Origin: Gemmatimonadaceae bacterium
GTDB taxonomy: Bacteria; Gemmatimonadota; Gemmatimonadetes; Gemmatimonadales; Gemmatimonadaceae
Direction: 5' to 3'
Assembly (NCBI GenBank): GCA_040882285.1
Contig: JBBEBQ010000008.1
Location: 1-64,000, forward strand
Length of the DNA stretch: 64,000 nt
Shown here: positions 1 to 64,000 of the stretch, in pieces
How the letters are laid out: every line of letters starts with the position of its first letter
Numbering within the stretch: position 1 is the first letter of the stretch
Translations under genes and position numbers: made by a program
The notes under the pieces: model-generated
Database searches by the model: none
Seen by the model: the letters and a program-made list of their open reading frames with translations, nothing else
Told to the model about the DNA's origin: nothing

Positions 1-206
1 TGCGCGAATATACATGTCAACCACTACCGAAGCAATTGTTACAGTCCACTAGTAGATGCGGAGTGGAACAGCTTATGCCTCCTTACCATTTGCCGGCCCG
101 GCTCGTCTAACTGACGAGAGGGGTCTCGCTCGTTCATGAAGAAAACTTCATGGGACGAACGTTGACCGCCGGTGTATTATTGGCCGCCCAAAACAAAGGA
201 GGCTGG
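1..206. other. left-end intergenic region
   Basis: No convincing coding frame is seen here. The segment contains the upstream region of the first gene, whose Shine-Dalgarno sequence AAGGAGG lies at 196-202. A short GC hairpin is possible near 115-130. No promoter could be assigned with confidence. Confidence 0.4.
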
Positions 207-755
207 ATGGATGTACTCGTAATGTTAGAGGAGAACGCGGAACACTCGACCGTGCTCGCTCACGTCAACTCGGTGCCTTCGCCGCTGCATTCCGAGCGGC
301 CTCCGCGCGAGATCGTGACCTTGTACGGCGCACCCAGCTCGGAATCGCTGGCGCTCGCATTGGCGGCCGCGGTCGAAGGGCAGCGCACGGCGCTGTCCGG
401 CGGCGGTGGGTCCGGTGCGATCCGGCACCTGGGTGTGTGGGCGGAGCGCGGCGCCGTGGGCGACGCCGCGTGGCGCGACACCGCCGGCGAGCTTCACACC
501 AGCGATCTCGAGATTCCGCTCGAGATCCTCGGCATCACCGCAGGCCGGCTCCTCGCCGAATGCGGCTCGGTGATCCAGCGGCTCGTCGCGGGTCTGGCGA
601 TGCCCGACTGGCCCGAAGGCGCGCGGCGCGCGATCAGCTTTTCGCTGACTCCCGTGTTCGCGGGCGCAGGCACGGCCGAAGCACTCGAGGTATTCCGCCA
701 GAGCGGCGGACTTGCTTTCGAGGACTTCGAGGATGATGGGGAGGGGATCAACTGA
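207..755 (+). CDS. hypothetical protein (182 aa)
   Basis: I do not recognise the family. The ATG at 207 is chosen because AAGGAGG sits 4 nt upstream; the frame is open back to 150 but without a ribosome site. The protein is acidic and soluble-looking, with a glycine-rich patch (SGGGGSGA, about residues 63-70) and an acidic C-terminus. No signal peptide or membrane segment is visible. It is followed within 30 bases by a strong hairpin terminator shared with the convergent MFS gene. Codon bias agrees with a real gene; function is unknown. Confidence 0.6.
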   Translation: MDVLVMLEENAEHSTVLAHVNSVPSPLHSERPPREIVTLYGAPSSESLALALAAAVEGQRTALSGGGGSGAIRHLGVWAERGAVGDAAWRDTAGELHTSDLEIPLEILGITAGRLLAECGSVIQRLVAGLAMPDWPEGARRAISFSLTPVFAGAGTAEALEVFRQSGGLAFEDFEDDGEGIN

Positions 756-780
756 ACTCTGCCATCGTCCGAGCTACAAG

Positions 781-808
781 AAAGGCCACCTGAAGTCGGG
801 TGGCCTTT
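781..808. terminator. bidirectional hairpin terminator
   Basis: A perfect 10-bp stem (AAAGGCCACC, 781-790, with GGTGGCCTTT, 799-808) and an 8-nt loop lie between the convergent genes ending at 755 and 821. The A- and T-containing stem ends give short U tracts in both directions, so it can serve both genes. Confidence 0.8.
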
Positions 809-820
809 CCCTTATGCGGG

Positions 821-2077
821 CTACGGGGATTCCCCGTCAACCTTCACGTAGGCTGCTGCTCTCGCATTGATCATCACCGCCACCGAAAGCGCGACCATCA
901 TCAGGACCGCTGCCAAAAGGAAGGCCGCCCCCGGGATGTGCCACTTCGTCCCCGCGCCGATGAAGTACGCAAACGTCAGCGTGAACAGCCCCGGACCCAC
1001 GAGCCCGGTGAGTCCCATGATGCTGCTGTTGGCTCCCTGGAGCTGACCCTGCTCGTGCGGCTGCACGCGCACCGTCATCAACGCCTGCACCGACGGCCCG
1101 ACCAATCCCATCAACGAGAAGATCGGCAGACCCAGCCAGAAGACGCGCGTGTCGGGCGCGAGCCCCCAGATCGCGAAGCCCGCGGCGCCGAACGACAGTC
1201 CGATCAGCAGCGTGATCCGCTCGCCGAACGCCGCGACCGCGCGCCGCACGACGAACAGCTGCACGAGAATGCTGCCGAGCCCGACGGCGGCGAGCGCAAG
1301 CCCGGTCATCCCGGTGCTCCAGCCGTAGCGGTACCCCGTGTACAGCACCCAAACGCTCGGCAGAACGTGGTGCGCCAGCAGGTAGATCGCATTGACGGAC
1401 GCGAGGCCGAGCAGCTCGTGGTGCGAGCGCAGCAGCGTGAGCGCGCCGACTGGATTCGCCTTCCTCCAGGTGAACGCCGCGCGCTTCTCCGGCGGCAGCG
1501 ACTCGGGCAGGACGAAGAAGCCGTACGCGACGCCCACGAGCGCGAGCCCGGCTCCCGTCCAGAACGGCAGCCGCGGGCTCACCTGGCCGAGCAGTCCGCC
1601 GAGCGCCGGGCCGATGATGAAGCCCGCGCCCCACGCGGCGCTGATGAGCCCGAAGTTCGCGGCGCGCTTCTCGGGCGGTGACACGTCCGCGATGTACGCG
1701 CTCGCGGTCGCGATGGTGGCCGCGGTGATGCCGGATATCATCCGCCCGACGAACAGCCACGCCAGCGTCGGCGCGAGCGCCATCATGACGTAGTCCAACC
1801 CCAACCCGAAGCACGAGATGAGGATGACCGGTCGCCGGCCCAGCCGGTCGGAGAGCGAGCCGATGATCGGCGAGAAGATGAACTGCATCAGCGCCCACAC
1901 CGTGCCGAACAGCCCGAACACTCTCGCGGCGCGCGCGGTGTCGCCGCCGGAGAGATCGACGATGAGCTTCGGGAGGACCGGGATGATCAGCCCGAACCCG
2001 AGCACGTCGATGAACACGGTGACGAGAATGAACGCCAGCGCGGCGCGGCGCCCCCCGAACCGCTGGATTGCGAGCAT
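821..2077 (-). CDS. Tet-type MFS drug/proton antiporter
   Basis: A 418-residue major facilitator protein of the inner membrane. About 12 hydrophobic segments are visible. The loop 2-3 signature is clear (GSLSDRLGRRP, near residue 78), as is the TCR/Tet-like N-terminus VFIDVLGFGLIIPVLP. By family knowledge these proteins exchange protons for tetracycline-like or other small molecules; the substrate cannot be read from sequence. The gene stands alone and converges on the hypothetical gene at 207. Its last codons (GESP) lie in a small GGGGATTCCCC palindrome resembling the ends of the long repeats found further along. No strong ribosome site precedes the ATG at 2077. Confidence 0.85.
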   Translation of the reverse strand: MLAIQRFGGRRAALAFILVTVFIDVLGFGLIIPVLPKLIVDLSGGDTARAARVFGLFGTVWALMQFIFSPIIGSLSDRLGRRPVILISCFGLGLDYVMMALAPTLAWLFVGRMISGITAATIATASAYIADVSPPEKRAANFGLISAAWGAGFIIGPALGGLLGQVSPRLPFWTGAGLALVGVAYGFFVLPESLPPEKRAAFTWRKANPVGALTLLRSHHELLGLASVNAIYLLAHHVLPSVWVLYTGYRYGWSTGMTGLALAAVGLGSILVQLFVVRRAVAAFGERITLLIGLSFGAAGFAIWGLAPDTRVFWLGLPIFSLMGLVGPSVQALMTVRVQPHEQGQLQGANSSIMGLTGLVGPGLFTLTFAYFIGAGTKWHIPGAAFLLAAVLMMVALSVAVMINARAAAYVKVDGESP

Positions 2078-2201
2078 GGGGCGGAAACCTAGTGGAAGAA
2101 AGGCCCTCGTCTACGTCATTTGACGCAGCGCGGAGCCCCCTTTGGCCGGGGTATCGTGGGGGCGAAGAGCTGGTTGTTACAGTCGACTCACGGAGCCCCT
2201 C

Positions 2202-3719
2202 ATGAACCCCGATCCCCGAATCCGCCCCACGACGCGAGAGCGCCTCGAGTTCGCCCTCCAGGCACCGTGCGATTTCGTGCTCAAGCTGGCCTGCGCGACG
2301 TATCCCATGTTTCTCGGCGTCTTCAAGCTGATGCCCCCCGCCTACATGGCGTGGGCGTCGCGCGTGAAAGCGCGCAAGGCGTACTATCGCGCGCTGCGCG
2401 AGGTGCCGGCGTACCGCGACTTCACGCTCGCGCGGGCGGACGGCCGCATCCCCGAGACGGACAAGGAGTCGTACATCAAGCCGTACGCGACGGGCGCGCG
2501 CTGCATCGGCGGCACGTTCTTCCACGGCCAGACGATGATCGACGAATCGTCGGGATCCACGGGCACGCCGTACAACTGGGTGCGCAGCGCGAAGGAGCGG
2601 CGCCAGAGCCACACCTTCGTGAGCTACTTCGCCACGTACGGTTACGGCCGCGAGCGGTGGATCACTATCAACGGCTTCAGCATGGGCGCGTGGGCGACCG
2701 GGCTCAACATGGGGATCTCGCTGCAGCGGAACGGGATCGTCAAGAACACCGGGCCCGACATCGCGAAGATCCTGCACACGCTGCGCTTCTTCGGTCCCGG
2801 CTACACCTACCTCATCACCGGCTATCCGCCGTTCCTCAAGCACCTGATGGAAGTCGCCGAGAAAGAAGGGTTTCCCTTCGACGAGTATCGCATCTTCGGG
2901 CTGGCGGGCGGCGAGGGGATGTCGGAAGGGCTGCGCGACTACCTGCTGCGCAGCTTCACCAAAGTCTATTCGGGCTACGGCGCGACCGATCTCGAGATCG
3001 GCATAGCCGGAGAGACGCCGATCTCGGTCGCGATCCGGCGGCTGGCGCGCGAGCGCGAGGACGTGAAGGCCGCGCTGTTCGGCTCGGATTCACGTCTGCC
3101 CATGGTCTTCCAGTACAATCCGATCATGCATCACTTCGAGGTGAACGAGCACAGCGAGCTGGTCTGCACGATCACGCGCGGCTCGCTGCTGTCGCCGCGC
3201 ATCCGGTACAACGTGCACGACGTGGGCGGCATTCTCTCGAGCGACGACATGAAGACGCAGCTGGCCGCGCTCGGCGTGGACATGGACCAGCTCCGGCGCG
3301 AGTGCGGCGACGGCAACGTCCGGCTTCCGTTCCTGTGGATCTACGGACGGCGCGATCATACGATCAGCGTCATGGGCGCGAACATCTATCCGGAAGACAT
3401 CGAGCAGTGCCTGTACAACGACACGGCCCTCGCCGCGATAACGAGCTCGTTCTGCCTCTCGGTCGCGGAAGGGCCCGACGGCGCCGTGCGGCCCCGCTTC
3501 CTGTTCGAGGTCTCGCGCGAGCCGGACGCCGCGCTGGCGCGCCGGTTCGCCGAATCGATCGTACCGAGCCTCGTGTCACTGAACGCGGACTTCCGCGAAG
3601 CGTGGCGCGAGTATCCGGACACGCTGGTGCCCGACATCCAGCTGTACCGGATCGGGGAAGGGCCGTTCGCCGGCGACTCCGGCAGGATCAAGCAGGTGCG
3701 CTTTCTCCCCGCGGCCTGA
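2202..3719 (+). CDS. PaaK-like adenylate-forming ligase
   Basis: A 505-residue protein of the phenylacetate-CoA ligase/coenzyme F390 synthetase branch of the adenylate-forming superfamily. The P-loop-like SSGSTGTP motif is near residue 115 and the YGATDLE adenylate-binding motif near residue 245. A C-terminal SVMGANIYPEDIE stretch matches the hinge region of PaaK-type enzymes. It should activate a carboxylic acid with ATP, possibly to a CoA thioester. The ATG at 2202 is used because the open frame before it (from 2142) has no good ribosome site. It ends 7 nt before the MMPL transporter gene, suggesting that a product acyl compound is exported. The substrate is unknown. Confidence 0.75.
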   Translation: MNPDPRIRPTTRERLEFALQAPCDFVLKLACATYPMFLGVFKLMPPAYMAWASRVKARKAYYRALREVPAYRDFTLARADGRIPETDKESYIKPYATGARCIGGTFFHGQTMIDESSGSTGTPYNWVRSAKERRQSHTFVSYFATYGYGRERWITINGFSMGAWATGLNMGISLQRNGIVKNTGPDIAKILHTLRFFGPGYTYLITGYPPFLKHLMEVAEKEGFPFDEYRIFGLAGGEGMSEGLRDYLLRSFTKVYSGYGATDLEIGIAGETPISVAIRRLAREREDVKAALFGSDSRLPMVFQYNPIMHHFEVNEHSELVCTITRGSLLSPRIRYNVHDVGGILSSDDMKTQLAALGVDMDQLRRECGDGNVRLPFLWIYGRRDHTISVMGANIYPEDIEQCLYNDTALAAITSSFCLSVAEGPDGAVRPRFLFEVSREPDAALARRFAESIVPSLVSLNADFREAWREYPDTLVPDIQLYRIGEGPFAGDSGRIKQVRFLPAA

Positions 3720-3726
3720 GCCGCGA

Positions 3727-5862
3727 ATGCGCCCGTTCGTTCAGTTGGTTCTCCGGCACCCGCGAGCCGTCATCGCGCTCTGGCTCGTGCTCCTCATCGC
3801 CGCCGCGCCGTTCGCGCTCCGGCTCGGCGGCGCGCTCCGCGGGAGCACCGACGCCGTGAGCGGCAGTCCGTCCGAGCTCGTCTCGCGCGACATCAACGCC
3901 GCGTTCGGCGAGGGCTCGGCGTTCGTGTTTCCGGCGGTGCTCACCGCTGAGTCCACGGCGGTCGCCGACCCCGCGTTCGCCGCGGCAGCGGAGACGATCG
4001 CGCGCGCGCTGATCGACTCGGTCGGTGTCCGGGACGTGCGGCACTTCTGGAACACGCGGGACAGCGCGCTGCTCGGCCGCGACGGGCGATCAGCGCTGCT
4101 GCTCGTCACGCCACGGGCCGCGACGTTCTTCGACGCGGAGACCAACGTCGGCCGGATCCGCGCGGCGGCCGCCAGCGCAGCCCTGAGCGCCGAGTGGGAG
4201 GTCAAGCTGACGGGAATGGTCCCGCTCTTTCACGATCTCGACGTCAATTCGTCCGACGACCTTATCCGCGCGGAGAAGATCGGGATTCCGCTGGTGCTGA
4301 TCGTGCTCCTGGTCGTGTTCGGTGCGCCACTGGCCGCGGGGCTTCCGCTCGCTATCGCTTTGGGAACGAGCGTAGTCGCGCTGGCGACGCTGTTCCTCCT
4401 GTCGCGCTCCATGCCGGTGAGCGTGTTCGCGCAAAACGCGGTGACGATGGTAGGGCTTGGCGTCGGCGTGGATTACGCGCTGTTCCTGGTGAGCCGCTGG
4501 CGGGAGGAGCTGGCCCGGGGCGCGACCGTGCGCGACGCCGTGGAGATCGCCACGCTGCGCGCCGGACACGTGGTGCTGGTCTCGGGGCTGGCGGTGTGCA
4601 CCGGCTTTCTCGCGCTCTTTCTCGTGCGCATCAGCTTCCTGCACACGCTCGCGCTCGGCGGAGTCACGGTGGTGCTCACATCCGTGCTGATGACCGTGAC
4701 GCTGCTGCCGGCGCTGCTGCTCCTGCTCGGCGAGAAGGTGAACTGGCCGCGCCATCCGCGGGAAAAGTCCAGTGCCGCGGACTCGCGCTGGGGTCGCTGG
4801 GCGCGTCAGGCGATGACGCACCCGTGGCGCTACCTCATTCCGGCCGTCGTGATTCTCGGGATCTTCATCGCCCCGACGCTGCGGCTCCGGGCGTGGAACA
4901 TGGGGGCGAGCGACATCTCCGAGGAGATGGAAGCGCGCCAGGGTTACGAGCTATTGGAGCGAAACTTCTCCCGGGGGTGGATGGCTCCCATAGTGCTGCT
5001 GGCGCAGCCGCGGTCGGAGGGCAGCGCGCTCTCTCCTGAAGACCTGCAAGCTTTGGGAGCCCTTCGCGCACGATTGGCAGCGGAGCCGCGCATCGAGCAC
5101 GCGACGATCGGCGGCATGAGCGAGGACGGACGGCACGCGTTGGTGGTGCTCGTGCCTCGCGGCGCGCCGGAGTCGGAGGAGGCCATGGACCTCGTGCGGG
5201 AGCTGCGCGTCAGCGCAGCGGATCCAGCGAGCGCCGCCGGCCTCGATCTGCGGGTCGGAGGAATGACCGCCGCCGTGATCGACTTCGACGCCGAGCTGTT
5301 CGGCAGCCTCAAGCGCGTCGTGCCGCTGGTGCTTGCGATCACGTTCATCGTGCTCATGATCGCCTTCCGCTCGCTGGTCGTGCCGCTCAAGGCGATCGCG
5401 ATGAACCTGCTGTCGGTGCTCGCGGCGTACGGCTTTCTGGTGTACGTCTTTCAGGACGGCGTCGGCGCGGAGCTGATCAACCTCGTGCCCCCGGGCGGAC
5501 TCAACTCGTTCATCGTGCTGATGCTGTTCACGATCCTGTTCGGCTTGTCGATGGACTACGAGGTCTTTCTGCTCGGCAGAATCAAGGAGGAGTACGATCG
5601 CACCGGCGACAACCGCGGCTCGGTGATCGCGGGGCTGTCGCAGACCGGCGGGCTGATCACGAGCGCGGCGCTCATCATGGTGGTGCTGTTCGGCTCGTTC
5701 GGCTTCACGCGGCTGACGGCGACGCGCGAGTTCGGGCTCGGGCTGGCGTTCGCGGTCGCTCTCGACGCGACACTGATCCGGGTCGTGCTTGTGCCGATTT
5801 TGATGGGACTCATGGGAAGAGCCAATTGGTGGTGGCCGCGCGGGTGGCTCCGGAGAAGCTGA
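3727..5862 (+). CDS. MMPL/RND-family transporter
   Basis: A 711-residue inner-membrane transporter with the MmpL layout: one N-terminal helix, a large periplasmic loop (about 35-180), a block of helices (about 195-340), then the same arrangement repeated (helix near 370, loop, helices from about 535 to the end). The conserved helix motifs GVGVDYALFLVSRW and FGLSMDYEVFLLGR carry the paired Asp-Tyr residues of MMPL proteins. Such proteins export lipids, hopanoids or polyketides using proton flow. It lies 7 nt downstream of a PaaK-like ligase, so the pair may make and export an acyl-derived lipid. It ends at the edge of the palindromic repeat starting at 5865. Confidence 0.85.
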   Translation: MRPFVQLVLRHPRAVIALWLVLLIAAAPFALRLGGALRGSTDAVSGSPSELVSRDINAAFGEGSAFVFPAVLTAESTAVADPAFAAAAETIARALIDSVGVRDVRHFWNTRDSALLGRDGRSALLLVTPRAATFFDAETNVGRIRAAAASAALSAEWEVKLTGMVPLFHDLDVNSSDDLIRAEKIGIPLVLIVLLVVFGAPLAAGLPLAIALGTSVVALATLFLLSRSMPVSVFAQNAVTMVGLGVGVDYALFLVSRWREELARGATVRDAVEIATLRAGHVVLVSGLAVCTGFLALFLVRISFLHTLALGGVTVVLTSVLMTVTLLPALLLLLGEKVNWPRHPREKSSAADSRWGRWARQAMTHPWRYLIPAVVILGIFIAPTLRLRAWNMGASDISEEMEARQGYELLERNFSRGWMAPIVLLAQPRSEGSALSPEDLQALGALRARLAAEPRIEHATIGGMSEDGRHALVVLVPRGAPESEEAMDLVRELRVSAADPASAAGLDLRVGGMTAAVIDFDAELFGSLKRVVPLVLAITFIVLMIAFRSLVVPLKAIAMNLLSVLAAYGFLVYVFQDGVGAELINLVPPGGLNSFIVLMLFTILFGLSMDYEVFLLGRIKEEYDRTGDNRGSVIAGLSQTGGLITSAALIMVVLFGSFGFTRLTATREFGLGLAFAVALDATLIRVVLVPILMGLMGRANWWWPRGWLRRS

Positions 5863-5864
5863 CG

Positions 5865-5974
5865 GGGAATCCAAGTTTGGAGTGTGACAGTAAGGAGGGG
5901 TGAGTTCGGAGTACCAGCGAGCTGTGACTGCCAACTCACCCCTCCTTACTGTCACACTCCAAACTTGGATTCCC
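5865..5974. repeat. long perfect palindromic repeat, copy 1
   Basis: The arms 5865-5906 and 5933-5974 are exact inverted copies (42 of 42 bases) around a 26-nt loop. The outer ends read GGGAATCC/GGATTCCC. Inside, short GGAG/TTTG units recur about every 7 bases. It lies between the convergent MMPL gene (stop at 5862) and the LuxR-type gene, whose last codons and stop are inside the right arm. A related, diverged copy is at 11590-11703. A transcript from either side would fold into a very stable hairpin, so termination or mRNA protection is a plausible role. Confidence 0.9.
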
Positions 5975-6581
5975 TTGCATCTCGCTCGGAGCCACCGCCA
6001 CCCGGCAGGATCAAGTCGTTAAGAAAAAACGCTGCCAATTCGGCCCGGCCTTGCAATCCCGCCTTGCGGTAAACCTCCACCGCGTGCTGCCGGACCGTGC
6101 GCTCGGACCGGCCGAGCTTCGCGGCGGCCTGCTTGTGCCCTTCGCCCTTGAGGATCAGCAGCGCCACCTCGCGTTCCGCGCGCGAGAGCTGCCATTCGTC
6201 GAACTGCCGGTCTATCGCCCGGGAGAATCCGGCGAGCGCTTCCTCGGCGGTCCTGCGCCAGCGGTCGCGCTCGGCCTCGCGCCGGGTGAGGGCCAGGTCC
6301 GTCGCGGCGAGCGTAGCGTGCGTCTGGCGCAGCGCCCCCGCCGAGCGGCGCCAGCCCGTAAAGAGCACGATCGCGAAGGACAGGCTGACGAGAACCATCG
6401 CCGCCTCGAACGCCACGTGCCAGGACCAGAGCGTCGTCGGCCGGTCCATGAGGAGGTCCATGGTTCCGCCCACCACGACGACAACGAGGAACACGGCCAG
6501 GACCGGTGGAAGCGGTCCCCGGAACGCTGATTCGGGAGCGAGCTCCTCCCGTTCGGACTCTGAGCTGTTTAGATCGGCCAT
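5952..6581 (-). CDS. membrane-anchored LuxR-type HTH regulator
   Basis: A 209-residue protein with two predicted transmembrane helices (about 21-40 and 50-75), a helical linker rich in Arg and Glu, and a C-terminal LuxR/GerE-like helix-turn-helix (about 125-185; AKLGRSERTVRQHAVEVYRKAGL). The layout suggests a membrane sensor that binds DNA directly; there is no receiver domain. The ATG at 6581 is preferred over 6602 because GGAG lies 5 nt upstream. The last codons (ESKFGV) and the stop are supplied by the palindromic repeat, so the C-terminus appears to have been remodelled by that element. Confidence 0.7.
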   Translation of the reverse strand: MADLNSSESEREELAPESAFRGPLPPVLAVFLVVVVVGGTMDLLMDRPTTLWSWHVAFEAAMVLVSLSFAIVLFTGWRRSAGALRQTHATLAATDLALTRREAERDRWRRTAEEALAGFSRAIDRQFDEWQLSRAEREVALLILKGEGHKQAAAKLGRSERTVRQHAVEVYRKAGLQGRAELAAFFLNDLILPGGGGSERDARESKFGV

Positions 6582-6711
6582 TGGGGCTCCGGCGCCGAGC
6601 ACCGCGACAATTGTCCCGTCAAATCAAGTCAAATGCCGGATATGGCGCTGTCGGGACTTCGCGGAGATTGCGGGGCAAGCACGAAGTCGCACCCCATATA
6701 CGGGAGAAATC

Positions 6712-7209
6712 ATGTTCTCGCTGCCATCTCCGCTGCACCCATTGATCGTTCACATGCCGATGGCGTTGACGATCCTGATTCCGCTGTTCGCGATCGGTGC
6801 GCTGGTCGCCATTCGCCGCAAGGCGCGCGTGCCCGTCGCCTGGGGCTTGACGATCGGCATGCTGGCGCTGCTGCTCGGCAGCGGCTGGCTCGCGCTGCAG
6901 ACCGGTGAGAACGAGGAAGACAGAGTCGAGCGCTTCGTGAATGAGGACGCCGTGGAAGAGCACGAAGAGGCCGGCGAGCAGTTCGTGTACGCGGCCGGCG
7001 CGGTGCTGCTGCTCTCCGGTGTCGGCTTGATCCGCGGGCGGACAGGCGCCGCGGCGCGCGTGGTCGTCGCGCTGGCGACCATCGGTCTCGTCGGCATGGG
7101 CTACAACGTCGGGCATTCCGGCGGCGGGCTGGTATACGGCGGCGGAGCCGCGCAGGCGTACTCGGCGCCGGTTTCAGGCGCTGTCTCCATCGACGATGAC
7201 GACGATTAG
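6712..7209 (+). CDS. DUF2231-type membrane protein
   Basis: A 165-residue protein with four hydrophobic segments (about 12-32, 38-58, 90-108, 112-132). The opening LPSPLHPLIVHMPMAL is typical of the DUF2231 family, whose conserved histidines may bind heme or metal. An acidic stretch rich in Glu lies between helices 2 and 3, and the tail ends in five Asp residues. GGGAG sits 6 nt before the ATG. Function is not established for the family. It converges on the kinase gene at 7268. Confidence 0.7.
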   Translation: MFSLPSPLHPLIVHMPMALTILIPLFAIGALVAIRRKARVPVAWGLTIGMLALLLGSGWLALQTGENEEDRVERFVNEDAVEEHEEAGEQFVYAAGAVLLLSGVGLIRGRTGAAARVVVALATIGLVGMGYNVGHSGGGLVYGGGAAQAYSAPVSGAVSIDDDDD

Positions 7210-7232
7210 AGGCAGGTTCCGGGAAACCCGAA

Positions 7233-7285
7233 GTGGCTCCTGGATTCCCCGGCACTTCGCGAATCCGTCAGACGGCCGGAGCCAC
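7233..7285. other. inverted-repeat structure between convergent genes
   Basis: An 8-bp perfect stem (GTGGCTCC 7233-7240 with GGAGCCAC 7278-7285) encloses GGATTCCCC and a second 7-bp stem option (CGAAGTG 7229-7235 with CACTTCG 7253-7259). It lies where the DUF2231 and kinase genes converge and may act as a terminator. It shares the GGATTCCCC motif with the larger palindromes but is not clearly the same element. Confidence 0.4.
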
Positions 7286-9589
7286 CATTGCGGGGATTAC
7301 GCCCGTCGGTATAGGAGGCACGGTGGGAGTTCCGATCCGCCGCAGCACCGCCTTGAAGCGCGGGTCTCCCCGGAACAGGTCGTACTGCGGTCCGAACGCG
7401 GCCATGGGGAGCCAGAAGTCGCGCTGATCCACCGATTTATCCAGCCAGGTGAACGCTTCGTCCGCGTCACCGAGCAGCATGTGGCCGAACGCCAGAGCGA
7501 GCGGAACAACGTTCCCGCTGGCGCGGCGCTCGGCCAGCTCAGCGACGCACCGCTCGACGTCGGCTCGCCGGCCCGCCATCGCGTGCGCGATGCACATGTT
7601 CACCACCGTCCACGGATTGCGGTTGGTCAGGGCGGCGGCCTGCTCCGCGCGGGCCAGCGCTTCCTCGCTGTCGCCGGTAAGCGATGCGACCACGCTCAAC
7701 CAGCGATGCGCCTCCGCGAAATGCTGATCGAGCTCGAGCGCTTCCTGGAGATACGCCCGTCCTTCGTCGTAGTGGCGGATGCACACGAGTGCTCCGCCGG
7801 CGATGTGCCGTATCCAGGCGGACAGGGGATCGAGCTCAACCGCGCGGCGGGCGTGCAGAATGGTCGCAGCCACCGCTCCCCGGCTTGCCTCGAACATGGC
7901 GACGCGCCCGTGGATGCTCGGGTCGTTCGGCTTCAGCTCGAGAGCGCGCCGGAATCTGCGATCGGCCTCGTCCCAGTCCCAGTCGTACATGAATGAGATG
8001 TAGCCGGCAATCGTGTGAGCGTCGGCGAGATCCGGCTCCAGCGACATCGCTCGATCGGTCGCCGCGCGCGCCGCGGTCATCGCTTCCGCCGTCGGCATCG
8101 CCAGATATATCGACGCCGCCAAATAGCCGCCCGCCAGCGCAGCGTACGCCGGCGCGAAGTCCGGCGCGAGCGCAACGGCTTCCCTGTAATTCGCCAGCGC
8201 GCGCGTGATCGCGTTGCCGGTCACGAGCTGATTGCTCAGGATGAACTTGCCACGCAGATAGAGGTCGTACGCCCGCGGGTCCACGCGGTGTGTCGCCCCG
8301 ACCGGTGTCGCGTTGGCCGCATCCGCTTGCGTGGGGGACAGCGCCGAGACCACGGCCTGTGCGATCTCGTCCTGCAAGGCGAATACGTCGGTCAGCTCGC
8401 GATCGAACTGCTCCGACCACAGCTGAAATCCGTCGCTTGCGTTGACGACTTCCGCCGTCACGCGCACGCGATTCCCGACGCGCCTGACGCTTCCCTCAAC
8501 AAGCGCCTGCACGTTGAGGCGCTCACCGGCCTCACGCAGGTCCACCTCCTTCCCCTTGAAAGAGAACGACGACGCGCGGCCCGCGACGCGGAGCCGCCGG
8601 GAGCGGGCGAGCGCTCCGATGATCTCTTCGGTGACGCCGTCGGAGAAGTAATCGTTGTCGGGGTCGTTGCTGACGTTGGCGAATGGCAGCACGGCTACGG
8701 AAGCCACCTGGTCGGATGGACCGCGCTCTGCGCGAACGGAGCTGCCGTCCAGGACCAGGAGGACTTCGCTCGCGGACTGTGGGCGCTGATCCGGGTTTTT
8801 CTCGAGGCAGCGCATCACGAGGTCGGGAATGTCCTGCGCACCACGCCATGCCTTGTCCAGCACCATCGACAGCGTGGCCGGGCGCTCCACGACGTGTGCC
8901 GACATCATCTGCTGCGGCGATCGCTTGCCGGCGAACGGGTGCCGTCCAGCGAGCATCTCGTAAGCCAGTATCCCCCAGGAATACAAATCGGCGCGGCCGT
9001 CCACGGAGTCGGCGGTGACCTGCTCCGGCGCCATGTACGCGGGGGTGCCGAGCGTGGAGCCGGCAGTCGTGAGCATGCCGCCGGCCTGCGGCGCGCGCGC
9101 GACGCTGATCGCCTTGGCGATGCCGAAATCCGCGACTATCGCCGTCCTTCCGTTGAGCAACACGTTTTCCGGCTTGATGTCGCGGTGCACGATGCCGTGG
9201 GAGTGCGCGTGCTCGAGCGCCGTCGCGACGTCGCACAAAATCCTGCACGCCTCGTCGCGCGGAACGCGCCCGGACCGCATGTAGTCGCGCAGCGACTGGC
9301 CCGGCACGAACGGCATGACGAAATACGGGATGCCGTCGGTCACGCCCGCCGTCAGGATGGGAACGATATGCGGATGCTGCAATTCCGCGACGAGCTGGAT
9401 CTCGCGCGCAAAGCGCTCGCTCGAGATGGTTGCCGCGAGGTCGGCGGAAAGGACCTTTATGACCACGTCGCGGTCGAGCGCGTCCTCGCGAGCGGTGAAT
9501 ACGCGAGACATTCCGCCGCTGCCGAGCTCGCGCCCGATGTGATACTGTCCGGCAAAGCTGCGATCGAGCTGGCCCTGCAAGTCTGACAT
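7268..9589 (-). CDS. serine/threonine kinase with TolB-like and TPR parts
   Basis: A 773-residue soluble protein. Residues about 15-270 are a Hanks-type kinase with all key residues: glycine loop GSGGMS (23-28), ATP lysine K45, HRD (135-137), DFG (154-156) and APE. A TolB-like N-terminal domain follows (about 295-420; starts VAVLPFANVS), then TPR repeats to the end (about 470-740). It should phosphorylate Ser/Thr on partners brought in by the TPRs. The ATG at 9589 is chosen for GGGAG 4 nt upstream; the frame is open to 9814 but that part is low-complexity. It is divergent from the antiporter gene at 9799. This kinase-TolB-TPR layout is common in Gemmatimonadota and Acidobacteriota. Confidence 0.85.
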   Translation of the reverse strand: MSDLQGQLDRSFAGQYHIGRELGSGGMSRVFTAREDALDRDVVIKVLSADLAATISSERFAREIQLVAELQHPHIVPILTAGVTDGIPYFVMPFVPGQSLRDYMRSGRVPRDEACRILCDVATALEHAHSHGIVHRDIKPENVLLNGRTAIVADFGIAKAISVARAPQAGGMLTTAGSTLGTPAYMAPEQVTADSVDGRADLYSWGILAYEMLAGRHPFAGKRSPQQMMSAHVVERPATLSMVLDKAWRGAQDIPDLVMRCLEKNPDQRPQSASEVLLVLDGSSVRAERGPSDQVASVAVLPFANVSNDPDNDYFSDGVTEEIIGALARSRRLRVAGRASSFSFKGKEVDLREAGERLNVQALVEGSVRRVGNRVRVTAEVVNASDGFQLWSEQFDRELTDVFALQDEIAQAVVSALSPTQADAANATPVGATHRVDPRAYDLYLRGKFILSNQLVTGNAITRALANYREAVALAPDFAPAYAALAGGYLAASIYLAMPTAEAMTAARAATDRAMSLEPDLADAHTIAGYISFMYDWDWDEADRRFRRALELKPNDPSIHGRVAMFEASRGAVAATILHARRAVELDPLSAWIRHIAGGALVCIRHYDEGRAYLQEALELDQHFAEAHRWLSVVASLTGDSEEALARAEQAAALTNRNPWTVVNMCIAHAMAGRRADVERCVAELAERRASGNVVPLALAFGHMLLGDADEAFTWLDKSVDQRDFWLPMAAFGPQYDLFRGDPRFKAVLRRIGTPTVPPIPTGVIPAMVAPAV

Positions 9590-9798
9590 AGGACTCCCGC
9601 CGCCAAGATAGGATGCTGCCATGCGGGGCGCAAAGCACGCGAAGTTGACGGGAACGGCGCGCGGGGGCGGAAAATGCGAAATTCCGCGCTTCGCCGCGCG
9701 ACGCCGGCAGTCCAAGGTAAGACCGCGTCCGCAGTTAGCTCCGGCCAGTCGCTGGAGTAGATTCTCCTGTACCTCACCCTGACTCCGCCGACCGAGCC

Positions 9799-11604
9799 AT
9801 GGTTCCCAACGCACCGCTCATCGCGACGATCACCGCAGGCCTGGGACTGGCATTTCTCCTCGGCCTGCTCGTCACGCGCGTCGGGCTCCCGCCGATCGTC
9901 GGCTATCTGCTGGCGGGGGTACTCGTAGGCCCGCATTCGCCCGGGTTCACCGCCGACATCGCGATCGCGGGGCAGCTCGCCGAGATCGGCGTGATCATGC
10001 TGATGTTCGGCGTCGGGCTGCACTTCTCGCTCACGGATCTCCTGTCGGTGAAGCGGGTGGCGATCCCCGGCGCCATCGGGCTCATAGTGATCGTGGCCGG
10101 GTTCGGCGCGGTCATCGCCAGGCTGTGGGGCTGGCCGCTCGGCGAGGGACTGGTGTTCGGCCTCGCATTGTCGGTCGCGAGCACGGTCGTGCTGCTGCGC
10201 GCGCTCGAGCAAAGGGGCGGGCTCGACAGCTTCGATGGCAAGCTCGCTGTCGGATGGCTGGTGGTCGAGGATCTGGTGATGGTGCTGGCGTTGGTACTGC
10301 TGCCGGCGTTCGCGGCGTCCATGGGGACCGCGCCCGAACTCGTCGGCGAGGCGGGAGATCGCAGCCTCCTGCTGACGCTCGGCATCACCCTCGCGAAAGT
10401 CGCAGCCTTCTTCGCGCTGGTGCTGATTGCCGGCCGCCGGATCGTTCCATGGATGCTCGAGCACGTGGCGCACACCGGCTCGCGCGAGCTGTTCACGCTC
10501 GCGGTGCTCGCGACCGCGCTGGGCATCGCGCTCGGATCTGCCGTGCTGTTCGGCGTTTCGGTCGCGCTCGGCGCGTTCTTCGCCGGTGTCGTGATCAACG
10601 GCTCCGACCTGAGCTACCAGGCGGGCGCGGAAGCGCTGCCGCTGCAGGACGCGTTCGCGGTGCTGTTCTTCGTCTCGATCGGGATGCTGTTCGATCCGGA
10701 GATCATCGTGCGCGAGCCGCTGGCGGTGCTCGGCACGCTCGGAATCGTCGTGGTCGGCAAGTCGCTGGTCGTGATCGCGATCGTGCTGCTGCTGGGCTAT
10801 CGCATCAGGTCGTCGCTGATCGTCGCGGCGAGCCTCGCGCAGATCGGCGAGTTCTCCTTCATTCTCGCCGGTCTGGCCGTGACGCTCGGCCTGCTCTCCG
10901 TTACCGGACGCGACCTCATTCTGGCGGCCGCGATCCTCTCGATCACGCTCAATCCGCTCATGTTCGCGCTTGCGGGCAGGCTCGACCGGTGGACGAAGGG
11001 GCAGCCGCGCATGATCGAGGCGCTGGAGCGTACGACGGAGATGTCGATCGCGTTTCCGCCGGGCGAAGAGCCGCTGAGGGGACACGCGATCCTCGTCGGC
11101 TACGGGCGCGTGGGCCGCGCGATCGCCGGCACGCTGGCCTCGCAGAACCTTCCATTCGTGGTGATCGAGACAGACCGTTCCGCGGCCAAGGCCGCGCGTA
11201 ACGACGGAGTGCGCGCGGTCTGGGGCGACGCCGCGCGGCCGGCGATCTTCACGCTCGCCGCGCCGGAGACCGCGCGGCTACTCATCCTCGCCGCGCCGGG
11301 AGCCTACCAGGCACGGCAGGTACTCGAGCTGGCGGGGCGGCTGAATCCGAATCTCGACACCGTCGTGCGGACACACAGCTCGACCGAACAGGAGTATCTC
11401 GATGCGATCGGCGTCGGGCGCACGGTGCTCGGCGAGCGCGAGACCGCGCTGGCGATGTCACATTACGCGCTCGTGTCGCTCGGTCAGACGGACGACCAGG
11501 CCGACGCGGCGGTGGAGTGGGCGAGGGAAGGGGTGGCTACCTATGACACGATCTCGTCGCGGAAGTCTGCGGATTCCGGGAAGGCTGATGGGGGATCCAA
11601 GTAG
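9799..11604 (+). CDS. KefB/YbaL-type cation:proton antiporter with TrkA-N domain
   Basis: A 601-residue monovalent cation:proton antiporter-2 family protein. About 12 membrane segments fill residues 5-390, followed by a cytoplasmic RCK/TrkA-N nucleotide-binding domain (about 415-530) with the Rossmann motif VGYGRVGR. It should exchange K+ or Na+ for protons, gated by NAD(H) or a related ligand. The reading frame ends (GGSK then TAG) inside the palindromic repeat at 11590-11703. The gene is divergent from the kinase gene, leaving 209 bp for two promoters. Confidence 0.85.
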   Translation: MVPNAPLIATITAGLGLAFLLGLLVTRVGLPPIVGYLLAGVLVGPHSPGFTADIAIAGQLAEIGVIMLMFGVGLHFSLTDLLSVKRVAIPGAIGLIVIVAGFGAVIARLWGWPLGEGLVFGLALSVASTVVLLRALEQRGGLDSFDGKLAVGWLVVEDLVMVLALVLLPAFAASMGTAPELVGEAGDRSLLLTLGITLAKVAAFFALVLIAGRRIVPWMLEHVAHTGSRELFTLAVLATALGIALGSAVLFGVSVALGAFFAGVVINGSDLSYQAGAEALPLQDAFAVLFFVSIGMLFDPEIIVREPLAVLGTLGIVVVGKSLVVIAIVLLLGYRIRSSLIVAASLAQIGEFSFILAGLAVTLGLLSVTGRDLILAAAILSITLNPLMFALAGRLDRWTKGQPRMIEALERTTEMSIAFPPGEEPLRGHAILVGYGRVGRAIAGTLASQNLPFVVIETDRSAAKAARNDGVRAVWGDAARPAIFTLAAPETARLLILAAPGAYQARQVLELAGRLNPNLDTVVRTHSSTEQEYLDAIGVGRTVLGERETALAMSHYALVSLGQTDDQADAAVEWAREGVATYDTISSRKSADSGKADGGSK

Positions 11605-11703
11605 GGAGTGTGGTAGTTTGGAGTTGGCAGTTTGAAGTTGCCGGAACGCTGGTAACTCCAAACTCACAGCTCCCAACTGCCACCCTCCTTACTTGGATTC
11701 CCC
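11590..11703. repeat. palindromic repeat, copy 2
   Basis: The arms 11590-11642 and 11651-11703 match as inverted repeats at about 43 of 53 positions around an 8-nt loop. They share the GGGGAATCCAAGT outer ends and the about 7-base GGAGTTT periodicity of the copy at 5865-5974. The element supplies the last codons of both convergent genes: GSK for the antiporter and GESK for the gene on the minus strand. Confidence 0.85.
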
Positions 11704-12384
11704 GTCCACGCGCTCGGGTCCGCCCGACAGCCAGTGCATGAGGTTCAGCACGAACCGCTGATTCTGTCTTGCGACCGGCGCGTTCATTCCCATCGGCCGC
11801 CGGTTGGGGCCCGCGACCTGCGCGGTGAGCATCGCCGCTTCTCCCAGCACCACGACACGGCCGGCGGCGAGCACGCGCGCGGCTCCTTGCAGCATCCCCG
11901 CTGCCGAGCCCGCCGGCACACCATCGAACTGCCACGCGACTGTTGGCTCGTATGTGATTATCCCGGGGCGGAACGTCAGCAGCGAGCCGCCATCGTTCAC
12001 CCAGCGTCGCACCGCCTCGATCTCGTCCGGAGTGTAGGCCGACGGCGTGGGGAGCTTCCAGTTGCCGACGTTCTCGGCGGCGAGCACGTTCACGATGACG
12101 AGGATGTCCGCGTCCGTCAGCGCCGCGGCGCTCAGCTTCGCAGCGAGAGGCGCCACCCGGTATCCGTCGAGGCGCAGCAGCTCGGCGAAAGGCCGGAACG
12201 AGCGGCCCAGCGAATGAAAGCTGTTGTGCGCCTCGTCGAACAGGACGACCGGGCCTGTACCCGCGGGATAGACCGGGCGTTCGACGCGCGGATGAAACGA
12301 GGAATCGACGGCCTGCTGCGCGGAAATACCGGGGGCCAGCGTGCTCGCGCAAGCGAAGAGCGCAGCGAACGTGAAGCGACTCAT
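11689..12384 (-). CDS. secreted DUF4350/GATase1-like protein
   Basis: A 231-residue exported protein with a signal peptide (about 1-22, cut likely after ISAQ). The mature part resembles DUF4350/ThuA-type class I amidotransferase-like folds: VVLFDEAHNS, then ADILVIVNV, then EIEAVRRWVNDGGSLL. No catalytic triad is evident, so a binding role is possible. Its ATG overlaps the helicase stop (ATGA), showing translational coupling to the helicase. The C-terminus (GESK) is encoded by the palindromic repeat. Family assignment is moderate; function is unknown. Confidence 0.6.
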   Translation of the reverse strand: MSRFTFAALFACASTLAPGISAQQAVDSSFHPRVERPVYPAGTGPVVLFDEAHNSFHSLGRSFRPFAELLRLDGYRVAPLAAKLSAAALTDADILVIVNVLAAENVGNWKLPTPSAYTPDEIEAVRRWVNDGGSLLTFRPGIITYEPTVAWQFDGVPAGSAAGMLQGAARVLAAGRVVVLGEAAMLTAQVAGPNRRPMGMNAPVARQNQRFVLNLMHWLSGGPERVDGESK

Positions 12385-13997
12385 CTTGGTCTTTGTCCTC
12401 GCCGGCTCGTGTCGCGCTTGGGGTAGCCCTTCTTCTTGCCGCTCTTCCTGTCGAACTTCTTCTCGAATCCTGCCCCTGTTGGGCGCTTGCGAGCGGGCTT
12501 GTCGTATTTCTTGGCCTTCGTGGCTTTCTTGTAGCCGTCGCGCTTCGGCGCGCGCTCCCGCTGCGGCTCGAGCACGACGCGCGCGATCTCCTTCTCGTCG
12601 ATGGGACCGAGCAGCGAGTCGTGCGCGACCTTCATTGCCGCCGCGGCGATGTCCATCAGGTCGTAATCGCCGGCGAGCGAGCCCAGCTCGATCACGTACT
12701 CGTCCAGATCGCCGGCGATGACCGCGTCGCGCACCGCGGCGCTCACCAGCCCCACACGGCGCGCGCGCAGATCCATCACCGTCGGCACCGGCTCGACCTT
12801 CATCTTCTGCCCGACGAGCCGCTCGATGTTTTGCAGCATGCTCCGCTCGCGCGGCTCGGCCAGCGTCACGGCGGTGCCTTCCCGCCCCGCGCGCCCCGTG
12901 CGGCCGATGCGGTGCACATATGCGTCCGGCGCCGCGGGCACGTCGAAGTTGACCACGTGCGACACGTGCTCGATGTCCAGCCCGCGCGCTGCAACGTCGG
13001 TCGCGACCAGCAGCTCGCACGTCCCCTCGCGGAACCGCTTCATCACGCGCGACCGCTGGTCCTGCGTCATCCCGCCGTGCAGCGGCTCGGCGGAGTAGCC
13101 GTGCCCTGCGAGCTTCTCGGCGACTTCGTCCACTTCCGTGCGAGTTCGGCAGAACACGATCGCCGATTTGGGATTTTCCATGTCGAGCACACGGCCGAGC
13201 GCGGTGATCTTGTCGCGCCGCTGCACCATGAAGACGAGCTGGCGCACGCGCGGCAGCTCGCCGGCGGCGACCTTCTCGCGGCCGATGGTGATGCGCTTCG
13301 GATCGCGGAGATGTTTCTCTGCGAGCTTCGCGATGCGAGGCGGGATGGTAGCCGAGAAGAGCGCGGTCTGCCGCTCCGACGGCACGGCGGCGAGAATCGC
13401 CTCGAGGTCTTCGGCGAAGCCCATGTCCAGCATCTCGTCCGCTTCGTCGAGCACGAGCGCACGCACGTTGCGGAGGTCGAGCGTGTTCCGGCGGATGTGA
13501 TCGAGCGCGCGGCCCGGCGTCGCGACCACGACGTCCACTCCCCGTCGGAGGACTTTCAGCTGCGATTGAAAGTCCTGTCCGCCGTACACCGGGAGGACCT
13601 GCATGCCCAGCTCGCGGCCGTAGCGGTGCACCGCTTCGGCGACCTGGATCGCCAGCTCGCGCGTGGGCACGAGCACGAGCGCGCGCACGCCCGAGCGTCC
13701 GCCGCCGCCGGTTTCATCAGCGAGCCGCTGCAGCAGCGGCAGCGCGAACGCGGCGGTCTTGCCGGTGCCGGTCGCCGCCTGGCCGAGCAGGTCACGTCCC
13801 TCGAGCAGCGGCGGGATCGCCATCCGCTGGATCGGCGTCGGCTCCTCGTAGCCGAGCGCTTCCAGCGTCCGCTGTAGCGCGGGCGAGACGCCGAGCGCGT
13901 CGAACGCCGTGGGAGCTTCGCCCGCGTCGCTCAAGAGCAGCGTCTCGTCAGAGATCGACGGCGACGTTGAATCCACCGTACGCCATGCGCTTGTCAT
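12381..13997 (-). CDS. DEAD-box ATP-dependent RNA helicase
   Basis: A 538-residue DeaD/CsdA- or RhlE-type RNA helicase. Visible motifs are the Q motif (PTPIQ, about 53-57), Walker A (ATGTGKT, 75-81), DEAD in LDEADEML, SAT in FSATIP, and HRIGRTGR in the second RecA domain. The basic tail (about 485-538), rich in Lys and Arg, should bind RNA. These enzymes unwind short duplexes in ribosome assembly and RNA decay. The ATG at 13997 overlaps the upstream DUF1428 gene by 50 bp; a TTG near 13935 inside the frame is an alternative start. The stop overlaps the next ATG. Confidence 0.85.
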   Translation of the reverse strand: MTSAWRTVDSTSPSISDETLLLSDAGEAPTAFDALGVSPALQRTLEALGYEEPTPIQRMAIPPLLEGRDLLGQAATGTGKTAAFALPLLQRLADETGGGGRSGVRALVLVPTRELAIQVAEAVHRYGRELGMQVLPVYGGQDFQSQLKVLRRGVDVVVATPGRALDHIRRNTLDLRNVRALVLDEADEMLDMGFAEDLEAILAAVPSERQTALFSATIPPRIAKLAEKHLRDPKRITIGREKVAAGELPRVRQLVFMVQRRDKITALGRVLDMENPKSAIVFCRTRTEVDEVAEKLAGHGYSAEPLHGGMTQDQRSRVMKRFREGTCELLVATDVAARGLDIEHVSHVVNFDVPAAPDAYVHRIGRTGRAGREGTAVTLAEPRERSMLQNIERLVGQKMKVEPVPTVMDLRARRVGLVSAAVRDAVIAGDLDEYVIELGSLAGDYDLMDIAAAAMKVAHDSLLGPIDEKEIARVVLEPQRERAPKRDGYKKATKAKKYDKPARKRPTGAGFEKKFDRKSGKKKGYPKRDTSRRGQRPR

Positions 13998-14307
13998 CGA
14001 ACGGCATTTCGCCCGGCTCCATCATCTTCTGCAACCGGGGATCGGTCATGACTTTCTTGTTGATCCGGTTCCGGTCGGCCTTCGACCTGTAGACGATCCA
14101 GGAAAAGAATACCGTCTCGCTCGGCTTCGCTTTCACCAGTCGCGTGAACGGCACGGGCCCTTTGGGATGGAGATCGTCGCCCGCGCACTCGCGGAACTCG
14201 AGCGCGCCGTACTCGATCCAGATCTTGCCGGCCTTGCGCGCCATGCGCCGGTAGGCGGCGATGTGCTTTTTCGGGACCGGTAGCAGAAAGCCGTCTACAT
14301 ATGGCAT
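13948..14307 (-). CDS. DUF1428 family protein
   Basis: A 119-residue ferredoxin-like alpha/beta-barrel family protein (DUF1428). The typical opening is MPYVDGFLLPVPKK, with YGALEFRECAGDD in the middle and a KMMEPGEMPFDDKRM tail. AGGAG lies 6 nt before the ATG at 14307. The family has no firm function. It is the first gene of a minus-strand run with the helicase and the DUF4350-like gene, and is divergent from the esterase gene 38 bp away. Confidence 0.85.
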   Translation of the reverse strand: MPYVDGFLLPVPKKHIAAYRRMARKAGKIWIEYGALEFRECAGDDLHPKGPVPFTRLVKAKPSETVFFSWIVYRSKADRNRINKKVMTDPRLQKMMEPGEMPFDDKRMAYGGFNVAVDL

Positions 14308-14344
14308 GTGTTCTCCTGGGTTCGAGTGCCGTAACTTCCTTCGC

Positions 14345-15451
14345 ATGGCCGAGCATATACTGCCTAAGACCATTTGGCACGGCAAGCCGCGGCTGGCGGA
14401 AACGCTCGCGCGAGCCGCTTTTACGGCCGGCTGCGTCCTGCTCACGAGCACAGCCGCTCCGGCGCAGGCAGTCACCCGCATCGAAACGGTGCCCGCGCCG
14501 TCGCTCGCGGCGAACCTGCTCGGCGACCCCGCGTGGCGGCAGGTGACGGTGTATCTCCCGCCGAGCTACCCGCGCGAGCCGCGCCGGCGATATCCGGTGG
14601 TGTACTGGCTGCACGGCTTCGCCAGCGCGGATCGCGAGCTCATCTCGGGAATCCGACAGGGCCTCAACATCCGACTCGCGATGGACAGCCTGCTCGCCGC
14701 GGGCGCGGCGCGCGAGATGATCATCGTCATGCCGAACGCGCGGAACGCATTCGAGGGCAGCTTCTACGCCAACTCGCCCGTGACCGGCCGGTGGGAAGAT
14801 TTCATCGTCCGCGATCTCGTGAGCTGGGTGGACGGACGCTACCGCACAGTGTGGTCGCGATCCGGCCGGGGGATCGCGGGGAGCTCAATGGGCGGCTTCG
14901 GCGCGCTCCGCATCGCAATACGGAATCCGGATACGTATTCCGCGGTGTACGCGATGAGCCCGTGCTGCCTGGACTCGGAGGTGTTCTTCGAGCGCAGTTG
15001 GCTCGCGGCGTGGCGGGGCGCGGCCGCCGTGAAGACGCTGGAAGATTTCGCGCGCGCTCCGTTCAGGTCCCAGCTCGTGATCGCGCGATCGGCGTTCTAC
15101 TCGCCCGACACCGCGCGCCCGCCACTGTATGTCGCGTTTCCCGTGATTCCGGACGGGGATTCACTGCGGCTCGTTCCCGGGATCGCCGCGCTCTGGCGCA
15201 ACGACCCGCTGGCGCTGATCCCGCGGTCAGCTCCGGCGCTGCGGCGGCTGGCGATCGCGCTCGACGCGGGGGCGCAGGACGGGTTCCCCGACATCCCCGC
15301 CAACGTCCGTGCCGTGGACAGCCTGTTGACGGCGATGGGGATCGCGCACGAGGCGGAGATCTATCAGGGCGGCCACGTGGACAAGGTGCGCGAGCGGATC
15401 GTCACGCGGGTGCTGCCGTTCTTCTCGCGCGCATTGAGCGGAGCGCGCTGA
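14345..15451 (+). CDS. secreted esterase (EstD/putative esterase family)
   Basis: A 368-residue alpha/beta hydrolase with a signal peptide (about 20-42, ending in AAPAQA). The nucleophile is Ser181 in GSSMGG; the oxyanion HG pair is at 90-91, and a C-terminal His in GGHVDK probably completes the triad. It belongs to the tributyrin-esterase/S-formylglutathione-hydrolase-like family, acting on short-chain esters in the periplasm or outside. The start was set at the ATG at 14345; the upstream frame overlaps the divergent DUF1428 gene. The natural substrate is unknown. Confidence 0.8.
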   Translation: MAEHILPKTIWHGKPRLAETLARAAFTAGCVLLTSTAAPAQAVTRIETVPAPSLAANLLGDPAWRQVTVYLPPSYPREPRRRYPVVYWLHGFASADRELISGIRQGLNIRLAMDSLLAAGAAREMIIVMPNARNAFEGSFYANSPVTGRWEDFIVRDLVSWVDGRYRTVWSRSGRGIAGSSMGGFGALRIAIRNPDTYSAVYAMSPCCLDSEVFFERSWLAAWRGAAAVKTLEDFARAPFRSQLVIARSAFYSPDTARPPLYVAFPVIPDGDSLRLVPGIAALWRNDPLALIPRSAPALRRLAIALDAGAQDGFPDIPANVRAVDSLLTAMGIAHEAEIYQGGHVDKVRERIVTRVLPFFSRALSGAR

Positions 15452-15463
15452 GCAGGAGGAGCG

Positions 15464-16282
15464 CTATCCCGGCCGCCCCGCCATCCCGTAGATAATCTCG
15501 ACGCGATATTCCAGCTCGGCCGGCGTGAGCTGCTCCAATCGCGCGCGTACGCGGGTCGTGCATTCGCGGGCGGCGCCGGCGCTCAGCGATTCCAGCCTGC
15601 GCGAGGGAAGTCCGCAATGAGTCTGCGTCGCCAGCAGCTGGTCGACTTCCCAGGCGTGCACGAAGCGATTGCTCCAGACGCGGTCTATGACGAAGCCGCC
15701 GCGCCGCAGCAGATCGGTCAACTTCTGTGGCGTGTCCATCCAGGCTTGCCGCATGACCGACGCGTCGCGGGGATCCGGCGCGGCGCCGGCGTTGTCCAGC
15801 TCCCCGCTCCAGATCTCCCGGCCCGGAAGTCCCGGATCATCTCCCCAGACGACGATGCCGAGCCGTCCGCCCGGCCGCAGCGCCGCGCGGGTCTCGCGCA
15901 GAGCGCGCACCGGATCGGCAACGTGGAAGAGCACGTACAGCAGCAGCACCGCGTCGAAGCTCGCCGGACGGACGCCGAGCAGCTCGGCGTCCATCACGGC
16001 CACCCGGCCGCGCAGCGAGTCGTGACCCGCGCGCAACATTCCTTCCGCGCCATCCACGCCCCATAGCCGCGCCGCCGGCGCGGCTGCCTGAATCAACGGC
16101 CACAGCGCCCCGGTACCCGTGCCGACGTCGAGTATCGTCCTCGCATCCGCCAGCGGCATCGCGCGCAAGAGTGGATGCGCCATCGGATGAATTACCGGCG
16201 CCCAATAGCGGGCGTACGCGGCCGCGCGCCGCGAGTAATCGGCGGCGAGCTCGCGGGAGGGATGCGAATGTCCTGGTGTCAC
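15464..16282 (-). CDS. class I SAM-dependent methyltransferase
   Basis: A 272-residue methyltransferase with the usual Rossmann motifs: ILDVGTGTG (about 50-58), an acidic residue in LWGVDGAEGM, and a motif IV-like FDAVLLLYVL with DPVRAL downstream. The fold matches UbiE/Methyltransf_11 enzymes. The acceptor is unknown. It converges on the esterase gene with a 12-bp gap, and the next minus-strand gene is a separate small ORF. Confidence 0.8.
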   Translation of the reverse strand: MTPGHSHPSRELAADYSRRAAAYARYWAPVIHPMAHPLLRAMPLADARTILDVGTGTGALWPLIQAAAPAARLWGVDGAEGMLRAGHDSLRGRVAVMDAELLGVRPASFDAVLLLYVLFHVADPVRALRETRAALRPGGRLGIVVWGDDPGLPGREIWSGELDNAGAAPDPRDASVMRQAWMDTPQKLTDLLRRGGFVIDRVWSNRFVHAWEVDQLLATQTHCGLPSRRLESLSAGAARECTTRVRARLEQLTPAELEYRVEIIYGMAGRPG

Positions 16283-16324
16283 TCGGGCGGAAGAAACCCC
16301 GGTCTCGGCGTCACTTGCTCCATG

Positions 16325-16621
16325 CTACTCCCAGCTTTCCAGCACCGACCATTCCTCGCGTGAGAGCTCGATTCCCTCGGGAAATGTATCGGTGAAATGT
16401 TGCCGTAGCCGGGGGGCGTGCTTGGCGAGGTAGCTGTCCAGCTCCGCGCGGCTCCGCGCCTTGTATCGGATGCGGTAGCGGCCGGCCGCCGAGCGGCTGA
16501 AGCTTGCCGCGACGAACGCTCCGGTGCGCATCAGGTCGGGGATGTGCCGCTCGCGCATGTAGCGCTCGTACTCGTCGCACAGGTCGGGGCGAACAGTGGC
16601 GGTGATCTCGTAGGTCAGCAT
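16325..16621 (-). CDS. DUF4286 family protein
   Basis: A 98-residue protein matching DUF4286: MLTYEITATV start, YERYMRERHIPDLMRTG core and a LDSYLAKHAPRLRQ segment. It is probably a small alpha/beta dimeric-barrel protein. The ATG at 16621 is taken because the family begins exactly here; the longer open frame (to 16723) is low-quality coding. No function is established. Confidence 0.8.
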   Translation of the reverse strand: MLTYEITATVRPDLCDEYERYMRERHIPDLMRTGAFVAASFSRSAAGRYRIRYKARSRAELDSYLAKHAPRLRQHFTDTFPEGIELSREEWSVLESWE

Positions 16622-16735
16622 CGCATGATGTTCCAGTGATTGACTGCGCGGCTCACAACAGCGCCATGATGAGAAGCTTGAGGTAGTGTTCGCCGTGCTT
16701 CGAGCTCTTGGCGCCATTCGCATCGTGCTCGTGAT

Positions 16736-17284
16736 TCATTCTTCCCCCAGTACTTTCGACATGTAGATGTCCGGTTTTCCGCGGCCGTTCGCGTCCGGCA
16801 TGACGCCCGTCACGACGTATCCGAGCCTGCGGTAGAACAGGAACGGGTGCGACCTCCCCAGGTCCAGCAGCCCGGCTATGTGCCGGGGAAGGTCGTCATA
16901 CAGGCGGATGTGCGCCAGCGACGTCATCCCCGAATCGTCGTCGGTGCCGAGGGTCGCGGTGAGCGCGCCCCGGCGAGCCGCCTCCTGCTCGAACGAAGCC
17001 ACGAGCGCGCGGCCAATCCCGTGCCGGCGGCGATCCGAGCGCACCACCAGCGGATGCAGCTCCCACACGCGGCCATGGTACTCGGGCAGGCCGCCGATCC
17101 ACCCGAGGACGAGATCGCCCTCGATCGCGGCGCGGGCGAACCCGTCGCGAATCACGGCCGCCACCTCCTCGCGCGCCTTCTCGATCGACGGCCAGCCGCG
17201 CGGCTCTATGAACTCGTCCACCAGCATCACCGCCGCCTGCTCGCGAATACCGGCAGGCCCTTCCTCGAGATCGACGATCCGCAT
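16736..17284 (-). CDS. GNAT N-acetyltransferase
   Basis: A 182-residue Gcn5-related acetyltransferase. The acetyl-CoA site is seen as RSDRRRHGIGRALV (about 83-96), with FYRRLGYVVTG as the C-terminal beta-alpha element. It is somewhat like AAC(6')-type enzymes but the substrate cannot be fixed. It lies 5 bp after the HXXEE membrane protein gene on the same strand, so the two are probably co-transcribed. Confidence 0.8.
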   Translation of the reverse strand: MRIVDLEEGPAGIREQAAVMLVDEFIEPRGWPSIEKAREEVAAVIRDGFARAAIEGDLVLGWIGGLPEYHGRVWELHPLVVRSDRRRHGIGRALVASFEQEAARRGALTATLGTDDDSGMTSLAHIRLYDDLPRHIAGLLDLGRSHPFLFYRRLGYVVTGVMPDANGRGKPDIYMSKVLGEE

Positions 17285-17289
17285 CGGTA

Positions 17290-17793
17290 TTAGAAGAGGC
17301 GGGTACCGCGGAAGAGTATCATGTATCCGTGCGCGAGCATCGGCAGCGCGCCGATCACCACCGCGGTGGCCACCGCGGTTGGAGACAGGCGCCGCGTTCG
17401 CACGACGCGAGTGATAATGAGGGCGCTGAACGGCACGTACAGCAGCAGCGCCGTAATCACGCCCGGCGCATACCCTTTGTCGACGATCGCGCCCGCCGTG
17501 TGCAGCACGGCGTTACCGGCCATGACGAAGCCGATCCAGGTCAGCGCCAGGAAAGCCGAGGAGCGTGAGCGGCTCATCCAATGGAACAGCACTATCGCCA
17601 GCGTGATCAGAAGGCCGGTGACGTTCACCGTCCAGAAATCCGACTGCGTGATGTCGCGATCTATGTGCGCGTTGACCCAGGTGACGAAGCCGGGAGCTTC
17701 TTCGACGACGTGCGCTACGAATATGAGCGGCGCCGCGAGGAGGAGCCTATGGAAAGGCGTGGACGGCAGAGGTGAAAACCAGCTGGTCGCCAT
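17290..17793 (-). CDS. HXXEE-domain membrane protein
   Basis: A 167-residue inner-membrane protein with about five hydrophobic segments. The family-defining motif HVVEE is near residue 28 at the end of the first helix. HXXEE proteins have no proven function; the conserved His and Glu residues may bind metal. It precedes and probably shares a transcript with the GNAT gene. Confidence 0.75.
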   Translation of the reverse strand: MATSWFSPLPSTPFHRLLLAAPLIFVAHVVEEAPGFVTWVNAHIDRDITQSDFWTVNVTGLLITLAIVLFHWMSRSRSSAFLALTWIGFVMAGNAVLHTAGAIVDKGYAPGVITALLLYVPFSALIITRVVRTRRLSPTAVATAVVIGALPMLAHGYMILFRGTRLF

Positions 17794-17970
17794 GGCGCCA
17801 CTACTATAGGTAGTGGCGTGCGGCGGGGCGAGGGCCCAGCATCGGTCCTGCCCGTCGCGCCTCAGTCCACCGTCCGAAAAGCCAGTCGCTTCGCGAAGCT
17901 CTGGTTCGGAGGGGCTCCCTACTAGTTCTAGTAGTTACGCCCCCGCGGATTTGGAGGCAACGTTGATGTC

Positions 17971-20694
17971 ATGCCTTCAGCGCACGAGAAGCGCGTCGCG
18001 GTCATCGCCGTCCACGGCGTCGCCGACCAGAAGCCGGGCGACTCGCAGGCCGCAATCGCGGCGCTGCTCCTCAGCAGCACCGCCGCGAACGGACAGCCGC
18101 TGTACGAGCCGTTCGCCTCGCGCACGATCTCCGTTCCGCTCGAGCCGGCGTACGCCAAAGCCGCGGCGGCGGACATCACGCGCGCGGCGTATGAGGCGGG
18201 TGAATTCGAGCAAAGGCCGTCGCTCATGCGAAGCCTCACCGGCTGGTTCGATGAGTCGCCGGTCGGTTACCGTACGCTGCTGGCCGAGCAGCAATCGGTG
18301 GAACCTCCACCGTCGCAGGTCACAACAGAAGAGCAGGCGGCGGCGAGCAGGCTCGATGCCGGACTGGCATACATGCGCATGCTGCTCGCGCGCTACAAGC
18401 CGAAGATCGGCGCGCGCGCGTACAACACCGATCGGCGCGAGGGACGCCGCAAGGACGGCGACGGAGCGTCGGCGCGCACCGTCGACGTGTACGAGATGTA
18501 CTGGGCCGATCTCTCCACCCTCGGCAAGGATCCGTTCCGGTTCTTTTCGTCGCTGTATCAGCTCGTGCTGCACCTCTCCGAGCTGGGCAGACGCGCTCTG
18601 GAGGACGGGCTGACCGAGTTCTCGAATTTCCGGCGGTGGCGCTGGCTGCTCTGGTGCCAGGCGGTGTCGGTGCGGCAGCTCGCGGTCCCGATCCCGATCA
18701 TCAACCTGCTGCTGCTCGTGACGCTGCTCGGCGCGGTCCTCGTGCGCGTGCTCGGCGGCTCGATCGGAGAAGAGGGCCCGGCGAGCGTGGACCTCGCCAA
18801 CGCCCAGGGTGTGCGCGTCGCGGTGGTGCTCGCCGCGGTCGTCATCGCGATCGGAGCGATGTACGCATTCGCCGCGCCGCCGTCGCGCCCCCGGGTGCGC
18901 GACTGGTGGCCGCTGCCGGCGCTGGCGGCGCTGGCCGGCGCCGCGCTCGGCGTGGCGGGCATCCGCGTCATCGGCCGCGCGGACGTGGTGCTGATAACCG
19001 AATGGTGGCTGATCGCGTTCGCGCTCACCGAGATGATTTTGCGGAAGTACGACAAGGTGCGCCCGGGCGCGAGGAAGTTCGGGCGGGCGATGTTCCTCGC
19101 GACCGCGCTGCTGTTCGCGTGGGCGATGGTGGAAGCGTTCTCGAGCCGCGGACCCGCGGCGCGGGAGATCGAGTACGCCGCCTTCTGGGCGATGCAGATC
19201 CTGTTCATCGTGCTCAGCTTGATGTGGATCCTGCTGATTGCGAGCGCGATCGTGGCCTGGCTGTCGGGCTCGGCGGTGATTCGGTCGTTCAGCGGAGCGG
19301 AGCAGGCCCGCGCCAGCGCAGCGGTTCGTACGAGCCGGCTCTCGCTGGCGCTCTCCGCGTCCGCCATGCTCGCGCTGATCGTCATCGTATGGAGCGGCCT
19401 ACTCGCGTGGGGGCTCAGCTCGGTCAATGTCTTCGAGTGCATGCAGGTGGAGATGTTCCCGCCGCTCGCCGGCGCGGACTGGATGATCGCGACGCCGGAG
19501 TCGTTGCTGCGCTGGCTGGGCGACTGGCCCGACACGCGCTCGTGCCCGGGCATCACCGTGACGGTGCACGGCTACTTCCGCGCGGTCCTGCTCATGAGCA
19601 CCACGTCCGGGCTGCCGGTCGCTTTGCTGCTCGTCATGTTCTCCCTGCTGCTGCTGGTGTGGATGGCCGTACCTTCGGTGCGGCTCGAGAGCGAAGCGCC
19701 GAGCACGTGCACCAACGAGCAGTCGGAGCGCGTGGGGCTGTGGCTGTCGCGCGGGCTCGACGCGACGCGGATCGTGACCGTGGTGTGGTGGGCCGCGGTG
19801 TTCGTGGTGCTGGTCGTCTTCGCGGCGGGTGACAGCGCCGCGCGGCACGGGTGGCTGCAGTATCCGGCGCTGGCCTGGCTGTTCGAGACGAGCCGGGAGC
19901 TGGCGCTGCCGATCCTCCAGACGACGGGCTCGGTGATAGCCGCGTCCGCCGCGGCGCTGTTCTTCGGGATGGCGAAGTTCGGCGGCTCGGGGCTGGACGT
20001 GATGCTGGACGTGGACAACTACCTGCGCGAGCTGCCGCGGGAGAGCACGCCGCGCGCGCACATCGCCGAGCGGTACGTGTCGCTGCTGCGCGCGATCGCG
20101 AGCGACCGCTCGAGCGACGGCCGGCCGTACGACTCCGTGATAATCGTGGCGCACAGCCTCGGCGCGCTCATCAGCGCGGACCTGCTGCGCTACCTGAACT
20201 CCGAGAGCGAGGCGGGAAGGGGCGATCCCGCGCTGGCCGCGTTCGGCTTCGGCGAGCGAAAAGCGACGGCCGCCATTCCCATTCGTCTATTCACCATGGG
20301 GAATCCGATCCGGCAGCTGCTCAACCGGTTCTTCCCGCACCAGTATGTGTGGGTGCGGGCCGTGCCGGACAACGCGCTCGAGCCGGTTCCGCCGCTCCCG
20401 CCGGAGGAGGCGTGGCGGGTGAACCTCACACCCAGCCACGTAGCGCTCGGCGTGGAGCAGTGGAGCAACGCTTATCGGAGCGGCGACTACGTGGGGCGTG
20501 GGCTGTGGCAGGACGAGTGGTTCAGGCGCACCGAGTCGGCGCCGGATGCAGGCGCGTACCCCGAGCCGATCAAGGTCTTCTCGCGATCCGGCACGGAAGA
20601 GATGTGCATCGGTCTCGGCGCGCACACGCACTACTGGAACGAGACGGCGCCGGACGTGCGCGATCACCTCAACGGGCTGATCGCGAGCGCGTGA
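17971..20694 (+). CDS. large membrane alpha/beta hydrolase (lipase-like)
   Basis: A 907-residue protein that opens with an alpha/beta hydrolase first strand (VAVIAVHGVADQ, about 9-20), passes through roughly ten membrane segments (about 235-680), and returns to a nucleophile-elbow motif VIIVAHSLGA (about 725-734) with candidate Ser in AHSLG. A C-terminal PHQYVWV/HTHYW region may supply the catalytic His. A soluble VYEMYWADLS segment precedes the first helix. It could be a membrane-set lipase, phospholipase or thioesterase. It leads a three-gene operon with an exported nuclease (28 bp gap) and a trypsin-like protease (11 bp gap). The family is known only as uncharacterised proteins. Confidence 0.65.
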   Translation: MPSAHEKRVAVIAVHGVADQKPGDSQAAIAALLLSSTAANGQPLYEPFASRTISVPLEPAYAKAAAADITRAAYEAGEFEQRPSLMRSLTGWFDESPVGYRTLLAEQQSVEPPPSQVTTEEQAAASRLDAGLAYMRMLLARYKPKIGARAYNTDRREGRRKDGDGASARTVDVYEMYWADLSTLGKDPFRFFSSLYQLVLHLSELGRRALEDGLTEFSNFRRWRWLLWCQAVSVRQLAVPIPIINLLLLVTLLGAVLVRVLGGSIGEEGPASVDLANAQGVRVAVVLAAVVIAIGAMYAFAAPPSRPRVRDWWPLPALAALAGAALGVAGIRVIGRADVVLITEWWLIAFALTEMILRKYDKVRPGARKFGRAMFLATALLFAWAMVEAFSSRGPAAREIEYAAFWAMQILFIVLSLMWILLIASAIVAWLSGSAVIRSFSGAEQARASAAVRTSRLSLALSASAMLALIVIVWSGLLAWGLSSVNVFECMQVEMFPPLAGADWMIATPESLLRWLGDWPDTRSCPGITVTVHGYFRAVLLMSTTSGLPVALLLVMFSLLLLVWMAVPSVRLESEAPSTCTNEQSERVGLWLSRGLDATRIVTVVWWAAVFVVLVVFAAGDSAARHGWLQYPALAWLFETSRELALPILQTTGSVIAASAAALFFGMAKFGGSGLDVMLDVDNYLRELPRESTPRAHIAERYVSLLRAIASDRSSDGRPYDSVIIVAHSLGALISADLLRYLNSESEAGRGDPALAAFGFGERKATAAIPIRLFTMGNPIRQLLNRFFPHQYVWVRAVPDNALEPVPPLPPEEAWRVNLTPSHVALGVEQWSNAYRSGDYVGRGLWQDEWFRRTESAPDAGAYPEPIKVFSRSGTEEMCIGLGAHTHYWNETAPDVRDHLNGLIASA

Positions 20695-20722
20695 GCGAAA
20701 TGACATTCAGCGAGAGGTGGTC

Positions 20723-21676
20723 ATGAAAGGGTTCGAATTCCGTCGAGCAGCTGCGTGGAGCTCCGGCTCCGGCGCGAGCAGAATCTTCCTCGCGCTGCTG
20801 CTCTCCGCGTCGTGGGGCTGCGCCGCGGCGAAACCGACAGTCGCCATCCGGCCCGCGATCGGCACGACCTACTCGGAGCAGCAGGCGGGGCTCTCTCCAG
20901 CCGATCAGGCTCGGCTGGACGCGCAGTGTCCGCTGGGGCAGCCGCGGCTGCGGCGCGCGGAAGACTTCGGCATTACGTACATCGTCACGCGCGACGGCTA
21001 TGCGCTGGAGGCGAGCGAGAAGGACCGGATCCCGATCTGGGTGTGCGAGCGGGTCACGCGGTATCAGGTAACGGGTCCGCTCACCGGCGAGCGCGTGAAG
21101 TTTCGCGCCGACCCGCTGCTGCCCGTCGAAGCGCGCGCCGTAGACAAGGACTACACCAGGTCGGGCTATGACCGCGGTCATCAGGCGCCGTTGGCGAATC
21201 AGCGCCGGAGCCAGCGCCTGCGCGACGAGACTTTCTTCCTGTCGAACGCGGTGCCGCAGAACTCGCGGCTGAATCGGCAGGCGTGGGCCGCGCTGGAGGA
21301 GCGCGTCCGCGATTGGGCCGAAGCGCGCGACACGATCTACTCGATCACCGGTCCGCTGTTCTGGGATCCGCGGGAGGACGATCCGTCGACTGCGCGCGGC
21401 TACGTCGAATACGAGTGGATCGGCAGGGGCGTGAGCGTGCCGACGCACCTGTACAAGATCATCATCGGACGGAAGCGCGACGGCGACGGCTGGGAATCCG
21501 TCGCGTTCGTGTTTCCCAACAAGCCGTACGACAAGACGGTGGACTTCAACGAGTTCATACGACCGGTCGCGTGGGTGCAGCGCCGAGCGGGGATCACCTT
21601 CTTCCCGGAGTTGCCGGGCGGCCAGGCGCCGGCGGTGATCAACAACGCCGGCCCGCTGTGGGACCCGCGCGAGTAA
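20723..21676 (+). CDS. exported DNA/RNA non-specific endonuclease (NUC1/DRGH family)
   Basis: A 317-residue beta-beta-alpha-Me nuclease. The catalytic DRGH motif is in GYDRGHQAPLANQ (about 152-164), followed by the metal-binding Asn region FFLSNAVPQNSRLN. The N-terminus has a hydrophobic export segment ending at WGC, giving a possible, non-canonical lipobox. Such enzymes cut single- and double-stranded DNA and RNA without sequence choice. The ATG at 20723 is preferred to the GTG at 20717 because GAGAGG lies 5 nt upstream. It sits between the hydrolase and the protease gene in a tight operon. No immunity protein is evident. Confidence 0.85.
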   Translation: MKGFEFRRAAAWSSGSGASRIFLALLLSASWGCAAAKPTVAIRPAIGTTYSEQQAGLSPADQARLDAQCPLGQPRLRRAEDFGITYIVTRDGYALEASEKDRIPIWVCERVTRYQVTGPLTGERVKFRADPLLPVEARAVDKDYTRSGYDRGHQAPLANQRRSQRLRDETFFLSNAVPQNSRLNRQAWAALEERVRDWAEARDTIYSITGPLFWDPREDDPSTARGYVEYEWIGRGVSVPTHLYKIIIGRKRDGDGWESVAFVFPNKPYDKTVDFNEFIRPVAWVQRRAGITFFPELPGGQAPAVINNAGPLWDPRE

Positions 21677-21687
21677 CGGAGGATCAC

Positions 21688-22299
21688 GTGCCGCAAGCGC
21701 CACTGGTCAGCGGATCGAAGATCGTCAACGGGCGAACCGGGAGTCCTGGCACGCTCGGCTTCGTCGGGGTCGGGCCGGGCAACGAACATGTTCTCGTGAG
21801 CTGTTATCACGTGCTCGGCAGGACCCGGGGTGCGACCGAGCCGCCGAGCGACGGCGAGCCGATCTGGCAGCCGGGTAGCGAGCTCACGAGCGAGATGATC
21901 GCGTTGACCAGGCTGGCGATGATGAACGCGCGGTTCGACGTCGCTGCCGCGCCGCTACTCCCCGGCGTTCCCGTCGCGCCCGAGATCCGGACGCTCGGTC
22001 CGATACGGGGTGTCGCTGACGCTGTCGAAGGCATGCGCGTCCTCAAGTTCGGCGCCGAGACCGGACTGACAGCGGGCGTGATCAGCTATGCCGGCGAGAC
22101 GCTGATCGAGATCGCGCCGGATCCGGACGCGGCGGAGGAATACGTCCTAACCGAGCATGGCGACTCCGGCGCGCTCTGGGTCAGCCCCGGCGGGGAGGTC
22201 ATCGCGATGCACTTTCAGGGCAGGGACGGGAACCGCGCGTACGCGCGGCCGCTGCCGTTCGTGCTGGCAACACTGGGCCTCAGCTTGCTCACAAACTGA
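21688..22299 (+). CDS. trypsin-like serine peptidase
   Basis: A 203-residue protein with a chymotrypsin-fold triad in order: His in VSCYHVLG (about residue 39), Asp in RFDVAAAPL (about 81) and Ser in HGDSGALW (about 160). It lacks a signal peptide, so it is cytoplasmic unless exported otherwise. A GTG at 21688 is the start: CGGAGG lies 6 nt upstream and the longer frame overlaps the nuclease gene. It is the third gene of the membrane hydrolase/nuclease/protease operon. The family is often annotated as trypsin-like or Nal1-like peptidase of unknown target. Confidence 0.7.
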   Translation: MPQAPLVSGSKIVNGRTGSPGTLGFVGVGPGNEHVLVSCYHVLGRTRGATEPPSDGEPIWQPGSELTSEMIALTRLAMMNARFDVAAAPLLPGVPVAPEIRTLGPIRGVADAVEGMRVLKFGAETGLTAGVISYAGETLIEIAPDPDAAEEYVLTEHGDSGALWVSPGGEVIAMHFQGRDGNRAYARPLPFVLATLGLSLLTN

Positions 22300-22350
22300 A
22301 TCTGCTCCAGGGATGCCTGAACCTCGCTCGTAGCCACGCCCCTGACGTCA

Positions 22351-22713
22351 CTATCCCCCCGGGCCGGTATACGAGCACCCCGATGTGCATGTCTCGCGGA
22401 TCACGATGCGCGAGAGCCCCGGGAGCGACGGGCGCAGCCGGTCCCAGATCCAGATCGCCAGATTCTCCGACGTGGGATTCTCCAGCCCCTCGATCTCGTT
22501 CAGGTAGCGATGATCGAGCTGGTCGACGATCGGCTTCACCGCCGTCTTGATCTCGGCGAAGTCGAGTACCCAGCCGAGCGTGGGATCGAGCGGTCCGCTG
22601 ACGTGAACCTCGCAGCGAAACGAGTGGCCGTGCAGCCGGAAGCATTTGTGCCCCGGGGGCACGTTCGGCAGCCGGTGCGCTGCCTCGAAGCCGAACTCCT
22701 TGAAGATCTCCAT
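22351..22713 (-). CDS. queD: 6-carboxytetrahydropterin synthase QueD
   Basis: A 120-residue PTPS/QueD enzyme of queuosine synthesis, turning dihydroneopterin triphosphate into 6-carboxy-tetrahydropterin. Zinc-ligand histidines are in AAHRLP and HGHSF, the catalytic Cys is in HKCFRLHGH, and LDHRYLN plus PTSENLA follow. A final Glu is in RETCTSGC. It lies 14 bp after the SDR gene on the same strand. An alternative name is 6-pyruvoyl-tetrahydropterin synthase; the CxxxHGH spacing favours QueD. Confidence 0.85.
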
Positions 22714-22727
22714 GCGAGGATTTCGCT

Positions 22728-23447
22728 CTACTTCTTCGGCGGGCGCGACGGCCGCAGCTCCACGCGGCTCGGCAAGCTGCGGTCCGGCTGTGCGAGCAGA
22801 TCCATCACTACGCGCGCGACGTCATCCGGCGTGAGCATCCAGTTCGTGTCGCTCGCGCCGGGCGTCCGGAACTCCGTCGCGACGGAGCCGGGCAGGACGC
22901 AGCAGACGCGGATCCCGTCGTGCCGCACCTCCTGCATCAGCGTCTCGCTGAACATGTTCAACCCCGCCTTCGACGCGCCGTACGCCGCGCCGCCGACGAA
23001 CGGGTTCTTCCCCGCGAGGCTGCTGATGTTGATGATCCACCCGCCGCCGCGCTTTCGCAGCTTGGGGATCGCCGCGCTGCAACAGTAGAACACGCCGGTG
23101 AGATTCGTGTCGAGCATGCGCTGCCAGTCCGCATCGCTCGTATCGGCGACGTTGGCGAAGATGCCGACGCCGGCGTTGTTGATCAGGATGTCGAGCCCGC
23201 CGAAGCGGCTGACCGCGGTGGCGATCAGCCGATCCACGTCCGCGCGCTTACGGACGTCGGCGCGCACGGTCTCGAGCCGCTTCTCCCCCGTTCGCAGCGT
23301 GCGGCGCGCGGCATCGAGGCGCGACTGATTTGTGCCGCAGATGACGACGTTGGCGCCGGCGTTCAACAGCGCGGCGGTGATCGCGAGCCCGATGCCGCGA
23401 GAGCCGCCGGTCACCACGGCGGTCGTCGAATCGAGCTGGAGAGTCAT
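22728..23447 (-). CDS. short-chain dehydrogenase/reductase
   Basis: A 239-residue classical SDR. The cofactor site is TGGSRGIG (about 14-21), with NNAG (about 89-92), the catalytic Ser in INISS and the YxxxK pair in YGASKAG. It reduces or oxidises a carbonyl/alcohol with NAD(P)H; the substrate is unknown. The ATG at 23447 has AGGAG 5 nt upstream. It is followed 14 bp later by queD, so a link to pterin reduction is possible but not shown. Confidence 0.85.
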
Positions 23448-23454
23448 CGCTCTC

Positions 23455-25266
23455 CTATTGTACCACCTGGCGTGCCGCGCGCACACCGACGGCCGCCCCG
23501 CCGCGCCGCGGATCCGCGACGCCCACGAGCCTCCCGTCCGGCAGCACGATGATCGTCTGCGTGTCGCCCTGGTAGCCCGAGCGCGTGCGAACCGCGTGGC
23601 CGCGGGCGCGCAGCTCGACCACCGTCTCCTCGCGTATCCCCGCGCGCTCGTAGAAGAGCGTGTCCGGCAGGTGCTGGTGGTGCAGCCGCGGCGCGGCGGT
23701 GGCGCTGCCGGCGTCCATGTCGAAGTCCACGACGTTCGAGATGATCTGCGCGACCGTCGTGATGATCGTCGGTCCGCCGGGCGAGCCGGTGATGAGCTTC
23801 ACGCGCCCCGCGGGATCGAGCACGACCGTCGGCGTCATTGCCGAGAGCATGCGCTTGCCCGGCTCGATGGCGTTGGCCTCGCCCTGCACGAGCCCGAACT
23901 GGTTCGGCGTGCCAGGCAGCGCGGCGAAGTCGTCCATTTCGTTGTTCAGCAGGAAGCCCGCGCCGGCGACGGTGACGAGATTGCCGTACAGCGAATTGAT
24001 CGTGGTGGTGACGGCGACCGCGTTGCCGCCGCGGTCGATGATCGAGTAGTGCGTGGTGTTCTCACCCTCGCGGCGGGCAGTGCGCGCGGTCCGCGCGAAC
24101 GGGCCCAGTCCCGGAAGGACGCGCGCCGAAGGCGTAGCGCGATCGATGTCGATCTCCGCGCGCTTCCGCAGCGCGTACTCCTCCGAGATCAGCTCGCGCG
24201 TGGGCTGCGGCACGAAGTCGGGGTCGGCGAGATACTCGTTCCGGTCCACGAACGCGCGCTTCGCGGCTTCCGTCCACAGGTGCACGTGATCGGGCGAGTG
24301 GTAGCCGAGCGAGCGGAGGTCGAAGCCCTCGAGCGTGTTGAGGATCTGCGCGAGCGTGATCCCGCCGGACGACGGGGGCGGCATCGAGATGACCGTGTGC
24401 TCGCGGTACTCGAACACGATCGGATCGCGCCAGGGTGCGTCGTACGCGGCGAGATCCTCCCGGGTCATGATGCCGCCGCCGCGCCGCATCTCGGCTTCGA
24501 TCAGCTCCGCCGTCTCCCCGCGGTAGAAGCCGTCCTTGCCGTCGCGCGCGATGCGGCGGAGCGTCGCCGCCATGTCGCGCTGCACGAGCCGGTCGCCGAC
24601 GCGCGGCGGCTGGCTGTCCACGAGGAAGATCGCGGCGGTGGCGGGGAAGCGTCGGAGATCCTCGACGTTCGACTGGAGCGAGCGCGCGAGCCGCGCGTGC
24701 ACGACGATCCCCTCGGCCAGATTGATCGCGGGCTGCACGAGCTCGGCCCACGGGAGGGAGCCGAAGCGCTTGTGCGCTTCCCACATCCCCGCGACCGATC
24801 CGGGCACGCCGGCGGCGAGATGTCCGACGAGTGCGCGCTCGCTCACCGCGCCGGTCGAGTCGAGGTACATGTCGCGCGTGGCGGCGAGCGGCGCCTTCTC
24901 GCGGAAGTCGAGCGCCGCGGTCGTGCCGTCCGCGAGGCGGACGATCATGAAGCCGCCGCCGCCGATGTTGCCCGCTTCCGGATTCGCGACCGCGAGCGCG
25001 AAGTGCGTCGCCACCGCGGCGTCGACCGCGTTCCCGCCGCGGCGCAGCACCTCGGCGCCGACCTCGCTCGCGACGCGGTCGGTGGTGGAGACCATCCCGT
25101 CGGTGCCGTAGGTCGGGACTACCTGGTCGGCGGGGAATGCCCAGCCGGCGGGCGCGAGCGTCGTGTCCGAGGGGCGCAGGTTGCCGGAGCACGCGCCCGT
25201 GGCGACGAGCGCGCCGCAGGCACACGCGAGGAAGAACAGTGCAAGTTTTCGCATCGGTAGTCTCAT
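23455..25266 (-). CDS. ggt: gamma-glutamyltransferase
   Basis: A 603-residue exported gamma-glutamyl transpeptidase/hydrolase that cleaves glutathione and related amides. The N-terminal hydrophobic segment ends near TGAC, a possible but weak lipobox. The large-subunit region has GGNAVDAAVA and NIGGGGFM. The autocleavage nucleophile is the second Thr of ENTTHYS (about residue 405), and the small subunit carries the GSPGGPTI loop. Length is normal for the family. An ATG at 25254 (MRKLALFF) is an equally good start. It is followed 8 bp later by the SDR gene. Confidence 0.9.
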   Translation of the reverse strand: MRLPMRKLALFFLACACGALVATGACSGNLRPSDTTLAPAGWAFPADQVVPTYGTDGMVSTTDRVASEVGAEVLRRGGNAVDAAVATHFALAVANPEAGNIGGGGFMIVRLADGTTAALDFREKAPLAATRDMYLDSTGAVSERALVGHLAAGVPGSVAGMWEAHKRFGSLPWAELVQPAINLAEGIVVHARLARSLQSNVEDLRRFPATAAIFLVDSQPPRVGDRLVQRDMAATLRRIARDGKDGFYRGETAELIEAEMRRGGGIMTREDLAAYDAPWRDPIVFEYREHTVISMPPPSSGGITLAQILNTLEGFDLRSLGYHSPDHVHLWTEAAKRAFVDRNEYLADPDFVPQPTRELISEEYALRKRAEIDIDRATPSARVLPGLGPFARTARTARREGENTTHYSIIDRGGNAVAVTTTINSLYGNLVTVAGAGFLLNNEMDDFAALPGTPNQFGLVQGEANAIEPGKRMLSAMTPTVVLDPAGRVKLITGSPGGPTIITTVAQIISNVVDFDMDAGSATAAPRLHHQHLPDTLFYERAGIREETVVELRARGHAVRTRSGYQGDTQTIIVLPDGRLVGVADPRRGGAAVGVRAARQVVQ

Positions 25267-25316
25267 GATAGCGGATTTCGGCGGTTCCGTACGCCGATCA
25301 AGGTCTAATCCTCATC

Positions 25317-25883
25317 TCAGACCGGCTCGGACTCGCGCCGAATCCGCGCCAGCTCCTGCTCGACGCCGAGGAAGGTCGACCATTCGGCGAGATAATCCTG
25401 GTCGAGGCGGGAGTGTTGAACCTCGTAGACCCGAAGCGCATCGCCATACAGCTTCTCGCTCCCGCCGGAAAGGCTCGCCCAGCGGAGCTTCTGCAGAATC
25501 GTGTCCTCGGGCGCCGAAACCTTGAGGCGCGTGCCGAACACGTCCTCCTCGTATTTCCGCGCGAAGCGGCTCCGGTCGTACGCGTCATCGGTGAGGAGCC
25601 AGAAATCGACTTTGTCTCCCTCAGCGGTCTCGATCACGTTGAAACCGGTTCGATCCCGCACCGCCTCCCGCACCGCGGAATCGTCGTGATAGAACTCGGG
25701 AGTCGGGAATGCAGCGAGCAGCGCCGGCACCGAGCTGTCGTCCACCTCGACCACCACATCCAGATCATGCGTCGCGCGAGGCTCGCCCTGGAGACTCGAT
25801 GCGACGGAGCCGGTGATCATGTAATCGATCCCGATCCGCTCCAGCGCGGCGACGACCCGCTTCAGTAAATCCTGTTGTGACAT
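25317..25883 (-). CDS. MNT-type nucleotidyltransferase (DUF6036-like), copy 1
   Basis: A 188-residue nucleotidyltransferase-fold protein. The active-site motif is visible as GSVASS followed by RATHDLDVVVE (about 26-48), with a further Asp in KVDFWLL. Such proteins may transfer nucleotides or serve as antitoxins. Its start overlaps the small upstream gene by 22 bp, so the two form a unit. A paralogous unit with the same gene order is at 35308-36104. Confidence 0.7.
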   Translation of the reverse strand: MSQQDLLKRVVAALERIGIDYMITGSVASSLQGEPRATHDLDVVVEVDDSSVPALLAAFPTPEFYHDDSAVREAVRDRTGFNVIETAEGDKVDFWLLTDDAYDRSRFARKYEEDVFGTRLKVSAPEDTILQKLRWASLSGGSEKLYGDALRVYEVQHSRLDQDYLAEWSTFLGVEQELARIRRESEPV

Positions 25884-26071
25884 TTGTCGAGCCGGCGGCG
25901 GGCCAGAGCGCGAAGCTCCGCGGGCTCGAGGTCGGGGAACGTCCGCCGGAGCCCGTGCTCGAACAGCGATTTGGAGAGATCCGAAAGCTCGAACGCCTTT
26001 CGCAAGCGATCCTCCGGGGACATGCGCCGCAGGATGTCGAGGTAGACCGCGTGGCTTCGGCTCGGTTTCAC
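25862..26071 (-). CDS. small helical partner of MNT protein, copy 1
   Basis: A 69-residue, fully helical-looking protein with the pattern SPEDRLRKAFELSDLSKSLF, then LRRTFPDLEPAEL. This pattern is seen in many bacteria directly upstream of an MNT-type gene, but the family has no proven role. The start is GTG at 26071. A TATATT -10-like hexamer ends 7 nt before the GTG and no ribosome site is seen, so the message may be leaderless. It corresponds to the protein at 35883-36104. Confidence 0.65.
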   Translation of the reverse strand: MKPSRSHAVYLDILRRMSPEDRLRKAFELSDLSKSLFEHGLRRTFPDLEPAELRALARRRLDKCHNRIY

Positions 26072-26172
26072 GCGGATGAATATACCGTTCGGCTCATCCC
26101 CCGAAACTCTCCGCCTGCAGCATGTTCCAGCGCGTCCGCTCCCGCTTCAGCGGATGGAAGACCACGGAGCGC

Positions 26173-26655
26173 CTACCGGGGCGATCCCGCCGGCGCCGGC
26201 GCCGGTGCCGGCGTCCAGCTGTCGACTGCCGAGCGCCAGCGGCCGTCGTCGCCTTTCCGCCAGACGACCACACCCTGGCCGCGAAGCGTGTCGATTCCGC
26301 CCGATGGGTTCGGCATCGTGAACTGATTCGTGCCGAGGGAGTACGCCATGTTGCCGCCACGCCCGACGATGACCTCGTCGGTATGCCATGACACGGTGAA
26401 GTCGGGGAGGGCGTATGCGTCCGTGAGCATCTTGCGGATCGCGTCGCGTCCCACGATCGGGGGCTCACCGGGGCTGATCACCCTGGCGTCGTCGGTCCAG
26501 AAGCTGAGCGTCGAATCCACGTTGCGGCTCGCCGCCGCCGCCAGCCACGCGTTGTCCGCGTGGAGTATGGCATTGCGCTCGGTGTCCAGGCTCGGCTCGG
26601 ACGCGCAGGCGACGGACAGCAAGGCAGCGGCGACTGCTATGGCTGGGGCACGCAT
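26173..26655 (-). CDS. exported SnoaL/DUF4440-like protein
   Basis: A 160-residue NTF2-fold protein with an N-terminal export segment ending in SVACAS, a possible lipoprotein signal. The core (NAWLAAAASRNVDS, then DDARVISPGEPPIVG) is typical of SnoaL-like/DUF4440 proteins, which bind small hydrophobic ligands or act as isomerases. A proline-alanine-rich tail follows the fold. It stands alone, 89 bp downstream of the CocE-type hydrolase gene. Confidence 0.7.
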   Translation of the reverse strand: MRAPAIAVAAALLSVACASEPSLDTERNAILHADNAWLAAAASRNVDSTLSFWTDDARVISPGEPPIVGRDAIRKMLTDAYALPDFTVSWHTDEVIVGRGGNMAYSLGTNQFTMPNPSGGIDTLRGQGVVVWRKGDDGRWRSAVDSWTPAPAPAPAGSPR

Positions 26656-26743
26656 GGGTTCTCCATTGTGAATGTTGGCATTGGCGGTTCGTTATGTCCG
26701 ACTCTATCTGTGCTGATCGACGAGTAGCGCCGAGTCGCCTGGC

Positions 26744-28690
26744 TCACCTGCGGTTGCGCACGACGCTCAGCGTGAGGCTCGACGGATACGTCCGCGAGTG
26801 GTGCACCACGTTCCGCGCGGCGAGCCCCGCCGTCTCGTCGTAATTGTTGCCGCCCGTGTTCAGGTTGCGGTCGAAGCGCGGGAAGTTGGAGCTCGACACC
26901 TCGATGCGGATGCGGTGCCCCGGAGCGAACCAGTTGCTCGTCGTCATGGGCTGGAACGCCACCTTGTACACCCGCCCCGGCTGCATGAAGACCTGCCTGT
27001 CGTAGCCGTCGCGATAGCGCAGCCGCTGAATCGTCTCGTCCAGGTTGTACGCGCGCCCGTCCGGATACACGTCGAGCAGCTTCACGGTGATGTCCGTGTC
27101 CCTGCGGTCCGACGACACGTACACGGTGAAGTCGATCGGCCCGCTCACCTCGAGCCCTTGCGCGAGCGGCTCGGACGTGTACACCAGCACGTCGGGGCGC
27201 TCCTCGATCCTGCGCTGATCCATCGCGCCGCCGGTGAGCGCGTTTCCCTGGCAGCAGACGTTGCCGCCGAGCGAGGGCACCGGGTGCATGGGATCGTAGG
27301 TGAAGGAGTCGGGCCTGTCCCGCGCCGGCGGCCGCAGCATGAGCACGCCGTCGCCATTGAGCGTGTTGGCCCTGCCGCCGCTGCTCAGATAGAACGTCAT
27401 CGGCTGCGCGCCGCGCGGCGGCCACGTGTCGCTGCTCTGCCATTTATTGCTGCCCATCGTGTAGTAGCGGACCTTGGGCATCGTGTCGAGCAGGCCGTTG
27501 TTCTCTCCTTTCAGGAAGTGGTCGAACCAACCGTAGGTGAGCGCGTCGTAGTCGTAGCGCGCGTCGCCCACGCTCCGCTCGCCGACGACCGTGTTCTCCG
27601 TCGCTCTCCTGTACGCGCAGTGCAGGGTAGGGGCGATGAAGGCGTACTGCCGGTTGCCGATGGCGGGGTCGGCGGTGCGGCGCACGTGATTGAACGTCGC
27701 CAGGTTGGGCCCGGTGCTGACGTCGTACCAGGACATGAACCAGAGTCCCGGGACGTTGATCTTCATGTTGTCGTGAAAGAGCCCGCCGCGGTACCACGCC
27801 GGATCGTTGGGCGCGCGCTGGATCATCGCGCCGCCCGTAGGAACGGGCATCGAGTCGGCGAAGATGCCGCGCGGGCCACCGGCGTTCTCGATGAGGTCCC
27901 GCGTCGGCAAATGCCAGAACGCTTTCGCCCAGTCGATCGGCGCGGCGCGCTGGGCGAGATCGAACAGCCGCGCGGCGCGAACGAGATATTCCTGCGACGT
28001 GTTCGGCGGAAACATGGGCCGGACCTGGTTCTGCTGGCCCGCGATCCAGGAGACGAACAGCAGCTGCACCGCGCCGCCGCGGTACCAGTTCCCCTGCTCG
28101 AAGTACGGCGCGACGCGGCCCACGCCGGCGCCGAACCCCTGCGGGACGATCGCCGCCAATCCTTTCGGCGCCCGGGCCGCGACCGCCATCTGCCACTCGG
28201 CCGTGGACGAACAGCCGATGAGGCCGACCTTTCCGTTGGACCATGGCCGGGACGCGATCCACTCGATCTCCTCGACGCCGTCGCTCAGCGGCGGGCCGAG
28301 GATGTCGTAGTTGCCCTCGGAGAAGAAGTGGCCGCGCTCGTTGCCGAGCACGAGCGCGTAGCCGCGCTTCACGGCGGTGAGCTGCGTAGTCATGTCCGCC
28401 GGCGCGCCGGTGGTGACGTCCCAGAAGTTCATGTTGTACGGCGTGCGCACGAAGACGGCGGGGACGCCTGCGGCCGCGTTCTTTGGGCGGTACACGTCGA
28501 GCTGCATGCGCGCGCCGTCGCGCATGGGGAGCATGATCTTGCGCTCGACTACGGCGATGGACTGGAGCTCCCGCTCGAGCGAGTCGCGTTGCGCGCGGAG
28601 CGCCTGCAGCTCTTGTGGGGTGCGGCCCTGCGCGAAGGCGGGGGCGGCGAGGAATGCGAGAGAGGCGGTGAGTGCGATACGGAGGCGCAT
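26744..28690 (-). CDS. secreted CocE/NonD (X-Pro dipeptidyl-peptidase-like) hydrolase
   Basis: A 648-residue exported alpha/beta hydrolase of the S15/CocE group. A signal peptide (1-21, ends AFAQ) is followed by a short coiled-coil stretch, then the catalytic domain with [14 protein letters not shown] and nucleophile region [12 protein letters not shown]-terminal jelly-roll domain is marked by the [15 protein letters not shown] motif. The ATG at 28690 has AGGAG 6 nt upstream. It should hydrolyse an ester or amide, for example N-terminal Xaa-Pro, glutaryl or cocaine-like acyl groups. The usual elbow Tyr is replaced by Ser. Confidence 0.8.
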
Positions 28691-28822
28691 ATACGCTCCT
28701 GGAAGGCGGCTATGATGAAAGCGTGCATTCACGTGGAATTTCCGCCCCCGGCGGCCGAGGCGGAAGAGAGCTACTTACTGGTGGTCGGAAAGGAGACGGA
28801 GGGCACCTTTCTGATATAATAG

Positions 28823-28868
28823 TATGTCCCTTGACATAGAAATATGTCAGATGATATATTATTATGTC
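28823..28868 (+). promoter_or_regulatory. promoter and operator array of HTH-MNT/HEPN operon
   Basis: TATGTC occurs at 28823, 28843 and 28863, exactly 20 bp apart; the first forms a palindrome with GACATA (28833-28838). A sigma70-like -35 TTGACA (28831-28836) lies inside that palindrome, and TATATT (28855-28860) lies 18 bp downstream as the -10. A regulator bound to these same-face repeats would block the promoter. The HTH part of the first gene product is the obvious candidate. Confidence 0.75.
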
Positions 28869-28885
28869 ATAGGGAGGATTTGGCC

Positions 28886-29569
28886 ATGGGATTCCTTACC
28901 ACGCCTCTGGACAGCGCATTCGGGTCGAGAAGCAAGGTCCGGCTGCTTCGCCTTCTTGTCGAGCAGGATCGCACAGTCTCCGCGCGTGAAGCCGCGCGCC
29001 TGACCGGGAGCACGAACCCGGCGATGCTCGCCGCCGTGAATGAATTGGCCAAGCTGGGGCTCATTCACCGTGAGATTTCCGGCCGCCAATTTCTTTGCCG
29101 GGCGAACCGCGACCACAGGCTTTTCAAGACGTTTAAGCGGCTCTTCCGTGACGAATCGCATTGGCCCGCCACGTTTTTCGACACGATCAGGGCCAGCCTG
29201 ACTGCCGTCGAGCAGAAAGGCGGGATCGTCTCCGGAGGTCGAGCTCATGTGACCGCTGCCTGGTTATTTGGAAGCGCGGCTACGGGCGAGGACAAACCGG
29301 GAAGCGACATCGACCTTTTTGTTCTGACCAGCGATGACGAGGGCGTGCAGCGGATTCTCGAGGCTATCGCTGACAACGTGGCTGGTTGGCGAAAGGAGTT
29401 CGGCGCCGACGTGCGGCCCGTTGTAATGGCGCGAGAGCAGGTCGCTACGCAGCTCCGCAAGGACAACAGGTTTTTGAGACGGGCAATACGTTCCGCCAGA
29501 ATGATCATGGGCGAGATCCCGCGGGAGCTTTGCAATGGTAAAACGCACAACGACACGAAGAACCGATAG
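28886..29569 (+). CDS. winged-HTH/MNT nucleotidyltransferase (antitoxin-like)
   Basis: A 227-residue protein with an N-terminal winged helix-turn-helix (about 10-85; VSAREAARLTGSTNPAML) and a C-terminal MNT nucleotidyltransferase domain (AWLFGSAATGEDKPGSDIDL, about 117-136). In HEPN/MNT systems the MNT protein neutralises the HEPN RNase by AMP transfer. GGGAGG sits 8 nt before the ATG. It overlaps the HEPN-like gene by 35 bp. Its operator is probably the TATGTC array just upstream. Confidence 0.75.
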   Translation: MGFLTTPLDSAFGSRSKVRLLRLLVEQDRTVSAREAARLTGSTNPAMLAAVNELAKLGLIHREISGRQFLCRANRDHRLFKTFKRLFRDESHWPATFFDTIRASLTAVEQKGGIVSGGRAHVTAAWLFGSAATGEDKPGSDIDLFVLTSDDEGVQRILEAIADNVAGWRKEFGADVRPVVMAREQVATQLRKDNRFLRRAIRSARMIMGEIPRELCNGKTHNDTKNR

Positions 29570-29963
29570 GGCTCAGGCGCCGAAATACGCCGATACCGGG
29601 CGCGTATTTCTGGCGAGCGCGAGAGCTCTCTCCGATGTGGCCGACGACGATGCCCCGTACGGCAACGCGATCGCGTTGCTGGCGATCCACGCGACGATCA
29701 GCTATACGGACGCCCTTTCGATCGCGTACGGCGAGAAGAGGAGCGCGGACGAGCACACGAAAGCCGTGGAGACGTTGCGCTCGATTCTCGGCAGTCTTCT
29801 GCCGGAAACGCGGGCAAAGCAGCTCCGGAAAGTGCTGCTGCTGAAGGACACCGTATCGTATCAGGGGTCCTACTATTCTCTCGCGCAGGGGAAGCAACTG
29901 CTGGAGGTTGCCGACTCGTACGGCACATGGGCGGCGGCCCTGTTGGAGCAAAGACCCGCTTAG
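29535..29963 (+). CDS. HEPN-like toxin partner
   Basis: A 142-residue helical protein with a HEPN-like core (AIALLAIHATISYTDALSIAYG, read as two segments about 46-67) and a C-terminal KLLxLKxxVxY-type segment. The classic R-X4-6-H RNase motif is not seen, so it may be a degenerate or divergent member. It is translated from within the MNT gene (35-bp overlap). The gene order MNT then HEPN and the operator array support a TA unit. Confidence 0.6.
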   Translation: MVKRTTTRRTDRAQAPKYADTGRVFLASARALSDVADDDAPYGNAIALLAIHATISYTDALSIAYGEKRSADEHTKAVETLRSILGSLLPETRAKQLRKVLLLKDTVSYQGSYYSLAQGKQLLEVADSYGTWAAALLEQRPA

Positions 29964-29976
29964 GCGGGCATGTTCA

Positions 29977-30282
29977 CTAGCTGGCCCGCTTCAGGATCCG
30001 GACTTCCTTCTCCAGCCGATTGCCCAGATGGTCCAGCTCCCGCTCGAGATCGAAGCGCGTCTGCAGGTTCAGCCAGAACCGATCGGTGGTGCCGAAATAA
30101 CGAGCCAATCGCAGGGCAGTGTCGGCGGTAACGGCCCGCTTGCCGTGCACGATCTCGTTGATACGCCGCGGCGGCACGCTGATGTCGTGGGCCAGCCGAT
30201 ACTGGGAAAGTCCAAGTGGCTCGAGGAATTCCTCCAGCAATATCTCGCCCGGGTGTATGGGTGGAATCCTTCGTGCAGGCAT
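29977..30282 (-). CDS. higA: HigA-type antitoxin
   Basis: A 101-residue XRE-family antitoxin with the HigA opening IPPIHPGEILLEEFLEPLGLS and the HTH RINEIVHGKRAVTADTALRL. It binds HigB and represses its own operon. It starts 2 bp after the HigB stop on the same strand; the start at 30282 has GGGAG 5 nt upstream, inside the end of the toxin gene. Confidence 0.9.
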   Translation of the reverse strand: MPARRIPPIHPGEILLEEFLEPLGLSQYRLAHDISVPPRRINEIVHGKRAVTADTALRLARYFGTTDRFWLNLQTRFDLERELDHLGNRLEKEVRILKRAS

Positions 30283-30284
30283 GC

Positions 30285-30584
30285 CTACTCCCTGTGGTAA
30301 TCCACGATCTCGACGTCGTGGGCGCTTGCGTCCGACCAGCGGAAACAGATTCGCCATTGATCGTTGACCCGGATGCTGAACTGCCCAGCGCGACGCCCGC
30401 GAAGCTTTTCGAGCCGGTTCCCCGGCGGAACCCGGAGATCCTGAAGTGCTTCAGCCGCTTCGAGCAGCAGCAGCTTCCGGAGCATGATCCGGAGCATGAT
30501 CCTGAGCAGGCCCGGCGGGAACCGGCGAACCGGCTCGCGCAGAAACAGCCGTTCGGTATCCCGGTCGGCGAAGCTCCGGATCAC
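30285..30584 (-). CDS. higB: HigB-type RelE-family mRNA interferase
   Basis: A 99-residue HigB toxin; conserved LRVPPGNRLEKL, GQFSIRVNDQWRICF and DVEIVDYH are present, so the ribosome-dependent RNase fold is intact. It is about four residues longer than usual because of an in-frame 12-bp tandem duplication giving RIMLRIML near residue 30. The start is GTG at 30584. A promoter TTGCGT-N17-TATTAT ends 5 nt before it and no ribosome site is seen, so the message is probably leaderless. Confidence 0.85.
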   Translation of the reverse strand: MIRSFADRDTERLFLREPVRRFPPGLLRIMLRIMLRKLLLLEAAEALQDLRVPPGNRLEKLRGRRAGQFSIRVNDQWRICFRWSDASAHDVEIVDYHRE

Positions 30585-30618
30585 GGTTGATAATAACGCG
30601 GGACGTTACTATACGCAA
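30582..30618 (-). promoter_or_regulatory. higBA promoter (leaderless)
   Basis: On the minus strand TTGCGT is followed by 17 bases, TATTAT, 5 bases and then the GTG of higB. Transcription should begin at or next to the start codon. An imperfect GTAACG/CGTTAT inverted repeat spans the spacer and is a candidate HigA operator. Confidence 0.65.
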
Positions 30619-30723
30619 GGCTGGGAGGCATGGCGCACCCTAGCCACACTGGACTACAAAGCCGAAAGCGTTACATGGCTGCCGTAATCGAAGGGTGGCC
30701 ATATTCGGGGACGGGAATCGCGG

Positions 30724-30966
30724 TTACGCGGTGGGTCGTTTCGGACTGGTCTTGAGATACGCCCTGAGGGCGCGACATACGGACCGCGAATCAGGAAACA
30801 CCGCAGCCAATTCGGGGTCTAGCAGGATGAGATTCGTCCCTTCGGCATAGTGACCGGCGTACTTACCGCGGATGCCGCCGCCGAAGTCATACACCGGCCG
30901 CCCATCGCCCGTGTCCGCCTTGCGCGCGCTTTTCCTGGCGGGACTTCTCTTAGCAGCCTTCTTCAT
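30724..30966 (-). CDS. small conserved protein, probable TA component (80 aa)
   Basis: An 80-residue protein with a basic Lys/Arg/Ala-rich head (1-20) and a conserved core YDFGGGIRGKYAGHY, then LDPELAAVFPDSRSVCRAL. This core is widespread in small antitoxin-like proteins next to toxin genes, but the biochemical role is unproven. Upstream, 30994-31080 carries the broken remains of a DUF4258-type toxin/antitoxin pair. An N-terminally truncated copy is at 36615-36716 beside an intact version of that pair. Confidence 0.6.
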   Translation of the reverse strand: MKKAAKRSPARKSARKADTGDGRPVYDFGGGIRGKYAGHYAEGTNLILLDPELAAVFPDSRSVCRALRAYLKTSPKRPTA

Positions 30967-30993
30967 ACCTGAACCGTTCTCGACGGGTAACGC

Positions 30994-31080
30994 CGAGCGC
31001 CAATGATTCGCGTGTTACCCCGCCATCCGTTTGGAAAGCTCGAATCGCTCATGATTTTCAGGGCCACACAGGGCGTCTTT
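30994..31080 (-). pseudogene. remnant of small antitoxin/DUF4258-toxin pair
   Basis: 31025-31065 aligns with 36901-36945 (antitoxin start and toxin end) at most positions, and 30994-31024 aligns with 36711-36736, just after the antitoxin stop. The antitoxin interior (about 180 bp) and nearly all of the toxin are missing. It marks a decayed paralogue of the locus at 36615-37208. Confidence 0.65.
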
Positions 31081-31086
31081 CCCGCC

Positions 31087-31299
31087 TCAAAGGAGTTTTC
31101 GAAATTCCTCCGGCGTTAATCCGGCGTCGCGCGCAATACCGCCCATGGTAAAAGCATTCACCGGATTATTACGGGGAATCGTAAGGATGCGCTGATCGTT
31201 CGTCATGACGATGTGCTTGCCCTGGCGGGCGATTCGAAAGCCGACCTTCTCGAGCGCCCGGACGGCGTCGAGATGATTGACGCCCGGGATGCGCGGCAC
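31087..31299 (-). CDS. hicA: HicA-type toxin
   Basis: A 70-residue double-stranded-RNA-binding-like mRNA interferase of the HicA family: VRALEKVGFRIARQGKHIVM holds the conserved GxxxxRQxGSH-like His motif, and GIARDAGLTPEEF is the usual C-terminus. The start is GTG at 31299. It follows hicB with a 3-bp gap on the minus strand, so this pair has the antitoxin first. Confidence 0.85.
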   Translation of the reverse strand: MPRIPGVNHLDAVRALEKVGFRIARQGKHIVMTNDQRILTIPRNNPVNAFTMGGIARDAGLTPEEFRKLL

Positions 31300-31302
31300 T
31301 TG

Positions 31303-31497
31303 TCAGGCCACCTCTACCTCGCGCACATCGGCATCCTGAAGGAGATCGTCGCGGACAGCGAGATAGTCGCGAATCGCCTCGCGAATATTTTTCAGAGCCT
31401 CAGCTTCGGTCTTTCCCTGTGACCAACAGCCGGGCAGGCCGGGCACTGAAGCGCTAAAGCCTTCGTCCGAGCGATGAAGTGCAATTTTGTATTTCAC
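31303..31497 (-). CDS. hicB: HicB-type antitoxin
   Basis: A 64-residue HicB antitoxin: YKIALHRSDEGFSASVPGLPG, then WSQGKTEAEALKNIREAI. It is a short form without a C-terminal DNA-binding domain. The start is GTG at 31497, with GGAG 8 nt upstream. It is co-transcribed with hicA. Confidence 0.85.
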   Translation of the reverse strand: MKYKIALHRSDEGFSASVPGLPGCWSQGKTEAEALKNIREAIRDYLAVRDDLLQDADVREVEVA

Positions 31498-31605
31498 GAG
31501 GGAATCTCCACTACGGGAAGGGCTCCCACCAACATACCCTCGATCGGGAGAAAAGCGCCATCATAATGCGAGTACAGCAAGCAATCCGCGGCCGTGGGCA
31601 CGTGG

Positions 31606-34290
31606 TTACGGTGCAGGCGCAGTAACTGGCACCTCCCGCCGCCGGGAGACGTCGCCGTCCGGGATCACGACCGCCAGCCAAACCGCACCCGGATCCACCC
31701 GCCGCACCCTCCACTCCACCACCCCCGGCCCGCGTCCCCTCCGCGTCACTCGGCGTGACGGCCGGCTGACGACCAACCCGTCCGACCGCAGCTCGAGCGT
31801 CCGCACCGCCGGATCCCTGACCGTCACACGGATCGTCAGCTGCTGACGCGCATGTGACGTCACACTGACGTCAAACCCCGAACGCGCGGGTGACGCCACC
31901 GGCCCGCCCAGCAAATCCGACATCAGCCACAGCCACCGGCTGCTCGGGTGCACCCACACTTCCTTATAGACGTACATGTTCTGCGACGGCCAGTAGGGCA
32001 GGTCGGTCGTGTCGCGGCTCTGCATCCCCACCGGTAGCGAGCCCACGAAATCGCCCGACGACACGCTGTACTGCTGCGCCCAGTCGTACCCCTCGCCGTA
32101 CATCGTGCTCTGCGTGAACGGGTTGCGCCCGACGATCCACTGCGCTTGGGCGTAGGCGAGATCCATCCCGGCGCTGTCCCCCCGGAGACGCGCGGCCGCG
32201 GACAGCGCCTTGGCCTGCGACAACAGCACGCCGTAATTCCCGCGGCGCGCGAACCAGACCGGGAACGCGCGCAGATACCAGCCGTCACCCAACTCCATCC
32301 CTTGCAGCACCTGCGCGCGGTACGCCGCCCGTGTCGCGCCGTGGATCGCGCCGGAGTCCGGCACCTCGCGGACCTCGTCGCCCACGCGGTACACGTACGC
32401 GGGGAGCACGTTGTACGGCGCGGTCGTCGTCGCGCTCCGCTTCTGGTACTCAGCGTACAGCGCAACCGCGGCGTACCAGCTCATCCAGTCCACGTGATCG
32501 GGCAGTGTCTCGACGAGCTGGACGAGTGCCACGACCGGCGCCTGGTCATTGCCGCGGTGGAACTGGTGGAAGAGCGTGTCACGGTCCGGCCCCGTCCAAA
32601 AGAAGCCCGCCAGCGGGAACGCCGAGCCGACCGGCGTCTTCTGCTGCGACGCGACGATCACGCGCGCCAGCTCGACCGCCTTGTCCGCGTACTTATCGTT
32701 GCCCGTCGCGCGGTACAGCTCGAGCGACGCGGTGGCGCCGATGCCGGCGAGCTCGACCGGAGTCGCGGCGAACGCGGGCGTGTCGCGCGTCTCGCGCGAT
32801 TCCAGTCCCACGATCGCGTGACTCCAGTCGTCCTCGGCCATCGCGAGCGCGCGCACGGCGAGCGTCGGCTCGCTGTCCTGCAGCACGCGGTACGCGATCG
32901 CGCCGGCGCTCGCCGCGATGTAGTTGACGTTGGGATTGTTGCGCGCGGCGCGCGTGCGATCGTCCTCGTCGCCGACGACGTTGTTGGTCCACAGGTTGTG
33001 GCTGGCGAAGTACAGGCGATAGCCGCCCGGGAAGCGCACGCGCATCACCCAGTCGAGCCCCCACTTCGCTTCCTCGAGCACGCGCGCGATCAGCGCGGGA
33101 TCGCCGCCGCGCTCGCGCAGGCGCTCCGCGAGCGCGAACATCGCGTACACCGCTTCGCCGGTGTTGACCGTGCCCTGCGACAGGTCGCCCGCGTCGTGCC
33201 AGCCGCCGCTCATGACGATGCTGCCACTGCCGTGCGTGGCGAACCAGTCGAGGTGGTCGACGGGATGTGAGCCGGGCACGTCGAAGCCGCAGCGATTGCC
33301 GTAGAAGAAGTTGAGCGTCTTCCAGATCGTGCCGTCCCACGCGTCGTCGCCGATGCGGAAGGCGCGCGACTTTCTGTCGCCGACGTGAATCTCGTAAGTG
33401 CCCGGCAGTCTCCAGCCGGAGAAATCCATCTCCTGAAATGTGCCGAGGCGGGATTGCACCGGGCGCACGGGGAAGCTGGCGAACGCGCGCCCACGCTGCC
33501 CGTCGGGCAGACGCACGAGCTCGAACCTGGCCGCGGTGACATCGCTTGCGATCGCCGTGTTGCGCGAATGCGGGAGGTAGCCCGTGTGACTGAACGCGAT
33601 CTTCCCCGGCGCGACGTTCCAGCCTGTGTGGTGGTCCGGCGTGACCTGCTGCAGCTCGATGCGGCCGATCTCGAACGCGACGGTGTCGCCCGGCAGCGCG
33701 AGCATCTTGTTGACCCAGTAGCCGATCTCGATCGCCGTGACGCGGTCGCGCGCGAGCGGCTCGATCTCCCACACGACGTTCGTCCACTTGTCGTTCTCGA
33801 GCGTGACGTGGTGGGTCCCTTCGCGGCCGTAGCGGTCCGGCACTTTCTCAGCGCCGTCGTTCCGCAGGACGATCGCCAGCGGCAGCATCGGAAAGCCGCG
33901 GACCTCGGCCTTGATCCAGAGGGAGAGGCGGTTGTACGCGCGCCAGTCCTCGCCGTCGAACGCGCGCCGGAGGTTGACGGACGACAGCCGGCTGCGCGTG
34001 GGCGCCGGCGCGTCGCGGAACAGCTGCATGTCCACGCGAAGGACGCGCATGTTGCCGGGGCGGGGCTTAGCGGGGAAGGTGACGGTGGCCGTGCCCGAGG
34101 AGCGCCAGGCTTCCAGGCGCGTCATGTCGTCGAGCGTGCGCGAAGCGTGGACTGGTTTTCGGAGCCACGCGAACTCGGCGGAGTGCTCGAGCGGAATGGG
34201 GCTGAGCGCGCGTTGCTGAGTCTGCGCTACGCTTGGCCCGGCCAAAGTCGCACAACAGGCCATCGTGAGAAGACATGCCCGCCGAAGCAT
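31606..34290 (-). CDS. secreted glycoside hydrolase family 9 protein
   Basis: An 894-residue exported enzyme. A signal peptide (1-22, ends SVAQ) is followed by a beta-rich carbohydrate-binding-like part (about 40-230), a cellulase N-terminal Ig-like domain (about 235-310) and a GH9 (alpha/alpha)6 catalytic domain (about 320-800). The catalytic-base motif SGGWHDAGD is near 363 and a candidate acid Glu is in YKEVWVHP near 775. It likely cleaves beta-1,4-glucan or related sugars. GGAGG lies 6 nt before the ATG at 34290; the upstream frame to 34446 is not used. A broken paralogue of its N-terminus is at 41157-41532. Confidence 0.8.
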   Translation of the reverse strand: MLRRACLLTMACCATLAGPSVAQTQQRALSPIPLEHSAEFAWLRKPVHASRTLDDMTRLEAWRSSGTATVTFPAKPRPGNMRVLRVDMQLFRDAPAPTRSRLSSVNLRRAFDGEDWRAYNRLSLWIKAEVRGFPMLPLAIVLRNDGAEKVPDRYGREGTHHVTLENDKWTNVVWEIEPLARDRVTAIEIGYWVNKMLALPGDTVAFEIGRIELQQVTPDHHTGWNVAPGKIAFSHTGYLPHSRNTAIASDVTAARFELVRLPDGQRGRAFASFPVRPVQSRLGTFQEMDFSGWRLPGTYEIHVGDRKSRAFRIGDDAWDGTIWKTLNFFYGNRCGFDVPGSHPVDHLDWFATHGSGSIVMSGGWHDAGDLSQGTVNTGEAVYAMFALAERLRERGGDPALIARVLEEAKWGLDWVMRVRFPGGYRLYFASHNLWTNNVVGDEDDRTRAARNNPNVNYIAASAGAIAYRVLQDSEPTLAVRALAMAEDDWSHAIVGLESRETRDTPAFAATPVELAGIGATASLELYRATGNDKYADKAVELARVIVASQQKTPVGSAFPLAGFFWTGPDRDTLFHQFHRGNDQAPVVALVQLVETLPDHVDWMSWYAAVALYAEYQKRSATTTAPYNVLPAYVYRVGDEVREVPDSGAIHGATRAAYRAQVLQGMELGDGWYLRAFPVWFARRGNYGVLLSQAKALSAAARLRGDSAGMDLAYAQAQWIVGRNPFTQSTMYGEGYDWAQQYSVSSGDFVGSLPVGMQSRDTTDLPYWPSQNMYVYKEVWVHPSSRWLWLMSDLLGGPVASPARSGFDVSVTSHARQQLTIRVTVRDPAVRTLELRSDGLVVSRPSRRVTRRGRGPGVVEWRVRRVDPGAVWLAVVIPDGDVSRRREVPVTAPAP

Positions 34291-34438
34291 TTTCATCCTC
34301 CGTTCTGTCGCGACGTTCCTGACATGAACGATCCTTCGCGCCGCGGGCCAGGTGGTCATTGCCAATAATGTTGCCATTAACTGCCAAAAAGCGGCAAGGC
34401 ATCGGTTGTGGTCGATGGCATATCCAGTATTATTGAAT

Positions 34439-34822
34439 ATGCCCAAGCGCCCGCGTTATGCCAGGATCGCGATTACGCTGCCCGCGCCCGATCTAGCTGC
34501 CGCGGACGACATAGCGCGCGAGCAGGACCGGCCGCGGAGCTGGATCATCGCCGAAGCCGTGCGCCGGTACGCCCAGGTGCAGGCGTCCGACCGTGACTCG
34601 CTGGCGCCGGCTCCGCCGGCCGAGGCCGCGGGCCTGGGCAGCTCTCGCCGGGCCCAGCTCGTTGCCGACCTGCGGCTCACCGCTGAACAGCGGGTCCGCG
34701 CCGCCGAGCGGACTGCGCGGGCGGTACCGCGGCCACGGCGCGCAGCGGTACGGCGCGTAATCGTGTTCGATCGCTACGAAGACTATCTCGACTGGAAGCG
34801 CGTCGAGGGCGCACTGGGATGA
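34439..34822 (+). CDS. ribbon-helix-helix protein, partner of MNT protein
   Basis: A 127-residue protein whose N-terminus (about 5-45) looks like a CopG/Arc RHH DNA-binding domain: RIAITLPAPDLAAADDIARE, then RPRSWIIAEAVRRY. The second half is Ala/Arg-rich with a VIVFDRYEDYLDWK tail. The stop overlaps the next ATG by 4 bp. It is probably the autoregulator of the two-gene unit. The start is the ATG at 34439; upstream TTGCCA/GGCAA inverted repeats may be an operator. Confidence 0.65.
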   Translation: MPKRPRYARIAITLPAPDLAAADDIAREQDRPRSWIIAEAVRRYAQVQASDRDSLAPAPPAEAAGLGSSRRAQLVADLRLTAEQRVRAAERTARAVPRPRRAAVRRVIVFDRYEDYLDWKRVEGALG

Positions 34823-35286
34823 AGCGGTACGACACACAGCTGGCGCTCGTCTGCAACCAGCTCAACGTGACCAAGGCCCGATACGTCGTGGTCGGGGCGG
34901 CCGCGCTCCAGCTATGGGGCAGCACCCGTGCTACCCGTGATGTGGACATCCTGATCGAGCCGACCGTCGCCAATGCGCGCCGCGTGCTTCGCGCGCTGGC
35001 CGCGCTCGGCTTCGGTCTCGCCGGTGAGCTGCTCGCCGAGGAGGTTGCCAGCCGGCCGGTTACGATGATCGGCGACTCGCCGAATGTTGATATTCTGACC
35101 CGCGCATGGAATGTCAGCTATGCCGAGGCTGCACTGACCGCCGCGATATTCGAGATCGAGGGAGTGAAAGTCCCCGCCGCTTCCATCGAGCATCTGATCG
35201 CGTCCAAGCGTACCGGGCGGCTACAGGACGCGGCCGATATAGAAGTGCTCGAGGAGATCCAGCGTTTGCGCGCGCGCAACGGCTGA
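34819..35286 (+). CDS. MNT-type nucleotidyltransferase (AbiEii-like)
   Basis: A 155-residue nucleotidyltransferase-fold protein with VVVGAAALQLWGSTRATRDV and DILIE (active-site GxA...RxTxDxD, about 23-48) and a conserved C-terminal IEHLIASKRTGRLQDAAD. The last motif is typical of DUF6036/AbiEii-like proteins. Paired with an RHH regulator by an ATGA overlap, it resembles type IV or MNT-type TA units. Confidence 0.7.
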   Translation: MKRYDTQLALVCNQLNVTKARYVVVGAAALQLWGSTRATRDVDILIEPTVANARRVLRALAALGFGLAGELLAEEVASRPVTMIGDSPNVDILTRAWNVSYAEAALTAAIFEIEGVKVPAASIEHLIASKRTGRLQDAADIEVLEEIQRLRARNG

Positions 35287-35307
35287 ACCACTCGCTCACA
35301 CGCCGGT

Positions 35308-35886
35308 TCAGGAAAGTCCCCGACCAGCGTCTCGCGTGCTTTCGCGTGCTTTCCGCCACTCGTCGTCGAGCCGGAGCTCGCGTACCCACCGTTCGACGTA
35401 CGCGGTATCCAGGCCGCCACCCTGGCTTTCGATGATTCCGGCGGCGTCCTCGATCTGGCGTTCCGAGCCGCCCGCGCGAGCCCACTCGAGCTTGGCGATC
35501 AGAACATCTTCCGCCGTTGCGAGGTAGACCCGCAGGCCATCGATCAAATACGCATGCCGCCGCTGGAACTCCGTTCGGCTGAACTCGCGCTCCTTGCGAA
35601 TGATCAGGTCGGCCTTCCATGCGGTTTCGACATCAATGATGTTGAATTGCGACTGCTGTCGAAGGGCTGCCAGTGCGGCGTCCCTGTCCGCGTAGAACCG
35701 GTCTGCGGGGAATTCATCGAGCAGATCGAGTAGCTGCTGCGGCGTCGGGGCGATCACGACATCAATGTCTTCTGTCGCCCTGACGCGGCCGTGGGCTGAG
35801 CTGGCGAAGGAGCCGGTCACCATGTACGGGATCCGGATTTGATCGAACGCGGTGACGAGCCGCCGCAGAAAATCGTGGCCCGTCAC
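35308..35886 (-). CDS. MNT-type nucleotidyltransferase, copy 2
   Basis: A 192-residue paralogue of the protein at 25317-25883. Shared features are VTGSFASSAHGRVRATEDID (about 26-45), FNIIDVETAWKADLI, the RLxVxxxED-like region and the same length. It overlaps the small upstream gene by 4 bp. It converges on the RHH/MNT pair with 21 bp between stops. Confidence 0.7.
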   Translation of the reverse strand: MTGHDFLRRLVTAFDQIRIPYMVTGSFASSAHGRVRATEDIDVVIAPTPQQLLDLLDEFPADRFYADRDAALAALRQQSQFNIIDVETAWKADLIIRKEREFSRTEFQRRHAYLIDGLRVYLATAEDVLIAKLEWARAGGSERQIEDAAGIIESQGGGLDTAYVERWVRELRLDDEWRKARESTRDAGRGLS

Positions 35887-36104
35887 CTGGGGCCGATCAA
35901 ACGTCCGTGCAGTCTGTGCGTCAGCTCGCGGAGCAGCTCGTCTTCCGAGTGATCCGGGCGTCGGTCGCGCAGGCCCGCCTTGGCGAACTCCCTCGCCAGC
36001 TCGCTCATGCTCATTGCGAGAGCGAAGCGGGCTTCGGTTCCGAGTGCCTGGTGCAGGTGGTGTTGCAGCGACGCTGCTTCCACGGACGTATCCAATGCGC
36101 GCAT
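35883..36104 (-). CDS. small helical partner of MNT protein, copy 2
   Basis: A 73-residue helical protein: MRALDTSVEAASLQ, then ALAMSMSELAREFAKAGLRDRRPDH and SEDELLRELTHRL. It is the counterpart of the 69-residue protein at 25862-26071, in the same position upstream of its MNT partner. The ATG at 36104 has no clear ribosome site; a leaderless start is possible. Confidence 0.65.
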   Translation of the reverse strand: MRALDTSVEAASLQHHLHQALGTEARFALAMSMSELAREFAKAGLRDRRPDHSEDELLRELTHRLHGRLIGPR

Positions 36105-36133
36105 GATATCGTTAAGCTAACATTTCCAGCGGC

Positions 36134-36186
36134 TTCCGCGGCATGCTCGAAGGAATGCCGGCGCAGCGTCCCCGGCCACCATACGG
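36134..36186 (+). pseudogene. DUF2442 3'-end fragment
   Basis: Translating from 36137 gives RGMLEGMPAQRP, close to VRGMLEGTPAHRP at the end of the intact DUF2442 gene downstream. No upstream part of the gene is present. It is a tandem remnant. Confidence 0.5.
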
Positions 36187-36313
36187 CAGCGGGACGCGAA
36201 CCATCTTTCGTTGCGTAATCAAGACAATGCATGAAGCAGAACGGCTATGCAGATGGGGGCTGCGATTTGCATCGTCCATTGTGCCGTCCATTCGGGGAAT
36301 CCCTGGGGACCGA

Positions 36314-36355
36314 ATTGTGGAGGCATGGCGTGAGCACTGCGACAAAGCGAAGTAG
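36314..36355 (+). pseudogene. possible DUF4160 C-terminal remnant
   Basis: The frame RIVEAWREHCDKAK followed by a stop resembles the usual end of DUF4160 proteins, which normally precede and overlap DUF2442 genes. The rest of the gene is not recognisable upstream. It overlaps the DUF2442 start at 36330. Confidence 0.4.
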
Positions 36356-36605
36356 CGACGCGGCTGTTCAATCCGTCGAAGTGACTGATGAGCTGATCAC
36401 CGCCCGGCTTGCGGACGGCCGCAGGATCAGTGTGCCGCTCGCCTGGTCCTGGCGCCTGTCCGACGCGACCCCGGAGCAGCGTCGCAAGTACGAGATTCTC
36501 GACGAAGGCCACGGAATACGCTGGCCGGAGATCGACGAGGACATCAGCGTCCGAGGGATGCTCGAAGGAACGCCGGCCCACCGTCCATCTGGAAGTGCGT
36601 CATGA
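36330..36605 (+). CDS. DUF2442 family protein
   Basis: A 91-residue protein with the DUF2442 core: ADGRRISVPLAWSWRL, ATPEQRRKYEI, then IRWPEIDEDISVRGMLEG. The start is GTG at 36330 with GGAGG 7 nt upstream. DUF2442 proteins usually pair with DUF4160 partners in TA-like units; here only the partner's tail seems to survive. The last 17 bases (36589-36605) recur exactly at 37401-37417. Confidence 0.75.
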   Translation: MSTATKRSSDAAVQSVEVTDELITARLADGRRISVPLAWSWRLSDATPEQRRKYEILDEGHGIRWPEIDEDISVRGMLEGTPAHRPSGSAS

Positions 36606-36614
36606 GCATCGAAG

Positions 36615-36716
36615 CTACGCTGTGCGTTTCTTCGGCCTGATCTTGAGATACGCTTTGAGCGCACGACTCACCGAGCGCGAATCGGGAAACTCCGCCGCCA
36701 ATTCTGGGTCGAGCGC
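36615..36716 (-). pseudogene. truncated copy of the 80-aa TA protein
   Basis: Read on the minus strand it encodes LDPELAAEFPDSRSVSRAL, AYLKIRPKKRTA and a stop, nearly the same as the C-terminal half of the protein at 30724-30966. The N-terminal half and its start are missing. Sequence after the break matches the sequence upstream of the 30724 locus. Confidence 0.75.
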
Positions 36717-36729
36717 TGATGGTTGTGCG

Positions 36730-36930
36730 TCACCCCGCCTTTCGTTTTGCGATCAGCTCGCGAACGGCGGGGACGAGCTCCACCGGGACTTCCATCGCGG
36801 TGTGCGTCGGGGGCTCGAATGCCGCCTCATCCTCGGCGACCGCCTCTTCGGCCGACTGCTCCTCGTAGTGCTGGAGCACGCGGCGAACCCGGTCTGCATT
36901 CCATCCATTGGGAAAGCTGGAATCGCTCAT
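36730..36930 (-). CDS. small antitoxin-like protein
   Basis: A 66-residue acidic protein (MSDSSFPNGWNADRVRRVLQ, then EEQSAEEAVAEDEAAFE). Acidic character, size and a 4-bp overlap with the upstream DUF4258-like gene fit an antitoxin. The C-terminal VPVELVPAVRELIAKRKAG may be a toxin- or DNA-binding helix. A deleted copy is at 30994-31080. Confidence 0.65.
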   Translation of the reverse strand: MSDSSFPNGWNADRVRRVLQHYEEQSAEEAVAEDEAAFEPPTHTAMEVPVELVPAVRELIAKRKAG

Positions 36931-37208
36931 GATTTTTTCCTGCGGCGGCGCCTTAGGGCCAGCAGGGCCTTTGCGCCGAGGTCAAATGCGGTGATACAGA
37001 ATACGGAGTCTGGCGCCGGGTCCGCAACGTATATCACTCGAAGATACCGCCCGGCCCGCGTTTGACCGATTGCGACCCGAGAGCCGTCGCGTCCCGGGCG
37101 GTCCTCCATCGGCCGCCGGAGAACATCTTCGGCCTCTGTCTCACGGACGTGGTGGCGGTGGATGTGCGGCCGGCCCGTTTCCGGATCGATGTAGAAGCGA
37201 ACGTTCAT
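36927..37208 (-). CDS. DUF4258-like toxin
   Basis: A 93-residue basic protein with the BrnT/DUF4258-type layout: MNVRFYIDPETGRPHIHRH, then VAIGQTRAGRYLRVIYV, VFCITAFDL and a very basic RRRRRKK tail. DUF4258 proteins are predicted RNases in RelE/BrnT-like TA units. The ATG at 37208 was chosen because the upstream frame overlaps unrelated sequence. It is followed by the acidic 66-residue protein. Confidence 0.6.
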   Translation of the reverse strand: MNVRFYIDPETGRPHIHRHHVRETEAEDVLRRPMEDRPGRDGSRVAIGQTRAGRYLRVIYVADPAPDSVFCITAFDLGAKALLALRRRRRKKS

Positions 37209-37382
37209 CGAAGAGTCAGGATGCTGGAGCCCGAAGCAGTTATCGGGAGCATCCGACAAGAAGCGCTGTTGCAGGCGATTTACTACAAGCGTTCGACTTC
37301 GATCGTACGTACTTTGACGCCAGGTCCGGCTGGTTGACCGGAACACCCGAAATCGATAATCTCGTCGCATTCCCTGGAAGAG

Positions 37383-37417
37383 ATGGCTCCCTCCGCCCCC
37401 CTGGAAGTGCGTCATGA
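37383..37417 (+). pseudogene. DUF2442 tail fragment at TPR gene start
   Basis: The 17 bases 37401-37417 are identical to 36589-36605, the end of the DUF2442 gene, and the frame ends LRPPGSAS then stop, like HRPSGSAS. The TGA overlaps the ATG of the TPR gene at 37414. It marks another tandem remnant. Confidence 0.5.
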
Positions 37418-39039
37418 TTACCAGCGCGATCTGGCCGCTGCTGTTCCCCGCCGTCCTCGCAACGACTCCCCACGCCGACTCGGTCCCGCTGTACACCGAC
37501 CTCGGCGCGCACCACATGCCCATCAGCACGCAGGTGCCCGCGGCGCAGCGGTACTTCGATCAGGGGATGCGCCTGGTGTACGGCTTCAACCACGCCGAGG
37601 CCGTCCGCGCGTTCGAGGAGGCCGCCCGGCTGGATCCCGACTGCGCGATCTGCCACTGGGGCTCCGCGCTCGCTTACGGTCCGAACATCAACGCGCCGAT
37701 GGACTCCGCGGGCGGCGCGGCTGCGTGGGCACATCTCCAGATGGCCATCGCGCTCCAGGACAAAGCGTCTCCGCGCGAACGCGCGCTGATAGACGCACTG
37801 GCCGGGAGGTACGCATCGCCGCCGCCCGCCGACCGCGGCGCGCTCGACTCGGCGTACGCCAGCGCAATGGCGGAAGTGGTGGCCCGCTACCCGGAGGATC
37901 TCGACGTCGCGACGCTGTACGCGGAGGCGCTGATGGACCTGCGGCCGTGGGCGTACTGGGCGAAAGACGGTGAGCCGTACCCGGGCACCACCACGATTCT
38001 CGCGCAGCTCGAGCGTGTGATGAGGAGGAATCCGGACCATCCCGGGGCGTGCCACTACTATATCCATGCCGTCGAGGCCGTCGCGCCGGAGAAGGCCGTG
38101 CAGTGCGCAGAGCGGCTCGCGTCCTTGATGCCGGGCGCGGGGCACATCGTGCACATGCCCGCGCACATCTATATCAGAGTGGGTCGCTACAACGACGCGA
38201 TCGAGAGCAACATCCACGCGACGCACGCCGACGAGACGTACATCGCCGGCGAGAAGCCGTCGGGCATTTACCCGGTGGGATACTACCCGCACAACTACCA
38301 TTTTCTCGCCATGGCGGCGATGATGGCGGGGCGGAGCGCGCAGACCATCGAGGCCGCGCGGAATCTCCGCGATCGGGTGCCCGTGGACGTCGCGCGCGCG
38401 GTGCCGCCGCTGGAGCCGCTGATTCCGTACACGCACCAGATGCTCGCCACGTTCGGGATGTGGGACGAGGTGCTGCGCGAGCCGGTGCCGCCGGCGGATC
38501 TACGCCTGTCGTTCGGGCTCGCCCAGTACGCGCGGGGAATCGCGTTCGCCGCGAAACGGGACTGGGCGTCCGCCGCCGCTGCGCTCGACACCGTGACGGC
38601 GATCGCCCGCGGCACGTCTCCGGCGGACCGGACGGCGATGTCGTCGGGCGCGGGTGAGAACAAGATCATCATGGACATCGCGATGCACGCGCTCACTGCG
38701 GAGATCGCATATCAGCGTGGCGATTTCGCGGACGCGGTCGCGCACTTCACGGTGGCGGCGGAGCTGGAGGACAGCTTCAACTATGTAGAGCCCCCGCAGT
38801 GGGCGACGCCGATCCGCCGAGCACTTGGCGCCGCGCTGCTAAAGGCAGGCCGGCCGGCGGACGCGGAGCGGGTTTACATGGAGGACTTGCGGCGTTTCCC
38901 GGAGAACGGCTGGTCGCTGCACGGGCTGGCCGCGAGCCTGCGGGCGCAGGGCAAGGCAGCGGAAGCGGCCGCGGTGGACGCGCGGCTGGCCGCGGGGTGG
39001 CGCGGGGCGGACGTGGTGCTGGCTGGGTCGAGGTTCTGA
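37414..39039 (+). CDS. exported TPR-repeat protein
   Basis: A 541-residue protein with a short hydrophobic N-terminus (about 1-20) and TPR units through most of its length: QRYFDQGMRLVYGFNHAEAV, then AARLDP, and later a C-terminal AERVYMEDLRRFPENGWSL. A CxxC-like DCAIC pair is near 71-75 and several HY/HMPAH motifs occur in the middle. It fits a family of periplasmic TPR proteins common in Gemmatimonadota and Acidobacteriota, with no firm function. The ATG overlaps the stop of the upstream DUF2442 tail fragment. Confidence 0.7.
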   Translation: MITSAIWPLLFPAVLATTPHADSVPLYTDLGAHHMPISTQVPAAQRYFDQGMRLVYGFNHAEAVRAFEEAARLDPDCAICHWGSALAYGPNINAPMDSAGGAAAWAHLQMAIALQDKASPRERALIDALAGRYASPPPADRGALDSAYASAMAEVVARYPEDLDVATLYAEALMDLRPWAYWAKDGEPYPGTTTILAQLERVMRRNPDHPGACHYYIHAVEAVAPEKAVQCAERLASLMPGAGHIVHMPAHIYIRVGRYNDAIESNIHATHADETYIAGEKPSGIYPVGYYPHNYHFLAMAAMMAGRSAQTIEAARNLRDRVPVDVARAVPPLEPLIPYTHQMLATFGMWDEVLREPVPPADLRLSFGLAQYARGIAFAAKRDWASAAAALDTVTAIARGTSPADRTAMSSGAGENKIIMDIAMHALTAEIAYQRGDFADAVAHFTVAAELEDSFNYVEPPQWATPIRRALGAALLKAGRPADAERVYMEDLRRFPENGWSLHGLAASLRAQGKAAEAAAVDARLAAGWRGADVVLAGSRF

Positions 39040-39102
39040 CAGACTGAGGACGTCAGGCGCCCTACGCCGCGCTGAACCTTTTGGTCGCTCTCCTTTTGCA
39101 GC

Positions 39103-39321
39103 TTACGCGAAGAGGAGTCGACCCTTCGGCTTGGGGATGGGGCGGCCCAGCTCGCGCGCCGAATCAATCCACGCGCGGATCGCCACCCCGCCGGCCTGCA
39201 AGGCCGCTTCATAAGTCGGCCTGTCAGCGGCGCACCCGGCGAGTTCCGGTACCTCGGCGATGATCGCCTGATCCGGCTCCGACCAGTAGAGAATCACTTC
39301 GTACCGGTGCTCAGGCATCAT
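39103..39321 (-). CDS. orphan HicB-like antitoxin
   Basis: A 72-residue HicB-fold protein (YEVILYWSEPDQAIIAEVPE, LAGCAADRPTYEAALQ). The usual HicA partner is not seen on either side. It stands alone downstream of the TPR gene on the opposite strand, so it may be a solitary regulator or a leftover of a decayed pair. Confidence 0.7.
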   Translation of the reverse strand: MMPEHRYEVILYWSEPDQAIIAEVPELAGCAADRPTYEAALQAGGVAIRAWIDSARELGRPIPKPKGRLLFA

Positions 39322-39352
39322 CGGCTGGAGCGGGGCATCTCGAAATATTTTT

Positions 39353-39631
39353 CTACGCTGCGCGGAGGGGTGCGAGGTCCGCGCGCGTCACGGGCGCGGC
39401 GCCGAGTCCGCGCAAGACACGGTTGAGCGCGGTGACCGTCACACGAGTTGGCGCCGTGATTTCGATCCCGATCGCGCGACCGTCAGCCGCCATGTCTATC
39501 ACCAGGCCCGGCTCGACGCGGCGCGTCCTGGCGCTCCGGTCGCGAGCTCGTCGGGGCAGGTAGAGATACGCCGCCAAGGCCCGGCCATGCCGGAATGTGA
39601 CTTCGAGGTACGATCCGTTCGTGGCGCTCAT
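39353..39631 (-). CDS. DUF2283-like protein
   Basis: A 92-residue protein with the DUF2283 pattern: YLEVTFRHGRALAAYLYLPR, VEPGLVIDMAADGRAIGIEI. Its ATG overlaps the stop of the DUF4258 gene (ATGA). In such pairs DUF2283 is the likely antitoxin and DUF4258 the toxin. Confidence 0.75.
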   Translation of the reverse strand: MSATNGSYLEVTFRHGRALAAYLYLPRRARDRSARTRRVEPGLVIDMAADGRAIGIEITAPTRVTVTALNRVLRGLGAAPVTRADLAPLRAA

Positions 39632-39891
39632 GGCGTAAGAGGATAGGCGGTGATGATGACCAATCGTTCCAGCTCCGCATCCGGCTCAACGATGACTTCC
39701 CACCGTCGGCGCCGGAGTCGGGCAGAGACGATCCAGCGACCCGATTCGAGGCTTCTCCGGACGCGGGTCCCTGATTGGAGCATACCACGAAGATCGAGTT
39801 CTGTGAAGTCGCGGTCGGCCATGCGCTTGACTGCGTGTGGGCTGAGCTCCAGTTCCCACGCCAGCCAGGCAAGCCGCCTATTCATGGACAT
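39628..39891 (-). CDS. DUF4258 toxin-like protein
   Basis: An 87-residue DUF4258 protein: LSPHAVKRMADRDFTELDLR, then RWIVSARLRRRRWEVIVEPD and VIITAYPLTP. The family is predicted to be RelE-like RNases. The ATG at 39891 (AGGA 8 nt upstream) is preferred to a TTG at 39915. The pair with DUF2283 is translationally coupled. Confidence 0.75.
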   Translation of the reverse strand: MSMNRRLAWLAWELELSPHAVKRMADRDFTELDLRGMLQSGTRVRRSLESGRWIVSARLRRRRWEVIVEPDAELERLVIITAYPLTP

Positions 39892-40040
39892 CTCGCGTTT
39901 CCTGAGTAGGGCCAAGCACGAGCCTCTCTAACGCCGGTATAGCTCGGATTCCTGGATGCCGGAGAATACAGCGATTGACCCTGAAAGCGGAATCAAGGCC
40001 TCCCTTCGGCAGCCATTCCATTGCTGCGGAGGAGGATGAA

Positions 40041-41096
40041 CTACTGCAGCTCGATGCGGCTATTGACGGCGTAGGCGTGGTCGGCCGCGCGGAAGTCGTC
40101 CTCGCTGAAGTTGGACGCCCACTGGACGCGCGAGCGGTTCATCAGCATCTGCTGCCGCGGGCGATTCAGCAGAGGCGCGTAGGGCCCGGCGAGGAACGGG
40201 ATCATGCGCTCCGACGGCCAGAGCATCCGGTCCACGACGAACGTCGGGCAATTCCAGACGCCGGCCGCCGCGGTGAGCCGCGCGATCTCCGGAATCTTCA
40301 GCGTGTCGGCGTGGCGCCAGGCGAGGATGCGCGACTGCAGGTCGGGCCCCGTCGCCGCGTTGATCTCTCGCGGGAGCAGCATGTGCAGGTAGCCGCGGCC
40401 GTGCTCGATCGTGCGCATGCCGTTGGAGAGGACGCCTTCGATCCCCACGTCGAAGGGCACGTGCCCGACGACGTCCATGCCGCGCTCACGCGCGGCGAGC
40501 ACGATCCCGGCGTAGGCATCGGCCGAAAGGTGGTTGTAGATCTTGATGAAGTCGAAGCCCGCGGCGCGTTGCGCTTCGACTTCGCGGGCGCCTTCTTCGG
40601 CGGTCGTTACGTGGCGGCGGCTCGCGGTGACTATCGAGCCGTAGCCGGCGGGCGGCGGGCTCTCGACGATGGGCCCGCCGACGACGAGGGTGGGTCCGAG
40701 ACGCCGGCCCGTACGCACTTCTTCGCGCAGGCGGAGCTGCTGCCTGTTGCCCGCCATCACGCGGAGCGTCGTCACTCCCGCCGCCAGGTACAGTGGGAAG
40801 TCGCGCGGCTGCGGATGGGTGTGCATGTCTATGAGGCCGGGGATGAGAAATCGTCCCGTCCCGTCCACGACGATCGCGCCCGGCGGCGCGACTGCAGCTT
40901 CGGCCGGGACTACGCGGGCGATCCGGCCGTCCTCGACCACGACCGTGCGCGACGGCAACAGGGCACCGGCGCGCACGTCCACGACGGTGACACCGGCAAT
41001 GACGAGCGGGGGCGGGCGGGTCGTGTCCTGCGCCCAGGCAGCCGGCGCGAGCAGCAGCGCGGCCGCGATTCCGGTGATTGGGCTAATGCCGGCCAT
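40041..41096 (-). CDS. truncated exported amidohydrolase
   Basis: A 351-residue metal-dependent amidohydrolase of the imidazolonepropionase/prolidase-like group. It has a signal peptide (about 1-20), the N-terminal beta-sandwich, the metal HxH motif in IDMHTHPQP (about 95), a lysine candidate in FIKIYN and His ligands in VVGHVPFD and TIEHGRG. It stops at about residue 350, whereas the family normally has about 430-480. The last metal-binding Asp (GTDA region) and the C-terminal beta-sandwich are absent, and no continuation is found in other frames. It is probably non-functional. Its start lies 11 bp from a kamA-type terminator copy. Confidence 0.7.
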   Translation of the reverse strand: MAGISPITGIAAALLLAPAAWAQDTTRPPPLVIAGVTVVDVRAGALLPSRTVVVEDGRIARVVPAEAAVAPPGAIVVDGTGRFLIPGLIDMHTHPQPRDFPLYLAAGVTTLRVMAGNRQQLRLREEVRTGRRLGPTLVVGGPIVESPPPAGYGSIVTASRRHVTTAEEGAREVEAQRAAGFDFIKIYNHLSADAYAGIVLAARERGMDVVGHVPFDVGIEGVLSNGMRTIEHGRGYLHMLLPREINAATGPDLQSRILAWRHADTLKIPEIARLTAAAGVWNCPTFVVDRMLWPSERMIPFLAGPYAPLLNRPRQQMLMNRSRVQWASNFSEDDFRAADHAYAVNSRIELQ

Positions 41097-41106
41097 CGCA
41101 AGCAAA

Positions 41107-41150
41107 CGACCGCCCTTTTAGGCGGCCGTCAAGTACTAATGGTAGTAGTC
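41107..41150. repeat. kamA terminator copy A
   Basis: CGACCGCC (41107-41114), 6 nt, GGCGGCCG (41121-41128), then a TACTAATGGTAGTAGT tail. The same hairpin and tail follow the kamA ends at 49232 and 59329, and a variant follows the intact gene at 61535. No kamA codons remain here. Confidence 0.8.
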
Positions 41151-41156
41151 GCTGGA

Positions 41157-41532
41157 CTATCCGTCGATCTCCAACACCACCTGCGTCCACTGATTGTTGG
41201 CGAGCGTGACGTAGTGGATGGCTGCGCGTCGGCGCGGGCGCGTCGCGGAACATCTGCATGTCGACACGCAGCACACGCATGCCATTGAGGCGTGCCTCGG
41301 TGGGAAACGTGACGGCGGCGGTTCCCGTCGAGCGCCACGCGTGGGGTCGCGTCATGCCGTCGAGCGTGCGGCTGGCGAGGACCGGTTTCCGAAGCCATGT
41401 GCATTCGGCGGAGTGCTCGAAGGCGATCGGTAGGAGCGCCCGGTGCGGGGCTTGCGCGAGCGTGACTGCCGGCGCAATGGCGCAAACAAGGAAGGCGACC
41501 TGGGGAACGCATCTCAATGACTCAACACGCAC
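41157..41532 (-). pseudogene. GH9 N-terminal remnant
   Basis: The frame from a GTG near 41532 encodes a signal peptide, then FEHSAECTWLRKPVLASRTL and MRVLRVDMQMFRDAPAPTRS, clearly paralogous to the start of the GH9 protein at 31606-34290. A deletion of about 60 codons follows; in another frame IHYVTLANNQWTQVVLEI matches a later GH9 segment before a stop at 41157. The remaining about 80% of the gene is missing. Confidence 0.85.
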
Positions 41533-41740
41533 GCATCTACGATCAAAAACACTTCATCCCCCAAGCTCCACCGAGGTGTCTCCTGACTGCATCGCTTATT
41601 GTGACCATACGGGTGCCAGAAAGATGGGCGGCGTTCACGCTCCCCTCCGGACTGCAGCCACGGCCGCGAAATCCGTGCGATTGGCGCTCCATCGTCACGA
41701 CGTCGCTTGTCCAGGTTCCGCAGCTGGGGCGGCGCCAGCT

Positions 41741-42346
41741 TTAGAGGCGAATCGTGTGAAAAAAACAGCGATCATTTATCCCTGGGCAGCTAACGGCACA
41801 ATCCGATATAACCTGCCTCATAGCATGTGTGATGCTGATTTCATCAAGCGGAACCAACGTCAGCAACACTCGCTGTAACTTGTCGACAGCGGGTTGCCCA
41901 TCGTGCCCGTAGGCATAGAGTTGCAAGCGATCACCAGCGTCTTCAAGCGGGGCCAAGCCAGTAGCATCGGTCCATCCGACGGTACGCAGGCGCTGTGCTG
42001 AGTCATCCGCAGCTACTAGTGCCGCCGAAAAACGAAGATGTGGGCCCTGATCAGAATACGTCAGAAACGCCTTTTGGATAATCCGCGTGAGCTCATTCAC
42101 GAAGGGGTCGAAACGGCCACTCACGGGTCCTTTGGCGGCGATTAGTTGCTTTGCCATGCAGTCGACATCGTCACAGATGTCTTTCCGTCCCGTCGTTGCC
42201 AAGACGGTTCGCTCGTCTAGAACAAGAAACTTCGGAACGTCCTCTGCGACGATCAGCACTGTTTCGTCGGGCTGAGGCTGCGAGACCCTGCCGTCTGACG
42301 CCACCACGGCCAAGCATGAGTTCTGCACGATTAGCACTAGACTCAT
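41741..42346 (-). CDS. possible Ntn-hydrolase-like protein
   Basis: A 201-residue protein. Its start SLVLIVQNSCLAVVASDGR resembles proteasome-fold Ntn hydrolases, where the residue after Met is the nucleophile; here that would be Ser2. Later DRLQLYAYGHDGQP would fit the second sheet. The ATG at 42346 is preferred over the longer frame to 42442 for this reason. Family identification is by pattern only. It sits next to a HEPN candidate and a DUF4062/TPR gene, all on the minus strand, in defence-type DNA. Confidence 0.4.
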   Translation of the reverse strand: MSLVLIVQNSCLAVVASDGRVSQPQPDETVLIVAEDVPKFLVLDERTVLATTGRKDICDDVDCMAKQLIAAKGPVSGRFDPFVNELTRIIQKAFLTYSDQGPHLRFSAALVAADDSAQRLRTVGWTDATGLAPLEDAGDRLQLYAYGHDGQPAVDKLQRVLLTLVPLDEISITHAMRQVISDCAVSCPGINDRCFFHTIRL

Positions 42347-42461
42347 CGCCGCCGGCCGGTTGATTTTCCGGTCACGTCCCGAACGCCAGCAAGAGTTCGG
42401 AACCTTGCCAAGTGGCGCCTTCGCGACTTGGTAGTGGCGCATCGCTCGTGTCGCGCAATAA

Positions 42462-43106
42462 TTAGAACTCGGATGTGACCTTCCATCCCCACTTGCGAGT
42501 GCTTTCGTCTATGAGACGGTCTGCAGCCAGCGCGAAACGCTGTCCAACCATTAACACGTCCCGGAGGACTGGCGCAAGCTGATCCGTGAGGGCGCGGGTC
42601 ACATCCAGTTCAGGCAGGGCGAACTTCGAGATCAGGATATCGGGAAGGATATAATCAAGATCCATGAAGCCGGTGCCATGGCCGCGGGCGAAGACGTACT
42701 CTGGCATCACCAGATCGCGTAGGCCTTCAGGCATGACGTCGTCGTCGTGATGGTAAATGGCTCGGTTGCGCAGCCGTTTTAGTACACCTTCACGAAGGTC
42801 TTGCACCCGTTGATCGTTTAATAGCGGGACAAAGTCAATTCTAAAGGTTTCGTGATCTCGGAAATGCTCGCCTAGTCGGTCAGCGAAGCGCAGCGCCTCA
42901 TATAGCAATGCCCCGAGATATAGAAACGAGCCGATTCGCTGGCGGTTAGAGGCCGGTGCGGGATCCCCGTGCCTATCGAAGGCTGCGCCGACGGAAAAGC
43001 GGATGGAATTGGTGATCCGGGCGAGGACCAACAGACGGTGAAACGCAGGGTCGTCCCGCCTAACAGTGAACTGTTCATGTGTCGCGGCTAACCTCCAAGA
43101 ATTCAT
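42462..43106 (-). CDS. HEPN-like candidate protein
   Basis: A 214-residue helical protein of no family I can name. Residues about 117-124 read RLRNRAIYHH, matching the HEPN RNase motif R-N-X4-H (R-X5-H). Long helices surround it as in HEPN/Apea-type domains. The ATG at 43106 has AAGGTAAG just upstream. It is separated by 331 bp from the DUF4062 gene on the same strand. A role as an RNA-cutting effector is inference. Confidence 0.45.
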   Translation of the reverse strand: MNSWRLAATHEQFTVRRDDPAFHRLLVLARITNSIRFSVGAAFDRHGDPAPASNRQRIGSFLYLGALLYEALRFADRLGEHFRDHETFRIDFVPLLNDQRVQDLREGVLKRLRNRAIYHHDDDVMPEGLRDLVMPEYVFARGHGTGFMDLDYILPDILISKFALPELDVTRALTDQLAPVLRDVLMVGQRFALAADRLIDESTRKWGWKVTSEF

Positions 43107-43437
43107 CTTACCTTTCGGACAGAGCACGCAGGCGAATCAGTCGGCTGGATACGGCCTGTGCTCATCGGTGCCAGGCGTTTCGGATTGAGAACGCTGGAGA
43201 GTTTTTCAGCTCCTTGATCATCTTATCGCTAGACCCAGCATAATCGTTAGTGAGAGACGTTCCCTGCTCGTCAAGAACTTATTTTGTGTTGAACTGTAGA
43301 CGTCATGTCCCGATCCTGCGGCTCAAACATTCGCCCGATCTTGCGCGGGGCACGCTTCCTAGTCTGAATGTCAGTGGCAGACCTCGATCCGATGGCACCG
43401 GCCATCTCTCGACGCATGGCGTTTTCGCCCAGGACTC
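43107..43437. other. non-coding gap
   Basis: No open frame with supporting codon use or ribosome site is seen on either strand; a 63-codon plus-strand frame at 43250 looks random. The segment may hold the promoter for the HEPN candidate gene. Confidence 0.5.
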
Positions 43438-45522
43438 CTAATCGCTCAACTCAACATGGAGCGTCGTTCCAAAATATTCTGGCTTTCTAACCATACTGCG
43501 GCGCTCGCGGCGGACTTCGAACGCCTTCCTGGCGCTCTCCAAAATGGGATGAAACATCGCGGCTATTTCCTCGGCAGTGGAGGTATTAACGAGACGCGAG
43601 AGAAAATGCTGCTCCGTTTGAGGTCCACCATGGAAGATGGCGACTCGCAGGTGTTCCTTGGCTTCGTCGGTTAGTGCTCCGTCAGCTAGGAAAATAAGAT
43701 TGGCTACTAGGTTGAGCCGTGCGCTCCAGTTTTCCGGTACTGTTGCCAGTTCAAGACGAAGGTAAGTGACCGCGGCAGCGTACCGACCGACGCTGTTCGA
43801 ACGGAGGGCGAGCTCCGTGGAGGCACTGGGGGTCAGAGACCAGGCGCTTAGGGCCCTTTCGTAAATCCAGGACGGGAGCATGAGTCCCCATTGACTTGCT
43901 CTGTTGTGCAGCGCGGTCACCCACCTGTTAACCTGCATCCGAACGCCTACGTACTTCTCCTCGGCTACGCCAGCTCTGAGGCGTTCCACCACGAACCGTA
44001 TCTTGTCCACAACGAAGTACATCTCGGTGTCGTCCATGGACAGGGCGCGTTGGAATAGCGGGTGCGATCTTGCCCACTGCCCAGAGTAGAAGAGCGCGTC
44101 GCCTGCCCAGCGGAACAATTCGGCGTCGTCGCGTTTGAGGGTAGCCGCTCGTTCGTATGCCAAAGCTGCCGCCGCAAAGTCGCTGGCATGATAGAAAGTT
44201 AGGCCGATATCTCGGTGCACATACCACCGCTCCTCATACTCTGGGTGCATTGCAAGGAGAACGTCGTAAAAACGGCGAGCATAAGGCGAGTCGACGAACT
44301 GCCGGGCCAGGTTATACAAAACATCGGGCGCGAGGCGACCGGCTGTAAGGGCTCGTATCAGTAGCTCAACTGCTACGGAGCGCGACACTTCGGCCGCATG
44401 GCGTGCCCCGTTGCGGCCGTATCTCGCTCGCTCCTGAACGAGTGCCATGGTTACGGCGGTTGTGACTGGGCCATCATCAAGAGACTGGTGTATGGCAGCG
44501 CGGGCAATGTCGCTTGCCCTTGCGCCTTCCTCGAGCACTGAAGCAAAGGCCATCTGGATTAGCAGTTCTGTCCGGGCGTCTTTATCCAAGTCCGGGTGCT
44601 CGAGAAGCGCCAACGAAAGTTCAAGGCCGTGCGCCACGTCGTCCGCGTTGAATAGGCCGAACATGGCCACGATGTGAGCAATCGCGATAGCGGCACGGTT
44701 GCTAGCTGGGACGTCAATCACGATCGGTAAGCCTGGGAGGGCGCCGTCCGCCGTTGGGGGTGGCACAATCCTACAGTCTACACTTCCCGAATCGTTGGGC
44801 GTTGCGACCAAAAAGAGTGCATCTTCTCGCGGATCAAAACCGTCACCGGCTGCGATTCGGATCGGCAGTACTTGCCTACGCGCAAAGCTCTCGAGGGTAG
44901 TTATGCAGGTCTGTTTCCACGCCGCGTATGCAGAACCGTCGTGTTTCTCCGTTTCGGCGAAACTCACCCATAATGGTGCGAGAGCTGTAGCGACGTGCCG
45001 CACAGTTTCTTCCATCTCGGCGGCCATTTTAGGTCCAAGACCAGAACGCGCACATCGCGCCAACCAGTTGATCAGCGCTCGCTCTACTTCGTTTACCAAA
45101 GTCGCCGTGGTTTCCCATTCCTTCCAGAAAGCGCCTCGGGTAAACGACCCAACTTCTTCAACAAACCCGGTCGTAGCTATTTCTCGGGTGTCGGATGACC
45201 GAACGAAAACGAACACCGGCCGGTGCGCCGCACGAGCTTGGCGGTATTCCAGATGGGTTACGCTGAGCCCCTCTGGATTGTTATCCGGCGGAACGTATCC
45301 ATATCGATCTCCTATCACGAGCACCATCGCGTCTGCCGCCTCCGCTTCGTAGAGGCAAACGATCTGACTAGAATCTTCAAGCGCTGGAAGCGTTTCAGCT
45401 CGCAATACTTCGAAAACGTCAAATCTTTCGAGGGAATCAGCCAGAGCCGCTCGTTCAGCGGCGAGGTCGACCATCGTCGAGCTAATAAAAACGCGAATGC
45501 GTGGAACTTTCGTTGCGCTCAT
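43438..45522 (-). CDS. DUF4062-TPR protein
   Basis: A 694-residue protein. Residues about 8-95 are a DUF4062 domain (RVFISSTMVDLAAERAAL, ADAMVLVIGDRYGYVPP), related to TIR folds and common in defence and NLR-like proteins. The middle is helical and the last half (about 400-690) holds TPR-like units (WYVHRDIGLTFYHASDFAAA). DUF4062 is thought to act as a sensor or effector module in nucleotide-based immunity. It lies in a minus-strand cluster with two TIR genes upstream, separated from them by an IS110 fragment. Confidence 0.75.
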   Translation of the reverse strand: MSATKVPRIRVFISSTMVDLAAERAALADSLERFDVFEVLRAETLPALEDSSQIVCLYEAEAADAMVLVIGDRYGYVPPDNNPEGLSVTHLEYRQARAAHRPVFVFVRSSDTREIATTGFVEEVGSFTRGAFWKEWETTATLVNEVERALINWLARCARSGLGPKMAAEMEETVRHVATALAPLWVSFAETEKHDGSAYAAWKQTCITTLESFARRQVLPIRIAAGDGFDPREDALFLVATPNDSGSVDCRIVPPPTADGALPGLPIVIDVPASNRAAIAIAHIVAMFGLFNADDVAHGLELSLALLEHPDLDKDARTELLIQMAFASVLEEGARASDIARAAIHQSLDDGPVTTAVTMALVQERARYGRNGARHAAEVSRSVAVELLIRALTAGRLAPDVLYNLARQFVDSPYARRFYDVLLAMHPEYEERWYVHRDIGLTFYHASDFAAAALAYERAATLKRDDAELFRWAGDALFYSGQWARSHPLFQRALSMDDTEMYFVVDKIRFVVERLRAGVAEEKYVGVRMQVNRWVTALHNRASQWGLMLPSWIYERALSAWSLTPSASTELALRSNSVGRYAAAVTYLRLELATVPENWSARLNLVANLIFLADGALTDEAKEHLRVAIFHGGPQTEQHFLSRLVNTSTAEEIAAMFHPILESARKAFEVRRERRSMVRKPEYFGTTLHVELSD

Positions 45523-45584
45523 GTAGCCCAGATGTAGGAGTTTCCAGTCAAGCGAATGACTGTGCCGTCGCTTAGTTTAATCTG

Positions 45585-45728
45585 TTATGCGCGGGCAGCG
45601 CGTTCAGGACATTGATGAGCGCCTCGATCGAGACGGGCATCCGGCGCAGCTCGGCGAGCACGGTGCCCGTTCGTAATTGCCCACAGCGTGATATAGCGCT
45701 TGCGCAGGTCCAGCCCAACGAAGGTCAT
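45585..45728 (-). pseudogene. IS110-family transposase 5' fragment
   Basis: From the ATG at 45728 the frame reads MTFVGLDLRKRYITLWAI, the start of the IS110 DEDD domain. After a one-base shift it continues VLAELRRMPVSIEALINVLN. It stops after about 48 codons. The rest of the transposase is absent. A 10-bp tandem repeat (CGTCTCGCGG, 45761-45780) lies just upstream. Confidence 0.75.
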
Positions 45729-45837
45729 GCGAGCCTCCGGACGAGTTCCCGGCGAAGGGGCGTCTCGCGGCGTCTCGCGGCGACGCACCGCGAGAACCGA
45801 TGACCTTCACTTTCATATAGTCGCGCTAGTCAACTCG

Positions 45838-46230
45838 CTAGGCGGCGATTGCCTGGCGAATAGCATCCGCAGCCGCTGCAGCCGACATTCCGTGCACGTC
45901 GACGTATCGAAGACCACGCAGAACGAAATCTGCACGGTCCCAGTCGATATGCTTGGGGTCATCGAGAAACACTGGCACGACGCGCTTCCCCATGCCCACC
46001 GCAGCTCCGATCTCGAAGTTTAGCCACGTACTCTCCAGTGCCCGGCGCGAAACAAGTAGAACCATTGCCTCAGCGGTAGACAGACCATCTCGGAGGAGCG
46101 TCGACCACTGCTCCCCGGAGCCTGCGGTAGATGTCAGGTCGATCACATCTGTGTCTGGTCGCAGGGAAGCTGCGAGTTGATGCGCAAACGCGGCGTCCGC
46201 GAGAGTGTAGGAGAGAAACACTTTTTTCAC
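45838..46230 (-). CDS. TIR-domain protein 1
   Basis: A 130-residue stand-alone TIR domain: MKKVFLSYTLADAAFAHQLA (strand A/helix A), AMVLLVSRRALESTW, and the catalytic-type Glu73 in WLNFEIGAA. Bacterial TIRs of this kind hydrolyse or cyclise NAD+. Its start overlaps the previous TIR gene by 4 bp, so the two are made together and may form a heteromer. Confidence 0.85.
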   Translation of the reverse strand: MKKVFLSYTLADAAFAHQLAASLRPDTDVIDLTSTAGSGEQWSTLLRDGLSTAEAMVLLVSRRALESTWLNFEIGAAVGMGKRVVPVFLDDPKHIDWDRADFVLRGLRYVDVHGMSAAAAADAIRQAIAA

Positions 46231-46637
46231 GCGATTCCTCCGGCGGTACCGCGCGCCTTAAGTTGCTCTAGGTAGGCATCGAAATCGTTGAGACGGACGG
46301 CATTGATGTCCTCGAGAATCGCCGCACCTTGCTCGCCGGCCCTGAGGTCGGAGATCCACATTCCGTGGAAAACCGCGACCACAGGCTGTCCCTGAACCCA
46401 TGCAGCGCCAAGCTCAATCCAGACCCACGACCGCTTAGCAGACCAGGGTGTGAAGAGAGCGACGAGCTCGGCACTTTGCGAAAGCTCCCCTTTCACGACC
46501 GCTTTGAAATCGGCTCCCTTGGCGATGTCGCGGACGTCCAGGAAAGTCGTGCAGCCGGCCTCCTCGATGCAATGGCCCATCTGCGCGGCGAGCCAAGTAT
46601 CGTCAGCCCCGTGAGAGATAAACACCTTATATGGCAC
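46227..46637 (-). CDS. TIR-domain protein 2
   Basis: A 136-residue TIR domain: PYKVFISHGADDTWLA, TTFLDVRDIAKGADF, AELVALFTPWSAKRSW and Glu75 in WVWIELGAAW. The GTG at 46637 is the preferred start (GGAG 5 nt upstream, and TIR begins at once); the frame is open to 46700. It is followed by TIR protein 1 with an ATGA overlap. The gap to the TPR gene upstream is about 110 bp. Confidence 0.85.
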   Translation of the reverse strand: MPYKVFISHGADDTWLAAQMGHCIEEAGCTTFLDVRDIAKGADFKAVVKGELSQSAELVALFTPWSAKRSWVWIELGAAWVQGQPVVAVFHGMWISDLRAGEQGAAILEDINAVRLNDFDAYLEQLKARGTAGGIA

Positions 46638-46748
46638 ACGATCTCCGCTGAGTTGCCTTGACGCGGCGGGTTTCGCTGCACGCCTGTCTAGGCGCACCAA
46701 AGATCCCGCGTGTTAGCAGCAAATCCACGTTACGCCACACTTTCAGCG

Positions 46749-48098
46749 CTAGCGGTCTTGAGGTAGTGTACTGACGTATTCGTCCAGGCTGGCGAGCGCC
46801 GCGGACACCTCCTTCTGGCGGAGCAGCTCGGGCGGCAGAAGCTCAAGCGTCCTCCTGAAGGTCATCGGGTGCCATGCGGCTGTACACCACTCCAAGGCGT
46901 TCTCTATGGCTTCCCCGAACCCAACGTAATTGCCTTGCAGGAGCCGCGCGGTGGCAAGGTCAAAATGACTCCACGGAGCGTTGTATGGCGGGCGAGCCGA
47001 GGCTTGTGTTGCCGAGACTCGGTCAGCCCGACGTAGCGCCGAGAGTTGTTGCACGCTCAATTTGAGAACTCCTGCGATGTGCGCTTGCAGGATTATTTGG
47101 TTGATGAGTGGGTACGCATGGCCGAACGATGCGTCGCTTGCGGCCGTGTAGGCGGCTAGTGCCTCGTCATAGCGTTCCGCCCGCTTCAGAATCCCGCCGA
47201 GTGAGGCAAGTGCATCGAAGTCTGATGGGCGATGCTCCAACGCTCTCATCAGCGACTGTTCGCCAGGAAGCTGATCAGGACCGGAAGCGCGCTGTAGCTT
47301 GTTTTCCGCGATCCCGAGTTCTCTGTAAGCCTCCGCATACGTGGGTGCCAGTGTTACAGCGCGTTCGAACATCTGAAGAGCGGCGGTCCAATCGCCCTGT
47401 TCTTTGAACACCAATCCTAGCCGTAGACACAAGAAAGCGTTATCAGGAACCTCTCGAATCGCATCTTCAAGTCTCACTCGTGCCAGGCCCCAGTCGCGCT
47501 GACGGATTGCATTCTCGGCGTCTCTCACACCGTTCTCGACGAACGCAGGTGCGGCCTGCTGTTGGCGCAACGCGGCTTGCACCGGGCTGTCGAGCCGATT
47601 CTCTCGAAGAGATTCTGTGAGAACTCGGGTAATTAGTTGGCGTGACTCATCTGCTCGATCACTCGGCTCAGAATCGTACGAAAATACACGGGTTTGTCCG
47701 ATATCGAATGGAATTACGGTGTCAGGTTGCCGGAATATCGCTGTGCCGCTTGCATGCGCTCGATGACGATGGCCGAGCTCATATGCCACGTTGAAGCTTA
47801 GTCCGGTGATGTCGACTAGCGTAAACCGGGAGTACTCGAGTAGCTGATACATCTCCGCCGTGATAATGCCACTCACAAATTCTTGGTCACATCTGTGCGG
47901 CGTGAGGTAGCCCGCGCCTGGTTCCGGGAGCGGCGTCGCGCCGATAGCAGGCCGAAACACATTCTCGTAGATGAAGTCGAAGTCGACCACATGAGGCCGG
48001 CGCCAAGGCCGATACCAGCGCCGCAGAGTTGCCCCCATCTCGACCTTACCGAAGGGCATCACCACGAAGCAAATGCGAGAGTAATCCGCAGCCGCCAC
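46749..48098 (-). CDS. deoxyribosyltransferase-like/TPR protein
   Basis: A 449-residue protein. Residues about 8-150 resemble nucleoside 2-deoxyribosyltransferase/SLOG-related folds: CFVVMPFGK at the start, IYENVFRPAI, and the candidate catalytic Glu107 in NVAYELGH. Residues about 190-420 are TPR units (ALQMFERAVTLAPTYAEAYR). Such fusions are seen in predicted defence loci and may cut N-glycosidic bonds of NAD or nucleotides. It follows the SLOG gene by 12 bp, forming an operon TIR-SLOG-this gene. Confidence 0.65.
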   Translation of the reverse strand: MAAADYSRICFVVMPFGKVEMGATLRRWYRPWRRPHVVDFDFIYENVFRPAIGATPLPEPGAGYLTPHRCDQEFVSGIITAEMYQLLEYSRFTLVDITGLSFNVAYELGHRHRAHASGTAIFRQPDTVIPFDIGQTRVFSYDSEPSDRADESRQLITRVLTESLRENRLDSPVQAALRQQQAAPAFVENGVRDAENAIRQRDWGLARVRLEDAIREVPDNAFLCLRLGLVFKEQGDWTAALQMFERAVTLAPTYAEAYRELGIAENKLQRASGPDQLPGEQSLMRALEHRPSDFDALASLGGILKRAERYDEALAAYTAASDASFGHAYPLINQIILQAHIAGVLKLSVQQLSALRRADRVSATQASARPPYNAPWSHFDLATARLLQGNYVGFGEAIENALEWCTAAWHPMTFRRTLELLPPELLRQKEVSAALASLDEYVSTLPQDR

Positions 48099-48110
48099 GC
48101 GCGATCCCCG

Positions 48111-48659
48111 TTAGAGTGTGTTCACTACTTCGATTTGCACACCTAGGCGCTGGGCGGCGTCGGCAAACTCGGCGGTGAGATCCTCATCTCCTCGCTTAGC
48201 GCCCTCCCAAATTATTACTGCCAGCGGTGTGGCCTGACTTACTTGAGCGAAGGCCATCACTTCGCGCCAAATAGCATCATTTACAGCCCTATAAGCCGCG
48301 ACGGAGTCGCCTTCGCAGTTTAGAACATGAAGCCGTCCTGCTGCCTCCGCCGATGATATGACGCTATCGAACATCGGGCCCCATCGGGCGTCCGGCCGGT
48401 CAGTTACTGAAGTCTTCTTGAATTGAGCTGGGGCAAATGGGAGAACGATCGTGCTCCCTATTCCCCGTCGTTCGGCTAGCGTGAGAGCTAAGAGGTCGGC
48501 TCCGCAGGCTGCTGACGATACTAGGCGATGCGGCTTCCACGCAGCGAAGTGCCGCTCCAGTTTTGTTTCTACTTTCGGAACGGATTTTAAAGGAAACCGG
48601 GCGATGCGGGCGCCCTCGGCGTCGATTCTGCGGCCAGCGACGCCAACTACGCTGGACAT
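48111..48659 (-). CDS. SLOG-domain protein
   Basis: A 182-residue Rossmannoid SLOG protein: VVGVAGRRIDAEG opening, RLVSSAACGADLLALTLAER (GxDxLA core) and IVLPFAPAQFKKTSV. SLOG domains bind nucleotide ligands such as cyclic ADP-ribose isomers in Thoeris ThsA. Its ATG overlaps the TGA of the ThsB-like TIR gene (TGATG), which implies strict co-production. No SIR2 or membrane effector is fused to it. Confidence 0.75.
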   Translation of the reverse strand: MSSVVGVAGRRIDAEGARIARFPLKSVPKVETKLERHFAAWKPHRLVSSAACGADLLALTLAERRGIGSTIVLPFAPAQFKKTSVTDRPDARWGPMFDSVISSAEAAGRLHVLNCEGDSVAAYRAVNDAIWREVMAFAQVSQATPLAVIIWEGAKRGDEDLTAEFADAAQRLGVQIEVVNTL

Positions 48660-49075
48660 CAATAGGTATTCTTCGCCGCGCGAAGTGCTTCCACGATGCG
48701 GTCTCTTTCAAAGCTTGTGGCCCACGCGGTGCCGACATTGAGGAGACCCGGCGGAGTGACGTTCGCCTTTCCCAGCTTTACGCCCGCCAGTCTCAGCTTA
48801 ATATCGGACTCTTTAGATCGATCGATTTCCCACGTCATCCACTTGCTTTTGTGGCTCTTCTCTCCGACAAGTACGAGCAAATGTGTCGACGTTTTCATCA
48901 TGCGCGTGAGCGACTGCTTCACGACGGAGGCATCGGTACTGTCGATAGCCACATCCGGACCGCGGCTGTCGAACTCGAAGTCGAACTCAGGGTTCGCATT
49001 CCATGCCAGAAGTAGCCGCTTGTAGTGAGCGTCGTCGGAGTGGTCGTAGCTAACGAATACCTTTTGCTTTGCCAT
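48659..49075 (-). CDS. ThsB-like TIR protein (DUF1863)
   Basis: A 138-residue MTH538/DUF1863-type TIR protein: KVFVSYDHSDDAHYKRLLLA, THLLVLVGEKSHKSKWMTWE with candidate catalytic Glu83, and IKLRLAGVKLG. This is the family of Thoeris ThsB, which turns NAD+ into a cyclic ADP-ribose-type signal on phage infection. The ATG at 49075 has AGGTGA 5 nt upstream. It leads the operon with SLOG and the deoxyribosyltransferase/TPR gene. No ThsA (SIR2-SLOG) gene is present in the window. Confidence 0.8.
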   Translation of the reverse strand: MAKQKVFVSYDHSDDAHYKRLLLAWNANPEFDFEFDSRGPDVAIDSTDASVVKQSLTRMMKTSTHLLVLVGEKSHKSKWMTWEIDRSKESDIKLRLAGVKLGKANVTPPGLLNVGTAWATSFERDRIVEALRAAKNTY

Positions 49076-49231
49076 TTCAGTCACCTCGTTCACCGTTAGA
49101 TGTTAGTGCTGCAAATCGATATACCTCGCCCGTGTGACGTGCCGCCGCACCAATGAACTGCGGCGAAGCATCCTAATTGTGAGTATACTCGGCGCATCGC
49201 TGGCGCTTGCTCCATCGCCATCCAAACAAAA

Positions 49232-49381
49232 CGACCGCCCTTTCAGGCGGTCGTCAACTACTAATAGTAGTAGTCCTGCCTTAGCCTACTCCCCCGACGC
49301 CTTCCTCCGCCGCGGCGGACTCGACTTCTTCGCCGCCGTTCGCTGCTTCTTCGCCGCGATCTCGACCGGCACGATGTCCGG
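49232..49381 (-). pseudogene. kamA 3'-end copy B with terminator
   Basis: On the minus strand 49381-49286 encodes PDIVPVEIAAKKQRTAAKK, then SSPPRRRKASGE and a stop: the last 31 codons of kamA. The hairpin CGACCGCC/GGCGGTCG (49232-49253) and a perfect ACTACTA-A-TAGTAGT palindrome follow, as after the other copies. Similarity ends abruptly at about 49381. Confidence 0.9.
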
Positions 49382-49452
49382 AAGGATTTTGTTTATTCGT
49401 TGACGATGATTCCAAGAGTCGGGTTCACGCTCGCACGGCACAGATCAGGATG

Positions 49453-50232
49453 TTACATGTGCCAGCGCGCCGTGTACGCAGCACACAACTGGTTAAGCAT
49501 GCGATCGTACTCCGTGTCCACATCAATTCCGCAAGTATTGGGACGCGGAATCGAGGGCGGGTTGACGTTGTCTATGTTCACCGGCACGAGCAGCACAAAG
49601 TCGTATCCAGCGACGTGCGTGTGACCTGGCTTTCGCGTGGGAAGCTTCTGGAGCATGGAGATTGTCTTTGCCGCGTCGGTCGCGGAATTCCGGCTAATCG
49701 CCCAGGAGAATTCGGTCCATAGCGTTTCATCGCCGGATGAGAGGCGGGGAAGAACCTTCGCGACAAATTCGTCTTCGCGATCTCTGAAGAACGGATGGAC
49801 CTGGTCGGGGATGTTCAGCACCCGCTGGGCTAGACCTACCAGAACAGTGGCGACAAGGAGCGCTTCGGGGCGAGCGGAGTGAATGGCTCCGAGTACCTTG
49901 CTGAGGTCGTCGAACCTGTTGGTCCGGTTCCGGTGCGCGGTGATTACCGACTTATTTTCTAGTGCGATTCTGACGCCAGGGATGTGCAGCTCTCCCGCCG
50001 GCCCGGGCTCTCCCACGAAAAGGTCAATCTTCCGCAGCCGGTCGCCGGGCGAGCGAACATTGATCCACACCTTCACGATCCCGGCGTCCACGTCCGACTT
50101 CAGCGGCGCGCAGCGCTCCAACAGATCCTTGTAAAGTGCATTGCTGACGACGTCCGAATGCCCTTCGAGCCGGTGGTTGTGGTAGCCAGCTTCTGCAACC
50201 GCGACGATCGCCTCGTCGAACGGCGTGGTCAC
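49453..50232 (-). CDS. PD-(D/E)XK restriction endonuclease candidate
   Basis: A 259-residue protein with a nuclease core: Asp70 in RKIDLFVG and Glu92-Asn-Lys94 in RIALENKS, fitting the D...E-X-K catalytic pattern of PD-(D/E)XK enzymes. The GTG start at 50232 overlaps the methyltransferase stop (GTGA), a common arrangement in type II R-M operons. The recognition site is unknown. I infer it cuts the sequence protected by the adjacent methylase. Confidence 0.65.
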   Translation of the reverse strand: MTTPFDEAIVAVAEAGYHNHRLEGHSDVVSNALYKDLLERCAPLKSDVDAGIVKVWINVRSPGDRLRKIDLFVGEPGPAGELHIPGVRIALENKSVITAHRNRTNRFDDLSKVLGAIHSARPEALLVATVLVGLAQRVLNIPDQVHPFFRDREDEFVAKVLPRLSSGDETLWTEFSWAISRNSATDAAKTISMLQKLPTRKPGHTHVAGYDFVLLVPVNIDNVNPPSIPRPNTCGIDVDTEYDRMLNQLCAAYTARWHM

Positions 50233-51611
50233 GCGGTAAGCTTGTGGGCGGGGCCAGCCTCGAAGAGATCGTCCTGGATTGCGGGCGCGAATGTCTCCGG
50301 AACGGGCAGGCGCTTGAGGATGTGCGACTGCATCCGGAGGTAGTCTTTCGCTGCGCGCTGGCAGTGATCGCGGAGCCATTGCTGTGCCGGGGGCGCATTG
50401 AGATAGGCCGCGAGCTCCGTGATCCGGCTCGGATCGGCCGGGACGATGTAGTAGACCGAGTGGCGGGGCACGATCCGCCCTTGTTCGTCGGGGACGAAAT
50501 ACGGGGCGACTCCAATATCCTTGCAGAGCAGTTTGGGACGGAGCAAGTCCCCGAGCGGGGGCGTCTCATGGAACGCATACCATGGCTTTCGTTCGACACA
50601 GGTGCGCGCGAGCAACTGTGCGCGGCGGGCGGGCTCCGCCAGATAACCTCCCAGCTCGCCGAGCCTATGCTCGGGGAGCAGCTTCCCGTTTCGGTCGTAT
50701 GGCACGAGCATCGAATGACTTTCGACCGGCGGGCGATCTGGCTCGAGATGTCGCCCGGCAATCGTGGGATACGCGAATTCCTTAAGCCCTTCGTCCAGCT
50801 CGGAATTCCGCACGACGAAAACGGAATCCGCTCCGGTCGCGACGCCGCAGCTGATGCGAAGACAGATGTCGCCGAGCGTAAGGGTGTCGGCGTCATGCTC
50901 CGCGCCGAGTACGGCAGGCAGCCAGGAGCTTGAATCGGACGGTAGCCGCACCCTGCGGGCGGTGTCATCCCGAAGACGAACCAGCGTTTCGGCGCGCGGC
51001 CGCTCCTTGACGACGGTGGATACCAGCGGATACGTGACAAGGTTGCCGAACGTAGCTTCGTCCAGGAAGTGCAGCTCTTCTATAGTGTTGCCGTGGAGAA
51101 GGCTCCGGAGCGGCGCCGCGGTCCGGACGTAGAGGAATTTTTCGGGCGTGATATAGACAAGCCGGCCGCGCGGGTTCAGCAGACTCAAGGCGCGTTCGAA
51201 AAAGAGCAGGTAAAGATCGAACCGGCCCTGTGCTGTCGCGTAGCGCTTCCGGTATTCGGTGCGCTCGACCGGGGAGAGTCCGGTGATGGCAACGTAAGGT
51301 GGGTTGCCGATGATGTAGTCGCAAGGATTTGTTGCCGTCAGAAGAAAATCGGCCTCGTGAATCTCGATCTGATCAATTCCGGCGAACCGATCCCGGGAGA
51401 ACGCAACGCGGGCGGGGTCAGAGTCCACGCCAATGAGACGGGGGAGCGGAACTTCGCGGCTCGCGCACCAGCGGACGACGCCATCGAGGAAGACGCCTGT
51501 ACCGCAGCCGGGATCGAGGACGGTGGAGCCGGGCGATGGCGGCCCATTTCGAAAAAGCTTCTCGACCATCAGGTCGACGACTGCGGGTGGAGTTAGGGCG
51601 TAGCCTTTCAT
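50229..51611 (-). CDS. N6-adenine DNA methyltransferase
   Basis: A 460-residue gamma-class amino-methyltransferase. SAM motif I is DPGCGTG (33-39), motif IV is NPPY (103-106), and a target-recognition-like part occupies about 230-430. It is the TaqI/Eco57I-like type with methylase and recognition in one chain. It should methylate adenine at an unknown site. A 257-bp gap separates it from the GHKL ATPase gene upstream on the same strand. Confidence 0.8.
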   Translation of the reverse strand: MKGYALTPPAVVDLMVEKLFRNGPPSPGSTVLDPGCGTGVFLDGVVRWCASREVPLPRLIGVDSDPARVAFSRDRFAGIDQIEIHEADFLLTATNPCDYIIGNPPYVAITGLSPVERTEYRKRYATAQGRFDLYLLFFERALSLLNPRGRLVYITPEKFLYVRTAAPLRSLLHGNTIEELHFLDEATFGNLVTYPLVSTVVKERPRAETLVRLRDDTARRVRLPSDSSSWLPAVLGAEHDADTLTLGDICLRISCGVATGADSVFVVRNSELDEGLKEFAYPTIAGRHLEPDRPPVESHSMLVPYDRNGKLLPEHRLGELGGYLAEPARRAQLLARTCVERKPWYAFHETPPLGDLLRPKLLCKDIGVAPYFVPDEQGRIVPRHSVYYIVPADPSRITELAAYLNAPPAQQWLRDHCQRAAKDYLRMQSHILKRLPVPETFAPAIQDDLFEAGPAHKLTA

Positions 51612-51868
51612 GAGGACGGCTGGGTCCGCTGGGGATTCCTGTAGAGTGCGAGTGCGTCAGGCGTCAAGCGAAAAATCATTCATCAATGATACTGGTGTCG
51701 CCGCGTTCCGGCGCAGCCATCGTTTTGCGCCGACCGCGGCCGAATGCCTGTTACGGCGGTTCGCTCCCTTTCTTTTACGCAGTAGATACCATCGCGCGTT
51801 TAAGCACGAGGCGCTGGTCCTGGGATCGCACTGCTCAGCTTCTCACTCTTATCTCACCTATCGCTCGC
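51612..51868. other. gap inside R-M operon
   Basis: No convincing gene is seen on either strand. Short frames here have unlike codon use. It may hold a promoter for the methyltransferase/nuclease pair. It is somewhat less GC-rich than the flanks. Confidence 0.4.
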
Positions 51869-54073
51869 TCACGATTCCTCGGGGCACTGGAGCTTGTGTG
51901 CGATCGGCAGAAACAAAGAGAAAAACTTCGTGTAATCAGCGTAGTAGAGATCCCAGTCTGCATTTTCGTAATCTTCTGGATTTGCTATGATATTCTGCCG
52001 CACCAATCGGTAACACACAGCATCAGCGACGATCTCAGCGACAAGAATACGGAAGTGCTTTTGCTCCTGGCCTGGGAACCCTGCCGCCTTAGCACCTAGG
52101 TATCGTGACAGCGACGGATGGCGCGCGGCGATTTCCAACACATTATTCCGCCAGCGGGAACGCTGGTGTTTCAGATCAATGTCCTCAAGCTGGATTGACA
52201 GCTCCGCACCGGGCGGGTGCACGGCTTCGAGTTCGGCCATGGCTTCGCTTCCCGCAGCTGAGACGGTGATGGTTCCCGTGGTGGGCACGCCATCGGATAC
52301 CAACACGAGCTCGCCCTGGGCGATGCGCAGCTTTTCGTTCGGACGGATGATTCGTGGACCGGATAACTTGAAATGACGGCTTGAAACCGCTACCTGCAAT
52401 TCCGCCGGCTCTGGAAACGCACTGATGGGCGCGAGAATACGAAGCCGCTTTCTTGAGCCATCCGTATGGAGACGGTATCGCTTGTTCGCGAAGCGCAGAG
52501 TGTCGACATCCCTGAATCTGTCGGCTTCCTCTGTGAACACTTCAATCACGCTTTCAGCCACAACGGGCCCAATGCGAGCCCGCACGCCGGATGCGGATGT
52601 CTGGTTAACTGCCTTGACGGTCCAAATTGCCCTCAAGACGCCGTCCTGCTGCGGGTGAGGATGCAATGTGACCAACCGTTGGTGCGACTGAACGTCCGCA
52701 GTGAGGCACTCGATCTGCACACTCGCGCCGCTTTCAATCTCTGGAAACACTTCTTGGTTCACGGTCAGCCAGAACCTTTGAGAACGTCCCAGGACCATCT
52801 GTGCGAACGGCGGGCTGAGCAAGTATCCCCGCGTCCTGAATTGACTTCCTGCTTGGTACCCCTCAGGGTCCCGGGCGACGTCCTCGTCGTCGCCGTAATC
52901 TTGCATGAACTTTGCCGCCGCCTTTTCCAGCGCATTCAAACGCCGGCGAGTGGCATCGCTTTCTATCGTGGCTCGCTGGCGCTCTTCTCGTTGCCGCTCC
53001 TCTTCGACAAGCGGGCGCAGCCGTTTTAACGCTTCGCGGAACAGGGCCTGGACGAACGGATGTTGTCGAGTTAATCCAGATTGCCGGGAGGGGTCCAGTA
53101 TCGGTATCGCGTTAGCGCTATCCGGCTGAAGATCCTGCTCGAAGCGGTCGTCGAATTCGTTCCACAGGTCGTCGATGTATGCGCAAGTAAGTCTTCCATG
53201 AAACCAGAGCGCATGTGGATCAGTTTCGAGTTCGGGATCAAAGTAGGTGGCCTCGTGTACGCCGTGTCGGGATTTTACCAGGATGCCGCCGAGGCGGAAA
53301 CGATTGGATTCACGCTCAAACGGCGTCGGTGCTCGAGCGATCACAAGTTTGGCTTGCGCGCCCGTATAACCAGGTATCGAGAATGTTTCCTTTACGCGAT
53401 CGGTGCTACCGATCTGCGGTGCGCTCAACTGCACGGGTTTTGGACGACTCGAGTCTCGCAGAACGACGGTGCGTTTGGGATCGCTCAGGATGTCTCGGAG
53501 TGCCACCATGTGTTGGATGCGAGCGCGCAGCGTTTCGTGCTGAGGGAGAGAGTGATTCGGTCCAACGCTGAGGGAGACAACCGTCCCCGATCCATCGGTA
53601 ATTCCCACGCTTGAACGGCGAACGGGTGTGGCTTCGTGCGTCCCGTGGGTGCGGAAGACAAAGCCGTCGGTGATTTCAGAAATATGTAACTTGCCGTCGG
53701 CGGCCGCGATCGATTCGAATCGTACAGAGCCGAGCGCCGCGATATCTTTTGCTCCGCGTGAATTCGTGCCGCGAACGCTGAGCCCTGCTTCAAGACCGCT
53801 CACCCGCCCTCCGGTTCTGGAGAGCTTGTTATCCATATCTACCAGGGTCATGCCATCAGCGAAATCGCGCACTTGCAGCAGCCGCTGTGATTTGCTTCGC
53901 TCAATCACTATCTCGATCCGGCCCGCTGTTCCAAGCTTCTGGTAGCGGTCATCTGCATTGGTGACGAGCTCGACGATGGCGTCGTAAACGTCCCGAATAG
54001 CGAGACGCGCCTGCTGCATCACTGAGCGCCGATCGCCTACGACATATTTCCCTTGCTCGGGTATTGTGGTCAC
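51869..54073 (-). CDS. GHKL (MORC/MutL-like) ATPase of R-M system
   Basis: A 734-residue protein. The N-terminal about 20-200 is a histidine-kinase/Hsp90-like ATPase: N-box AIVELVTNADD (Glu35, Asn39), RDFADGM, and lid GTNSRGAKD (about 102-110). A transducer-like domain, a coiled coil (about 335-370, EEERQREERQRATIE) and a long beta-rich part follow. GHKL ATPases of this kind are known in some R-M operons and are the prokaryotic relatives of MORC proteins. The GTG start overlaps the upstream winged-helix gene by 4 bp. Confidence 0.7.
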   Translation of the reverse strand: MTTIPEQGKYVVGDRRSVMQQARLAIRDVYDAIVELVTNADDRYQKLGTAGRIEIVIERSKSQRLLQVRDFADGMTLVDMDNKLSRTGGRVSGLEAGLSVRGTNSRGAKDIAALGSVRFESIAAADGKLHISEITDGFVFRTHGTHEATPVRRSSVGITDGSGTVVSLSVGPNHSLPQHETLRARIQHMVALRDILSDPKRTVVLRDSSRPKPVQLSAPQIGSTDRVKETFSIPGYTGAQAKLVIARAPTPFERESNRFRLGGILVKSRHGVHEATYFDPELETDPHALWFHGRLTCAYIDDLWNEFDDRFEQDLQPDSANAIPILDPSRQSGLTRQHPFVQALFREALKRLRPLVEEERQREERQRATIESDATRRRLNALEKAAAKFMQDYGDDEDVARDPEGYQAGSQFRTRGYLLSPPFAQMVLGRSQRFWLTVNQEVFPEIESGASVQIECLTADVQSHQRLVTLHPHPQQDGVLRAIWTVKAVNQTSASGVRARIGPVVAESVIEVFTEEADRFRDVDTLRFANKRYRLHTDGSRKRLRILAPISAFPEPAELQVAVSSRHFKLSGPRIIRPNEKLRIAQGELVLVSDGVPTTGTITVSAAGSEAMAELEAVHPPGAELSIQLEDIDLKHQRSRWRNNVLEIAARHPSLSRYLGAKAAGFPGQEQKHFRILVAEIVADAVCYRLVRQNIIANPEDYENADWDLYYADYTKFFSLFLPIAHKLQCPEES

Positions 54074-54705
54074 CTATCGGCCCTGGTGTGCGATGCCCCG
54101 TAAGCTTTCCGGCACGCGAGCAGGAATTCGAGGACGTCGGTTTGGTCGGCGACGGTCGCTTTCCCACGGAGACCGTCGAACCGGTTCATCCACACCTCGT
54201 CCGGAGCGTCGACGCGGCAACGGAGAAACTCCGCGAGCTCACCGAGCGAGGGGGAGAACGCGCTCGGTTCCGATGAGTACGTGCCGAAAAGCGGGTGCGA
54301 ACGCAGCCGCGCCAACTCCTTCAGAATTCTCTGACGGTGTGGCTTGGTCCGCGGCTTTTCCTCCAGAGACTCGAACTTACTCGAGTTGTCGCGCACCCAT
54401 TGAACGCCGGTTTCGGTGAGCATCCAGCCATCAAGCAGAGGACCGCGGTTTGTCTTCGTTGCGTGCCCACGCCCCTCTCCGGAGCGCCCCTCCACCAATG
54501 CGCCCCATTGTTCCTTCCGCGCGTCGATTAGAGCTACGCGAACGATATCCTTATCCGGGAAATGTGTATATCTCGTCCAGGAAAACGACGCCGGAAACAG
54601 TTCATGGCACTTGGCGGCTATGTCCTCTGTGTGGACGCGTTTAGACTCTCCGCCCAAGAGGCTGAGGACATAGACGGCAAGTTCTCGATTCGGGAAATCC
54701 GGCAT
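54070..54705 (-). CDS. winged-helix-like partner of GHKL ATPase
   Basis: A 211-residue protein. The first about 90 residues (VYVLSLLGGESKRVHTEDIA, then FPDKDIVRVALIDARK) look like a winged-helix domain; the rest is helical with FLRCRVDAPDEVWMNRF. It is the first gene of the R-M-like operon and its stop overlaps the ATPase start. A role in DNA binding or in loading the ATPase is inference. Confidence 0.6.
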   Translation of the reverse strand: MPDFPNRELAVYVLSLLGGESKRVHTEDIAAKCHELFPASFSWTRYTHFPDKDIVRVALIDARKEQWGALVEGRSGEGRGHATKTNRGPLLDGWMLTETGVQWVRDNSSKFESLEEKPRTKPHRQRILKELARLRSHPLFGTYSSEPSAFSPSLGELAEFLRCRVDAPDEVWMNRFDGLRGKATVADQTDVLEFLLACRKAYGASHTRADR

Positions 54706-54784
54706 TCCTAAGTCTTTAAGTCAGCGAATGTTCAGTCAGTTGCGACAGCATTCATCGATAAGCGACCCTGTATCGTTGGTTTAC

Positions 54785-54898
54785 TTGTACGTGACCCGGT
54801 GCCCTGACATAGTTCCAGGATCATCTCGTTGTCGTGGATATCGTGGACGTATCCCGGTAGTAGCAAAGGCGCCAATGCCGCCAAGGCGGGGTAGCCCG
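54785..54898 (-). pseudogene. decayed kamA 3' fragment
   Basis: The plus-strand text CTTGTACGTGA, then CTCGTTGTC and GACGTATCCCGG aligns in register with the intact kamA at about 61712-61800, at roughly 70% or more of positions. On the minus strand LPGYVHDIHDNEMI parallels LPEYVEEINDDEVI. Indels are present and no terminator follows. It lies directly after the stop of the 58-codon gene at 54899. Confidence 0.55.
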
Positions 54899-55075
54899 TT
54901 ACTTCGGCACGCTGAAGATGGCTAGGCGCTTCTTCCCGAAATTCATGGTTTGCAGGAGGGTACCAACGAAGACGCGTTTCCGCCCGCTCACGGTTGCGAG
55001 CCTCCATCCCTTGCCCCTTGTCATTCGCTCACCCTTCCGGGCCTTCTGACCTTTTATACTGATTTCTCCGGCCAT
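54899..55075 (-). CDS. small basic protein (58 aa)
   Basis: A 58-codon gene with GGGAGG 5 nt before its ATG at 55075. The product starts MAGEISIKGQKARKGERMT and ends FGKKRLAIFSVPK. It is Lys/Arg-rich, without a membrane segment. No family is recognised. The strong ribosome site and clean frame support it as real. It lies between the AIPR gene and the R-M operon. Confidence 0.5.
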   Translation of the reverse strand: MAGEISIKGQKARKGERMTRGKGWRLATVSGRKRVFVGTLLQTMNFGKKRLAIFSVPK

Positions 55076-55319
55076 TCGTACCTCCCATCGTGAATGTTGA
55101 TCATGTTCGTGAGCCGACCCGATAGCTCCGGCCGGCCATGCTAATGGAGGGCGAACTCAACGGGGCGCGCCATCGCGTCGCTGCAGACACTTCTGCCAGC
55201 AGCAACAGGTAGATAATCAGGCCCTCCAAGTATCTCTCTCAAGTTCTGGCAAGACAGGGCGTGGAGTTTTTTCCAGTGAACCGGCGAGGCGATGCAAGCG
55301 GTACCCCCGAGCCGGTCAG
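55076..55319. other. short non-coding gap
   Basis: Nothing convincing is seen. An 85-codon minus-strand frame (55141-55398) overlaps the end of the AIPR gene and looks random. Confidence 0.4.
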
Positions 55320-56501
55320 TTAGCCAACACGGCTGCGAGACTTCGTCAGTTCCCACTGAAGAATGGCCTGGGAAACCGCGTTGTAGCTGATTCGCCACGC
55401 AATTGCATTCCGGCCAACATACTCTGGACGGCTGTTCTCGCGTTCATGCACCTCCTTGATCCCGAGAACGAGTTCTTCGATGCAGAGGTCCAACAGTTCA
55501 TCTATTGGGACCTTCCAAGAGAAGCTGCCTTTCGGTTTGTTCCAAATCACGTTGGCGCGAAACCCCGCCAAGAGGGGCATCACCCAACCCAACGGGATCC
55601 TTCCGTCGACAGTTTCGCCCAAGAAGATGAGCTGGTTTCCACGGTTGCTTTCGCTGCGGACACGGGCGGCTTTGCCAGCCTTGTATCGCCCAATCGGCTG
55701 ATCAAGAGCCTTTTTCTCGATCAAGTCTCGCAGACGCAAAATCTCGGGCGCACGACTGATAAGCATCCGAAAGCTCTCACCGACTTTGGCATCTGCTGCT
55801 TGCTCGGCAAATCGTCGTACAATTCCTTCTTTTCGCCCGAACAGTGCAACAGGGTGCCGCTTGTCATCGTACACACTGCAGTCGAAAACGGCGAGGTAGT
55901 AGAGAATCTCCCGGACATCAACGGGCTTGTCCTCATTCATTCGATACGCGATCTGATCGGCGTAGCTCTCACGGGCGATAGCCTTCTGAAGATCTTCAAA
56001 ATGCTCCCGTAAGTTTTCGAGGCTTTTAAGATCAACTTGTTGGCTCGTGTTCAAGCCACCAGCAATCTCGGCAATCTGGTCGGCTTCCACGCCGACTACA
56101 GCCTTGATAAAGACGAACGCCGGCCAGCCATTCTCTGGCGGTGACGCCTGCGCCTCCAGGACCGCATCCAGGGTGTGCGCGCCGTCCACGACTCCGTGCA
56201 GCTTTGCGTCATCGAGGGTGAGGATAACTTCATGGCGCTTGTCGTCGAAGGAAATGTCCTCGGCGACGATGGTGATTCCGCGATTGCGCTCGTGGAAACG
56301 CTCCGGCTCCTGAGTGACCGTTTGCATGATGGCCTTGTACACGGCGCTCCGCCGATTGACCTCGCGCGGGTTCACGTCGCGCCAGTTCCAAAGATCCCGG
56401 GGAAGACTCGAAGCTGGGACATAAAAAACACCGACACGGGAGATCCCGGTCGGCGACGGAATGGAGCGGAACTGCTTGGTGGGGAATCGAAGGGTCGACA
56501 T
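55320..56501 (-). CDS. AIPR abortive-infection protein
   Basis: A 393-residue protein of the AIPR family, linked to abortive phage infection. Family signs are FHERNRGITIVAEDI (about 70-84), DAKLHGVVDGAHTLDAV (about 97-113) and GLNTSQQVDLKSLEN. Its biochemical action is not settled. The ATG at 56501 has GGGAG 5 nt upstream. A strong promoter with two upstream direct repeats lies at 56609-56668. It stands alone, between the 58-codon gene and the secreted protein at 56793. Confidence 0.75.
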   Translation of the reverse strand: MSTLRFPTKQFRSIPSPTGISRVGVFYVPASSLPRDLWNWRDVNPREVNRRSAVYKAIMQTVTQEPERFHERNRGITIVAEDISFDDKRHEVILTLDDAKLHGVVDGAHTLDAVLEAQASPPENGWPAFVFIKAVVGVEADQIAEIAGGLNTSQQVDLKSLENLREHFEDLQKAIARESYADQIAYRMNEDKPVDVREILYYLAVFDCSVYDDKRHPVALFGRKEGIVRRFAEQAADAKVGESFRMLISRAPEILRLRDLIEKKALDQPIGRYKAGKAARVRSESNRGNQLIFLGETVDGRIPLGWVMPLLAGFRANVIWNKPKGSFSWKVPIDELLDLCIEELVLGIKEVHERENSRPEYVGRNAIAWRISYNAVSQAILQWELTKSRSRVG

Positions 56502-56608
56502 GTTTTCTCCCGGCAAACCTCTCGCAATGAGAAGGCCGCCTGATTGCTCGACCTACACATCTTTCGCTGGTACCGAAGTGCACCAAGCGCAGAAGTGAGG
56601 TCTGTGAA

Positions 56609-56668
56609 CTGATAAATCATCGGTGACCATGTGTCAACCCTTCTGGTCAGAACCGGTTACTTCTGGTC
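56609..56668 (-). promoter_or_regulatory. AIPR promoter with tandem regulator sites
   Basis: On the minus strand TTGACA (56637-56632), 17 bp, TATCAG (56614-56609). Upstream, GACCAGAAG occurs at 56660-56668 and again at 56640-56648, exactly 20 bp apart, centred near -62 and -42 from the expected start. The spacing fits an activator binding one face of the helix next to RNA polymerase. Confidence 0.65.
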
Positions 56669-56792
56669 GCGCCAGTGTATATGGATTTCACCCGGCTGTC
56701 TCATAGCGAGAGTGCTGCACACTGATCATTGCGCCTAGCCACTTCTACGCCTGTACAGTGATCGCTGCTATCCTGCTTCAGACGAACAGGTG

Positions 56793-57374
56793 CTAAGGCC
56801 ACGCGGGGACGAGGCTAAACTGCCCCCGCGGGCGCGGTTCTGAAGCACGTGCCGTAGGAGTGTCGTCGCGCGCGAAGATGTTCACGACTGCTGTTTCTGC
56901 GGCGTCCATCGTTGATGCGGGGAACTCAAGCTTCAGGTTCAGGAGCGAAGGTGCACCTTCTGAAAAGTGACAGCGTCGGTTTACGCTCTCGCCTGGATAC
57001 GGTGATACGACTGCCGAGCATATAAGCCGGCCACCGAGCCAGAGTTCACGACCGCCCGACCGCGGCCGTAGCCGAAAAGCGACAACCATGCCGGGGGCGC
57101 TGACGGAAATGGGCGAGTCAGGGTCCATGACCATGGAGGCGTACCCACCGAGTTGATAAAGGCGCCCCGCTTCATCGCGATAGTCACCATCCACGTGCCA
57201 AATGCCGCTAGAGTAAGCGGCCAGGACGACACGAGAGCGGGTTTCTACGGTGGTGTCTGTGATGGCGCGCGCGAGACGTTCACGGAAGGTTCGCGGCGGC
57301 ATCTGTGCTAAACAATCCGCTGCAGCGAGCGGGATGACTACTGCCATTGCGAGAACGTACCCTCTAAGCAACAT
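56793..57374 (-). CDS. secreted protein of unknown function
   Basis: A 193-residue exported protein with a signal peptide (about 1-24, cut after CLAQ). The mature part is beta-rich (IWHVDGDYRDEAGRLYQLGG, ELWLGGRLICSAVV). The ATG at 57374 follows CGGAGG by 5 nt; the longer frame to 57506 overlaps the next gene. No family is recognised. Confidence 0.55.
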   Translation of the reverse strand: MLLRGYVLAMAVVIPLAAADCLAQMPPRTFRERLARAITDTTVETRSRVVLAAYSSGIWHVDGDYRDEAGRLYQLGGYASMVMDPDSPISVSAPGMVVAFRLRPRSGGRELWLGGRLICSAVVSPYPGESVNRRCHFSEGAPSLLNLKLEFPASTMDAAETAVVNIFARDDTPTARASEPRPRGQFSLVPAWP

Positions 57375-57502
57375 CACTACCTCCGAGATTGATCGCGGGT
57401 TCGCTGGCGACGTGTTTGCCGGAGTCCCCGAGTGTCTGGTCTGGCTAACGTCGGCGCTCAAGTGCATCGCCCCGTTTGACGTCGCCCGGTGGGAGCGGCC
57501 AA

Positions 57503-58393
57503 TCAAGCATCCTCGACCCGGCCGATCTCCTCTTCCGAAAACATGCCCGTCTTCTTGAAGATGCTGCCATCCTGGGAGACGTGCCCCATTTCTTCCTCGG
57601 AAAACATGCCTGTCTTTTTGAAAATCCTGCCGTCGCCATCGACGCGATGTCTCTCCTCTTCGCTGAACATGCCGGTCTTCTCGTGCGTATGTCCGGACCC
57701 GTCAACGCGTGCTACTTCATCCTCCGAGAACATTCCGGTCTTCTTATAGATTCGCCCGTCGGCGTCAATGCGACCAGCCTCGCTCTCAGAGAAGACGCCC
57801 TCCTTTCGATAGAACCGTTGGCCTCGGCGCCCAGCCGCGGAGAGAAGATCATCATCCTGGTGACTCGACCGGGAAGTATTGGTTGAATCGTCCGAGCTTG
57901 AACTCGAACCCATACTCATCACCCAGCTGATCAGACCGATGATGAGGATGAGGAGCAGAGCCGCGACGACGACATAGGCGACAGCGGCCAAGAGTGCAAC
58001 CATCGCCGCCCAGAAGTAGAGGGCAACCGCAAGGCGAACGCCCGACCGGGCGGAGGGATCCGGGATGTTCCTTGTTCTCGTCCAGAGCCACGCAGATCCA
58101 CCGCCAGCTGGCTGCGCGAAGTACTTGGCGACCTTATTCGATCGGGAGTCGGACCAGGCGCTCACCCTCTGAAACAGCCCCTGTCGGCTGTCGACCCACC
58201 GGTTCACCGCATCGCTCTGGAGGGTAGCCGCCATCGCGCCAATGATGGCAGGCCCGAGTCCGAGGATCAGGCTCCATGAGTGACCGGCGAAGGCGGCCGT
58301 CGCGATCAGCACAACAGTCGCGAGCGCGGCGAGGATGCGGCTACGATGCTCGCGAACCAGTGACGCGGCGGATACGGCAGTGGGTTCTTGCAT
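57503..58393 (-). CDS. membrane protein with five 22-residue repeats
   Basis: A 296-residue protein. Two hydrophobic regions lie at about 18-60 and 120-158, then a Ser/Asp-rich linker. Residues about 190-294 hold five tandem units of about 22 residues built on GRIFKKTGMFSEEE and a VDGDG turn. The repeats resemble beta-flower-type GxIY repeats in pattern, but I do not recognise the family. They lie on the cytoplasmic or outer side of a membrane anchor. The gene sits in defence-type DNA between a secreted protein and a conserved hypothetical. Confidence 0.6.
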   Translation of the reverse strand: MQEPTAVSAASLVREHRSRILAALATVVLIATAAFAGHSWSLILGLGPAIIGAMAATLQSDAVNRWVDSRQGLFQRVSAWSDSRSNKVAKYFAQPAGGGSAWLWTRTRNIPDPSARSGVRLAVALYFWAAMVALLAAVAYVVVAALLLILIIGLISWVMSMGSSSSSDDSTNTSRSSHQDDDLLSAAGRRGQRFYRKEGVFSESEAGRIDADGRIYKKTGMFSEDEVARVDGSGHTHEKTGMFSEEERHRVDGDGRIFKKTGMFSEEEMGHVSQDGSIFKKTGMFSEEEIGRVEDA

Positions 58394-58516
58394 GGGCGCC
58401 TCCCGCTCGAGTGCCGAGCTCTGTGGTGCGTGGTTTCCGACGTCTAACGGTCAGCATCAGCGGCGGCGCGCAGCGCCGTCCGCTGCGTGCTGTTGGTATG
58501 CGGATCGCTGTCTGGC

Positions 58517-59050
58517 CTACACACGGCGCACCGTGAGACCTGAGTTCGGTCCAGGTGGCAGACCCAGTGCCGGTTCCACTCCCTGCGCGGTGCGAAGATC
58601 GTCCAGAAGACTCTGCGCGGGCAGCCGTTGCCCGATCATCGCCTGCGACTCGGGGCGCGGGTTCTGAACCTCCTTGCCGCGGTATACCTCGACATCGGTT
58701 CCACCTCGGGCGGCAACGTCAGAGCAGAGGCCGCGTGCGTAGAACCGGTTGAACTCGCCCTCAGCCAGCGTGTCTGCAGCCGTATGGGGAACCTGTGCCG
58801 TAGTGAACCCGCCTTTCGGCTTGCGGCGTTGCTCCTCGGTACGCATCAGACCACGGGAGCGAAGAGTCGCGGCGATCCAGGTGTCGTCGTGCTGCTCGAA
58901 TGCCTCCCGCAAAATCTGTGGCCAGGCGCTTGTCCCTGCCTCGGTCAAACGCGGACTGATGTACAGAGACCCCTTCGCTCGGTCTCGCTCAAGTTCACGG
59001 ACCATGGCAGTTCGAACAGCCGGGTCAAGGTTCTCGTAGTGAATGCTCAT
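58517..59050 (-). CDS. conserved hypothetical protein (phage/plasmid type)
   Basis: A 177-residue soluble protein: MSIHYENLDPAVRTAMVREL, then LYISPRLTEAG, GGFTTAQVPHTAADTLAEGE and VYRGKEVQNPRPES. This pattern is found in many mobile-element hypotheticals. Function is unknown. Confidence 0.65.
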   Translation of the reverse strand: MSIHYENLDPAVRTAMVRELERDRAKGSLYISPRLTEAGTSAWPQILREAFEQHDDTWIAATLRSRGLMRTEEQRRKPKGGFTTAQVPHTAADTLAEGEFNRFYARGLCSDVAARGGTDVEVYRGKEVQNPRPESQAMIGQRLPAQSLLDDLRTAQGVEPALGLPPGPNSGLTVRRV

Positions 59051-59328
59051 CTTCTCGCTCCTCGTTCACGTTGGTTGCCGCATAACTTCTGATTACACCG
59101 CCATGATATACTGCGAAGACCAGGAAAAGTTTGCATGAAGCCCCGCAACACTTGCACATCTCCACGCCTACCTGGCGAGACGCAATCCCGCAGTGTGAAA
59201 AGACATCTCTCTTTGACTGCGCTCGGAGAATTTGTGAAAAGCTGCGAAACTTTCGCAGGCTAACTCCGAAGAACACGACGGAGAGTCTTGACGTCGCCAG
59301 TCGTTGGCGCATCCCCCGCCAAACAAAA
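59051..59328. other. non-coding gap before kamA copy C
   Basis: No gene is supported. The last about 40 bases resemble the sequence before the terminator at 49232, so the copied block extends a little beyond the hairpin. Confidence 0.4.
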
Positions 59329-59911
59329 CGACCGCCCTTTCAGGCGGCCGTCAACTACTAATGGTAGTAGTCCCTGCGTTAGCTACTCCCCCGACGCCTT
59401 CCTCCGCCTCGGTCGGCTCGCCTTCTTCGCCGCCGTCCGCTGCTTCTTCGCCGCGATCTCGATCGGGACAATATCCGGAGTGCCTGACCCGTCGTACGGC
59501 TTGGGCTGCTTGTACGTGAACCGCTGACCCTGGAAGTTCCGGAAGATCACCTCGTCGTCATTGATCTCCTCGACGTACTCCGGCAGCAGCGGCACCTTGC
59601 CGCCGCCACCCGGCGTATCTATCACGAACTGCGGCACCGCCAGCCCGCTCGTCCACCCGCGCAGCGCCTGGATGATCTCCAAGCCCTTCTGCACGGTCGT
59701 CCGGAAGTGCTCGCCGCCGGCGACCTGGTCGGCCATGTATATGTAGTACGGCCGCACGCGCGCCTTCAGCAGCTCGTGCATCAGCTTCATCATCACCTTC
59801 GGGTCGTCGTTCACGCCGCGCAATAGCACGGTCTGACAACCCAGCGAGATCCCGGCCTTCGAGAGACGATCAAACGCGGCCACGGCTGCCGGCGTCAGCT
59901 CGTCGGGTCCG
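59329..59911 (-). pseudogene. kamA 3'-third copy C with terminator
   Basis: Minus-strand 59911-59383 encodes the last 176 codons of KamA (from PDELTPAAVAAFDRLSK to KASGE and stop), including the PLP-lysine region TPGGGGKVPLLPEY, with few differences from the intact gene. The radical SAM CxxxCxxC part is missing; upstream sequence is unrelated from about 59912. The CGACCGCC/GGCGGCCG hairpin (59329-59350) and ACTACTAATGGTAGTAGT follow the stop. Confidence 0.92.
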
Positions 59912-59951
59912 GAGAGTCTGAAAATCCTGGTCTCTGGTGACGACCACCTAG

Positions 59952-60500
59952 CTATGCTCCCGAGCTTGGACGGCTGGAAGCTTCGCCAGCACCCCACCGC
60001 GATTCCAAAAGTCCTCGCGTAGCACGCTCGGGAATCAGCGGTTTCCGCACGGTGCTGCTGCAGAAACATGGGGTCTCGGCTAGCGCTGCTTCGACGAACG
60101 GAAGGGTCGTGTCGTCCCACGCATCCCGGGACAGGTGATATGGAACCGCGAATGCAAAATCCACCATGATGCCGACCACCGCACGATCGGCGGTTTTTGC
60201 GACGTGGACCGGCGTCATGGCTCCCAGCTCCGCGTCGATCAAGTCCGGGTGGATACCGAGACGTCCCAGCCGCTGTGCGACGACGTCCCGGAGCCGCGAC
60301 GGTAGCGCGCGCAGATCACGCGCGGGCAGCAGTATCGGCAGGAGCGATCGCGAGCTTACGAGGAGCAGCAATGGCCTGCGGTCCACCACGAGCCGATTGG
60401 CGTACCAGTCGCCGAGCGCGGTACTGGAAGGCGGGGCGTCCCCGGGCGTTACCGTGAGCGCCGAAGCCAGTTTCTGGGTACGCCTGAGAGTTACCGTCAA
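59952..60500 (-). CDS. DUF6933-like protein
   Basis: A 182-residue protein with the DUF6933 pattern: DWYANRLVVDRRPLLLLVSS, LGAMTPVHVAKTADRAVVGI and MVDFAFAVPYHL. The first codon appears to be TTG at 60500. The family is a small cytoplasmic protein group of unknown function often near TA genes. A copy of the kamA 3' end lies 40 bp beyond its stop. Confidence 0.65.
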   Translation of the reverse strand: MTVTLRRTQKLASALTVTPGDAPPSSTALGDWYANRLVVDRRPLLLLVSSRSLLPILLPARDLRALPSRLRDVVAQRLGRLGIHPDLIDAELGAMTPVHVAKTADRAVVGIMVDFAFAVPYHLSRDAWDDTTLPFVEAALAETPCFCSSTVRKPLIPERATRGLLESRWGAGEASSRPSSGA

Positions 60501-60594
60501 GCTGCCTGTGTCCAGCTGTTACCAAACACCTCATCGGCCGCAGGCTGCGCCGAAGCCCGCACGAACTCCACTTCAAAAACGTCCGGTCCGTGAT

Positions 60595-61113
60595 TCAACG
60601 CTTGACCACGCGCCTGCTCCGGTGAGCGGGATGTCCGCTCTTAGCGCCCGCAGCCGCGGCACTCACTTTTCGACGGAATCCGGTTCGTTGCACTATGTGT
60701 GCAGCCCGTGCCATCTGCGCTGCTCGAATCGCGGCAGTCGGCTTGCGGGGGAGGATCGTGGCTCGGATAACGTCGGGACGAAGTTGGACGATCTGAAGTA
60801 AACGAGCGGCTGCTCCCCCAGGCGGTGCTTTGCCTTGCTCCCAGGCTTTAACTGTTTCCGGGCTCACGTTGAGGGCCGCAGCAAAAACGGGCTGCGAGAT
60901 CTCGAGGTCTTTCCGGATTTTTCTCACGTCCGCCGCACCGAGTTCCGGTGCCGGTTCCGCCTCGACCTCCCGAGCTGTCACGGCGTACCTGCGCACCGCG
61001 GCTGGCTCTCGATCACCGCGCTCGATATCCACCACTTCACCCATTGCCTGGATGAGGCGCTCCCCAAAAGTCTGCTGGGGCTTCCGGCCCCCCTTCTTCC
61101 CGATGTTCCTCAT
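60595..61113 (-). CDS. HTH antitoxin (HigA2/RelB-like)
   Basis: A 172-residue XRE-type protein: VRKIRKDLEISQPVFAAALN, VSPETVKAWEQGKAPPGGAA. The N-terminal about 50 residues are linker-like, and a long basic tail follows the HTH. Its ATG overlaps the toxin stop (TGATG). It should neutralise the RelE-like toxin and repress the operon. Confidence 0.8.
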   Translation of the reverse strand: MRNIGKKGGRKPQQTFGERLIQAMGEVVDIERGDREPAAVRRYAVTAREVEAEPAPELGAADVRKIRKDLEISQPVFAAALNVSPETVKAWEQGKAPPGGAAARLLQIVQLRPDVIRATILPRKPTAAIRAAQMARAAHIVQRTGFRRKVSAAAAGAKSGHPAHRSRRVVKR

Positions 61114-61448
61114 CACTCTCCCTTTAGAACCTTCCGGAGCTTCGCGAGTTCCTTCTTTTCATCTTCAGTAATGTTGGTCTTGACGTTCTTCGTATAGACG
61201 TCGAGCAGGTAAATCCGACCTTTCTCGAGCATGACGAAATAGATGACTCTGGCACCGCCACGTTTCCCCTTGCCTGAAACCGCGACGCGAATCTTCCTCA
61301 CTCCAGCGCCCGGGATTACATCGCCACCCATCGGGTTGCGCAGGATAGCCTGCTCGATAGTCCTCTGGAGGACGTCGTCAACGATGCCTTTTGCCGCAGC
61401 GGCATAAGAGTCGGTGAGAATGAACTCGTAGTAGGTGACGTTGCTCAC
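61113..61448 (-). CDS. RelE/HigB2-type toxin
   Basis: A 111-residue RelE-fold toxin: YYEFILTDSYAAAAKGIVDD, DVIPGAGVRKIRVAVSGKGK, GGARVIYFVMLEKGRIYLLD and VKTNITEDEKKELAKL. The GTG at 61448 is chosen because a promoter (TTGCGT-N17-TATACT) ends 6 nt before it, so the message is probably leaderless; the frame is open to 61532 but crosses that promoter. The antitoxin follows with an overlap. Confidence 0.8.
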   Translation of the reverse strand: MSNVTYYEFILTDSYAAAAKGIVDDVLQRTIEQAILRNPMGGDVIPGAGVRKIRVAVSGKGKRGGARVIYFVMLEKGRIYLLDVYTKNVKTNITEDEKKELAKLRKVLKGE

Positions 61449-61483
61449 CGGACAAGTATAGTAATGAATACCATAGAACGCAA
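61446..61483 (-). promoter_or_regulatory. leaderless promoter of RelE/HTH pair
   Basis: Minus strand: TTGCGT (61483-61478), 17 bp, TATACT (61460-61455), 6 nt, then the GTG at 61448. The -35 hexamer and geometry match the higBA promoter at 30582-30618. Confidence 0.7.
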
Positions 61484-61534
61484 CCGCGGGGACTTGAGTG
61501 TCAGGACTGGAGCAGAGACAGGTAACTAACAAAT

Positions 61535-61556
61535 CGGCCGCCCGTTCAGGCGGCCG
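61535..61556 (-). terminator. terminator of intact kamA
   Basis: CGGCCGCC (61535-61542), 6 nt, GGCGGCCG (61549-61556), an 8-bp perfect GC stem followed on the minus strand by TTTGTTAGTT. It is the counterpart of the hairpins at 41107, 49232 and 59329. Confidence 0.85.
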
Positions 61557-61585
61557 AGGACTACTGATAGTTCCCTCGTTTCGGA

Positions 61586-62752
61586 CTACTCCCCCGACGC
61601 CTTGCTCCGCCGCGGCCGGCTCGCCTTCTTCGCCGCAGTCCGCTGCTTCTTCGCCGCGATCTCGATCGGCACGATGTCCGGCGTCTCGCTGCCGTCGTAG
61701 CGCTTGGGCTGCTTGTACGTGAACCGCTGACCCTGGAAGTTCCGGAAGATCACCTCGTCGTCATTGATCTCCTCGACGTACTCCGGCAGCAGCGGCACCT
61801 TGCCGCCGCCACCCGGCGTATCTATCACGAACTGCGGCACCGCCAGCCCGCTCGTCCACCCGCGCAGCGCCTGGATGATCTCCAAGCCCTTCTGCACGGT
61901 CGTCCGGAAGTGCTCGCCGCCGGCGACCTGGTCGGCCATGTATATGTAGTACGGCCGCACGCGCGCCTTCAGCAGCTCGTGCATCAGCTTCATCATCACC
62001 TTGGGATCGTCGTTCACGCCGCGCAGCAGCACGGTCTGACAGCCCAGCGACATGCCGGTCTTCGACAGCCGGTCCAGCGCGGCCACCGCCGCCGGCGTCA
62101 GCTCGTCAGGATGATTGAAGTGCGTGTTCATGAAAACCGGGTGATACTTCTGCACCATCTCGCAGAACTCGGGCGTGATCCGCTCGGGCAGGTGCGACGT
62201 GATCCGGCTGCCGAGCCGGATGATCTCGATGTGCGGGATCGCGCGCAGCCGCTGGAAGATGTACTCCAGCCGCGCATCGCTCAGCATCATCGGGTCGCCA
62301 CCCGACAGAATCACGTCGCGGATCTCGCTGTGTGCCTCGAGATACTGGAAGGCCGACTCGTACTCCTTCAGCGAAATCTTCTCGGGATCGCCCACCTTCC
62401 GGCGCCGCGTGCAGAACCGGCAATAGCTCGCGCACACCGGGCTCACCAGGAACAGCGCGCGGTCGGGATACCGGTGCGTGATGTTCGGCACCGGCGAGTC
62501 GCCATCCTCGTCCAGTGAATCGATCACGCCGTCCACGACGTCCAGCTCCGCCACGGTCGGGATGTACTGCTGCCACATGGGATCGCCGACTTCCTTGATG
62601 GCGTCCAACGCCGCGGGCGTGAGCCGCATCTGGAAGTTGTCGAACGCGGGGCGCAGCGCCTCCACATCTATGTTCTCGGCGCCGAACTTCTCGGCGAGCT
62701 TCTCCAGCGTGGCGATGCTCTGGTCCCTGAGTGTCTTCTGCCACTCGCTCAT
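61586..62752 (-). CDS. kamA: lysine 2,3-aminomutase
   Basis: A 388-residue radical SAM enzyme that converts L-lysine to beta-lysine. The cluster motif CASYCRFC gives Cys107, Cys111 and Cys114; GGDPMM is the SAM GGE-like motif; VIDTPGGGGK holds the PLP lysine. The C-terminus is a Lys/Arg/Ala-rich tail. It follows a GNAT gene with an ATGA overlap. In archaea and some bacteria a KamA/GNAT pair makes N-epsilon-acetyl-beta-lysine as an osmolyte; EpmB-like activity is an alternative. Partial copies of its 3' end recur upstream in the window. Confidence 0.9.
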   Translation of the reverse strand: MSEWQKTLRDQSIATLEKLAEKFGAENIDVEALRPAFDNFQMRLTPAALDAIKEVGDPMWQQYIPTVAELDVVDGVIDSLDEDGDSPVPNITHRYPDRALFLVSPVCASYCRFCTRRRKVGDPEKISLKEYESAFQYLEAHSEIRDVILSGGDPMMLSDARLEYIFQRLRAIPHIEIIRLGSRITSHLPERITPEFCEMVQKYHPVFMNTHFNHPDELTPAAVAALDRLSKTGMSLGCQTVLLRGVNDDPKVMMKLMHELLKARVRPYYIYMADQVAGGEHFRTTVQKGLEIIQALRGWTSGLAVPQFVIDTPGGGGKVPLLPEYVEEINDDEVIFRNFQGQRFTYKQPKRYDGSETPDIVPIEIAAKKQRTAAKKASRPRRSKASGE

Positions 62753-63309
62753 GCGCGGTTTACTCCCTCGTGCTCTTGGGTGCTGCGTTGGACGCCGGCA
62801 GCCGCCGGCTGGAGACGCTTCGTGTAGATGATCCTGTCGTCCGACCAGGCGTAGAAATCCGCGACCCGCCCGGCCTCGGTGTAACCACGCCTGGCGTAGA
62901 ACCAGCGCGTCTTCTCGTAATCGTCGCGCGACGACGTCTCGGCGACGACCATCCGCGCATCCTTGGCGCGAAGACGCTGCTCGACCTCGGACAGCAACAG
63001 CGTGCCGGCGCCGGTTCCCGCGAGCGACGGGTCCACGGCGAGCCAGTACAGATCGAACGTCCCGTCGGTGTCCGGCGTCGGACCCCAGCAGGCGAAGCCC
63101 GCGAGCTGGCGCTCCGGCGTGAACACGCCGACGAAGTTGTAGTCGGGCTCCACGCCGGCATTTGGCGCCGACTCGGACATCGCTTCGTCGAACAGCTCGA
63201 GAGCCACGGCCATCTCCGGGTCGCTGAACGCGCCGGTCGCCGCGAGCAGCTCGGCGACGCGGCCGCGGTGCGCGGCGGCAACGGGGAAGACGCGCAGCCC
63301 GGAGGTCAA
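62749..63309 (-). CDS. GNAT acetyltransferase (AblB-like candidate)
   Basis: A 186-residue GNAT enzyme: DLYWLAVDPSLAGTGAGTLL (acetyl-CoA loop near 105-120), VAETSSRDDYEKTRWFYARR and GYTEAGRVADFYA. The start is TTG at 63309, overlapping the ligase stop (TTGA) with GGGAG 4 nt upstream. Its stop overlaps the kamA ATG. By position it may acetylate beta-lysine. Other substrates are possible. Confidence 0.75.
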   Translation of the reverse strand: MTSGLRVFPVAAAHRGRVAELLAATGAFSDPEMAVALELFDEAMSESAPNAGVEPDYNFVGVFTPERQLAGFACWGPTPDTDGTFDLYWLAVDPSLAGTGAGTLLLSEVEQRLRAKDARMVVAETSSRDDYEKTRWFYARRGYTEAGRVADFYAWSDDRIIYTKRLQPAAAGVQRSTQEHEGVNRA

Positions 63310-64000
63310 CCGACTCCCGATAGCTCGAGCGCCCGATCCCAGCGGTCGGAGCGATCGATCCCGCGCTTGGCGAGCGCGACGTCCACGATCGCGAGGATCA
63401 GCTCGTCGTAGCTCATGCCGGCGACCTTCGCCATCCGCGCGAGGCCGGCGTCGGCCGAGATGTCGGCGTTGGCGTTCACCTCGAGCACCCACGGCCGGCC
63501 GCTCTCGTCGATCCGCAGGTCCACGCGGCCGTAGCCGGAGCCGCCGACGGCAGTCCACGCGGCGAGTGCGATCTGCTCGATCTCGCTGGCTTGGGTCTCG
63601 GTGAGATCCGCGGGACAGTTCGGCGCGGTGCCGAGGTCCTCGACGGAGCCGGTCGCCCACTTGGAGCTGTACGACACGATGTTCCACTTGCCGCGCGGCA
63701 TCGCGCCGAAATCGATCTCCGAGATCGGCAGCACCCGGTCGCCGACGATGCCCACATTTATCTCGCGGCCCTGGACGAATCGCTGAATCAGCACGGCGTC
63801 CCAGATCTGCTGCATCGCCGCGACGCGGGTCTTCAAGCCGCGCATGCTGCGCACCACCGACCGCTGCTCGATGCCGAGCGACGCGTCTTCCGACACCGGC
63901 TTGCAGATGGCGGGGAAGCCGACGCTCTCGACCTCGTCGCCCGGGCGCGCGACGGTCCAGCGCGGGACCGGGATGCCGGCGCGGTCGAGAATCGTGTTGA
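63306..64000 (-). CDS. ATP-grasp (D-Ala-D-Ala ligase-like) enzyme, partial
   Basis: Only the last 231 codons are in the window; the 5' end lies beyond 64000. Visible are GIPVPRWTVARPGDEVES, FPAICKPVSEDASLGIEQRS (ATP-grasp lysine), VQGREINVGIVGDRVLPISE and WVLEVNANADIS (metal-binding Glu/Asn). It joins a carboxylate to an amine using ATP, as in D-Ala-D-Ala ligases and related peptide ligases. It is the first known gene of the operon with GNAT and kamA, so beta-lysine or its acetyl form could be a substrate. Confidence 0.8.
   Translation of the reverse strand, partial: NTILDRAGIPVPRWTVARPGDEVESVGFPAICKPVSEDASLGIEQRSVVRSMRGLKTRVAAMQQIWDAVLIQRFVQGREINVGIVGDRVLPISEIDFGAMPRGKWNIVSYSSKWATGSVEDLGTAPNCPADLTETQASEIEQIALAAWTAVGGSGYGRVDLRIDESGRPWVLEVNANADISADAGLARMAKVAGMSYDELILAIVDVALAKRGIDRSDRWDRALELSGVG

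Follow-up and report, generated by a model that had tools for sequence, protein, structure and literature searches.

Introduction

Nucleases paired with trypsin-like proteases recur in bacterial immunity, as in HamM/HamA, Avs1, Lamassu, DRT and canu; they are common parts of several immune systems, with one nuclease fold used throughout (PMC12799240). In these pairs, insertions block the active site of the nuclease, a proenzyme of the MBL fold, and the trypsin domain is joined in one polypeptide to a core defence protein (PMC12799240). A related theme is found in LypC, in which a trypsin-like peptidase is fused to a NucA-type endonuclease, and in the CARD-NLR systems, which employ phospholipases or endonucleases as death effectors (PMC13236601).

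In this report, we describe a three-gene unit, A-B-C, that resembles these systems part by part and is a member of neither. It lies in a 64,000-nucleotide stretch of DNA (hereafter “the window”) from a Gemmatimonadaceae MAG of 2.89 Mb that is 96.6% complete. As in the pairs of PMC12799240, a nuclease gene is found directly 5' of a trypsin-like protease gene, and the two are co-inherited in changing genomic settings with a link to defence. Unlike those pairs, the nuclease B is of the EndoG/NucA type (PF01223) rather than MBL and bears no comparable insertion, the protease C stands alone instead of being fused to another protein, and a lipase, A, is added. The unit shares with LypABC and the CARD-NLR systems (PMC13236601) a trypsin-like peptidase, a NucA-type endonuclease and lipase-type effector parts, but it has no NLR, CARD or ATPase protein, its enzymes are encoded by separate genes, and its lipase is a membrane protein. 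The different nuclease fold, the stand-alone protease and the missing sensor thus place it outside both groups. Its parts are known from bacterial immunity, as protease-nuclease pairs and as phospholipase effectors. The combination of lipase, nuclease and protease was not found described in the literature searched, and the literature on CBASS with B's type of nuclease, or on DUF2235 with trypsin, contained no such trio.

Results

The operon and its surroundings

The three genes form an isolated unit at positions 17971-22299 on the + strand (Table 1). The preliminary description had taken them for one operon with 28 bp between A and B and 11 bp between B and C, and the ORF coordinates agree. 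An alternative GTG start for B is present at 20717, and the ribosome-binding site of C is clear. No sigma-70 consensus was found in the 177-bp region upstream of A. Comparison with the sister species shows purifying selection on A, B and C (dN/dS of 0.15, 0.17 and 0.21, respectively).

Table 1. Features of the A-B-C locus (window coordinates)
Feature	Position	Strand	Remarks
HXXEE gene, divergent from A	17290-17793	-	
Divergent intergenic region 5' of A, presumed promoter region	17794..17970	.	177 bp; between HXXEE gene and A
A: membrane serine hydrolase, alpha/beta-hydrolase type	17971..20694	+	907 aa; ORF
B: EndoG/NucA-type DNA/RNA non-specific nuclease	20723..21676	+	317 aa, ATG; PF01223
C: trypsin-fold serine protease	21688..22299	+	203 aa, GTG start after GGAGG
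PTPS gene, convergent to C	22351-22713	-	

The operon had been described as having no immunity, secretion or metabolic gene near it. With respect to metabolism this does not hold, as PTPS, SDR, gamma-glutamyltranspeptidase and GNAT genes flank it on the opposite strand. The unit contains no candidate immunity gene. Among ten window neighbours of the operon, PADLOC found neither a CD-NTase nor any other defence gene. The unit consists of A, B and C only, with no NLR-like ATPase or CARD-bearing partner, and its neighbours are metabolic; no sensor gene is present in the window copy. Window positions 25317-25883 encode a protein of 188 aa that, from its sequence, resembles a small nucleotidyltransferase of the toxin/abortive-infection type and has no PADLOC match.

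In the window, the segment bounded by the 132-aa/HXXEE genes and the gamma-glutamyltranspeptidase gene contains A-B-C, PTPS and SDR. The matching interval holds two other genes in one related genome (G003) and, in another (G002), PPK2-like and rhomboid-like genes, all named from reading their sequences; a third (G001) carries A-B-C with the same left flank as the window. Because gene content there differs among the genomes of the window's genus, the location of A-B-C is an accessory site. The stretch at 16325-25266, from the 132-aa gene to the gamma-glutamyltranspeptidase gene, has the variable content of an insertion hot spot, with no visible integrase.

Three hydrolases with intact motifs

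Active sites against three polymer types (ester or lipid, nucleic acid and protein) had been proposed for the three enzymes, a proposal supported by intact motifs, the PF01223 match of B, the S1 profile match of C and the invariant residues of A. B is an Endonuclease_NS protein (PF01223, E=2.6e-44; 152 bits against a curated cut-off of 23). Its DRGH motif is at residues 150-153, and the metal-binding asparagine of the LN..AW motif, N184, aligns with that of EndoG; both are invariant in three orthologs. The closest solved structures are those of EndoG (PDB, E=4e-38). The alignment of residues 83-297 with EndoG has only short gaps, and no insertion that would block the active site is visible, although the N-terminal region may still play a role. 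The hydrophobic N-terminus of B ends at Cys33, a lipoprotein-type signal, and this cysteine is invariant. The lipobox is a canonical FISGC in the B protein of another genus (see below) and non-canonical in the window copy.

C, as a single sequence, has a match to Trypsin_2 that falls short of the cut-off (E=0.011), and a profile built from three orthologs matches the S1 alkaline/alpha-lytic proteases (E=9.5e-5). The triad H41, D84 and S160, in the order His-Asp-Ser and with the serine in GDSG, is invariant in three orthologs. C has no signal peptide. A structure model from the single sequence reached a pLDDT of 31.5, too low to be informative. Distant profile matches are other trypsin-fold proteins that occur without B, several of them NAL1-like and longer than C. 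These NAL1-like proteases are distant relatives from which C differs in lacking their N-terminal domain and in being paired with a nuclease. At one other locus (L105, G245:C173, 6921-9531), a gene for an LpxR-type lipid A deacylase is followed directly by a gene for a C-like trypsin-fold protein and one for a membrane protein; here again a lipid hydrolase is beside a C-like protease, this time without a nuclease.

A has no match over its whole length to any family in Pfam, NCBIfam, PHROG or PADLOC. Across 14 homologs, H15-G16, S729 (in AH-S-[LQ]-G), D839 and H885 are invariant. A therefore has the nucleophile elbow, with conserved Asp and His C-terminal to it, that characterizes the alpha/beta-hydrolases; S729, D839 and H885 are a candidate Ser-Asp-His triad, and H15-G16 would be the HG oxyanion motif expected of such enzymes. 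About ten membrane helices had been noted between the two halves of the hydrolase, a number that agrees well with our count: nine exceed the hydropathy cut (residues 243-619, between the HG motif and the AHSLG elbow) and a tenth is likely near 645-670, so that the membrane part spans ~243 to ~670. An AF2 model of A is of low confidence overall (mean pLDDT 52.7), with pLDDT values of 70-86 in the core segments and the strand order as expected. In the better parts of this model, strands at residues 7-15 and 150-177 precede the helices, which are followed by a strand at 722-728, the elbow helix at 730-747 and strands at 771-776 and 874-881. Because neither half of A holds a full hydrolase core alone, the most economical reading is a single core split in two, and a single active site formed by the VHG and AHSLG parts would fit the order of elements in the model. 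A Foldseek search with it gave no significant match. The A homologs match Tle3, DUF676 and DUF900 weakly at the nucleophile elbow, over ~30 residues.

Tle1 and Tle3 are lipase families of the T6SS. Unlike Tle1 (PF09994) and Tle3 (PF24322), with the latter of which the A homologs share only the weak elbow match, A has 9-10 membrane helices within its hydrolase part and no full-length family match, and no T6SS was found. A search of the 96.6% complete host MAG for VipA/TssB gave no match, while the control search was positive in E. coli; the idea of a T6SS effector thus found no support.

Distribution and a CBASS-linked locus in another genus

The genome scans comprised at most ~1,400 look-ups, some of them repeats, together with plasmid, phage and viral collections. 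Among 149 relatives, close matches to B occur only in G000, G001 and G076, and close matches to C in the same three. Orthologs of C were found in four of 179 Gemmatimonadaceae (these three and G325), and no homolog of comparable closeness was found in 398 Pseudomonadota. Close homologs of either protein were found only in company with the other, in two of the four genomes of the window's genus and in one other genus. Searches of the plasmid, phage and viral-contig collections for C, and of viral contigs for B, returned nothing; the B protein of the other genus matched only distant endonucleases on plasmids.

In the other genus, B and C are again adjacent and share 55% and 46% identity, respectively, with the window proteins. 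Two genomes (G076 and G325; loci L070 and L103) carry them on a common 19.9-kb stretch with 99.98% identity, and we count these as one locus. That two species-level genomes share this defence region points to recent transfer or to cross-binning of contigs. The genes on one strand are, in order, CD-NTase, HORMA, TRIP13, SAVED-PDDEXK nuclease, a Tle1-like lipase, B and C. PDC-S47 and CapP-like genes precede this array, and genes for a tyrosine integrase and a serine recombinase come after it. A complete type III CBASS (CD-NTase, HORMA, TRIP13 and SAVED nuclease) thus lies directly upstream of lipase-B-C. No such system is found beside the window operon, and the three hydrolases match no PADLOC model of a CBASS effector. 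Searching the host genome for SAVED gave no hit, but the controls gave none either, so that this negative carries no weight. The lipase immediately upstream of B-C is a clear PF09994 protein (E=1.7e-76), so that the place of A is filled by a different lipase family; its gene starts ~70 bp past the SAVED gene and has its own ribosome-binding site.

The sister species, the one such species compared, retains the order A-B-C. The preliminary description had named scattering of the three genes in related genomes as a refutation, and this applies in part. B-C is a tight pair, but A is not bound to it: members of its family without an adjacent B or C occur in at least seven other Gemmatimonadaceae and in several Betaproteobacteria genomes, and a close C was found in none of the eight named genomes outside the family that were reached via A-family matches. 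In one genome (G018, L021), the A-family gene comes after an acyl-CoA synthetase gene. On a Cupriavidus megaplasmid (L072, 1722-6549), an A-family gene is near genes for a patatin-like phospholipase and for a CHAP-domain protein that also has a peptidoglycan-binding domain.

Discussion

The preliminary description left three roles open, namely nutrient scavenging, a lytic weapon and a cell-death system. In another genus, B-C follows a complete CBASS and a lipase other than A, an arrangement that suggests a defence or cell-death module and not a feeding set. Our preferred explanation, which we hold tentatively and at a little less than an even chance, is that A-B-C moves horizontally as an accessory cassette of effectors for cell death or defence. 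The lipase would attack the membrane of its own cell, the EndoG-like nuclease would degrade DNA, and the protease would control or complete the process; the outcome would be death of the infected cell or loss of the invader's DNA. As no sensor gene accompanies the window copy, its trigger would have to lie outside the cassette or be supplied by A, B or C itself. If active, the cassette would join an attack on lipids to the coupling of nuclease and protease. Cleavage and activation of B by C, on the pattern of the known pairs, is uncertain, because B appears to be exported and C does not, and because no blocking insertion is seen in B; an exported B and a cytosolic C would argue against simple proteolytic activation.

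Several observations weigh against a defence cassette. No defence gene is near the window locus, and the solitary A-family genes, one of them beside an acyl-CoA synthetase gene, would fit ordinary lipid turnover. Further, the inclusion of the lipase in the set rests on two independent loci, at both of which a lipase gene, of one of two families, is upstream of B-C. In the first alternative, B-C is a two-gene module that couples a protease to a nuclease, much as in the known pairs of MBL nuclease and trypsin, while A would be a passenger, or a lipase of no relation to it that chanced to lie upstream. The strict co-occurrence of B and C, the existence of A-family members on their own and the established nature of nuclease-protease pairs speak for such a module, but at both loci a lipase gene immediately precedes B-C in the same orientation, 28 bp ahead of B in the window, and the sister species keeps all three genes in order. 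We regard a bare B-C module as unlikely, if the strongest competitor.

Somewhat less probable again is that these are ordinary catabolic or maintenance hydrolases, serving nutrient scavenging or the turnover of membrane and nucleic acid. B does look like an exported lipoprotein, the window neighbours are metabolic, and the acyl-CoA synthetase gene ahead of one A-family gene would suit such a role. However, C lacks a signal peptide and is not a secreted protease, which disfavours scavenging in particular; the sporadic distribution, the variable site and the CBASS genes beside B-C in the other genus also speak against housekeeping.

EndoG is a mitochondrial death nuclease that acts on its release from mitochondria. 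A special form of the effector-cassette explanation builds on this likeness: as a lipoprotein, B would be held outside the cytoplasm and would gain access to the chromosome only once A had ruptured the inner membrane, with C acting in the cytosol. EndoG as the closest solved structure to B, the membrane lipase-like character of A and the conservation of the lipoprotein-type signal between genera are consistent with such a compartmental module. Yet the window lipobox is non-canonical, the likeness to EndoG may reflect only membership of PF01223, and both the release of B and the topology of A are predictions; we consider this form improbable. Were it true, the module would parallel in bacteria the release of EndoG; its lipases would be interchangeable, it could ride behind CBASS, and the cytosolic trypsin-like C would be its trigger or executioner.

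Least probable is a weapon against other cells, such as a set of T6SS-type lipase and nuclease effectors: the Tle1-like lipase of the other genus, the weak Tle3 elbow matches of the A homologs and the plasmid-borne A-family gene near a CHAP-domain protein recall such effectors, but a secreted weapon is disfavoured by the multi-helix membrane nature of A, the lack of a T6SS sheath gene in the host MAG and the lack of a candidate immunity gene in the unit.

The effector-cassette explanation remains the one that we prefer. As a separate observation on the host, its genome (L001, L002; G000:C5) encodes two CHAT (caspase-like) proteins of ~1000 residues.

Follow-up and report, generated by a model that had tools for sequence, protein, structure and literature searches.

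Gene content of the locus

The window, that is, the whole stretch of 64,000 nucleotides analysed here, belongs to a Gemmatimonadaceae bacterium (GenBank assembly GCA_040882285.1, contig JBBEBQ010000008.1). It carries four consecutive genes on the minus strand, accompanied by a further gene upstream and by partial copies of kamA:

about 59310-60120, minus strand: partial copy of kamA that borders the segment at high coordinates
55320-56501, minus strand: AIPR-family gene (PF10592, 1.9e-25), upstream on the same strand and judged separate
54776-54864, minus strand: degenerate internal kamA fragment in the gap between the AIPR and winged-helix genes (92-column alignment, 74%)
54070-54705, minus strand: winged-helix protein, open reading frame of 211 aa, first gene of the winged-helix and GHKL pair
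51869-54073, minus strand: GHKL ATPase of 734 aa, with a predicted GHKL and S5-like domain, a coiled coil, a beta-rich region and a helical C-terminus
50229-51611, minus strand: adenine-N6 DNA methyltransferase of 460 aa, with motif I before NPPY and a (weak) TaqI-like C-terminal specificity region
49453-50232, minus strand: putative PD-(D/E)XK restriction endonuclease, 259 aa counted from the overlapping GTG
49213-49382, minus strand: copy of both the 3' end and the terminator of kamA, low-coordinate border of the segment

An earlier note on this DNA had placed the four genes at these positions, and the open reading frame calls agree. The 4-nt GTGA overlaps that it described at both junctions (winged-helix/GHKL and methylase/nuclease) and the gap of 257 bp between the two pairs are confirmed by the sequence. 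The motifs that it named for the GHKL protein, the methylase and the nuclease hold when their positions are checked, and its domain calls for all four genes are right. Its account did not include the AIPR gene, which lies 614 bp from the winged-helix gene on the same strand, or the flanking kamA 3'-end repeats.

An intact kamA gene at 61586-62752 is followed by the partial copy (here 59383-60120), by the 3'-end copy at 49213-49382 and by a copy of 51 bp at 41104-41154. The kamA fragment next to the winged-helix gene aligns with 50.0 bits, versus 33.7 bits for the best of 200 shuffles, and is probably a recombination scar. The sequence after kamA differs in three genomes of the same genus; in G245, kamA is followed by genes for a different GHKL protein, a receiver-domain protein and an N6 methylase. 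With its repeated kamA 3' ends and variable content, the region has the appearance of a hotspot for insertions at the 3' end of kamA, which would account for unrelated systems lying head to tail. An integrase was not recognised in the examined parts of the segment. Adjacency inside such a hotspot can be mistaken for an operon.

The AIPR gene has close relatives in two others of 200 genomes (75% and 67%), and tblastn revealed none of the other four window genes near them in the stretches read; for one of the two (G064), only the downstream side is informative, as the AIPR gene has no more than about 700 bp of contig in front of it. Since both relatives stand without the winged-helix and GHKL pair and the kamA scar lies in between, AIPR was judged unlikely to be a member of the same module.

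The methylase and nuclease genes and their linkage

The methylase displays DPGCGTG at position 33 and NPPYV at position 103, that is, motif I followed by NPPY, and matches the Pfam models Eco57I (1.5e-21) and, below the cut-off, TaqI_C (0.0025). The nuclease has no match in Pfam, PADLOC, NCBIfam or PHROGs. Its residues D70, E92 and K94 are identical in all five aligned sequences, an alignment that excludes L051, with its internal TGA, and also L054 and L055, which are sisters of L053. Conservation across aligned relatives indicates that these nuclease motifs, as well as those of the GHKL protein, are not due to chance.

A methylase search at E <= 1e-60 across 298 Gemmatimonadota genomes recovered close relatives in four, three of them besides the window's own (G029, G040 and G111; loci L049, L050 and L051). 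In each of the three, the nuclease gene is located directly 3' of the methylase gene, overlapping it or nearly so, although in G111 its frame is interrupted by an internal TGA. Nuclease relatives exist in 9 of the 298 genomes, the window's own included. Weaker ones in G059, G209 and G259 (n=3) come after another methylase gene, which in the one that was checked (L053) belongs to PF01555; G196 gave a weak match only, G276 has just a nuclease remnant, and a remnant of the nuclease is all that L052 holds. Methylase relatives with 40-46% identity are present in three records of haloarchaeal plasmids, the fetched stretches of which do not contain the ATPase pair. At one of these plasmid loci (L034), the upstream gene resembles a different PD-(D/E)XK protein by eye and has no Pfam match. 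Searches for nuclease relatives in plasmids and for methylase relatives in viral contigs were empty. Very probably, the two genes form a type II R-M system, and we infer from homology that it performs methylation and restriction: the methyltransferase would mark adenine in a target sequence and the nuclease would cut targets that are unmarked.

The earlier note had regarded all four genes as one R-M operon. This idea has not survived the comparison with other loci, as each pair occurs without the other at every one of them, and the four-gene set that the note proposed to look for in other genomes (298 Gemmatimonadota genomes and further loci) is seen only here. No ATPase or winged-helix relatives lie in the fetched stretches of G029, G040 and G111; the methylase and nuclease thus lack the ATPase pair at 3 of 3 other close loci, which is the pattern that the note itself had connected with two separate systems. 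Among the 298 genomes, the 12 with the ATPase and the 9 with the nuclease have only the window's genome in common. On these linkage counts the whole four-gene operon was rejected, and it is highly likely that two separate systems lie side by side.

It could still be imagined that the four genes make up a single ATP-dependent R-M system, in which the GHKL and winged-helix proteins gate or license cutting by the nuclease. The shared strand, the GTGA overlap within each pair and the 257-bp gap fit such a system, and relatives at L037, L038 and L072 are matched in their GHKL domain by a BbrUII/HgiDII restriction-enzyme model. R-M neighbourhoods that contain GHKL ATPases have moreover been described, as have many R-M operons with AIPR (Iyer, Abhiman, Aravind 2008, PMC2292703, in the part consulted). 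However, the consistent separation of the pairs elsewhere, together with the single genome shared by the ATPase-bearing and nuclease-bearing sets, makes this very improbable. Promoter and terminator scans, the 257-bp gap included, remained at chance level, with no clear signal between the pairs, and an Rfam search gave no match. Because the pairs are co-oriented, 257 bp apart and not divided by a clear promoter or terminator, a joint transcript is possible at this locus.

The winged-helix and GHKL genes

The only Pfam match of the winged-helix protein, SCNM1_acidic (9.6e-4), is below the curated cut-off, and PADLOC, NCBIfam and PHROGs gave no match. Its predicted model (4 sequences, pLDDT 78) consists of a MarR/PadR-type wing fold in residues 1-120 and a helical C-terminus. 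With VIA-align, residues 1-120 are best matched by SSV1 F-93 (1tbx; Z 11.2, rmsd 2.2, 88 aligned), and many MarR entries score Z 8.8-9.8 against the model; Foldseek alone yielded no match below 0.001.

GHKL ATPases of this general type are proposed prokaryotic kin of the eukaryotic MORC silencers, and to our knowledge few of them have been characterised. In the protein of the window, the motifs are E35-TNADD (N-box), DFADGM at 70 and GTNSRGAKD at 102. The N-box, G1 and G2 motifs are present in 14/14 aligned relatives, which argues for an active ATPase. The profile matches are few: HATPase_c is hit weakly (0.0046), PADLOC, NCBIfam and PHROGs are not hit at all, and a comparison of the family profile with solved structures by sequence returned just two matches, at E 0.52. 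The predicted model, built from 14 sequences, has a pLDDT of only 61; in residues about 16-370 it shows a GHKL domain followed by a second (S5/transducer) domain. Foldseek relates it to Hsp90 (9.2e-11), SMCHD1 (1.1e-8), topoisomerase VI (2.4e-8) and MLH1 (4.2e-8), and VIA gives near ties (Z 15.5 to 14.0) for GRP94, topo VI-B, SMCHD1, Hsp90 and MORC3. At this pLDDT, residues about 16-370 superpose on 1mu5 with Z 15.0 and rmsd 6.4 over 296 aligned residues and on MORC3 (6o1e) with Z 14.2 and rmsd 5.3 over 283. A GHKL and S5 architecture, as in MutL, topoisomerases, Hsp90 and MORC, is therefore supported by the model.

Among the 298 Gemmatimonadota genomes, the ATPase profile is found in 12, the window's included, with 12 full-length copies in the 11 others; a fragment of 51 aa (G173 C14) is not counted among these, and L003 and G151 C35, being one record, are counted once. 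The neighbours of the copies vary from locus to locus, and tblastn (E 1e-3) detected no methylase, nuclease or AIPR relatives near the ATPase at L002, L003 and L018-L030, where L022 (a contig of 5.3 kb) and L029 have little visible flank. A winged-helix relative was located in this set at L002 only, with the window proteins as tblastn queries. The winged-helix profile, too, is without a match in the 11 other ATPase-bearing genomes, an empty answer that alone shows little, although the same profile did recover the window's genome and G128. The 12 copies without a detectable winged-helix gene suggest that ATPases of this family can act alone or with a diverged partner. GHKL searches of plasmids, phages and viral contigs were empty.

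The winged-helix gene is rarer. Its profile occurs in 2 of the 298 Gemmatimonadota genomes, the window's, with one copy at this locus, and G128, with two; within the window's own family these are the only two among 179 genomes. Altogether, five winged-helix loci were found, in two bacterial phyla and on one IMG/VR contig, and in 5/5 the very next gene downstream, on the same strand, encodes a GHKL protein. The intergenic distances are small: a gap of 13 nt on an Elusimicrobia MAG contig (L002), an overlap of 14 nt and a gap of 1 nt at the two G128 loci (L037 and L038, respectively), and a gap of 45 nt on the viral contig IMGVR_UViG_3300037264_002389 of 129 kb (L074), whose GHKL protein matches the family profile of the window with 99.3% probability over 416 columns. 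The two GHKL proteins of G128 are much shorter and divergent (545 and 548 aa; HATPase_c_3 2.2e-15 and 3.2e-14), so that the pairing survives a large change of the ATPase. Methylase or nuclease relatives are absent from L002, L037 and L038 by tblastn and from L074 on reading of its open reading frames. In the Elusimicrobia phylum, the genome of L002 is the only one to contain the winged-helix gene (203 genomes) or the ATPase (198 genomes). A module that moves horizontally would be expected to show such a rare and patchy occurrence. Winged-helix relatives were not found in plasmids, nor were those of the L074 protein in phages; for the L037 and L038 proteins, one GHKL match (28%) is present on a Rhizobium plasmid, in a neighbourhood without a winged-helix relative by eye (open reading frames of at least 120 aa). 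On the basis of this recurrent arrangement, the winged-helix and GHKL genes appear as a real unit separate from the R-M pair, an undescribed two-gene module. No report of the pair was found in the literature searched, a scope that leaves aside subscription papers and preprints, and a nuclease or other effector was not identified in the module.

Could the AIPR gene nevertheless belong to it, as part of a reduced Mza-like system? Mza comprises the sigma-like MzaA, the ATPase MzaB and the AIPR protein MzaE, and has a defence-locus GHKL ATPase in common with the present genes. The AIPR gene, on the same strand and 614 bp upstream, weakly matches MzaE (0.0033). Both G128 pairs are adjoined by a divergent gene of 730-733 aa, the L037 copy of which matches Sigma70_r4 (4.5e-5) and, weakly, MzaA (4.5e-4); weak MzaB matches come from the GHKL genes at both loci (6.7e-4 for L037 and 2.4e-4 for L038). 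However, all these scores are far under the curated cut-offs (for MzaE, 16 bits against 1050), the ATPase of the window has no significant MzaB match in PADLOC or NCBIfam, and a Z1 helicase gene is not recognised here. The kamA scar and the absence of the pair from the stretches read around the two AIPR relatives also speak against it, and a reduced Mza is very improbable. The upstream flank at L002 is short: only 201 bp of contig precede the winged-helix gene, and an AIPR gene could lie further upstream there.

The intact ATPase motifs, the S5-like domain, the coiled coil and the dedicated DNA-binding partner suggest an ATP-gated closure on DNA with winged-helix targeting. The GHKL protein would dimerise on ATP binding and close as a clamp on DNA, the winged-helix protein would load or target this clamp, and foreign DNA might thereby be bound and then blocked or silenced, with no nuclease of the module's own involved. 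The clamp, the loading role and any role in defence are tentative proposals. It is more speculative still, and rather doubtful, that the pair represents an undescribed nuclease-free mobile module for defence or inter-virus conflict, with a MORC/topoisomerase-like ATP-gated clamp and a dedicated winged-helix loader, as a functional counterpart, in bacteria, of MORC silencing complexes. Taken as a whole, an independent type II R-M pair and a separate winged-helix/GHKL clamp module in a kamA-repeat region form the best explanation of the locus, with a probability of about 0.7. A fairly ordinary R-M pair is in this way told apart from a two-gene unit with a previously unrecognised winged-helix partner, and the compact pair, with its dedicated DNA-binding partner, would be a tractable object for asking whether such ATPases clamp DNA.

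The main rival is that the winged-helix and GHKL proteins regulate the R-M genes downstream. The pair is placed directly upstream of them, the winged-helix fold is MarR/PadR-like, and there is a precedent in CapK and CapS, a kinase and a repressor encoded upstream of immune operons: CapK is a GHKL kinase with an HTH-STAS-GHKL layout and CapS a STAS-wHTH repressor, according to the consulted portion of PMC13373217. As here, a GHKL protein and a winged-helix protein are encoded by two adjacent genes. Pfam, however, shows no STAS match in either protein of the window, and membership was rejected on this ground, with the proviso that a very divergent STAS could escape; instead of STAS domains, the GHKL protein has a second, S5-like domain and matches Hsp90 and topo VI-B. 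Furthermore, no recognisable immune operon lies directly downstream at the four other pair loci, and the R-M pair is found elsewhere without the winged-helix and GHKL genes. Regulation of this kind is thus unlikely.

Comparison with known systems

The methylase and nuclease resemble those type II R-M systems in which a gamma-class, Eco57I/TaqI-like adenine methylase is accompanied by a separate nuclease: the genes likewise overlap, the pair is conserved (in three other genomes) and so are the catalytic residues. The nuclease family, by contrast, falls outside the four profile collections searched. Pairs of receiver-like and HK-like proteins near R-M systems have been described as well (Bellieny-Rabelo et al. 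2021, PMC8011034, as far as the consulted part extends), from which the present pair differs in that its winged-helix protein resembles a receiver neither by Pfam nor in its fold.

VcSduA, a Shedu protein (paraMORC3), has the GHKL ATPase in common with the window. The ATPase mutant E27A of VcSduA loses anti-phage activity, as given in the consulted part of PMC12137116, and this precedent indicates that defence can depend on the ATPase activity of a GHKL protein, although VcSduA has a PD-(D/E)XK (DUF4263) domain of its own. The GHKL protein of the window has no DUF4263 match in Pfam, and no Pfam nuclease match was seen in the 14 family members, whose C-terminal part was covered only within whole proteins; paraMORC3/Shedu is characterised by an RE-fold nuclease at the C-terminus.

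The earlier note had called the ATPase MORC/MutL-like. In a wide sense MORC-like is apt, since GHKL motifs followed by an S5 domain, as in the MORC family, are present in the window protein (model pLDDT 61); in the strict sense it is not. The S5-domain motif of MORC, GhXhhpXXRhl in the consulted part of PMC2292703, occurs in 0/14 family members, and Hsp90, topo VI-B, SMCHD1 and MORC3 match the model about equally, so that a special tie to MORC is not supported. Membership of MORC was rejected on motif grounds, as was that of paraMORC2 (ExxxH near 282/283 in 8/14, absent in six including L002) and of paraMORC5 (C-terminal HxH in 1/14). With the prokaryotic MORC and paraMORC1-5 proteins, as that same portion of PMC2292703 presents them, the window ATPase shares an intact GHKL domain, an S5-like domain, a long C-terminal extension and a neighbourhood with R-M and AIPR genes. 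It differs from them in that the MORC motif, ExxxH and HxH are not conserved, a helicase gene is not recognised, the R-M genes are unlinked elsewhere, and its partner is a winged-helix protein.

Repeated kamA ends and their cargo

Behind an intact copy of kamA, the 3' end of this gene recurs several times in the window, the whole array extending from 41092 to 62752:

61586-62752, intact kamA (lysine 2,3-aminomutase)
about 41.1, 49.2 and 59.4 kb, repeated kamA 3' ends
59952-60500, DUF6933 gene, overlapping the partial kamA copy

The sequence that follows kamA is not the same across the same-genus genomes compared (stretches L064, L070, L071 and L072). In appearance, the array is an insertion hotspot of a defence island, with the kamA 3' end as the site used.

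Genes lying within the array

Between two of the repeats, at 43438-49093, lies a cluster that encodes three TIR/ThsB-like proteins and a weakly SLOG-like protein, whose YAcAr match (0.0092) falls under the cut-off, as well as the following:

within 43438-49093, a DUF4062 + TPR protein and a separate TPR protein

The interval that separates the partial kamA copy from the intact one holds two small genes (60595-61532); by eye, their sequences resemble a RelE-type toxin and an HTH antitoxin. The gene at 57503-58393 probably encodes a membrane protein; in its translation, read by eye, units of about 25 residues around KKTGMFSEEE are repeated head to tail.

Neighbours in related genomes

Both winged-helix and GHKL gene pairs of the Gemmatimonadota genome G128 (loci L037 and L038) are accompanied by a divergent gene:

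L037 9263-11455 and L038 9683-11884, Sigma-70 region 4-like proteins of 730-733 residues, divergent from the pairs

The L037 protein weakly matches MzaA, the sigma-like protein of the Mza defence system. In the same-genus genome G245, the genes directly behind kamA (L072 6340-10855) encode a GHKL protein, a Response_reg protein and also an N6 methylase. The GHKL protein has two ATPase regions, one being HATPase_c_3 and the other a histidine-kinase HATPase_c. The set is reminiscent of the receiver and histidine kinase-like elements described close to restriction-modification systems.
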